In this document: positions 1 through 34,035 of the stretch, one piece after another
Layout of the letters: every line of letters starts with the position of its first letter
How positions within the stretch are numbered: position 1 is the stretch's first letter
Origin: Bacteroidales bacterium
Lineage (GTDB): Bacteria; Bacteroidota; Bacteroidia; Bacteroidales; GCA-2748055
Direction of reading: 5' to 3'
NCBI GenBank assembly: GCA_030589895.1
Contig: JAUUZQ010000036.1
Location: 1 to 34,035, forward strand
Length of the DNA stretch: 34,035 nt
Made by a program: the position numbers and the translations under genes
Notes under the pieces: model-generated
Seen by the model: the letters and a program-made list of their open reading frames with translations, nothing else
Databases searched by the model: none
What the model was told of the DNA's origin: nothing

Positions 1-1
1 C

Positions 2-757
2 CTTTTTGGAAGCAAAATGTTTTACACTATTAAGCCGGGAGAAAGAGCTGTAATCTTTAAGAAATTCGCAGGTGGACTGGACAAGGAAAATGTTCAGATT
101 CCGGGTTTTCACGTTGTTGCTCCATGGAATGATGTCATCAGATATGACGTGAAAGAGCAGAAGAGTGAGGAGACAATGGATGTACTGGATAAGGGTGGTC
201 TCTCTATTAGTGTTGATGTCACTGTTATTTTCAATCCAATGTATACCAAGATTGGATATCTTCATGAAAACATTGGTTATGATTATGTTTCAATTATGCT
301 TATTCCTAATGTGAGATCTGCCGTACGTGAAGTAACCGGGAGATTCTCTGCTGAGGAAATATACTCCACCAAGAGAAGTGAAGTAGAAACTGCTATTATT
401 GATAATGCCCGAGAGGCACTTGCCGCAAAGGACATCGTAATGAAGGACTTGCTTATTCGCTCTATTGTTCTTCCATCGACGATTAAAAATGCTATTGAGA
501 AGAAACTTGAAGAGCAACAATCTGCATTGGCATATCAGTTTATTCTTGAAAGAGCCAAGAGTGAAGCAGATAAGAAACGAATTGAGGCTCAGGGTGTAGC
601 TGATTATAATAGAATTATCAGTTCATCAATTACTCCAAATATTTTGAAGCAAAAGGGAATCGATGCAACATTGGAACTGTCACAATCTCCAAATGCAAAA
701 GTTGTAGTTATTGGTAGCGGAAAAGATGGTTTGCCATTGATACTTGGTGGTAATTAA
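2..757 (+). CDS. SPFH/prohibitin-family protein, 5' end outside window
   Basis: SPFH (stomatin/prohibitin) proteins form membrane-anchored ring or scaffold assemblies that affect membrane proteases and lipid domains. The reading frame is open from base 2; the first ATG is at 17, giving 246 residues. The protein opens directly with the SPFH core (FYTIKPGERAVIF, then GLDKENVQIPGFH and PWNDVIRYDVKEQ). A helical region follows, with KKLEEQQSALAYQFILERAKSEADKKRIEAQG near residues 162-193, typical of the prohibitin coiled coil. No N-terminal membrane anchor is visible after base 17, and family members usually have one, so I infer that the true start lies upstream and that the gene is truncated by the window edge. 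The C-terminus (GSGKDGLPLILGGN) is typical of bacterial prohibitin-like proteins. A DUF4293 gene follows 14 bp downstream, probably co-transcribed. Confidence 0.85.
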   Translation, partial: LFGSKMFYTIKPGERAVIFKKFAGGLDKENVQIPGFHVVAPWNDVIRYDVKEQKSEETMDVLDKGGLSISVDVTVIFNPMYTKIGYLHENIGYDYVSIMLIPNVRSAVREVTGRFSAEEIYSTKRSEVETAIIDNAREALAAKDIVMKDLLIRSIVLPSTIKNAIEKKLEEQQSALAYQFILERAKSEADKKRIEAQGVADYNRIISSSITPNILKQKGIDATLELSQSPNAKVVVIGSGKDGLPLILGGN

Positions 758-771
758 TTATTGACAGGTCT

Positions 772-1230
772 ATGATTCAGCGCAGACAGTCAGTTTATCT
801 GCTTTTAGTTTTTGTACTAACAGTATTGTTATTTACAGGACCACTTGCATTCATTACTCTTGAGGATGGAGGAATCTTCTTCAGACATTCAGGAGCATTT
901 GATATGCAGGGAGAGAAACTAAATCTTTCTTCCTGGCCGGTAACAGTTATGCTTGGATTATCTGCAGTGTTGTCATTTTTGACAATATTCTCATATATGA
1001 AAAGAGAAAGACAGATGAGGCTGACTATCTTCCTGATGATTTTTAACCTTGGATTAATTGGATTATCCTACTATTATGTGAGCTACATAATGCATCACTT
1101 CGATGGTCTGCAATTTATGTTTCAATGGAGAATTGTTATTCCTCCAATCATGCTCATTTTGTTATTCCTTGCTTTTAAGAGAATACAGAAAGATGAGCTG
1201 ATGGTGAAAGCTGCAGACAGGATCAGATAA
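772..1230 (+). CDS. DUF4293 family integral membrane protein
   Basis: A 152-residue protein with four hydrophobic segments, roughly residues 7-27, 55-75, 83-104 and 118-135, and a charged C-terminal tail. The opening MIQRRQSVYLLLV is characteristic of DUF4293, a small four-helix membrane family of Bacteroidota with no established function. The ATG at 772 is 14 bp after the SPFH stop codon and the hairpin at 1253-1288 follows the stop, so the two genes form the end of a transcription unit. The function is unknown; the family call rests on the N-terminal motif, size and topology. Confidence 0.8.
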   Translation: MIQRRQSVYLLLVFVLTVLLFTGPLAFITLEDGGIFFRHSGAFDMQGEKLNLSSWPVTVMLGLSAVLSFLTIFSYMKRERQMRLTIFLMIFNLGLIGLSYYYVSYIMHHFDGLQFMFQWRIVIPPIMLILLFLAFKRIQKDELMVKAADRIR

Positions 1231-1252
1231 TTATTCCGAATATTTTTATAAT

Positions 1253-1292
1253 AATGAGGCTGTTTCTACTTTTTGAGACAGCCTCATTTTTT
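1253..1292 (+). terminator. Rho-independent terminator after the DUF4293 gene
   Basis: Arms 1253-1263 (AATGAGGCTGT) and 1278-1288 (ACAGCCTCATT) are perfect inverted repeats of 11 bp. The stem can extend inward by three pairs including one G-T, closing a loop of about 8 nt. A run of T follows at 1287-1293. It lies 22 bp after the DUF4293 stop codon. The second arm is followed by T on the plus strand, so it acts best on rightward transcription. Confidence 0.9.
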
Positions 1293-1341
1293 TCTTATCC
1301 CTCAAAGAGATTTATCTCTTACTCTATTTAAATTCTCTACC

Positions 1342-1470
1342 CATAATGCAGCCTAAAAACTCTGCGAAACTCTGCGCATAAGCGCCAGCGACTCCACCCA
1401 TACATAATGCAGCCTAAAAACTCTGCGAAACTTTGCGCATAAGCGCCAGCGACTCCACCCTAACTCTGCG
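1342..1470. repeat. 58-bp tandem repeat with CTYTGCG heptamers
   Basis: Two copies, 1342-1399 and 1403-1460, are identical over 58 bp except for one C/T difference (CTCTGCGC against CTTTGCGC); the period is 61 bp. Each copy holds two CTYTGCG heptamers (1360-1366 and 1370-1376; 1421-1427 and 1431-1437), and a fifth follows at 1464-1470. Each copy also contains GCGC-ATAA-GCGC, a short hairpin. No reading frame of note spans them. They sit between the convergent DUF4293 and pyrI genes. Similar CTCTGCG-rich intergenic repeats occur in other bacteria as far as I recall, but I cannot name a described family. Confidence 0.9.
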
Positions 1471-1510
1471 GTAAATCCTCTTTTTCTCTTTTCTTCTTTT
1501 TAACTCCACT

Positions 1511-1972
1511 CTACACCATCACCAAATTATCCTGACTCGTTATCTTCTCACAATAATAACACTTCAACTGCACTTTTTCCTTTGAGATCACCGCAAACTT
1601 AGTAGTCGCCGTTTCGTTATTCGTTATGCATTTTGGATTCACACATTTTATGATGCCAGTCACCTCATCGGGAATTTCGACTTTCATCTTTTCCACCACC
1701 TCATAATCCCTGATGATATTCAATTTCGCCGTTGGGGCCACAAGAGAGATCTTGTTAATGTCCTCTGTCTCAAAAAATACCTCAGACAATTTGATAATCC
1801 CTTTCTTTCCAAGCTTTTTACTTTCAAAACTGTTTCCAAAGGTCACCATCGACTCCAGCTTGTCAAGTTTTAGAATAGAAATTACTTTAAAAAGGCTCCC
1901 TGCAGGGATATGATCAATTACCGTTCCGTTTTTAATTGCGCTAACGCTCAGTTGCTTATCTTTCATAGTCAT
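1511..1972 (-). CDS. pyrI: Aspartate carbamoyltransferase regulatory subunit
   Basis: PyrI binds nucleotides and confers allosteric control on the PyrB catalytic trimers that start pyrimidine synthesis in the cytosol. From the ATG at 1972 the product is 153 residues, the same length as E. coli PyrI. The N-terminal nucleotide-binding domain has the family signature AIKNGTVIDHIP (residues 12-23). The C-terminal zinc domain has four cysteines in C-x4-C (110, 115) and C-x2-C (138, 141) arrangement, almost matching the E. coli positions 109, 114, 138 and 141. The start at 1972 is 1 bp after the pyrB stop; an ATG at 1966 is a second possibility. A longer in-frame extension into pyrB has no support. 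It is co-transcribed with pyrB. Confidence 0.95.
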   Translation of the reverse strand: MTMKDKQLSVSAIKNGTVIDHIPAGSLFKVISILKLDKLESMVTFGNSFESKKLGKKGIIKLSEVFFETEDINKISLVAPTAKLNIIRDYEVVEKMKVEIPDEVTGIIKCVNPKCITNNETATTKFAVISKEKVQLKCYYCEKITSQDNLVMV

Positions 1973-1973
1973 A

Positions 1974-2882
1974 TTATTTGAGTCCCAAAATTGAAGTAAT
2001 AATTGCCTGACGAGTATATACACCGTTCAGAGCTTGCTGAAAATAATAAGCTTGCGGAGTATCATCAACATCCAGAGCAATTTCATTTACACGGGGCAGG
2101 GGATGAAGTACTTTCATGTTCTCTTTTGCATTTTCAATCATAGATTTTTTAAGCAGGAAGGAGTTTTTTACACGTTCATATTCAATAGGATCTGTGAAAC
2201 GTTCTTGCTGCACCCGGGTCATGTAAATTATATCAGCATCAGAAACATACTCTTGGAAATCACGGCCTTCATGGTATTTTAATCCTTTTTTATCAAGAAG
2301 AATTTTATACTCTTCAGGCATTTTCAGCTCGTCAGGAGATATAAAATAGAAGGTGGTATTAAATTCAGACAATGCCATTAGTAAGGAGTGGACTGTCCTT
2401 CCATATTTCAAATCTCCAACCATGAAGATATTCAGATTATCAAGCGTACCTTGAGTTTTCTTGATTGAATACATATCCAGGAGCGTTTGGGTAGGATGCT
2501 GGTTTGCACCATCTCCGGCATTTACCACTGGCACTGAAGCAAATTCACTTGCCAGCCTGGCACTGCCCTCCAGCGGGTGACGCATTACAATCAGATCGCT
2601 GTAATTACTTACAATGCGAATTGTATCGCGAAGTGTCTCTCCCTTTGAAGCACTTGTAGAACTTGAGTCTGAAAAGCCAATTACTTTGCCACCGAGTCGA
2701 CTGACGGCACTTTCAAAGCTAAGACGGGTTCTGGTTGATGGTTCAAAAAATAGCGTGGCAATTACATGTCCTTTAAGAATATCCTGCGTCGGGTTCATTT
2801 CAAACTCAGCTGCAAGTTCAAGGATTTTAATGTAATCATCCTTTGAGAAATCGTAGATAGAAACTAAACTCTTATTTTTCAT
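1974..2882 (-). CDS. pyrB: Aspartate carbamoyltransferase catalytic subunit
   Basis: PyrB condenses carbamoyl phosphate with aspartate to N-carbamoyl-aspartate, the committed step of pyrimidine synthesis in many bacteria. The 302 residues carry all the expected motifs: [15 protein letters not shown] with the phosphate-binding STRTR at 49-53, lysine 80 of the mobile loop, HPLEG at 102-106, [10 protein letters not shown] at 123-132, [12 protein letters not shown] in the aspartate domain and HPLPRVNEI near residue 260. The length fits the family (E. coli 310 aa). The ATG at 2882 is preceded on the coding strand by TATTAACAG, the same leader as at the large DUF4623 gene start (28662). pyrI follows after 1 bp. 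Confidence 0.96.
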
Positions 2883-3178
2883 CTGTTAATAATTATTTAA
2901 TTGATCAGATGAACCCCGAAGGATTCAGCTAAGCTGAACGCTCACGCAAAAAATATCATTACTGATCAGGATGATCAATACTAATTTATTGCTTGTTCGT
3001 TTCATAAATGGGTATTTAATACAAATATACAATTGACAAGTTTTGCTTTTTACATTGTTGATATTATATTCATAACTATTATCCTGTTCGGTATTTTATC
3101 ATCTGTAAGTACCCTTTCAGAGTGGGGAACTTAGCAAAGGAGAGAGCTTTTTATCTCTTGTAGCTATGCTCAGTACGG
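2883..3178 (-). promoter_or_regulatory. pyrBI leader with palindromes and a -7-like box
   Basis: This 296-bp gap separates the yigZ stop from the pyrB start and should hold the pyrBI promoter. On the minus strand TATATTTG (plus strand 3022-3029) matches the Bacteroidota -7 consensus TAnnTTTG, but I see no good -33 TTTG at the usual distance. Downstream, in the presumed leader, are a perfect hairpin-forming palindrome TTCAGCT-A-AGCTGAA (2924-2938) and three TGATCA palindromes (2912-2917, 2963-2968, 2972-2977). They could be operator or RNA-fold elements of pyrimidine control; this is inference. Confidence 0.35.
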
Positions 3179-3781
3179 TTATTCCACCTTTAATATCTCA
3201 CACGCCGATAATGTATCAAACAAGTTCAACACCTCTTCCGCTTTATCAATACGGACATCAATTTTCAATGAACATGACATTTCAAAGTGATGGTCATAAT
3301 TCTTAAGCTCGTGATCCTTGATAATTTTCATCACTGAATTCATCAGGCTGTATTCAAATCTTACTTCGAAGGAATTATAGATATACTTTTTTGAAATATT
3401 GCATTTTTCGAGGGCATCAGCTGCTGCTGTTTTATATGCATTGATCAGGCCTCCTACTCCCAGAAGTGTACCTCCAAAGTACCTGATAACCACCACTAAA
3501 ACATCTGTAAGTTCACGAGACTCGATTTGAGTAAGGATTGGTTTGCCTGCACTACTGGAAGGTTCTCCATCATCATTTGCACGAAAAAGACTATGGTCAG
3601 GCCTTAATCTCCAGGCATAGCAGTGATGTCTGGCATCATGGTATTCTTTTCGGAGTTGCTCCAGATGAAAACGGATCTCAGCTTCTGTCGATACGGGAAA
3701 TACAAAGGAATAGAATTTACTTCCCCGATCCTTGAAAAGTCCCTTTGAAGCAGATTCTATCGTAAAATAACTTTTAGTCAT
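3179..3781 (-). CDS. yigZ: YigZ/IMPACT family protein
   Basis: A 200-residue protein of the UPF0029/IMPACT family. The N-terminal domain has the family signature: ARHHCYAWRL, then NDDGEPSSSAGKPIL, then VVVIRYFGGTLLGVGGLINAYKTAA. A smaller C-terminal domain of about 70 residues (from VRFEYSL) resembles an EF-G domain IV-like fold, as in E. coli YigZ, which has a similar length. The biochemical role of bacterial YigZ is unsettled. The ATG at 3781 is preferred over an upstream in-frame start that would overlap the EamA gene; it lies 1 bp after the EamA stop codon, so the two are surely co-transcribed. Confidence 0.93.
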   Translation of the reverse strand: MTKSYFTIESASKGLFKDRGSKFYSFVFPVSTEAEIRFHLEQLRKEYHDARHHCYAWRLRPDHSLFRANDDGEPSSSAGKPILTQIESRELTDVLVVVIRYFGGTLLGVGGLINAYKTAAADALEKCNISKKYIYNSFEVRFEYSLMNSVMKIIKDHELKNYDHHFEMSCSLKIDVRIDKAEEVLNLFDTLSACEILKVE

Positions 3782-3782
3782 A

Positions 3783-4664
3783 TCATGAAATTGAAAACAG
3801 AACAATCGCAACAAGCGAAAGAGCAATACCGATCCAGTTTATTGCTCTTAATTTTTCAGAGAAGATAAGTATTCCTGCCATCACACTTAAAGTAACAATA
3901 CCAATATTGTTTAAGCCAAAAATAACAGAGCTGTCACTTCCTGTTCCATCTGAACCGACATAATTTAAAGCGTAAATCATCAGGTAGATAGAACCAAAAT
4001 TCACTATTCCCAATACTAAGCCCCAAATCCATGTGGTAGATTTCTTAAAGTGAGGAATAGCATCTCTTCTAAAAGGAAGTAAAATAATCCCGCTTAGGAA
4101 AGCGATAAAAAATAAAATAGCACTAAAAAGTGCGCTATCCTGATTGTCGACATATTTGTGCTGGGAAAATTTCACGAGTGAGTCTACAAGGCCCAATCCT
4201 ATAAACAGGATAAGTGGAAGAGTGATTTTTTTTAACAATCCAGCGTTTGAATCTGGAGTATATATGGTTAGCATAACTCCCATCAGAGCCACTATTATAG
4301 CAAATAATTTTATAGTAGTCAGAATGTCAGACTTATCAATAAGCATAGAAAAGATGATGGGAAATACGACCGACATTTTACTGGCCACTGTCGTGATTGA
4401 AATTCCTACAATTTTTGTGGATCGTGCTATGACAAAAAACAGCATTATAAAGAGTAGCCCAATTAAAAAAGAAATGGGTAACCAAGGCATTGAGATGATG
4501 GATTTGAGAGACAGTTCAGTAGAGTTCAGGAGAAATCCAAGAATAGTTGCGACCAAATAATTGATAAGGATGACAGGGTAGGGGAGTATATTCTTTTTGT
4601 CAAGAAATTTGAATACAACAAAAACACCAGTAGACGAGAGAATGCATAGAATAAGAAAGTGCAT
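3783..4664 (-). CDS. EamA/DMT-family membrane transporter
   Basis: A 293-residue protein made almost wholly of hydrophobic helices; about ten can be counted, in two halves. This fits the drug/metabolite transporter superfamily (EamA), whose members export or import small metabolites. The second half contains NFGSIYLMIYALNYVGSDGTGSDSSVIFGLNNIGIV, and the C-terminus has FSEKLRAINWIGIALSLVAIVLF, a typical EamA ending. The substrate cannot be told. The ATG at 4664 starts the first helix directly. The gene begins only 12 bp after the T-run of the dnaA terminator, so its own promoter must lie within dnaA or it depends on read-through. yigZ follows with a 1-bp gap. Confidence 0.85.
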   Translation of the reverse strand: MHFLILCILSSTGVFVVFKFLDKKNILPYPVILINYLVATILGFLLNSTELSLKSIISMPWLPISFLIGLLFIMLFFVIARSTKIVGISITTVASKMSVVFPIIFSMLIDKSDILTTIKLFAIIVALMGVMLTIYTPDSNAGLLKKITLPLILFIGLGLVDSLVKFSQHKYVDNQDSALFSAILFFIAFLSGIILLPFRRDAIPHFKKSTTWIWGLVLGIVNFGSIYLMIYALNYVGSDGTGSDSSVIFGLNNIGIVTLSVMAGILIFSEKLRAINWIGIALSLVAIVLFSIS

Positions 4665-4676
4665 ATATTATCAGAT

Positions 4677-4707
4677 AAAAAAAACAGGTCCAAATATGAA
4701 CCTGTTT
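4677..4707 (-). terminator. Rho-independent terminator after dnaA
   Basis: Arms 4682-4689 (AAACAGGT) and 4700-4707 (ACCTGTTT) pair perfectly across a 10-nt loop. On the minus strand the stem is followed by eight T (plus-strand A at 4677-4684, partly inside the stem). It starts 5 bp after the dnaA stop codon, the right place for a dnaA terminator, but its T-run ends 12 bp before the EamA start codon. Confidence 0.85.
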
Positions 4708-4712
4708 ATATT

Positions 4713-6134
4713 TTACATTTTAAGTTTCTTTCCAATCTCATCGACCTGAATTCGAAATCGTTTATCAGTTTCAACAAGGTTATTCACAGTTTTGCATGCG
4801 TGTAATACTGTAGCATGATCTTTACCTCCAATTTGAGATCCGATTGTGGCAAGAGATGATTTAGTCATGCTTTTTGAGAAAAACATAGCTACCTGTCTTG
4901 CCTGAACAATCTCCCTCTTTCTTGTCTTTGACTGCAATTGCTCAAGTCCGATATTGTAGTAATTACAAACAACTTTCTGAATATAATCAATTGAAATCTC
5001 CCTCTTGGTATTCTTGATAAGTTTATCAATCATATCCTTAGCGAGGTCCAGTGTAATCTCTTTTTTGTTGAGTGTTGATTGTGCAAGCAGAGAAATTAAA
5101 GCGCCTTCCAGTTCGCGAATATTATCCGTGATATGGGTAGCAATATATTCCAGCACATCCTCAGGCATCTCTATACCATCGTTGTATGTCTTCTTTTTTA
5201 GAATGGCAATTCTGGTTTCATAATCGGGTGACTGAAGATCAGCCGATAATCCCCACTTAAACCTGCTGATTAATCTTTGTTCCAATCCTTGTAACTCGAC
5301 CGGAGGCTTGTCTGAAGTCAGAACAAGTTGTTTGCCTGACTGATGCAGATGGTTAAAGATATGGAAAAAAGTATCCTGTGTCTTTTCTTTTCCTGCAAAC
5401 TCATGAACATCATCAATAATCAATACATCAATCATCTGGTAAAAATGAAGGAAATCATTTTTATTATTATTCCGGATGGCATCTACAAATTGAGTCTGAA
5501 ATTTATTTGCATTGACATATAAAACAGTCTTATCAGGAAAGTGGTTCTTAACTTCTATACCAATTGCCTGTGCAAGGTGAGTCTTACCCAAACCACTGTC
5601 ACCATATATTAGTAGCGGGTTAAATGCTGTTCCTCCAGGGTTATTCGCTACAGCATATCCGGCTGAACGTGCCAGTCTGTTACAATCACCTTCAATAAAA
5701 TTATCAAAAGAATTTCCAGGATTCAACCTCGGATCAATCTCCATTTTCTTGATTCCCGGTATAATAAAAGGGTTCTTTATAGAATGTTCGGATGAGTTAA
5801 GTGGGAAAGAAACCGGCTTGTTTTTAATCTCCTTGCTGTTTTTAGCAGGGAATTTGACGGTGTATGGTTTGTTGTTGTTGTAGCTATTGTTTTGCATAAC
5901 AACATTGTACTCCAGTTTGGCATTTTCACCAAGTTCCTTTAATAATACCTTGCGAAGAATATCTATGTACTGCTCCTCCAGATATTCATAAAAGAATGGA
6001 CTGGGCACCTGGATGGTTAAAACATCCTCTTCCAGTTTTAGGGGGACAATAGGCTCAAACCAGGTTCGAAAGCTAATTGAGGGCACATTGTCCTTGATAA
6101 TGTTGAGACAATTGTTCCAGACACGTTCGTGCAT
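4713..6134 (-). CDS. dnaA: Chromosomal replication initiator DnaA
   Basis: DnaA binds DnaA boxes at oriC and opens the duplex, using ATP. The 473 residues contain domain I (WNNCLNIIKDNVPSISFRTWFEP), a variable Asn/Lys-rich linker (about 80-128), the AAA+ domain with Walker A GDSGLGKTH at 178-186 and Walker B VLIIDDVHEF near 236-245, the ISRFKWGL segment after the arginine-finger region, and domain IV with GGKDHATVLHA, the box-binding signature (usual form GGRDHTTVLHA). The ATG at 6134 is the first ATG; a TTG two codons upstream is not needed. The gene stands alone, with a terminator behind it and a 355-bp AT-rich gap in front. Confidence 0.97.
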   Translation of the reverse strand: MHERVWNNCLNIIKDNVPSISFRTWFEPIVPLKLEEDVLTIQVPSPFFYEYLEEQYIDILRKVLLKELGENAKLEYNVVMQNNSYNNNKPYTVKFPAKNSKEIKNKPVSFPLNSSEHSIKNPFIIPGIKKMEIDPRLNPGNSFDNFIEGDCNRLARSAGYAVANNPGGTAFNPLLIYGDSGLGKTHLAQAIGIEVKNHFPDKTVLYVNANKFQTQFVDAIRNNNKNDFLHFYQMIDVLIIDDVHEFAGKEKTQDTFFHIFNHLHQSGKQLVLTSDKPPVELQGLEQRLISRFKWGLSADLQSPDYETRIAILKKKTYNDGIEMPEDVLEYIATHITDNIRELEGALISLLAQSTLNKKEITLDLAKDMIDKLIKNTKREISIDYIQKVVCNYYNIGLEQLQSKTRKREIVQARQVAMFFSKSMTKSSLATIGSQIGGKDHATVLHACKTVNNLVETDKRFRIQVDEIGKKLKM

Positions 6135-6489
6135 TATCAAAGTTCGTTTAAAGTTCAGAAATAAGGGTTAGAAGTATCTACAACAAAGATTGTGAAAAAA
6201 TAGTAATAAAAAAAGGGTGTGGGTACTTGAATTATTCAATTATTTTATATCGAATTTAGCATCAACTATTTAGCGAAGTAAAAAAAATGAATAAAAACTT
6301 AAATAGTTGAATACAAAGCAATTAGCATTATTTTATCTTAAGAATTTGTTTACTAATCATTTAGAGAAGATAATTCAATTATTGGTTTAAATTTGCACCT
6401 GTTTTACCTTGTTCATTCGTCATAAAAATCAACACTGTTGTCAAAACAAAAAAACGAAAAATTCTTAAGTCTGTCAAAAGTAGAAGATT
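6135..6489. other. AT-rich spacer upstream of dnaA
   Basis: This 355-bp gap holds no credible gene. It must contain the dnaA promoter. I see an 11-bp perfect inverted repeat, 6262-6272 (TCAACTATTTA) and 6300-6310 (TAAATAGTTGA), with 27 bp between the arms. A minus-strand TACTTTTG (6475-6482), matching TAnnTTTG, lies right beside the mlaD-like stop, with a CAAA at 6498-6501 at a spacing shorter than usual. Two related AT-rich stretches, ATTCAATTATT, occur near 6234 and 6373. I found no exact DnaA box (TTATNCACA) on either strand, so the sequence gives no support for an origin here. Confidence 0.6.
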
Positions 6490-7410
6490 TTATTTTCCAA
6501 AGAGTGAAAATCTGACATATTTTTCAGGATGATTATTTATGTCAAGGATTAAAGAATCAAGATCTGCACTCAGGGATGAAATATGATCATAGAGGCTATC
6601 GTTATAAAGTAGTTTTCCTACTGTGCCTTCACCCGATTCAATTTGTGATGATATATTATTCAGACTTAGTGTTACAGATGCCAGGTTATTCAGAATGGAA
6701 TCCATATTGGCATTTTTAAAATCACTACTCAATGAGTGCAAATTATTAATAGTTGCTGTGATCGCTTCATTTTGATTTTTCAGACTGGTAGTTATGGAAG
6801 ATAGGTTTTCAAAAGTAATACCAAGTTTTCCATCATCAGAGAGACTCTCTGAAATTGAACCGGAGACCTTATTAATATTATTAATGATTTCGAGTGTACC
6901 CGGATCATTCAGAATTTGATTTAAACTGATGCCGACAGAATCTAATGTATGGGTTAAATTATCAATATTCTTTATTATAGGAGTGAGCTCATTCATGACT
7001 GTTGCAAGCATATCAGGAATGAGATCAGATAGCAAGGTGTCCTTTTCCGAATGATAAATATCGCTATCTGATGAGTTAATAGCAATTGCCTTTGAACCCA
7101 ATAAATCACTACTGAATATCTCTGCTACACTTCCATATTTGATCCTGTATCTCTTTTCAATTTCTATTGTTACAATGAAAGGGGGAGATGATTCGGGATC
7201 GAAATATACATCGTTGACAATTCCTATTCTATATCCTTGCATTACGACCGGGGCTGCAGATTCAAGACCGTCAACCAGGTCATAGGTGACATAGTAAATA
7301 TTTTTGTTAAGCAATATATTTTTTCCCAGAAGAAAATGAATACCCCAAAAAATAACTGCAGCTGTAACAATCCCAATTGCACCGATCTTAACTTCACTGG
7401 TGATTTTCAT
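6490..7410 (-). CDS. MCE/MlaD family lipid-transport protein
   Basis: MlaD-type proteins are inner-membrane-anchored periplasmic subunits of lipid transporters (Mla and related systems). The 306-residue product opens with a short cytosolic stretch and one helix (GAIGIVTAAVIFWGIHFLL, about 9-27), then the MCE domain: YYVTYDLVDGLESAAPVVMQGYRIGIVNDV (about 40-70), followed by IEIEKRYRIKYGSVAEIFSSDLLGSKAIAI. The rest, from about 130, is a long helical region rich in N, S, L and I, as in MCE proteins that build a channel. The ATG at 7410 starts the conserved MKITSEVKIG; a TTG three codons upstream is unlikely. The amidase gene lies 150 bp upstream on the same strand, a pairing common in Bacteroidota, so both are probably one unit. 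Confidence 0.9.
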   Translation of the reverse strand: MKITSEVKIGAIGIVTAAVIFWGIHFLLGKNILLNKNIYYVTYDLVDGLESAAPVVMQGYRIGIVNDVYFDPESSPPFIVTIEIEKRYRIKYGSVAEIFSSDLLGSKAIAINSSDSDIYHSEKDTLLSDLIPDMLATVMNELTPIIKNIDNLTHTLDSVGISLNQILNDPGTLEIINNINKVSGSISESLSDDGKLGITFENLSSITTSLKNQNEAITATINNLHSLSSDFKNANMDSILNNLASVTLSLNNISSQIESGEGTVGKLLYNDSLYDHISSLSADLDSLILDINNHPEKYVRFSLFGK

Positions 7411-7560
7411 GTTTTTCAATTGATATTAATTATTTTCTAATCTACTTTATTACCTTCGGTGAGGGCTAAAGCTTTTAAGGCATAAAGCCGCTGTCAAATA
7501 TAGTTCCAGGAAGCATTGCATAATTTTAAATTAGCCTGAGCTTCCATGCAGACTTCATTT

Positions 7561-8733
7561 CTACTTGTTTATTTGAATCAAGGCTTCACCTAGCGGAACA
7601 ATTTCATTGTTTTTCACAGCAATTACAAAGGAGCCCGGGAAATCATTCTTCACACTTTCACAACGGTTTAATGCCTGACTATATGTAAGATTAGCTCCAA
7701 CAGTGTATTTGAACCAACGACCCTGTTCTATGATCGCAACATCAGTTTGCCCTTTAAATGATGAGGGTGTTGTACTTACCCTGTTTTTTGAAGAGGCAAT
7801 CTGAACCCTGAAATATATCTCATCAGTTTTGACTATTTCTTTTAAAGGTTCAATTTCTTTTTCCGGTTCCGGAGGAAGCACTGTAAAATGACTTCGATCT
7901 TCAATGCGCGTCTTATATTGCTTAAAAGCGCGATAAATGGCTGATGCAATAATATCTTGTCCCTCATCAGTCATCAGATATTTCTCTTCTTGTAAATTGG
8001 AAATAAATCCGGTTTCAATGAGGACACCTGGCATCGCTGAGCGAGCCAGAACCAACAAGCCTTGTTGCACAACTCCCCGGTCTTTTCTATTTGCTCTTTC
8101 ACGGAATTGATCCTGAACATAAGATGCAAACTCAATACTCTGCTTGAGATAAGTATTCTGCATCACTGAAAAAATAATGTATGATTCTAACGATTCCGGA
8201 TCAAAACCCTCATAGGTAGTCTCATAATCCTCCTCCAGCATGATAACAGAATTTTCCCGAATAGCCACATCGAGATTCTCTTCAGACCTGTGTAGCCCCA
8301 GTATATGAGATGAAGTACCCATTGGTGCAGTCTTTTTGTTAGCATTTACATGGATGGATATATACAGATCGGCTTCATTTCTATTTGCAATATTTGCCCT
8401 CTCATGAAGTGGGACAAAAACATCTGTTTTGCGGGTGTAGACAACCTTGACTCCCTCAATATTATCTTCAATATATTTACCTAGTTTAAGAGCGATTTTT
8501 AAGGCAATATCTTTCTCTTTGCTATTTTTCCCAACTGCGCCGGGATCTTTACCACCATGTCCGGCATCAACAATAACAGTATTTATAGAATTCTTTACGT
8601 CGGAATAACTTATATTCGTGTTATTTCCAATAGAAATAAAATAGCTCAACAGGCAGATAAGAAAAACTGCTGTAGTGCGTTTAAAATATAGTGGCAATGA
8701 ATCTGAAGGTATCATAATATGAAGGAATTTCAT
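7561..8733 (-). CDS. N-acetylmuramoyl-L-alanine amidase with SPOR domain
   Basis: An amidase_3 (AmiC-type) zinc enzyme that cuts the bond between MurNAc and the stem peptide. The 390 residues have an N-terminal signal/anchor (about 17-36), then the catalytic domain with VDAGHGGKDPG (His59), KEKD (Glu73), SIHVNA (His128) and VLIETGFISN (catalytic Glu240), all expected ligands present. The C-terminal part (about 305-388, from EIYFRVQIASS) is a SPOR-like domain, which in this family binds glycan lacking stem peptides at division sites. An alternative ATG at 8715 (MIPSDSLPLYFKRT) would leave more room for the divergent promoters and still keep the signal sequence. It is divergent from the lptD-like gene; the MlaD-type gene is downstream. 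Confidence 0.93.
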   Translation of the reverse strand: MKFLHIMIPSDSLPLYFKRTTAVFLICLLSYFISIGNNTNISYSDVKNSINTVIVDAGHGGKDPGAVGKNSKEKDIALKIALKLGKYIEDNIEGVKVVYTRKTDVFVPLHERANIANRNEADLYISIHVNANKKTAPMGTSSHILGLHRSEENLDVAIRENSVIMLEEDYETTYEGFDPESLESYIIFSVMQNTYLKQSIEFASYVQDQFRERANRKDRGVVQQGLLVLARSAMPGVLIETGFISNLQEEKYLMTDEGQDIIASAIYRAFKQYKTRIEDRSHFTVLPPEPEKEIEPLKEIVKTDEIYFRVQIASSKNRVSTTPSSFKGQTDVAIIEQGRWFKYTVGANLTYSQALNRCESVKNDFPGSFVIAVKNNEIVPLGEALIQINK

Positions 8734-8741
8734 TAGATTTG
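8734..8741 (+). promoter_or_regulatory. -7 box-like element for the lptD-like gene
   Basis: TAGATTTG matches the Bacteroidota -7 consensus TAnnTTTG exactly and points rightward. The implied start of transcription is near 8747. Its last three bases are the TTG at 8739, which would otherwise be the first possible lptD start codon; this argues that translation starts downstream. No clear -33 TTTG is seen at the usual distance. Confidence 0.4.
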
Positions 8742-8758
8742 CACACTTTTCAGTATTA

Positions 8759-8787
8759 CAAAATTAATAGAATATTCACTTTGCAAA
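8759..8787 (-). promoter_or_regulatory. Bacteroidota-type promoter for the amidase-MlaD unit
   Basis: On the minus strand TTTG (8787-8784), a 17-bp spacer and TAATTTTG (8766-8759) match the -33 TTTG and -7 TAnnTTTG elements of Bacteroidota. The implied transcript begins near 8752, some 20 nt before the ATG at 8733 or 38 nt before the ATG at 8715. The element lies inside the 5' leader or first codons of the divergent lptD-like gene. Confidence 0.5.
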
Positions 8788-11558
8788 ATATCAGTCCAAA
8801 GATAGTTATCATTATGTTACTAACTGTGCTGACATGTACCTTATTGCATGCACAGGAAAATGATACGCTATCTGTATTGAATCAGAGTGAATTAATGAAT
8901 AGTGAAGAGATTCTCTCTCCCCTCGATTCTACTGATATACCAACAGAATTTCCATTATTGGCAATTGATAGTACGGTGCTTGTGTCTGATTCAATTGTAA
9001 GTGATTCACTGAAAGTTTCTGGTAGTGTTGGCGATGCTATTACAATTGAAGTTCTTTATGACGCTTCAGATTCGATAATTTTCTCGATGGATGGTGGTAC
9101 TGCTGAATTATATGGATCTGCTGTTATAAGCTATGGTGATATAAAGCTGGAGGCTGATTATATAAAATATGAAATGAATAAATCGGAAGTGTTGGCCTAT
9201 GGCATTCCGGATTCAACGGGTAAAGTAACACGGAAACCTATTTTCTCAGATGGAGATGGTAGTTATGAGGCAAAGCGTCTCAGGTATAACTTTAAAACAC
9301 AAAAAGGATTTATTGAGGAGGTGATAACGGAGCAGGAGGGAGGCTTTCTTCACTCCCATGTGACTAAAAAGCAAAAAAACGGACATATACATATTAAAGA
9401 TGGCAAGTATACCACTTGTGATGCAGAACATCCTCATTTTTATATTGCCATTACCAAAGGTATCTCAATGCCCGGGGATAAAATAATCTCTGGTCCTGCA
9501 TACCTGGTTTTTCAGGATATACCTCTTCCAGTTGGCGTACCCTTCGGTTTTTTTCCAAATTCACAAACAAAAACATCGGGTATTCTCATTCCGCAATATG
9601 GTGAAGAAGAGCGACGAGGGTTTTACCTGCGCGATGGTGGATATTACTTTGCCTTGAATGAGTATTTTGATTTTAGAATCACAGGAGATATATATACCAA
9701 TGGTACCTGGGGAATAAGAGCTGGTTCTAACTATAATCTTCGCTATAAATTCAATGGAGGTGTTAATGTACAGTACTTTAATAATATAAGTGGAATTAAA
9801 GACACTGATTCTTATTCAATATCTCATGACTATTCAATAAACTGGAATCATTCCCAGGCCAGAGAGGCAAGTCCAAATAGTACTTTCAGGGCTAGTGTAA
9901 ACCTTTCAAGTTCATCATATGACCAGCAACATACACGGAATATCAATAGTGTACTTACAAATACAAAACAATCCAGTATTTCCTATTCCAAGTCATGGCC
10001 TAACAGTCCGTTTAATTTCAGTGGCTCTTTGAACCACTCTCAAAATAGCAAGACGAATTCTATTAACATGACATTGCCAAAAATGGCATTAAATATGGGC
10101 CGGATCAATCCATTTGAGAGGAAAAAGAGGGTAGGACCAAAGAAATGGTATGAAAATGTGCAGTTAAGTTATTCCAGTTTGATTGAGAACAGGATAAAAA
10201 CGACTGACACGGCATTATTTACAAGCGATGTCTGGAATGATATGAGTAATGGATTCAGACATGAGATTCCTCTGAGCTTGAATATTAAGCCGTTTAAGAA
10301 GATTGCGGTGCTGCAAAGCATGACCATAACACCAAATGTTAGTTATAAAGGCATGCTCTATACCGGTTATACAGAGAAATTCGTTTCTGGACATACAGAG
10401 AGTGTAGTTGATGGTGAGACAATTTTCACTCCCATTATAGAGGATACGATTTATAAAAACCGATTGAGTTATGCGCAAGCGTATCTGCCACGAATCAGTG
10501 CCGGCATTTCTCCAAAAATATATGGTATGTATCAGTTTACCGGAAATGGGCGTGTAGAGGCAATCAGGCACATGATGACTCCGTCAGCCAGTATCTCATA
10601 TACTCCTGATATGTCCGGAATACAAGCCAACTATTATCGGGACGTGGTTGATTCTTTAAATGGAAATACCGTTATACAGACATACTCAATGTATGAAGAT
10701 CAGATTTACGGCACTCCAACTTTTAATGGTGCTGCCGGTTCCATTAACCTTTCCCTGAAAAATAATCTGGAAGCCAAAGTGAGTTCCAGGAATGATACAA
10801 TTGATGAGGTCAGCAAAGTTAAGCTTCTGGATAATTTTAATCTATCAACGAATTATAACCTCTTCAATAAGGATTCACTCGCACCATCCTGGAGTACTAT
10901 CAGTATGAACGGTAACACAAGGTTATTCAATAATAAGCTTTCATTGAATTTCCGTGGAGTTATGGATCCGTTTGGCTATGATAGTTTGCGTGTAAGAACC
11001 AAGCAAACATTCTATGCGCAGGAGGGGAAGCTGGTACGTTTAACTGCGGCCAGTATCTCCATGGGTATCACATTCAAGTCGAAACAGGATACTGACAAAG
11101 GAGAGGGGGAAGATGATATGGATGAGCCCTTATCGACGGATCCATTTGGTAATTCAAATGATCTGAATACAAATAACAATCAGTATAATCCAAATGCAGA
11201 TGACTATTACAGTCAGTATGTTGATTTCGATGTACCATGGTCCCTCAAGTTTGATTACTCCTTTAGCTATAAGAAAAGGACTGATGAATCATCGATCATT
11301 CAAACCGTCAGGGCATCGGGGGATTTAAGTCTTACGCCAAAATGGAAGATCGGATTCAATACGGGCTATGACATTTTCAATAAGCAATTTACTACAACCA
11401 ATGTAAGTCTGTACAGAGATTTGCACTGTTGGGAGATGCGTATATCGGTTGTCCCATTTGGAAATTATAAATCTTATAACTTTCAGATCAACGCGAAGTC
11501 CAATATCCTTTCGGATTTGAAATACAATAAGCGAAAATCCTGGCAGGATAACTTTTAA
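8781..11558 (+). CDS. lptD: LptD-like LPS assembly outer-membrane protein
   Basis: LptD is the outer-membrane barrel that inserts LPS at the cell surface. After a signal peptide the product has an OstA/LptA-like beta-jellyroll (DGGTAELYGSAVISYGDIKLEADYI, about 100-250), then the start of the barrel with GVPFGFFPNSQTKTSGILIPQYG and many alternating beta strands to the C-terminus, the layout of the Bacteroidota LptD form. About 925 residues. The start is uncertain: the first in-frame candidate, TTG at 8739, overlaps a -7 box; the only early ATG (8814) would remove the charged part of the signal peptide. TTG at 8781 gives QNISPKIVIIMLLTVLTCTLLHAQ, a normal signal peptide, and is preferred. An Asp/Glu/Asn-rich insert lies about 60 bp either side of 11150. 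The gene ends 5 bp from convergent murQ. Confidence 0.88.
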   Translation: MQNISPKIVIIMLLTVLTCTLLHAQENDTLSVLNQSELMNSEEILSPLDSTDIPTEFPLLAIDSTVLVSDSIVSDSLKVSGSVGDAITIEVLYDASDSIIFSMDGGTAELYGSAVISYGDIKLEADYIKYEMNKSEVLAYGIPDSTGKVTRKPIFSDGDGSYEAKRLRYNFKTQKGFIEEVITEQEGGFLHSHVTKKQKNGHIHIKDGKYTTCDAEHPHFYIAITKGISMPGDKIISGPAYLVFQDIPLPVGVPFGFFPNSQTKTSGILIPQYGEEERRGFYLRDGGYYFALNEYFDFRITGDIYTNGTWGIRAGSNYNLRYKFNGGVNVQYFNNISGIKDTDSYSISHDYSINWNHSQAREASPNSTFRASVNLSSSSYDQQHTRNINSVLTNTKQSSISYSKSWPNSPFNFSGSLNHSQNSKTNSINMTLPKMALNMGRINPFERKKRVGPKKWYENVQLSYSSLIENRIKTTDTALFTSDVWNDMSNGFRHEIPLSLNIKPFKKIAVLQSMTITPNVSYKGMLYTGYTEKFVSGHTESVVDGETIFTPIIEDTIYKNRLSYAQAYLPRISAGISPKIYGMYQFTGNGRVEAIRHMMTPSASISYTPDMSGIQANYYRDVVDSLNGNTVIQTYSMYEDQIYGTPTFNGAAGSINLSLKNNLEAKVSSRNDTIDEVSKVKLLDNFNLSTNYNLFNKDSLAPSWSTISMNGNTRLFNNKLSLNFRGVMDPFGYDSLRVRTKQTFYAQEGKLVRLTAASISMGITFKSKQDTDKGEGEDDMDEPLSTDPFGNSNDLNTNNNQYNPNADDYYSQYVDFDVPWSLKFDYSFSYKKRTDESSIIQTVRASGDLSLTPKWKIGFNTGYDIFNKQFTTTNVSLYRDLHCWEMRISVVPFGNYKSYNFQINAKSNILSDLKYNKRKSWQDNF

Positions 11559-11563
11559 GCAAT

Positions 11564-12373
11564 CTAACTACTCTGGTAACTCTCAATAGCATTTCTCACT
11601 GAACCATGCAGCAACAGGAGTCTGCGGGCATCATCCATTTCTATTGCAAGTTCATCAACAATCATCTTTGATCCCCGCTCAATCAGTTTATTATTGGTCA
11701 GTTGCATGTCTATCATCTTATTCCCCCTGACTCTGCCCAGTTTAATCATTATAGTTGTAGTGAGCATATTGAGAATAAGCTTTTGAGCCGTTCCTGATTT
11801 CATCCGTGTACTGCCGGTTACAAATTCAGGACCAACAATGGCTTCTAGTGGTATATCAACAGCAGCGGCAAGTTTTGTTCCTTCGTTACACGTAATACAT
11901 GAAGTAAATAGGCCCTCTTTTTTAGCATCATTTACAGCTCCAATTACGTAGGGAGTTCCCCCGGATGCTGCAATTCCAACAATTGAATCATTCTCTTTAG
12001 GATTAAATTTTGCGAGATCTCTCCATGCCCCATTCTCATCATCTTCAGCTGATTCAACGGCCTTTCTGATTGCTGCATCACCTCCTGCAATCAATCCGAT
12101 TACAATATCATCAGGAACTCCGTAGGTAGGTGGGATTTCAGAGGCGTCGAGAATACCTAGTCTTCCGCTTGTACCGGCTCCTACATAAAATAATCTTCCT
12201 CCTTTCATTATGCGTGGAATAATTTTCTCAACAACTTTTTCTATCTGTGGAAGAATTTTATTTACGGCTGTATGAACGGTACTGTCTTCATTATTTATAT
12301 TGTCAAGTAACTCTTTTACTGACATTTGCTCAAGATTATCGTATTTTGAAGAGGATTCGGTTAAGGAAATCAT
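11564..12373 (-). CDS. murQ: N-acetylmuramic acid 6-phosphate etherase
   Basis: MurQ cleaves the lactyl ether of MurNAc-6-phosphate to GlcNAc-6-phosphate and D-lactate in the cytosol, a step used only in recovery of peptidoglycan sugars. The 269 residues hold an SIS sugar-phosphate domain: GGRLFYVGAGTSGRLGILDASEIPPTYG (about 58-85), AGGDAAIRKAVESAEDDE with the second conserved acidic site, IAASGGTPYVIGA, and the C-terminal GSTRMKSGTAQK. Both family glutamates (in ASEIPP and ESAEDD) are present. It is slightly shorter than E. coli MurQ (298 aa), mainly at the termini. It is the last gene of the leftward string, 20 bp after the kinase, and converges on lptD with a 5-bp gap. Confidence 0.96.
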   Translation of the reverse strand: MISLTESSSKYDNLEQMSVKELLDNINNEDSTVHTAVNKILPQIEKVVEKIIPRIMKGGRLFYVGAGTSGRLGILDASEIPPTYGVPDDIVIGLIAGGDAAIRKAVESAEDDENGAWRDLAKFNPKENDSIVGIAASGGTPYVIGAVNDAKKEGLFTSCITCNEGTKLAAAVDIPLEAIVGPEFVTGSTRMKSGTAQKLILNMLTTTIMIKLGRVRGNKMIDMQLTNNKLIERGSKMIVDELAIEMDDARRLLLLHGSVRNAIESYQSS

Positions 12374-12393
12374 ATTGTTGAAATTATTATTTA

Positions 12394-13233
12394 TTAATTA
12401 TTTGCGTGATAAGCAGCAAGCTCATCTGCAGGTTTATCCAGTATTTTATAGAGTTCGAGGCCTTCATCTTTCATAACTTCGGTCAGTATATCTCTAAAAT
12501 GAAAAGCAATCGATCCTATAAATCCAATATTGTAACTCTTGTAATTTTTGTATTTGGATATATTTTTTCTTAAAAAAGATTTAAATGCTGAGTATACGAT
12601 ATCTTTAATCTCATCTTCATGTATATAATCATTTACTATAGTTGAAAAGGATGCCAGGTATTTATTTGGCTGAGGCTTTTTATACACATTAAGAAGTATA
12701 TCCTCTATTGAGAGTGATTTTTCTTTCAGAATTTTCTTTCGCAAATTTTCACTTATATCTTTTTTCAAAAGTGCATTTATTAAGCGTTTCCCAATATCGC
12801 TTCCACTTCCTTCATCGCCAAGTATGTACCCAAGGGCAGGTATTTTATCAATAATTTTCCCCTCTATATAGAGCGATGAATTTGAACCGGTACCAAGGAT
12901 GCAGGATATACCGGATTCTTTATGAAATAACGCTCTTGATGCGGCCAGTATATCATCATTAACAAATATGCGAACATCTTCTCCGAAACTTATCCGGAGG
13001 AGTTTATGAATTATTTCTTTTACTTCTCTGATAGCCAGGCCCGCGCCATAAAAATGAATTTCTGTTATACTGTTTTTAAATTCCAGAAGTCCAAGGCTTT
13101 CTATCTCCTTCAGGATAAGATCTTCTTCAACGAAAAATGGGTTAATACCATTCCCACTATAGCTTCTTGCGGAGCCCGAGGAAAGCAATCTCCATTCTGT
13201 ATTTGTTGAACCGCTGTCGGCAATTAACTTCAT
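12394..13233 (-). CDS. BadF/NagK/MurK-type amino sugar kinase
   Basis: An ASKHA-fold kinase of the BadF/BadG/BcrA/BcrD family, the family that includes mammalian GlcNAc kinase and Clostridium MurK, which phosphorylates MurNAc and GlcNAc. The 279 residues show phosphate-1 DSGSTNTEW at the N-terminus (residues 6-14), a second phosphate loop GTGSNSSLY (about 114-122) and GYILGDEGSGSDIGK (about 134-148), which contacts sugar and ATP in relatives. It starts at ATG 13233; a TTG two codons upstream is ignored. murQ follows after 20 bp, so the likely product is MurNAc-6-phosphate, feeding MurQ; GlcNAc kinase is the alternative. No transporter for the free sugar is in the window. Confidence 0.85.
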   Translation of the reverse strand: MKLIADSGSTNTEWRLLSSGSARSYSGNGINPFFVEEDLILKEIESLGLLEFKNSITEIHFYGAGLAIREVKEIIHKLLRISFGEDVRIFVNDDILAASRALFHKESGISCILGTGSNSSLYIEGKIIDKIPALGYILGDEGSGSDIGKRLINALLKKDISENLRKKILKEKSLSIEDILLNVYKKPQPNKYLASFSTIVNDYIHEDEIKDIVYSAFKSFLRKNISKYKNYKSYNIGFIGSIAFHFRDILTEVMKDEGLELYKILDKPADELAAYHANN

Positions 13234-13264
13234 TTTCAATATCCTCTTAAGAAATCATTTCAGT

Positions 13265-16200
13265 TTACTTCACTATTATAATAGGTTTTACCATGTAATT
13301 ACTCCCATCAGTAAGCTTAATATAAAACAAGCCTTCATCTTTGAACACCTCATTTTTTATTATGAATTTTCCATTATCTTCAGTAATCATTTTGAGATTG
13401 GATGATGATATTATCTCTCTTCCATAAGAATTAAAAATGGTAAATTTTATTGTTTCCTGAGAGCTTCCATCTATGCTTAGAATAATATCTTCATCGGATG
13501 CAGGATTAGGATATATGGTTATTTCTCCATCGATTATAAACTCAGATTCAATGCTGTTTCCTTCGCTGGTTTGAAAATACTTATTTGCACTAAATATGCT
13601 ATATCCATATTCATTCTTTGCTGCTGCTCTAATGAAATACCATGAAAATTCTTTTAGACGTGATGTGATGGATGAGCTATTTGGAGAAGCAATAAAACTT
13701 TCAGAATGGTAAATATTTCCGAAGTTACCGTTCGTCGAAATTTCAATATATATGGAATCAGAGACATCATCACTGTCCCATACAATTTCGGGCCATAAAT
13801 CATTAACCATTGATAATTGTGCCGGAGATAAGATGGATGGACGGGTAGGATAGGCTGCCTTAAATTTCCGGGTCTCGCTAAACTCGCTCTCTCCAAATTC
13901 ACTTTTTACCTTGACATGCCAATAGTAATCTCTTTGGCCCTCTAAATGCATCTGTGAAAGAGCAATTTGAGTTTCACTTATCCAGCCTGAATTTGTAATT
14001 ATGTTTGAAAAATCTGAATCCATAGAAATCTCCAGTAGATAAGTAATAGTCCCCGTTGTAGCTGTAGTCTCCCATTGAAACAGATCATAAGAGGCCATAT
14101 CAGACATATCTGCCGGTTGTAATACTGTTACATCAGGTATTTCACCAGCAGTAGTTTCAAATAGATTATATTTTGTGTATTCACTTTCACCAAAAGCATT
14201 TCTCGATTTTATCCTGATATAATACCAGGTCGCTTTGGCCAATTCTGTATTGAGAGTACCTTCTCCATCAGCTGCATCAAAGCTCTCTTCTGCAGCGAGT
14301 GTTGAAAAACTGCTTGATTCAGATATCTCGACATCTATAAATGTACTAACAACAGATGATGACCATTTAATTTTTAGTGTTGTATTGACATTTTGAGCAA
14401 GGTTATTCGGATAAATAATCTGGGGATGAATCGGATAAGCTGTAATAAATTTGCGGGTATTTGACCAGGGACCTTCAATATCTGTTTTTGATTTAACTCT
14501 CCAGAAATATTCGGTTTCTCCGGCAAGCTCCAGGATATTAACTTCTGCTTGCTCCTCCGATATCCAATTGCTTTCATAGTTAATAATACTGAAACTGGAG
14601 TTAACTGAAACTTCAAGTTTATATAATGCTCCTCCTTCCGAACCTTCCCATGTTAAGAGGGAATTCAGAGAGATGGATTCATTGTTCGCCGGAAGTATTA
14701 GATTGACAGTTGGAAAATCGACATCGAGGAGATATATTTGGCTTGCAAGACTTTCCGCTCCTTTTGCTGCAATTGCAGTTACGACGATGGATGAGTTTGC
14801 TGAAAAATCAAAATCTGTGAAAGCAATGGAATCTTCAAATACAATCGCTTTGATATTCTCAGAAATTGCAATTATCTGACTGGAATCCATAGCTTCAATG
14901 GTGGAGTATACTGCAAAACGATCATTCATTTCACCAGTGTAATCCCATTTTAGATAGTAAGCCCCATCTCTTTTTACAGATCTTATATTTTGAGGTTCCT
15001 GAGGAATTTCACCTGTTTTCCATGTTATGTCAGGAATGATAGCCGGATGAGTATATTTATATTGTGCGAGATAATCAGCAAGTCCATTCACGCGTTGAAA
15101 GTCTTTTGCACTAAAGAAAACACTTCCCAATCCGCTCTCGTCTCGTCTGTTTCTTACAATATCTATTTGAAGACCAATTTCACTTAATGTCCATTCTGAT
15201 ACAGGGTCGCTTGTGCCTTTTAATGAACTCTCCTCCATAGAAGAGAGGTCGAGAGAGTCAGTGTTTACGACGATGAGATCATCGAAATAACTTTTATATT
15301 CATGAAGGTACTCATCCTGGTACGTGACAGACTTTTTTGTACCTGGATTATAAGGTAATCGATAAGTACCCTGTCCTGTGTATAAATGCCTGTCATGAGC
15401 AAAACATTGATCGGCCCACCAATTGGCCAGTGTTTCAAAATCCTGTGCTCCGCCGGTTGGCCAGTATAGCTGAGGAGTTAAATAATCAACGGTTTGATCG
15501 TTCAGCCAGGCCAGAGGATCACAATAAATCTGACTATATGCATCCATTCCATATATTCCTGTGGGGGTTCCCGATTTGTATATGCCAAATGGACTAACCC
15601 CAAACCTAATGTTGGAATTTACTTTCTGAATTACTGAATAAACAGTATCAATCATGCGGTTAATATTATCTCGTCGCCAGTCCGAAAGAGTCATTCCACT
15701 TCCATGCATTGCAAATTCATCTGCATCAAGTGAAGATGATGTTCCTTCGTAAGCGTAGAAGTAATCATCAAAATGAACACCATCAATTGCATAGTTTGTG
15801 CATAGATCCTGCACAACAGCACCTATGTAGGTCATTACTTCCGGAAGTCCGGGGTTTAAAAGGAGTCGGCCTGTTTCATATTCCATTGCCCATTCAGGGT
15901 GTTCCTTATATATATGTGTGGAATGAAAATAATCTGCTGATGGATATAATTTCGCACTCAAACGATAGGGATTCATCCATGCATGAACTTCAATTCCTCT
16001 TTTATGTGCTTCATCAATCGCAAACTGAAGAGGGTCATAACCGGGATCATCACCCTGATTTATAGATAAATATCTCGACCAGGGCTCAAAGGTCGAACTA
16101 TAGAAAGCATCACATTCAGTTCTTACCTGAAGAAAAATAGCATTAAGATTTATTGATTGATAGAGATCGAGTTTAGATATAAGATCTGCCTTTTGAGCTG

Positions 16201-16357
16201 CCGCATCACCTCTGTCAGCAGGAGCGGGCCAGTCAATATTTGCTACCGTGGCCACCCAGGTAGCTCTCATTTCATTTTTCCCTTCACTCTGAGCTATGCT
16301 TTGTAGAGAAAGAAGAATCAAGAAACAGAATAGTATATATTTTAAAAGATATCTCAT
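13265..16357 (-). CDS. GHL10 glycosidase with Fn3-like repeats and T9SS tail
   Basis: Family 10-like glycosyl hydrolase (GHL10, the DUF187 group); its studied relative E. coli DigH cuts peptidoglycan glycan strands lacking stem peptides. Of 1030 residues, 1-22 form a signal peptide ending SIAQ. The TIM-barrel domain (about 28-420) has MRATWVATVANIDWP, FLQVRTECDAFY (75-86), HAWMNPYR (125-132) and the acidic signature DGVHFDDYF (192-200), then GVSPFGIY and YLTPQLYW. Beta-sandwich domains follow: one near 450-555 and four Fn3-like repeats (about 560-940), each with a YYWHVK/WYFIRA-type strand. The last 80 residues (ITIYPNPASDE...FYIKLTDG) are a type A T9SS sorting domain, so the protein is surface-exposed or secreted. 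It lies between SusD and the kinase. Confidence 0.9.
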   Translation of the reverse strand: MRYLLKYILFCFLILLSLQSIAQSEGKNEMRATWVATVANIDWPAPADRGDAAAQKADLISKLDLYQSINLNAIFLQVRTECDAFYSSTFEPWSRYLSINQGDDPGYDPLQFAIDEAHKRGIEVHAWMNPYRLSAKLYPSADYFHSTHIYKEHPEWAMEYETGRLLLNPGLPEVMTYIGAVVQDLCTNYAIDGVHFDDYFYAYEGTSSSLDADEFAMHGSGMTLSDWRRDNINRMIDTVYSVIQKVNSNIRFGVSPFGIYKSGTPTGIYGMDAYSQIYCDPLAWLNDQTVDYLTPQLYWPTGGAQDFETLANWWADQCFAHDRHLYTGQGTYRLPYNPGTKKSVTYQDEYLHEYKSYFDDLIVVNTDSLDLSSMEESSLKGTSDPVSEWTLSEIGLQIDIVRNRRDESGLGSVFFSAKDFQRVNGLADYLAQYKYTHPAIIPDITWKTGEIPQEPQNIRSVKRDGAYYLKWDYTGEMNDRFAVYSTIEAMDSSQIIAISENIKAIVFEDSIAFTDFDFSANSSIVVTAIAAKGAESLASQIYLLDVDFPTVNLILPANNESISLNSLLTWEGSEGGALYKLEVSVNSSFSIINYESNWISEEQAEVNILELAGETEYFWRVKSKTDIEGPWSNTRKFITAYPIHPQIIYPNNLAQNVNTTLKIKWSSSVVSTFIDVEISESSSFSTLAAEESFDAADGEGTLNTELAKATWYYIRIKSRNAFGESEYTKYNLFETTAGEIPDVTVLQPADMSDMASYDLFQWETTATTGTITYLLEISMDSDFSNIITNSGWISETQIALSQMHLEGQRDYYWHVKVKSEFGESEFSETRKFKAAYPTRPSILSPAQLSMVNDLWPEIVWDSDDVSDSIYIEISTNGNFGNIYHSESFIASPNSSSITSRLKEFSWYFIRAAAKNEYGYSIFSANKYFQTSEGNSIESEFIIDGEITIYPNPASDEDIILSIDGSSQETIKFTIFNSYGREIISSSNLKMITEDNGKFIIKNEVFKDEGLFYIKLTDGSNYMVKPIIIVK

Positions 16358-16418
16358 ATTATAAATTCAAAAGCGCTATTTTTTTCAAATGCGAAATTAT
16401 TATTAATCATTGACTTTC

Positions 16419-17954
16419 CTAGTAATTTATTGTTCCAAATTTCTTTGACCACCAAACTTGTTGATAATATGAGTCACCTCCCTGAATTTCAATCGCATCA
16501 AGATAATTTGCATTATTCAGATCTATCTCATCGTCAGGATAAGGGAGTCTGCCCGGCAGCGTATTCCGATCAACATCAACCCAATCATAGCTTATTATTT
16601 TGACACCATCCAGTTCAAGATCATATTTTTTCAATTGAGGAAATCCAGTCCGTCGGTAATCTGAGAATGCTTCCCATCCATTTAGAAATAAAGAGATCCA
16701 TTTTTGAACCATGATTTGTTCAAGGGTATTGTCAAATGCTCCGTCATTTGCAAGAAAATCATCAATATCGACTTCATCAATTTCATAAAAGGACATAGAA
16801 CTTCTTACTCCATTTTCATACCACATTTGAGCATCTTCTGTTGTCCATGTTCTAAATGCTGCCTCAGCTCTCAGAAAACAAACTTCAGAATAGGAGAGGA
16901 GCGGTTTGGTAAGTGTAGGATTATCAGAAAAGTATTGTCCAATGTATGATGTTGTTGAAACACCCATTCCCATTGCCTGATTTTCCTTAAGGGTTGCATT
17001 CATAAGATTGGGGACTCCCCGGTAGCTTACATTATCTGTTTCAACAGCTTGAGCATAGATTTCAAGTCGTGGATCATCTGTGCCATCTAACTGAAGTTTC
17101 AGTAACTCACTAATTTTGGGAGTTGTTGTTCCTGTTAATTCAGGACTGGTTGGGTTTTTAGAGTTGATATTAATATCAAAATATGGGTTCCACCATTCCT
17201 GCGTTTCAATATATTGAAAGAGTGCTGATTCATCATTATCAGAGATCAGATTATTCTCAGTTAATATTTCATTCACAACCGTTTCATTGCCACTTCGGAC
17301 AGCAAGTCGGAGACGCAATGAATTTGCGAATTTCACCCATAAGTCAAGGTCTCCTCCAAATATCATGTCATTTGAATAGAAAGGCTTTTCCGGATCAATT
17401 CCTGAAGCAGCATCTTTAAGGATGCTAAGAAAATTCTCATATATACTTTCCTGACTATCATATTTAGGTTTTATTGTTTCGTCAGTATAGCTCTCAAGTA
17501 ATCCAAATGCATCGGAATAGGGTACATCACCCCAAAGATCTGTTACCTTGTGAAAACAGTATATTTTCCATATTCTGGCTACTTCATATTTGTTCACCAG
17601 CTCAGGGTCGTCTTTTGTCATTTTTTCCAGAACATGACTGTTTAATAGTAAGTTTGAATAGTAATACTCCCAAATAATTTGAATTCTATATTGATCAAAA
17701 ATGGTGTAGGGAGGCATGGTAGAATTACCCCATACTGCTGCTGTTTGCATAATCCATCGCTGGATATATGTATAGTTGTAGTTGGTGACAACGCCAAATT
17801 CTCCTCCAGCCTCTTTGAGAACATAATTAAATATGTAATCTGCATCTGCTGTGGAGGGATTATTTGGATTTGTGTTGATCTCTTCAAAATTATCAGTACA
17901 AGAGGTAGTGATAATTATTGCTAAAATTATACTGCTTAAATATTTGATATTCAT
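16419..17954 (-). CDS. SusD-like outer-membrane lipoprotein
   Basis: SusD-type proteins are surface lipoproteins that cap the SusC channel and bind the glycan or peptide substrate. The 511 residues begin with a lipoprotein signal and lipobox ITTSC (Cys19), followed by TDNFEEIN, acidic residues close to the cysteine as expected for export to the cell surface. FEEINTNPNNPS and later TDLWGDVPYSDAF, LYWVKFANSLRLRLA-like (DLDLWVKFANSLRLRLAVR), CFLRAEAAFR and NGWEAFSDYRRTGFP are typical of the SusD-like_2 family. It lies 14 bp after the SusC gene. The substrate cannot be read from sequence; the neighbours suggest a peptidoglycan product. Confidence 0.94.
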   Translation of the reverse strand: MNIKYLSSIILAIIITTSCTDNFEEINTNPNNPSTADADYIFNYVLKEAGGEFGVVTNYNYTYIQRWIMQTAAVWGNSTMPPYTIFDQYRIQIIWEYYYSNLLLNSHVLEKMTKDDPELVNKYEVARIWKIYCFHKVTDLWGDVPYSDAFGLLESYTDETIKPKYDSQESIYENFLSILKDAASGIDPEKPFYSNDMIFGGDLDLWVKFANSLRLRLAVRSGNETVVNEILTENNLISDNDESALFQYIETQEWWNPYFDININSKNPTSPELTGTTTPKISELLKLQLDGTDDPRLEIYAQAVETDNVSYRGVPNLMNATLKENQAMGMGVSTTSYIGQYFSDNPTLTKPLLSYSEVCFLRAEAAFRTWTTEDAQMWYENGVRSSMSFYEIDEVDIDDFLANDGAFDNTLEQIMVQKWISLFLNGWEAFSDYRRTGFPQLKKYDLELDGVKIISYDWVDVDRNTLPGRLPYPDDEIDLNNANYLDAIEIQGGDSYYQQVWWSKKFGTINY

Positions 17955-17968
17955 AATATATAATATTT

Positions 17969-20900
17969 TTAGAATGACAGTCTTAAATTAAACCCAACTG
18001 ATCTGGTGGTAGGCATTGCTGCATATTCCTGACCCAGTCCATTGTTGCCGGAACTAAAGGAAGATTCAGGATCAATATGTGGAACACCACTATAGATCAG
18101 CCATAGGTTTTTTCCAATAATTGCAAAGGAACCACTGGTAAAGAAGTTGTTTGCAAACCAATTTTCTGGTAGCCTATAGTTCAGCGTAACATCTCTGAGC
18201 TTCACATAACTGGCATCATAAACATCCAACTCTGCAATCCCTCCCCATTTTCTTTGATGCCAATATACCTGAGGATCCATTCCTTTAATATTTTCAGATC
18301 CATCTGCGAGAACTCCGTCTGCGACATAACCAACCGGATCTGATGTAGCATCAAACATTTGATTGTCGTCCCCATCCAGCATTGGAGTTTCATCTGTATT
18401 GTATAAGCCTGTGCGTCCCATTAGTTTTTCAGCATTTGTTGCATTGTACCATGATTCGCGGCCCTCCAGTGTTTCAACAAACTGACCATTGTCTTTTCCG
18501 TATTTATTGGTCTTTGAAAACATCTCTCCACCTACAGAGACTCCAACAGAGAAGGAGAGGCTAAGATTTTTATATCTAAAACTATTGGTAACACCTCCCG
18601 ACCAATCCGGAGTGATATTTCCAATAACATCTCTTTCCCCCATGATATAGGCGCCGTTTTCATCGAGTAGCGGTCTGCCATTGTTGGGGTCATCAACAAT
18701 ATTTCCGCTTCCATCTGTTTTATAGAACCTGGTAATCGTGGTTCCAATTATCTCACCAAAAGGTCTTCCGGGGATGGCTACGATATCAATTTGACTCTCA
18801 TTTGTAATGGTGATCTGCGCCAGACCGTCTGCTAAGCTCAGAACTTCATTGGTGTTTCTTGCATAGTTGATTGAAACATCCCAATTAACATCCGCAGCTT
18901 TCAATGGTGAGGCGTTGAACTGAAGCTCAATTCCTTTGTTTGCAATTTCACCTCCATTTGTAACAATACTACTATAACCTGAAGCCTTAGATATTTCAGC
19001 TGTAACAATTTGATTATAACTTGTCTCATTATAGTATGTCAGGTCAATACCCAATCTGTTTGCTAAAAATCTCATATCGGAACCAATTTCCCAGGATATT
19101 GTATTCTCTGATCTGAGATCAGGTTTTGAACCCTTACTGCTCAAGAAAATAGCCGGGGAGTTTCCATATTGTTGATTTATAAACTCGCTTGAAAGTTGAT
19201 ATGGGTTTGTGTCATTACCCACTCCTGCTATCGAAAATCGAACCTTTCCAAAGGTGATATATTTGTTCTTCAAATTGAAAGCCTCAGTAAACACAAAACT
19301 CATATTCATTGAAGGGTAGAAATATGAATTATTCTCAACCGGCAGGGTAGAGGACCAGTCGTTTCTGGCCGTTAATTCAAGATAAAGCCATGATTTGTAA
19401 CTCATCTGAGCTGATCCATAAAATGATTGAATAACTTTCTCTCGTTTAGTTGACCCCATCGATGATTCAGCAGGATATTTTGGATTATTCAAAGAGAAGA
19501 AATTAGGTACGGCTAGTCCATTGACAGTAGAAGATTGGTAGTCTAACCAGTAACTATAATAATTTCCACCCAGATTTGCATTTATTTTAAAGTCTTCTCC
19601 AAAATCTTTATCTGCAGTTAAGAGAAAATCATGATTCAGCGATCTGTAATTTACCCATCGTTCTGTAAAAGAACCCTCACCGTTGGCTCTAAGTGCGTTG
19701 TTTCCAATTCTGAGGAATCTTTTGGACACATATGTATCCATACTGCTTCGCACAAATCCATGCAGCCAGGGTGTTAAATTCAAATCTATTTTTGCATATC
19801 CAATAAACTGGTCCTTATTATCATTGTTATAATTTTCGTAAGCTTCCCAGTAGGGATTTGTGTGCCAATCATTTGCAAAATACCAGTTTTGTTCAAATCC
19901 ATTGTCGCTTTTATAATCATCCCTTAGTCTGTTGATATCAATGCTTCTGGGCATCCACACGAATGTTCTGGCTCCAGTCCGGGAATCACCCTGGCCTACT
20001 CTGTTAAATGCATCTTCTCGAATATAGTTTCCCTTAAAACTAAAACTAGCCAGATCATTCAGTTTAGAATTTATATTGAAGTTCACGCTTTTCCGGTCAT
20101 AGCTACTGTTTGGTTTAATGCCGGTATTATTTAGTGACGCAGCAGAAAATCTCCAATTGACACCTTCTTTCCCATTCTCAATTGAAACAGAATTGCTTGC
20201 CGTATACCCATCTTCAAAATAGTCTTTTACATTATTAGGTTGTGCTTCCAGGGTCGTAAATTCCCCGTTCCAGTTCAGTACTTCAAATGTCCCATCCAAT
20301 TCCGGTCCCCAGCTACCCGTAGAATAGTAATAATAAGCAGAATCAACTCCATATGTTACTTCCTGCTCAGGCGTCAGCGCCTGCTTCTGAATTCCACCTC
20401 CATAACCTGCCCCATAACTGTTTTGGTAATCAGCTGTGATATAAGCTCTTTCGAACATAAAGTTTGAATTGATCGTTACCTTCAAGTGATCTCTCCCTGT
20501 ACCTTTTTTCGTAGTAATCATAATTACTCCCATGGCAGCACGAGATCCATATAAGGCGGCTGCATTAGGTCCCTTTAATATTGAAACCGTTTCAATATCA
20601 TCAGGAGAAATCCCCATTAAACTATTACCATAATCGAGTCCCCCAAGCCATGAAGCGCCATCAGCACTGTTGTCGATAGGCACACCGTCAATTACAATCA
20701 ATGGCTGACTCTCGGTTGACAGGGATTTTACTCCCCTGATTATAATCCTTGAAGATGTTCCGGCACCTCCGGCAGTTTGAGAGATATTAACACCCGCCAC
20801 CTTGTTGCTTATTGAGTTAATGAAGTTAACATCACGGTTGGTCGTTAAATCATCACCATTTACATCAGAAAAGGAGTAGCCCAGTGCCTTTTTCTCCTTT

Positions 20901-21247
20901 TTGATACCCAGGGCAGTGACCACAACCTCTTCCAAACCTAAGGTTGACATCTTTAGCTTAACTTCAACATACGTCAAGCCGGCAATATCTACTGTTGTAG
21001 TTTCATAACCTATATAAGAGATGATCAGTGAATTGATCGACTCAGGTAGAGTAATTGAAAAATCTCCATCAATGTTTGTGATTGTTCCAATAGGAGCTCC
21101 GCCATCAGCTGGTTGAGCCACTACAGTTGCCCCAATTAAGGGAAAGTCTTCATGATCGAGGACTAAACCGCTTATCGTTTTACTTTGAGAAAATCCCATA
21201 CTGGATATACTGAACAGGACCAATAAAAATATTATTAACTTTTTCAT
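17969..21247 (-). CDS. SusC/RagA TonB-dependent outer-membrane transporter
   Basis: SusC-type barrels import oligosaccharides or peptides through the outer membrane with energy from TonB. The 1092 residues begin with a signal peptide (1-20, ending GFSQ), then a carboxypeptidase-regulatory-like domain (about 24-110, LDHEDFPLIGATVVAQ ... ISYIGYETTTV), a TonB-box region around EEVVVTALGIKKEKKALGY, the plug (VAGVNISQ ... RIIIRGVKSL ... PLIVIDGVPIDN ... ILKGPNAAALYGSRAAMGVI, about 145-245) and a long barrel ending in RSVGFNLRLSF with a terminal aromatic residue. The length is usual. No STN domain is seen, so no direct anti-sigma signalling is suggested. SusD follows after 14 bp. Confidence 0.96.
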   Translation of the reverse strand: MKKLIIFLLVLFSISSMGFSQSKTISGLVLDHEDFPLIGATVVAQPADGGAPIGTITNIDGDFSITLPESINSLIISYIGYETTTVDIAGLTYVEVKLKMSTLGLEEVVVTALGIKKEKKALGYSFSDVNGDDLTTNRDVNFINSISNKVAGVNISQTAGGAGTSSRIIIRGVKSLSTESQPLIVIDGVPIDNSADGASWLGGLDYGNSLMGISPDDIETVSILKGPNAAALYGSRAAMGVIMITTKKGTGRDHLKVTINSNFMFERAYITADYQNSYGAGYGGGIQKQALTPEQEVTYGVDSAYYYYSTGSWGPELDGTFEVLNWNGEFTTLEAQPNNVKDYFEDGYTASNSVSIENGKEGVNWRFSAASLNNTGIKPNSSYDRKSVNFNINSKLNDLASFSFKGNYIREDAFNRVGQGDSRTGARTFVWMPRSIDINRLRDDYKSDNGFEQNWYFANDWHTNPYWEAYENYNNDNKDQFIGYAKIDLNLTPWLHGFVRSSMDTYVSKRFLRIGNNALRANGEGSFTERWVNYRSLNHDFLLTADKDFGEDFKINANLGGNYYSYWLDYQSSTVNGLAVPNFFSLNNPKYPAESSMGSTKREKVIQSFYGSAQMSYKSWLYLELTARNDWSSTLPVENNSYFYPSMNMSFVFTEAFNLKNKYITFGKVRFSIAGVGNDTNPYQLSSEFINQQYGNSPAIFLSSKGSKPDLRSENTISWEIGSDMRFLANRLGIDLTYYNETSYNQIVTAEISKASGYSSIVTNGGEIANKGIELQFNASPLKAADVNWDVSINYARNTNEVLSLADGLAQITITNESQIDIVAIPGRPFGEIIGTTITRFYKTDGSGNIVDDPNNGRPLLDENGAYIMGERDVIGNITPDWSGGVTNSFRYKNLSLSFSVGVSVGGEMFSKTNKYGKDNGQFVETLEGRESWYNATNAEKLMGRTGLYNTDETPMLDGDDNQMFDATSDPVGYVADGVLADGSENIKGMDPQVYWHQRKWGGIAELDVYDASYVKLRDVTLNYRLPENWFANNFFTSGSFAIIGKNLWLIYSGVPHIDPESSFSSGNNGLGQEYAAMPTTRSVGFNLRLSF

Positions 21248-21286
21248 TATTAGGAATATATGTTAATTATTATTCTTTAACAATAT

Positions 21287-23626
21287 CTAATCATCAGTAA
21301 TAATCAGATGTGTAGATATTTCACTGTTGCCAATAATTTTTAAAATAAAAGTTGATCGCCTTTTTGCACTATTGTTAATTACGATTTCCTGCAGATTCTT
21401 ATCTATAACTCCTGACTGAAGGAGTTTTCCATCAATAGAATAGATTGAATATTTTGATTGAGCATCTTCCAGACCGGAAATGAATATACTATTCCCGCTC
21501 AATGGATTTGGAAATACGGTCAAGCTGCTTTTTGAGAAATTCCGATGAACTCCTAATGTACCGTATTGACTTAATACATCGAACAAAATATCTCCGGAAA
21601 GTTTAGAATCAGCATTTGAAGATAGTTTTAGATATTCAATAGCTGTAGCTCCTTCCGGAATATCTAATGTAAGGAAATTCCATCCTGCAAAATCCATATC
21701 TCCCAATTCAATTTCAGAGCTGTTATCGAAACCAATAGCTACTGAATTTTTACTCATATTTCCCCATATCCATAAACCTAGGGTATCGCTATTTGCAAGC
21801 AATGAAACAGGACTTACAGGTCTGATTATGCAATTCCCGCTTTCATCAAAAAAGGTATACCTTAAAAAGAGTGAGGCTTCACCTGAACGGTAGGCCTTCT
21901 TCCATAAATATATGAATGAAGCCGGGTCTAAGTGATTACTGGACCCAAAATCCAATACCCAATCAGATATACTCTCCATATCATTGAGAACAACAGGTTC
22001 ACCAATATCCGGCATAGTATGGAAAGAAATTTTAACAGTATCTACCAATGGAATGTTGTCTTCGTCTTTTATAGAGCCCAGTAGCTGAAGAGTATAGTCC
22101 TCATCGTAGCTTAAATCTATTGCAGGAGAGAAATAATAATGTCCCTTATCATCAATGGTAGTAATATCTGATCCCCTTGTACCAATTATTTCACCGCTTG
22201 ATGAGATAATGCTTACTGCATCAATCAGTGATGAATTCTTGATTGCTGCATCAAAGATAAGTCTGAATTGTAGAAACGGACTGATATCCACCTGATTGAT
22301 AGCAGGAAAACTTGTGTCTACTATATATCTGTTCCTATTGTCAGTTAAGAAACTGAATTCCAGGGAAGTGTCGAGTTTTACTCCCCATTGATGTTCAGCT
22401 AAAGTGTCAACAAATACTGTGTATTCTGTCTCTGTATCATAAGGAATATCAGGTTGAAAACTCACATTAAGGTAGTCACTATCCCATAAAAAGCTCCCCG
22501 CAATTTCAGGAGAAATTGAAAATGCCTCTGCAAAACTGCTTGAATCCATATTCATATTGAAAGTGAAATTAACTGGGTCAAAACATTTGATCAGGCCTCC
22601 ATTTTCCGGAGTGTGTCCAGTAATTTGAGGAGCCATTGATTTATCTGCTTCGAACCAATAATTCAGATGATTGTGTTGATGGGGATCAATGTGGATATCC
22701 ACTGTATCAGTGTAATAATTAATTGCTGAAAATATAAGCTTATAATCGCCCGGAGCGATACTATCGAAATAGTAAAACCCTGTGTTCAAGTCATCCACGT
22801 TATAAATTTCTCCAGTTTCCAGTATTTCAACTTTTGCTCCATTTACAGGCAAGTATTTATCGGCTGAATTTGGAATTGAATAGTTTTCATTTATCAGGAA
22901 GGAGTCCCTGACGATTCCGGTAATATTACCAGTTTCCTCAAGTCCGGTGATGTTAAAATAAGTTACCATGGCGTACATCATATTCCAGGCTTCCTGCTTC
23001 CTGTATTCAAGGTTCAACAAGCGGTCTACTTCTGGTTGATAATCGTGAAAGCTTCCTTCTGAAATAATTCCAGGTACTGCTAGCGGCCATAGAACTCCAT
23101 ATCCGGATGTCCATGATGGATTTAATGTCAGATCACCAATATAGTGAGGAGAGGTATGTGTCCAGAAGGTTGCTTCGTTGGTTATCAACTGTTCCCAGAG
23201 AACAATTGCCCACTCTTTGGCTTCCGGGATTGTGGGAGTTTCACTTTTCCCATTAAAGATTGTAAGGGGAAAGTTAACAGATTGATTAGCGGCATTTGAA
23301 TGTATTGAAATAAATAAGTCGACATTATTTGAGTTTGCCATTTGAGCAATTTGAGACAGGGGAAGGTCATCTTCGGTGCGGTTTAAAACTCTTGACATTA
23401 CAACTTCGCATCCTCTGGCTTCAAGCAGATCTCTTAACCATAGACCCTTTGTAAGATTTCCTTCAGATTCCCAGAATCCATTCGGCATACCCCTGTCGTC
23501 AGAATCGTGACCTCCATGACCGGGGTTTATCATTACCTTAATGTTACTAAAATCAGGTGCTTGTGCAATTGAAAGTGACAAAACAACCGACATAAGTAAT
23601 ATGGATATATAAATTTTTCGTTTCAA
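21287..23626 (-). CDS. Secreted amidase_3 protein with Ig-like domains and T9SS tail
   Basis: A predicted N-acetylmuramoyl-L-alanine amidase carried by the SusC/SusD locus. Of 779 residues, 1-22 are a signal peptide. The zinc amidase_3 domain (about 28-230) has INPGHGGHD (His37), ESEGNL (Glu55), SIHSNA (His109) and IISEGSFHD (Glu190), so all metal and catalytic positions seem present. Then come a carboxypeptidase-regulatory-like domain (about 234-330), two Big_5-type Ig domains (about 333-530), a beta-sandwich that may bind glycan (about 535-690) and a type A T9SS sorting domain (from SLTVFPNPLSGNSIFI). No in-frame ATG precedes the signal peptide; TTG at 23626 gives MKRKIYISILL, while the first ATG (residue 12) would lose the charged start, so TTG is preferred. 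Confidence 0.9.
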   Translation of the reverse strand: MKRKIYISILLMSVVLSLSIAQAPDFSNIKVMINPGHGGHDSDDRGMPNGFWESEGNLTKGLWLRDLLEARGCEVVMSRVLNRTEDDLPLSQIAQMANSNNVDLFISIHSNAANQSVNFPLTIFNGKSETPTIPEAKEWAIVLWEQLITNEATFWTHTSPHYIGDLTLNPSWTSGYGVLWPLAVPGIISEGSFHDYQPEVDRLLNLEYRKQEAWNMMYAMVTYFNITGLEETGNITGIVRDSFLINENYSIPNSADKYLPVNGAKVEILETGEIYNVDDLNTGFYYFDSIAPGDYKLIFSAINYYTDTVDIHIDPHQHNHLNYWFEADKSMAPQITGHTPENGGLIKCFDPVNFTFNMNMDSSSFAEAFSISPEIAGSFLWDSDYLNVSFQPDIPYDTETEYTVFVDTLAEHQWGVKLDTSLEFSFLTDNRNRYIVDTSFPAINQVDISPFLQFRLIFDAAIKNSSLIDAVSIISSSGEIIGTRGSDITTIDDKGHYYFSPAIDLSYDEDYTLQLLGSIKDEDNIPLVDTVKISFHTMPDIGEPVVLNDMESISDWVLDFGSSNHLDPASFIYLWKKAYRSGEASLFLRYTFFDESGNCIIRPVSPVSLLANSDTLGLWIWGNMSKNSVAIGFDNSSEIELGDMDFAGWNFLTLDIPEGATAIEYLKLSSNADSKLSGDILFDVLSQYGTLGVHRNFSKSSLTVFPNPLSGNSIFISGLEDAQSKYSIYSIDGKLLQSGVIDKNLQEIVINNSAKRRSTFILKIIGNSEISTHLIITDD

Positions 23627-23654
23627 TGTATTATAATTTTTCTGTGATAAAAAT

Positions 23655-24386
23655 CTAATTTCTCAGTCTAATTCTGGCAGTATAAATATTGCCATCCGGA
23701 GTGCTGAAAACCAATCGGTCAGCACTATTAGAGAATTTGGGATACATTGCTATTACCTGATCTTTATCAGTCAATATAGATTTTTTGTTGCTTGATAAAT
23801 GTATTGCAACAATTTCAGATGTAAGGATCTTTTCTCCATCATCATCATCATTCATACCCACAATCCACTCATCATTGATCCAGGAAGGATCATTCAGGTT
23901 ATTCAGGGAATGCAGAATATTGCCCTGCAAATCAGATATAAAAGTGCCTTTACTTGTAGCAGTATAAAGAATTCTTGTTTTATCAGGAGAGAGTGAGGCC
24001 CAAAGATAATAGCAATCACCAGAAGGGGAGAGGGTAATATTTTCTTCTGAGTTTAAGTCTATTTCTATCTGCTTTCCATTTGTTTTTATTGATGGATATT
24101 GCGGGCTTGCTTTTATATAAGAGGCTAATTCAGGGATTTCAGAAATTTTAGAATCTGCATTCCTGGCATCAGATAGTTGTTTCTCTTCTTTGGATCTGGT
24201 ATTGTATAAGAACAAACCTTTGTGGTTCATGCCTGTGAACAGAATATCATTTTTATTATTGGAAAAAGTAGGAAAGTAAGCTTTCGTGCTGAGTTCAGCT
24301 TTTTTGAGTTTTCTAACTTTGATTTTTTGACAATCAGCAGAAAATGCAATTGTTATTGTAATTAATATAAGTAGGATCTTTTTCAC
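23655..24386 (-). CDS. Exported small PD40/TolB-like beta-propeller protein
   Basis: A 243-residue protein with a signal peptide (KKILLILITITIAFSADCQ) and PD40-type propeller blades such as AYFPTFSNNKNDILFTG, YLWASLSPDKTRILYTA and AMYPKFSNSADRLVFSTPDG. Between blades are strands ending in an inserted acid stretch NDDDDGE. At this length it can hold only four or so blades, so it may be a partial or open propeller. The start is GTG at 24386, directly before the lysines of the signal peptide; no ATG is closer. It follows the terminator-like hairpin at 24503-24527 and precedes the amidase by 28 bp. The function is unknown; a periplasmic binding or scaffold role is possible. Confidence 0.75.
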   Translation of the reverse strand: MKKILLILITITIAFSADCQKIKVRKLKKAELSTKAYFPTFSNNKNDILFTGMNHKGLFLYNTRSKEEKQLSDARNADSKISEIPELASYIKASPQYPSIKTNGKQIEIDLNSEENITLSPSGDCYYLWASLSPDKTRILYTATSKGTFISDLQGNILHSLNNLNDPSWINDEWIVGMNDDDDGEKILTSEIVAIHLSSNKKSILTDKDQVIAMYPKFSNSADRLVFSTPDGNIYTARIRLRN

Positions 24387-24440
24387 TTCTCTGAGATTTA
24401 AAAATGTTTAACGGAGTTTGAGTGATTTATAACATCGTTT

Positions 24441-24488
24441 TACCAGTAACATGAACACATACTATTTTGATAGAATGCTTTACTGGTA
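24441..24488. promoter_or_regulatory. 9-bp inverted repeat upstream of the PD40 gene
   Basis: TACCAGTAA (24441-24449) and TTACTGGTA (24480-24488) are perfect inverted repeats with 30 bp between the arms. They lie 55-102 bp before the GTG start of the PD40 gene and just after the hairpin of the upstream gene. This is where a promoter or operator for the PD40-amidase-SusCD part would be expected. No TAnnTTTG match was found in the gap, so the regulatory role is only inferred. Confidence 0.3.
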
Positions 24489-24490
24489 GT

Positions 24491-24527
24491 GAATTAAAAT
24501 AAGGAAGGGGAGTTAAGCTCCCCTTCC
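24491..24527 (-). terminator. Terminator-like hairpin after the large DUF4623 gene
   Basis: GGAAGGGGAG (24503-24512) and CTCCCCTTCC (24518-24527) form a perfect 10-bp GC-rich stem with a 5-nt loop. On the minus strand it is followed by TTATTTTAATTC, an imperfect T-rich tail. It lies 16 bp after the stop codon at 24544. It may end transcription or, as often in SusC/SusD operons, lower it before the downstream genes. Confidence 0.75.
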
Positions 24528-24543
24528 ATTTATAAAAGATTAA

Positions 24544-27500
24544 TTATTGTGTCTTAACAAAACTATGAACTTTCGATTGTCCATTTTCATTTCTAACGTT
24601 AAGATAGTAGATTCCTGCTTCATATGATTCCATACTTAACTGAATCTCGGTCTCATTAAGATTATCCATCCTCATCAATACTTTACCTGTAATGTCAACA
24701 AGACTCAGGCTGTTGATTAATGTGGAGCTGCTAATAGTAAGCATATCAGCAACCGGATTAGGATAGATCATTGAATGATCAATACCGTTTAATCCAACAG
24801 ATACATCTGTAATAAGCACGAAATCAGAAATCACGGCAAGACCTTCAAGGTAAGCATCACCGCCAGTAGCAGAGACAGGGATTACCTCAAAGCCAACATA
24901 CTTATCAAGAAGATTAGAGCTGATAGTAATAGTAATGCTCTTCTCTCCAAGTATCTTTAGCTTATCAGATCCTGTTGCATCAGTTGCTTCATACCATTGG
25001 TATAAGCTGGCACCTTCAGCATCACCATCTGCATCAGCGAAAGTATAAGCTCCTGTTAATACCTCATCTGGCATAGCTGTTCCGGAAATTGAAACTGCAG
25101 AAGCTGTTGGTACTTCAGCACCAACTATGTTCTCAACACTCTCTGGTCCAAAGGCTGCAAGTGGCATGCCATTGAATGAAGATATAGTACCGGTTCCGTC
25201 GTATGATAGCAGTACAACCTGACTTTCAGTAATCGCTGTCACAAGATCAAAAGTAACTGTAGTTCCTGAACTGTAAACAGTGTCTATTACCAATGCAGAG
25301 CCATCTGCAGAAAGTGTCCATACATCTGCATCTGTTTTAGAAATTTCCTCTATAGCCATATCGAATTCAGCCATAAGCTTATCGCCTTCGAATGTAGTTA
25401 TAGCAGATACAAACTGAGGAAGTTCGAGTTTCCCTTTATACGCTGCGATAGCATTTTTAGCCTGCAGTATATAGGCATAATAGAACTCTCCATCCGTAGT
25501 TACATCAACTTCACCTATATAACCATCCCACGCCATTGAATTGGATACATACTCTGTTGAATCCACAATCTGGTATGGAGGAGCAGTTATATCAGCAATG
25601 ATTATTCTTGCTCCCAATGGTTCTTTTCTCATAGCCTGGAAAAAGGCTGCCATTGTACGACCCTTGTATTGGAATACATTTGGAGAATTAGATTGAATCT
25701 TGTATGCAGAATAGTCATCAATCTTTTCTATACTTCCAATCTGATTCATATCCTTGTCAAATATTCGAGGAGCTAATCCTTTGCCATCTACCAGAATATT
25801 TGCATCAATACTTGCTGAAAAAGGAACAACTGCCGGAGAAGTCTCCATAGAAGCAAGTCCGTTCAGTGTAAGAATTTCAGCATCAGCAGCTACACCACCG
25901 GTAACAACCCAGCGAACAATATGATTACCACCAGAACGGGCAGCCATAATGATTGCGTTCCCGGATACATCACCTGTAACAGAGAATTTGTCACCCAATC
26001 TCATTGTCTCAGGCAGAGTAACTGTTAACCATTTGACAGGATCTGCCAATTCATCTGTCCATTTATAGATCCAAAAATCTAATGCATCATTAAGAGGAGC
26101 AGCAAGAATTTGTCCGTCGTCTGATACTTCTATATCATTTATAGTATAGATGCCATCTTCTATTCCCACAGTGCTTAACTCTCTGACAAATGAACCATCA
26201 TTTTTATCAATAACAATTACTTTGGTTCCACCGTTGCGACTGGCAATATAAATATGATCAGCACCAATGGCAAATCCACGTTCAGTAGTTGCAGCGGAGT
26301 TAATATAATACGGTACACCACCAGTATTTGAAGCACCTCGCCATAACCTTTCAATACCTTCTGAATGTGTTGAAGCAATAGCTGCAACTGTACTATAATT
26401 TGTCATGACAGCAGTTCCTTCAAGAAGACCTCCTGTTTGTGCAACCGGAGTTATTTCAAAGGCAATGAATTTACCTACTTCAGTTTCTGAAATAAGTAGT
26501 GTTTGTTTTGTGGCACCAGAAATTTCTGACTGGCCTGTACCTGTTGCATCATCAGCTGTGTACCATTTGTAAATGGAAGCACCTTCCGGATCTGCAGCAT
26601 AGTCAGTATAAGTGTATGTTGCGCTCATGAGAATTCCAACTTCCGGAGTTCCGATCATAACAACACCCGTAGCTTCAGGAGCAGCATCGGCAGGTTTCGC
26701 TGCAATCGCTCCGGAGGCAGTACTTACTGCTGTTCCTGTTTCTCCTGCATCTGTTACCGGAGTAACTTCAAAGAGCATATACTTAGCTTCGTCAGCTGCC
26801 AACAACTCATAAGTTAATGAACCACTTGCCACTTCCGTTGCGCCGGTTCCGGCAGCATCATCAGCACGATACCACTTTATCAGTGTAGCTCCTTCTACAT
26901 CGTCATTTATGTCAGCATAGACATATGAGCCTGTAAGTGTTCTGCTTACCTCCTCTATACCAGCGATAGCCAGATTAGAAGCTGTAGGCGGAGTTGCTGC
27001 ATACGGAACTGTAGTTGCAGTAGCAACAGATACAGCTGTGCCTGTTGGACTGTTTCCAGTGGCAGCAACAGGAGTTACTGTGAAAATTATGAATTTCCCA
27101 CCATCATCAGCAACTGGAACATACGTAAGGCTGGCAGTAGCAACACTTATCGCACCTGCTCCTGCTGCATCATCAGCACGGGACCATTCATAAATCGAGC
27201 TACCTTCAATATCACCTTCAACATCGTTGTATGTATATGAAGCTGTTAATGTTTGCCCTATCTCAACAGTTCCTGCAATTGCAAGGTCAGTTGCTACAGG
27301 TGGATTGTCAGTTAGAACTGGTCCAACTAAATTTGATTGCTTTAAATGATTTAGGCTGGAAACAGTTCCAGTCATAGCAGTTGGTATGATAGTGTATGAA
27401 ATATACTTATCAGCATCTGCTGCACTCAGTGAATAAGTTGTCTGATTCGCATTTCCTGTAAGCTCTTCCGGATTAACCAGACCAGCAGCATCATCAGATC

Positions 27501-28662
27501 TGTACCATGCAATAGTTGAGCTTCCTTCAGAATCATTATTTATGTCAACATAAGTATATTGAACTGAAAGATCTTCACCAACTGCAGGAGTTCCTGTAAG
27601 TAGCACATCTATTGCAGTGGGGGCTCCTTCTGTTGCAAGTTCTTTCGTATATCTGTAGGCAGAAAACGAGAATATTGCATATGATCCATCAGGATTAACT
27701 TTAATGCATTCTTCCTGTCCATAGCCGTGTATGCTACTTGCCGGAGATGCTACTCCTGCTATAGATACAATATCAGCAGCTTCAACATCAGAGAAATCAG
27801 CTGCCGCTCCTGTTAAATCAACAATTGTTACATTGCCTGCATTGGAGACCGCTAAATAATCGTTTCCCCCTGCAGTAAATGGTTTTGCACCAGCAGTAGT
27901 TCCTGTAAACAGTGCTGCGTCAATCGCACCAACGATACTTCCACTTCCATCAAACAGAGTTGGATTTTGCAATAAAGAGTTATTATACCAAAAACCACTT
28001 GCAATTGTTGTTCCCAATGCCTGAACATGAGCATGTGTAGCACCATGTCCTGCTACACCTAATCCCATCAATTTCAGATCACCTAAATTACCATTCGTAG
28101 CTTCAAAATAGTATAATGAATCTTCATTATGGAATGGTATAATTATCAAAGCCTCAGTATTGTAATCTCCTGTTACACTAAAGCCCCCTGAAAAATCAAG
28201 TGAATGAGCATATCGTGCTGGAGAATCCACCCATAGTTGTATGGGAGATGCATCCTCATTGGCCCAATAAAAAAGCTTTTCAGGATGAAAACGATTCTGA
28301 GAAGTAATGATTGCGTATATTCCACCTGCATCATCTACTTCGACATCCTTGATACCATACCCCATCTCTGCCAGAGATAAAGGCTCAAGTGTTAAAGTTT
28401 TAATTACAAGACTTGTAGACGCATCCAGTACCATTATTTTATTATCTGCTGCAGTTGCAGCAGCACCATCATTACCTGCTACATAGAGGTGGTTGTTATT
28501 CTCATTATATGCAATACCCCTAAAATTGTAGTGTAATGATCCGGTAGCATTCCATGTAGGATGTAATTCTTTCCAGACCTCAGTTGGCTGGGCTTTTACA
28601 GTCATATTTCCACTAAGAAACAGGACTGAGATAAGCAATAAAAAAGTAGTTTTGATTTTCAT
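24544..28662 (-). CDS. Large DUF4623-type double-propeller protein, Ig repeats, T9SS tail
   Basis: A 1372-residue surface protein. After a signal peptide (to about 24, ending VKA) comes a first propeller-like region (about 28-345). Four tandem Ig-like repeats of about 100 residues follow (near 347, 454, 559 and 657), each with a YTYxDxxxDxEG core, then W-x-R-A-D-D-A-x-G. A second propeller (about 755-1105), DUF4623-like with LGDKFSVTGD, matches the neighbouring 475-aa protein. A Big_5-like domain (about 1106-1183), a fifth Ig-like repeat (about 1184-1285) and a type A T9SS sorting domain (SMIYPNPVADMLTISS) complete it. The protein is markedly Ala/Thr-rich compared with its neighbours. The function is unknown; the layout suggests binding or adhesion. 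Confidence 0.85.
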   Translation of the reverse strand: MKIKTTFLLLISVLFLSGNMTVKAQPTEVWKELHPTWNATGSLHYNFRGIAYNENNNHLYVAGNDGAAATAADNKIMVLDASTSLVIKTLTLEPLSLAEMGYGIKDVEVDDAGGIYAIITSQNRFHPEKLFYWANEDASPIQLWVDSPARYAHSLDFSGGFSVTGDYNTEALIIIPFHNEDSLYYFEATNGNLGDLKLMGLGVAGHGATHAHVQALGTTIASGFWYNNSLLQNPTLFDGSGSIVGAIDAALFTGTTAGAKPFTAGGNDYLAVSNAGNVTIVDLTGAAADFSDVEAADIVSIAGVASPASSIHGYGQEECIKVNPDGSYAIFSFSAYRYTKELATEGAPTAIDVLLTGTPAVGEDLSVQYTYVDINNDSEGSSTIAWYRSDDAAGLVNPEELTGNANQTTYSLSAADADKYISYTIIPTAMTGTVSSLNHLKQSNLVGPVLTDNPPVATDLAIAGTVEIGQTLTASYTYNDVEGDIEGSSIYEWSRADDAAGAGAISVATASLTYVPVADDGGKFIIFTVTPVAATGNSPTGTAVSVATATTVPYAATPPTASNLAIAGIEEVSRTLTGSYVYADINDDVEGATLIKWYRADDAAGTGATEVASGSLTYELLAADEAKYMLFEVTPVTDAGETGTAVSTASGAIAAKPADAAPEATGVVMIGTPEVGILMSATYTYTDYAADPEGASIYKWYTADDATGTGQSEISGATKQTLLISETEVGKFIAFEITPVAQTGGLLEGTAVMTNYSTVAAIASTHSEGIERLWRGASNTGGVPYYINSAATTERGFAIGADHIYIASRNGGTKVIVIDKNDGSFVRELSTVGIEDGIYTINDIEVSDDGQILAAPLNDALDFWIYKWTDELADPVKWLTVTLPETMRLGDKFSVTGDVSGNAIIMAARSGGNHIVRWVVTGGVAADAEILTLNGLASMETSPAVVPFSASIDANILVDGKGLAPRIFDKDMNQIGSIEKIDDYSAYKIQSNSPNVFQYKGRTMAAFFQAMRKEPLGARIIIADITAPPYQIVDSTEYVSNSMAWDGYIGEVDVTTDGEFYYAYILQAKNAIAAYKGKLELPQFVSAITTFEGDKLMAEFDMAIEEISKTDADVWTLSADGSALVIDTVYSSGTTVTFDLVTAITESQVVLLSYDGTGTISSFNGMPLAAFGPESVENIVGAEVPTASAVSISGTAMPDEVLTGAYTFADADGDAEGASLYQWYEATDATGSDKLKILGEKSITITISSNLLDKYVGFEVIPVSATGGDAYLEGLAVISDFVLITDVSVGLNGIDHSMIYPNPVADMLTISSSTLINSLSLVDITGKVLMRMDNLNETEIQLSMESYEAGIYYLNVRNENGQSKVHSFVKTQ

Positions 28663-28689
28663 CTGTTAATAGTTTTAGTTAATAAATAG

Positions 28690-30117
28690 TTATTTAATGA
28701 GTAATTTTCCTGAAGAGATCATATTGTTATATTTTACCTGATAAGTATATGTTCCCTGAGAGAGATTTGATGTATTAATATGTGTTTCCTGTTGACCAGG
28801 ATTTGCTTCATCTGCAGTAATACTCAAAAATCTACCGCTCATATCATATATTTTAATAGCAACAGCTCCTTGCGCATCCTGGGGCAGGGTATATCTGATA
28901 TTGGCAAATTCAGAAGCAGGATTGGGAAATACAGAGATATTGAATTCATTGGTAAAATGAGGTTCTACATCAATTACATAAGGTAATCCGTCGATCCTGT
29001 AACAAGCAATCCCGTTAGATGGGGCACAGACATATACGTAAAGCTTCTCATCAATAATGCCAAATTCAACAGCACCTTCTCCATAGGCATTGTCAAATTT
29101 TGTTCCAAAAGTAGGAGTGAAACCAATAATATCAGCATCTGTTACATTTTCCCCTTGTTTTGTCAGATCAATAATAAAAGCACTTTGATCCCCACTGAAC
29201 ATAACCATATAGAAATTTTCTCCATATTCAATTGTACGTCCGGCTACAGTCGAAGAAGGTAGCTCGCCCGCGGAAATTGCTACCTGACTAAGATTTACAC
29301 CATCAAGTGTGAAAAGTGTTGGTAAAAATCCTTTGCCACTTACATACATCCAATCTGATTTTGAGGGAACGTCCGCAACCGTAATTGACGTTCCTGCAGC
29401 AGAAATATCCTGAAGACTTATAACTGTAGGAGATTCATCCACAACACCGGCACTGACTTTCCAACGAAGAAGCTTGGTGCCTTCACTGGGCCCCGCATAA
29501 ATATATGCCTCTGTTTCCCAGTTGCCAATAACACTGAATTTATCACCTAATCGGTAACCGCCCTCTTTGTAATCAATAATAAGTGCAGGAATACCCTGTT
29601 CCCAGTCCCAGCGGTATACCCGGAAAGCTTTCACTGTTATTACATCATCAGTACCAACTATATCAGGACCTGAAGCCAGGGTCATATTGCAGCCAAAAAT
29701 ACTGCCGTCTTCAGTGGTAGTTACATTGTTAAGTGGATAGCCACCGCCAAACCATGCATCAGATGACGTGATTCCTGTGGTAAGCAGTTGAGAAACTCCG
29801 AAAGCAGGAGCTTCCCCGGTCATGGGGTCCAAAACAAATACATGTGGCTCTCCCTGGTCTGGTACATTGTCCCCGTTTGTATCTTCAGCATGACGACTGG
29901 ATACATATACATGACCAGAATAGTCGCTGTAAACAATCCCCCGTTCTGTACCTGCAAAGGAGTTGTCTCCTCCTGTCTGCTCTGGTTCAGTTCCATCAGT
30001 AAACCAGCTTGGGGCATCAACACCAAAATGTGACCACATTTCAACGAAAGTAACCTGAGCCGAAGAAATACTATGCATTGTTGATGTTAGGAGTAATAGT
30101 AGAATAATTTTTCTCAT
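28690..30117 (-). CDS. DUF4623-type propeller protein with T9SS tail
   Basis: A 475-residue protein, first gene of the leftward string. Signal peptide 1-20 (ISSAQ). The body (about 25-385) has repeated beta-strand units such as RGIVYSDYSGHVYVSSRH, GYRLGDKFSVIGNWETEAYIYAGPS and AVEFGIIDEKLYVYVCAPSNGI, as in DUF4623, a propeller-like family of Bacteroidota without known function. The last 80 residues (FNISVFPNPASEFANIRY ... LSQGTYTYQVKYNN ... GKLLIK) are a type A T9SS sorting domain, so the product is exposed at the surface or released. The LGDKFSV motif and its surroundings recur in the second propeller of the next gene, 27 bp downstream; the two are paralogues. Confidence 0.85.
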   Translation of the reverse strand: MRKIILLLLLTSTMHSISSAQVTFVEMWSHFGVDAPSWFTDGTEPEQTGGDNSFAGTERGIVYSDYSGHVYVSSRHAEDTNGDNVPDQGEPHVFVLDPMTGEAPAFGVSQLLTTGITSSDAWFGGGYPLNNVTTTEDGSIFGCNMTLASGPDIVGTDDVITVKAFRVYRWDWEQGIPALIIDYKEGGYRLGDKFSVIGNWETEAYIYAGPSEGTKLLRWKVSAGVVDESPTVISLQDISAAGTSITVADVPSKSDWMYVSGKGFLPTLFTLDGVNLSQVAISAGELPSSTVAGRTIEYGENFYMVMFSGDQSAFIIDLTKQGENVTDADIIGFTPTFGTKFDNAYGEGAVEFGIIDEKLYVYVCAPSNGIACYRIDGLPYVIDVEPHFTNEFNISVFPNPASEFANIRYTLPQDAQGAVAIKIYDMSGRFLSITADEANPGQQETHINTSNLSQGTYTYQVKYNNMISSGKLLIK

Positions 30118-30529
30118 AATCTGAAGTTTATTGTTATTATTACAAAATCGAATTCCATTTGCATTCTATTTGTCATACAAATTTATATATACACCATTTT
30201 TAGGGTGTAAAATAAAAGGGGGAAGAAAGAATACTCCAACTCTCGTATCCCAAAGTATAATGGGCATAAAGAGCATAAAAGCCTGATAATATTGATATAA
30301 TTGACATCATTCATGAAACAAAAATACATCGATAGAAGATACGAATCCACTGTTTTGATATGTTGTATAGCATGTATTTGTATTATGTATGATGTATGAC
30401 AAATATTTTATTTGGGTGTATCTTAGCGCATAATTAGATGGATTTATTTGTTGTAGAGCAAAGTGATTGGTCTAATATTACTTGTATTATAACATCATTT
30501 TAGATAAATTATATCCAATATTTCTAACT
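30118..30529. promoter_or_regulatory. Divergent intergenic region between the two operons
   Basis: A 412-bp spacer without a credible gene; it must carry promoters for both the DUF4623 string and the second GHL10 unit. For the leftward side, minus-strand TAAATTTG (30185-30178) matches TAnnTTTG, giving a leader of about 55 nt, but no -33 TTTG is seen at normal distance. Next to it is an inverted repeat TACACC/GGTGTA (30190-30195 and 30204-30209). GGGTGTA occurs again at 30414-30420. Five TGTAT motifs occur at 30364, 30373, 30379, 30386 and 30393. Rightward only near matches to the -7 box exist (TTTATTTG at 30407 and 30443). Confidence 0.45.
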
Positions 30530-32032
30530 ATGAGCAGAAAATTATCAATTCTTATATCGACTTGTCTTCTTATGTCATCTTTATTGAGTGCTCAGGATAT
30601 GAAGAGGGAATTCAGAGCTGTATGGGTGGCAACAGTTGTGAATATAGACTGGCCGTCCAGAATTGGACTAAGCAGCGATGAACAGAAAAGAGAGATTATA
30701 TCAATATTGGATAAGCACAAAGAGAACGGGATGAACGCTATCATACTGCAGGTTCGTCCCTCAGCTGATGCATTGTATAAGTCAGATATGGAACCATGGT
30801 CTATGTATTTGTCGGGTACACAAGGTGTTGCCCCGGATCCATATTATGACCCACTCGATTTTTGGACAAGTGAATGCCATTTGCGTGGAATGGAGTTGCA
30901 CGCCTGGTTTAATCCTTACAGAATTAAGCAAGATTTAATGGATAGCCTTGACAGTAAACATATATTAAACCAGCATCCTGACTGGGCCTGGGAATATGGC
31001 AATAGAGTGTATTTTGCTCCGGATAATCCTGAAGTATGGCAATTTGTTAAGGACGTGGTAGTAGATGTTGTAAGCAGATATGATATAGATGCTGTACATT
31101 TCGATGATTATTTTTACCCCTATAAAATAGCAGGGCTTGAAATTCCTGATCAGGAAGCATTCCTGGATCATGGGGGTGCATATCTTCCTGATCGCAAAGA
31201 AGAGTGGAGAATACACAATGTCGATACAATTATCCAAATGCTAAGCGTGGCTATTAAGGAGGCAAAACCCTGGGTGAAATTTGGAATTAGTCCCTTTGGA
31301 GTTTGGCGAAATCGTGACCAGGATCCAATCGGATCAGAGACCAAGGCTGGAATAGTGAATTATGATGGCTTGTACGCTGATGTGATAAAGTGGCAGAGAC
31401 TGGGATGGATAGATTATTTAATGCCACAATTGTACTGGCGGGATGATCATCCGGCTGTTGCATATTCAACCCTGGCATATTGGTGGAATGATTTTGGCTA
31501 TGGGCGGTCTCTCTATTTTGGACTGGCTCCCTATAGAATCGATAAAACATCGAAGTATAAGTTGTGGAAAAAGGATAAGTACTTTTTGAAACAAATTGAT
31601 CTTCTTCGTGAAATGGATAATATTGACGGTTTCGGTTTTTTTAGCAGCGTACACTTTTTCAGGGATGATTTGAAAGGATTGAATCACAAGCTGGAAAAGA
31701 AGTATTGTAACAATTTAGCTATAGTTCCAACGATGCCATGGATAGATAATATTGCACCGCAAGCTCCCGGAAATTTAATAAGAGATGGGAATGCTCTCTC
31801 ATGGGAAGCTGCTGCTGCTCATAATGAGATGGATCGTTCTCGTTTTTTTGTTTTGTACTATTACAAAGAGACATCTGATCGCTACCTGAAAGAAGGTGCC
31901 AGAATAATTTCAATATCCGATCAGAATAAAATCGTATTTGAGCAAGGAATAAAAAAGGGAATATACAGGGTATCTGCTCTTGACAGACTAAATAATGAAA
32001 GTCAGCTGAGTGAAATACTAATAGTTAATTAG
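30530..32032 (+). CDS. GHL10 glycosidase, short form without sorting tail
   Basis: A second family 10-like glycosyl hydrolase, 500 residues, paralogue of the 1030-aa protein. Signal peptide 1-21 (SRKLSILISTCLLMSSLLSA). The TIM barrel (about 26-400) keeps the same motifs: FRAVWVATVVNIDWP, ILQVRPSADALY (72-83), HAWFNPYR (124-131), DAVHFDDYF (187-195), FGISPFGVW and YLMPQLYW. A C-terminal Fn3-like domain of about 80 residues (APGNLIRDGNALSWEAA ... YRVSALDRLNNES) follows, and there is no T9SS tail, so the protein is probably periplasmic. DigH-type action on denuded peptidoglycan is inferred. The start is ATG 30530, at the signal peptide. A glycosyltransferase gene follows after 40 bp. Confidence 0.9.
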   Translation: MSRKLSILISTCLLMSSLLSAQDMKREFRAVWVATVVNIDWPSRIGLSSDEQKREIISILDKHKENGMNAIILQVRPSADALYKSDMEPWSMYLSGTQGVAPDPYYDPLDFWTSECHLRGMELHAWFNPYRIKQDLMDSLDSKHILNQHPDWAWEYGNRVYFAPDNPEVWQFVKDVVVDVVSRYDIDAVHFDDYFYPYKIAGLEIPDQEAFLDHGGAYLPDRKEEWRIHNVDTIIQMLSVAIKEAKPWVKFGISPFGVWRNRDQDPIGSETKAGIVNYDGLYADVIKWQRLGWIDYLMPQLYWRDDHPAVAYSTLAYWWNDFGYGRSLYFGLAPYRIDKTSKYKLWKKDKYFLKQIDLLREMDNIDGFGFFSSVHFFRDDLKGLNHKLEKKYCNNLAIVPTMPWIDNIAPQAPGNLIRDGNALSWEAAAAHNEMDRSRFFVLYYYKETSDRYLKEGARIISISDQNKIVFEQGIKKGIYRVSALDRLNNESQLSEILIVN

Positions 32033-32072
32033 CCCGGGAATTAAATCAATTATCACAAATCTTTAAAACTAT

Positions 32073-33527
32073 ATGTCAAAAATCGATTGTTATATTTCTA
32101 CTTACATTTCCAATCAGGATGAACTGATTGGAAATATAGAAAATCATAAATTCATTAATGCTGTGAAAAGAGTTGGCGATACTGAGAGCGCGAACTCCCA
32201 ATCTTATGATATATCCGTTGAATCGTTCTATTCTACAGCTAATCTCAGACAAGTTTCTGAATCTTCCTCGGCTGATTATATTCTTTTGATTACCGGAGAA
32301 TCTGATATTGTATTTGGGGTGAATATGCTGGATCGATTTGTTTCCATTGCTGAATCAACCGGAGCTGCAATTCTTTACTCAGATTACAATGATATTAAAA
32401 ATGGAGATATATTCTCCCATCCGCTTATAGATTATCAGGAGGGGAGCATACGCGATGATTTTAATTTTGGACCCTTGCTATTTTTGAGGACAGATGCTGT
32501 GGAATGGGCTTTTAGTGAGCTGGAGGAAAGTTATAATTATGGTGCTCTCTACCAATTGAGATTAAAAATCAGTCAGAAATTTGAAATTTTTCATATCCCT
32601 GAACTGCTGTATTCTATTCACGAACTTGACTTACGTGCTTCAGGAAAGAAGAGCTTTGATTACCTGAATCCGAAAAACAGGGAAGTTCAAATTGAAATGG
32701 AACAGATTGCTCTTAAACATTTGAAGGAAATTAAGGCTTATCTAAAGCCAAGCTTCACCTCGGTTGACTTTAATTCACAGGACTTTAAAATTGAAGCATC
32801 AGTCATTATTCCTGTTCGCAACAGAGAGAAGACTATTGCTGAAGCTATTGATTCTGTGATTTCTCAGAAGACATCATTTGATTTCAACCTGATTATAGTT
32901 GATAACCATTCAAGTGATCGAACGACAGAGATTATTCGGCAGTATTCAACGCAGCATCCTTATATCATACATATTATACCTGAGCGGAAGGACCTGGGAA
33001 TTGGGGGATGCTGGAATCTTGCTGTTGCAGATGAACTGTGTGGTAAATTTGCAGTGCAACTGGACAGTGACGATCTTTACATGGATGAATCGACATTGGG
33101 TAAAATTGTAGCGCAATTTTATATTGATAATTGCGCTATGGTAATTGCCTCGTATCAAATGACAAATTTTGCCCTGGAGGAGATTCCTCCCGGAATTATA
33201 GATCATAGAGAATGGACAGAGGAGAATGGTAGAAATAATGCATTGCGAATAAATGGATTAGGCGCGCCCAGAGCATTTTATACACCAGTGTTGAGGGATA
33301 TACAAATTCCTAATACAAGTTTTGGAGAGGATTATGCTGTTGGACTTTCAATAAGTAGAAATTATAAGATTGGCAGGATCTATAAGCCATTGTATCTGTG
33401 CAGACGATGGGATGATAATAGTGATGCCTCTTTGAGCGCTGAGGCTGATAACAGACACAATTTCTATAAAGATAATCTACGGACCATTGAGATAAAAGCG
33501 CGTAAAATAATGAATCTAAAAAGCTAA
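32073..33527 (+). CDS. Family 2 glycosyltransferase with an extra N-terminal domain
   Basis: A 484-residue cytosolic protein without signal peptide or clear membrane helix. The C-terminal half (about 242-480) is a GT-A, family 2 domain: ASVIIPVRNREKTIAEAIDSVISQ, FNLIIVDNHSSDRTTEII, GIGGCWNLAVADELCGKFAVQLDSDDLYMDE with the metal-binding DSDD, and later WDDNSDASLS. The N-terminal half looks like a diverged GT-A unit (ADYILLITGESDIVFG, ILYSDYNDIKNG, RDDFNFGPLLFLRTDAV) without a clear DxD motif, so it may be a second, perhaps inactive, domain. Donor and acceptor are unknown. It lies 40 bp after the short GHL10 gene and 16 bp before the DUF4922 gene. Confidence 0.85.
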   Translation: MSKIDCYISTYISNQDELIGNIENHKFINAVKRVGDTESANSQSYDISVESFYSTANLRQVSESSSADYILLITGESDIVFGVNMLDRFVSIAESTGAAILYSDYNDIKNGDIFSHPLIDYQEGSIRDDFNFGPLLFLRTDAVEWAFSELEESYNYGALYQLRLKISQKFEIFHIPELLYSIHELDLRASGKKSFDYLNPKNREVQIEMEQIALKHLKEIKAYLKPSFTSVDFNSQDFKIEASVIIPVRNREKTIAEAIDSVISQKTSFDFNLIIVDNHSSDRTTEIIRQYSTQHPYIIHIIPERKDLGIGGCWNLAVADELCGKFAVQLDSDDLYMDESTLGKIVAQFYIDNCAMVIASYQMTNFALEEIPPGIIDHREWTEENGRNNALRINGLGAPRAFYTPVLRDIQIPNTSFGEDYAVGLSISRNYKIGRIYKPLYLCRRWDDNSDASLSAEADNRHNFYKDNLRTIEIKARKIMNLKS

Positions 33528-33543
33528 TTTTCCTTAATTGAAA

Positions 33544-34035
33544 ATGAATTATCAGAAGGAAATATATGATCTCCTTGAAGAGCAAAAGCTTAATTGGCCA
33601 TTATTACATAATAATACCAAATCACTTCTATCCACCCGGGTAAAGACATTTAGTTTCAATCACTTTACAATGAGAGTTCAGTTCAACCCGGAAAGGATTA
33701 TATCTTCTGCGGCAAAAGTTGATAAAGACTCGATTTCAAAGCGACAATGCTTTTTATGTAAACATCACCGGCCGGCAGAGCAAAAAGGGATTATGTATGC
33801 TGATAAATACGAATTTTTGTGCAATCCATTTCCAATTTTCAATAAGCACTACACGATAACTCACATCAATCATATACCACAAGAGATTTTTAAATCTTTC
33901 GGGGAATTTCTGGATATATCAAAATTACTTCCGGATCTGGTGCTTTTCTATAATTCACCAAACTGTGGAGCTTCTGCACCTGATCATCTGCATTTTCAAG
34001 CCGGGAATCTCGGATTGCTTCCCCTTGAAAAAGAA
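33544..34035 (+). CDS. DUF4922 (HIT-like) protein, 3' end outside window
   Basis: An open frame from the ATG at 33544 runs for 164 codons to the window edge. The product opens MNYQKEIYDLLEEQKLNW and contains RQCFLCKHHRPAEQKGI with a C-x2-C pair (about residues 71-74), CNPFPIFNKHYTITHINHIPQ, and NCGASAPDHLHFQAG, which holds the H-x-H-x-Q signature of the HIT / galactose-1-phosphate uridylyltransferase superfamily. These features fit DUF4922, a Bacteroidota family related to nucleotide-sugar phosphorylases. A nucleotidyl-transfer or phosphorylase reaction is likely, substrate unknown. It is 16 bp after the glycosyltransferase and in the same operon as the short GHL10. Confidence 0.85.
   Translation, partial: MNYQKEIYDLLEEQKLNWPLLHNNTKSLLSTRVKTFSFNHFTMRVQFNPERIISSAAKVDKDSISKRQCFLCKHHRPAEQKGIMYADKYEFLCNPFPIFNKHYTITHINHIPQEIFKSFGEFLDISKLLPDLVLFYNSPNCGASAPDHLHFQAGNLGLLPLEKE

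Follow-up and report, generated by a model that had tools for sequence, protein, structure and literature searches.

Gene content of the locus

The window, i.e., the whole stretch of 34,035 nucleotides that was analysed (contig C84 of a Bacteroidales genome), contains a run of nine genes that lie on one strand with short gaps between them, from 30117 down to 11564. They are given here from first to last, with the evidence for each assignment in brackets.

28690-30117, minus strand: T9SS surface protein of 475 aa, DUF4623-like by a weak match, first of the run (profiles)
24544-28662, minus strand: T9SS surface protein of 1372 aa containing AIR9/Ig repeats and a region similar to DUF5018 (profiles)
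23655-24386, minus strand: PD40/WD40-like beta-propeller protein with a signal peptide and without a T9SS tail (synteny, family profile, model)
21287-23626, minus strand: predicted surface N-acetylmuramoyl-L-alanine amidase (profiles, structure model, alignment of relatives)
17969-21247, minus strand: SusC/RagA TonB-linked outer-membrane transporter (TIGR04056, 604 bits)
16419-17954, minus strand: SusD-like glycan-binding protein (PF12771, E 4.5e-74)
13265-16357, minus strand: GHL10 glycosidase with a T9SS tail, Cwp19-related (PF02638, E 2.6e-67; TIGR04183, 26.9 vs. 23)
12394-13239, minus strand: MurNAc/GlcNAc kinase of the MurK/K1058 family (PDB matches)
11564-12373, minus strand: MurQ, MurNAc-6-phosphate etherase, last of the run (PRK05441, 358 vs. 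168; TIGR00274, 302 vs. 302)

Within this run susC adjoins susD, and the T9SS-tailed GHL10 gene comes directly after susD, both being features by which a polysaccharide utilisation locus is recognised. The 1372 aa T9SS protein is likely a surface glycan-binding protein. The GHL10 domain of the glycosidase has one PDB match, i.e., Cwp19 (5oq2, E 1.2e-79). E. coli DigH presumably belongs to GHL10 as well, and denuded glycans are the product of amidases. DigH is described as specific for denuded glycans (PMC12288456), and lytic transglycosylase activity has been demonstrated for Cwp19 (PMC6016235).

The best PDB matches of the kinase were 1zxo, T. forsythia K1058 and MurK, and 1zbs (E 1e-53 to 2e-57). 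MurK residues S133-P134-L135 are described as leaving space for the lactyl group (PMC10465942), and at these positions of the alignment the window kinase reads P-A-L, with a bulky charged residue being absent. The window MurQ matches PDB entry 4s12 (E 5.4e-69) and is, at 269 aa, shorter than the 307 aa of MurQ in Ignavibacteria-type loci, as is likewise the MurQ of a close relative (L046). Outside the run, the 4713-11558 region of the window holds a SPOR-domain amidase gene with DnaA, MCE and LptD neighbours, and in 16 relatives the SPOR amidase has all or some of these neighbours too.

Domains and catalytic site of the amidase

The amidase ORF (779 aa, with TTG as the start codon) encodes a signal peptide, an Amidase_3 domain (residues 27-227), a CarboxypepD_reg-like domain, two Big_5/Ig domains, a CBM-like sandwich (542-690) and a T9SS type A tail (704-773). 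An earlier model-made reading of the letters (the sequence-only reading) had described an Amidase_3 domain within a multi-domain T9SS protein at this position, and its coordinates, frame and domains were all confirmed. More specifically, Pfam recognised Amidase_3 (PF01520) at residues 31-214 (E 6e-18, 65.9 bits vs. a cut-off of 27) and Big_5 in two stretches (E 2e-14), and scored CarboxypepD_reg at residues 260-322 with 28.3 bits, under its cut-off of 32.3. The latter domain had been called regulatory-like, and its function as a regulator was rejected because the name is a Pfam fold label only.

Structure prediction of the catalytic site and the beta-sandwich, which had been proposed as a check, yielded a model of the amidase built from 45 sequences with a mean pLDDT of 90.9. 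A fold search placed residues 27-227 among the PDB amidases (Z 20-25), with matches to 4rn7 (Z 25.1), C. difficile Cwp6 (5j72, Z 24.2) and AmiC (4bin, Z 22.9). Moreover, residues 206-328 resembled a carboxypeptidase D structure (Z 12.7), Ig-like domains were located at 331-431 and 433-539, and the beta-sandwich at 542-690 matched FlaA1 (Z 17.0), the mannanase CBM 1wky (14.0), a xanthanase region (6fhj, 13.9) and the CBM 2c26 (13.2). A sugar-binding role for this modelled sandwich is a fair guess, though a shared fold is no proof of function.

Residues H37, E53, H109 and E190 of the zinc site were each found in 45/45 relatives, and align with H59, E73, H128 and E240 of the SPOR amidase. The sequence-only reading had placed the ligands at 37, 55, 109 and 190, and three of these (H37, H109 and E190) stood as invariant, whereas the second ligand had to be moved from E55, which is E in 17/45 relatives, to the invariant E53 that is aligned with E73 of the SPOR enzyme. 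The remark that ligand spacing differs between both enzymes held, with the second H and last E being 81 apart in the window amidase (H109-E190) vs. 112 in the SPOR amidase (H128-E240). This shorter spacing fits the loss of a segment that the SPOR enzyme has in common with E. coli AmiC/AmiA, and a search for an AmiA/AmiB/AmiC-type extra segment in the amidase was negative, its model spanning 201 residues vs. 227 in AmiC (4bin), with 184 aligned. We take the absent segment to be the region of the autoinhibitory helix in Ami enzymes. Judging from its sequence, the amidase would cleave MurNAc-L-Ala bonds.

Of all domain calls in the amidase, that of the T9SS tail is the least secure, since the tail passed TIGR04183 narrowly (24.5 bits vs. 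a cut-off of 23) and stayed under the cut-off of PF18962 (19.1 bits vs. 27). This weak tail was accepted because TIGR04183 was present in 39/45 amidase relatives at E <= 0.001. Three neighbours of the amidase are also T9SS-tailed (TIGR04183), and SprA_N, a T9SS translocon family, is encoded on contig C200 of the window genome (profile positions 307-509). The amidase is predicted to be a T9SS type A cargo, displayed at the cell surface.

A PD40 protein accompanies the amidase

With a threshold of E <= 1e-20, amidase relatives occurred in 5/198 genomes of the order and in 45/395 genomes of the phylum, the window genome being counted in both. A scan of named genomes provided 79 amidase loci from the best 80 of 480 candidates, and in 69/79 of these a PD40 gene was situated directly upstream on the same strand (79 pairs, with a median gap of 15 bases). 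In nine others PD40 was fused in front of the amidase (L078, L091, L098, L100, L112 and L115-L118); here a signal peptide precedes PD40, and the amidase part has none of its own. At the remaining locus (L064) only 401 bases of contig precede the amidase, so that the PD40 position is cut off. The total of adjacent or fused PD40 genes, i.e., 78/79 loci from the best 80 of 480 candidates, marks PD40 as a dedicated partner of the amidase, and in the fusions it must travel with it. The propeller is shortened in the nine natural fusions to the amidase N-terminus.

PF07676 was matched in 34/39 members of the PD40 family, and not in the PD40 protein of the window itself. The model of the latter adopted a propeller fold, with the listed matches being mostly eukaryotic WD40 propellers (Z ~16) and with TolB being absent among the 50 fold matches listed. 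These model matches say propeller, and nothing more specific, and the lack of TolB among them carries no weight against any family.

Partner genes and gene order in relatives

Across the same 79 loci (best 80 of 480 candidates), at least one of five partner families was present near the amidase in 41/79, i.e., GHL10 in 21, NAGPA in 27 (both of these in 15), a MurK-like kinase in 6, MurQ in 4 and a golvesin-type amidase in 6, with two of the five families having been recognised by their very closeness to amidases. When restricted to the window-derived families (GHL10, MurK and MurQ), the count was 30/79 (best 80 of 480 candidates, tallied by hand). None of the five families was found in the examined locus DNA of the other 38/79. 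The NAGPA loci include L048, L059 and L089, in which T9SS-tailed or large NAGPA phosphodiester glycosidases stand beside the PD40-amidase pair (27/79 loci in all, best 80 of 480 candidates).

The SPOR amidase had one match in each of 17/20 genomes, where it is grouped with DnaA, MCE and LptD, and its regions served as a control from the same genomes. Partners were found in 0/16 SPOR-amidase regions vs. 41/79 amidase loci (Fisher p 4.5e-5), a comparison in which the 19 relatives were mostly picked for the presence of partners (19/19), 3/20 genomes had no SPOR amidase match, the window's own region was left out, the loci share ancestry, and some of the reference proteins had been taken from amidase loci. 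On this difference, a chance neighbourhood was rejected.

The three loci L046, L047 and L055, whose amidases are 54-66% identical to that of the window, keep the order of T9SS proteins, PD40, amidase, SusC, SusD and GHL10. In L046 (20300-21964), the MurK-like kinase and MurQ are joined in a single ORF of 555 aa, whose two parts share 52% and 78% identity with the respective window proteins, and this fusion ties the kinase to MurNAc. A different order is complete in L079, L087 and L124, where PD40 and the amidase are followed by MurK, a golvesin-Amidase_3 protein, GT2, DUF4922, SpoIID and AmpG, and in L079 and L087 NamZ starts next after AmpG. The first part of this order is seen in L082 and L083, and only MurK in L099, the contigs ending earlier. 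Finally, in the Ignavibacteria-type loci L057, L077 and L109, MurQ is divergent from the PD40-amidase pair. The MurQ gene of these three loci adjoins a Beta-lactamase2-family protein and a gene of ~199 aa (GNAT in L057).

The divergent unit and its promoter region

Upstream of the nine-gene run, a second set of genes points in the opposite direction and reaches the end of the contig.

30118-30530, no strand: divergent promoter region of 413 bases (two inverted TTTGTCATACA copies)
30482-32032, plus strand: second GHL10 glycosidase, in which a T9SS tail was not seen (PF02638, E 2.3e-70)
32073-33527, plus strand: GT2 protein (profile; its homologues come after the golvesin-amidase gene in relatives)
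33538-34035, plus strand: DUF4922 protein, cut at the contig end (PF16269, E 3.1e-58)

The true start of the second GHL10 gene is probably the ATG at 30531. The end of the window recurs as an exact copy of 127 bases at the beginning of contig C93 (L147), which carries the rest of DUF4922 and, after it, genes for a GNAT protein, AmpG and a GntR/FCD regulator. This AmpG (L147:1506-3344) counts 613 aa vs. 449 aa in L079, with an insertion between two matched halves.

The TTTGTCATACA copies are located at 30169-30179 (plus strand) and 30393-30403 (minus strand), and the motif recurs in L055 and L046, flanked by the same genes, and not in the corresponding divergent region of L047. Taken alone, the 11-mer is no rarer within the window than expected by chance (2 found vs. 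1.33 expected), with both copies falling inside the 413-base region. A wider regulon was rejected, as the 15-mer occurred once in the whole genome with up to one mismatch allowed. TTTGTCATACA resembles the TNGTNNNACNA pattern of GntR/FadR-type regulators, and its copies are candidate sites for the GntR/FCD regulator. Elsewhere in the window genome, NamZ is encoded on C123, away from the locus, and searches of this MAG (88.9% complete) gave 0 hits for SpoIID. NAGPA likewise gave 0 hits in the window genome, and was rejected as a part of its locus.

A probable peptidoglycan utilisation locus

We consider it probable that the amidase is the stem-peptide remover of a peptidoglycan utilisation locus, a reading that builds on the genes, their order and domains, the zinc ligands, the PD40 link, the MurK-MurQ fusion of a relative and the conservation of the gene set. 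The individual biochemical steps, their locations and their regulation are predicted from homology and gene order, and could proceed as follows. The type IX system would bring the amidase and its PD40 partner to the cell surface, where the amidase would cut the MurNAc-L-Ala bonds of outside peptidoglycan, likely as the first cut and with the CBM-like sandwich holding the wall. The T9SS-tailed GHL10 enzyme would then cut the bare glycan strands, SusC/SusD would take the pieces across the outer membrane, the second GHL10 enzyme would trim them in the periplasm, and AmpG would transport them through the inner membrane. MurNAc might subsequently be converted to GlcNAc-6-phosphate by the MurK-like kinase and MurQ, with the GntR/FCD regulator acting on the divergent promoter. 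It had previously been argued, without reference to the neighbour genes, that export of such an amidase is sensible only for peptidoglycan outside the cell, and the neighbours (i.e., GHL10 with a T9SS tail, SusCD, the MurK-like kinase, MurQ and AmpG) support that argument.

Several points count against this reading. GlcNAc could be the main substrate of the window kinase, and K1058 is slow on MurNAc (PMC10465942). AmpG, MurK and MurQ are also used in the recycling of a cell's own wall. Moreover, 38/79 loci are partnerless, the window genome holds an amidase paralogue (L004), the T9SS tail is near-threshold, and SpoIID was not found in the window genome.

The T9SS tails on both lytic enzymes, together with the absence from the amidase of the AmiA/AmiC segment, an autoinhibitory one, would also suit a weapon, i.e., a surface amidase and glycosidase that mainly lyse neighbour bacteria, with fragment uptake being secondary. 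However, feeding is the better fit to the MurK-MurQ fusion and to the operon-like linkage with the genes for SusCD, kinase and etherase, an immunity-like gene was not noticed at the locus, and the peptidoglycan of intact Gram-negative neighbours is shielded, so we regard a weapon as unlikely. That the enzymes would act on turnover fragments leaked from the cell's own peptidoglycan seems quite improbable to us, because SusCD and surface-displayed hydrolases would then be unexplained and because the housekeeping SPOR amidase is separate, together with DnaA, MCE and LptD (17/20 genomes), even though AmpG, NamZ, MurK and MurQ are recycling genes (PMC5388701) and AmpG and MurTKQ cluster in T. forsythia. 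An ordinary periplasmic or outer-membrane-associated amidase, with a tail that is a chance match or a placing in the locus that is accidental, would agree with the tail's mere 24.5 bits and with the 38/79 relatives (best 80 of 480 candidates) that have no partner gene in view, but is very improbable given the tail in 39/45 relatives, the adjacent or fused PD40 in 78/79 loci (best 80 of 480 candidates), and the order from T9SS proteins through GHL10 that L046, L047 and L055 keep.

The peptidoglycan utilisation reading can tentatively be extended to the T9SS NAGPA of many relatives' loci, which might expose the GlcNAc-1-phosphate linkage that joins wall teichoic acid to MurNAc. There could be a class of PD40/amidase-based peptidoglycan loci in Bacteroidota and in related lineages within Ignavibacteria, Calditrichota and Neomarinimicrobiota, by which the Gram-positive walls of living or dead neighbours might be eaten from the outside in. 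Because NAGPA gave no hits in the window genome, this teichoic-acid idea comes from the relatives only.

Relation to known systems

Guts, sediments and digesters are rich in peptidoglycan, and to our knowledge the scavenging of intact wall by Bacteroidota is known mainly from T. forsythia. The scavenging operon of T. forsythia resembles the window in that the MurK family, MurQ, AmpG, GT2 and DUF4922 are present in or beside it. Its published order is K1058, xanthan lyase, gtf, gtf, lytB, ampG and ybbC, and then murT, murK and murQ (PMC10465942; PMC5388701), and by this order L079, L087 and L124 correspond to it gene for gene through ampG, with DUF4922 presumably matching the second gtf. Unlike the T. 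forsythia operon, the window locus adds a surface T9SS amidase, GHL10, PD40 and SusCD, whereas murT was not seen at the locus, NamZ lies elsewhere (C123) and SpoIID was not found.

With SusCD polysaccharide utilisation loci, the window locus shares a single run of genes for SusC, SusD, surface-bound hydrolases and proteins of a glycan-binding type, and a regulator close by, but it differs in its predicted peptidoglycan substrate, its T9SS-tailed surface proteins, and its MurK and MurQ catabolism. C. difficile Cwp6 and Cwp19 represent the same amidase and GHL10 lytic transglycosylase families, yet sit on the cell wall of their own producer, while the window enzymes are predicted to sit on the outer membrane and act against a foreign wall. 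The Amidase_3 fold and its four zinc ligands are shared with E. coli AmiA/AmiC and the SPOR amidase, from which the window amidase is set apart by lacking the H-to-last-E segment and a SPOR domain, and by carrying a T9SS tail and extra domains.

Amidase_3, GHL10, MurK/MurQ, AmpG and SusCD are all known. A locus that combines them for the use of peptidoglycan at the surface did not turn up in the literature searched (with subscription journals mostly outside its coverage), and neither did a unit of PD40 and amidase. The locus offers named candidates per step and adds SusCD uptake to the scavenging scheme, and the nine natural fusions link the PD40 family with a surface amidase. Since the cultured Mariniphaga anaerophila DSM 26910 and Bacteroides salyersiae DSM 18765 carry parts of the locus, these proposals are testable now. 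Muropeptides also act as signals to hosts, so that the consumption of walls at the surface of gut Bacteroidales could have a bearing on immunity.

Other settings of the amidase

A second large T9SS-type amidase of the window genome (L004, on C198) is accompanied by PD40 and an HldE-like gene. It is situated near BtuB and YncE/DUF5074-like genes, a B12-uptake-like setting (names assigned by eye). This setting and the partnerless loci suggest that the amidase exists outside peptidoglycan loci too. In a group of Bacteroidales MAGs (loci L053, L056, L061, L062 and L080), the PD40-amidase pair has a pyruvate phosphate dikinase-like gene as its neighbour, and in L053 it is flanked by PEPCK on the opposite side.
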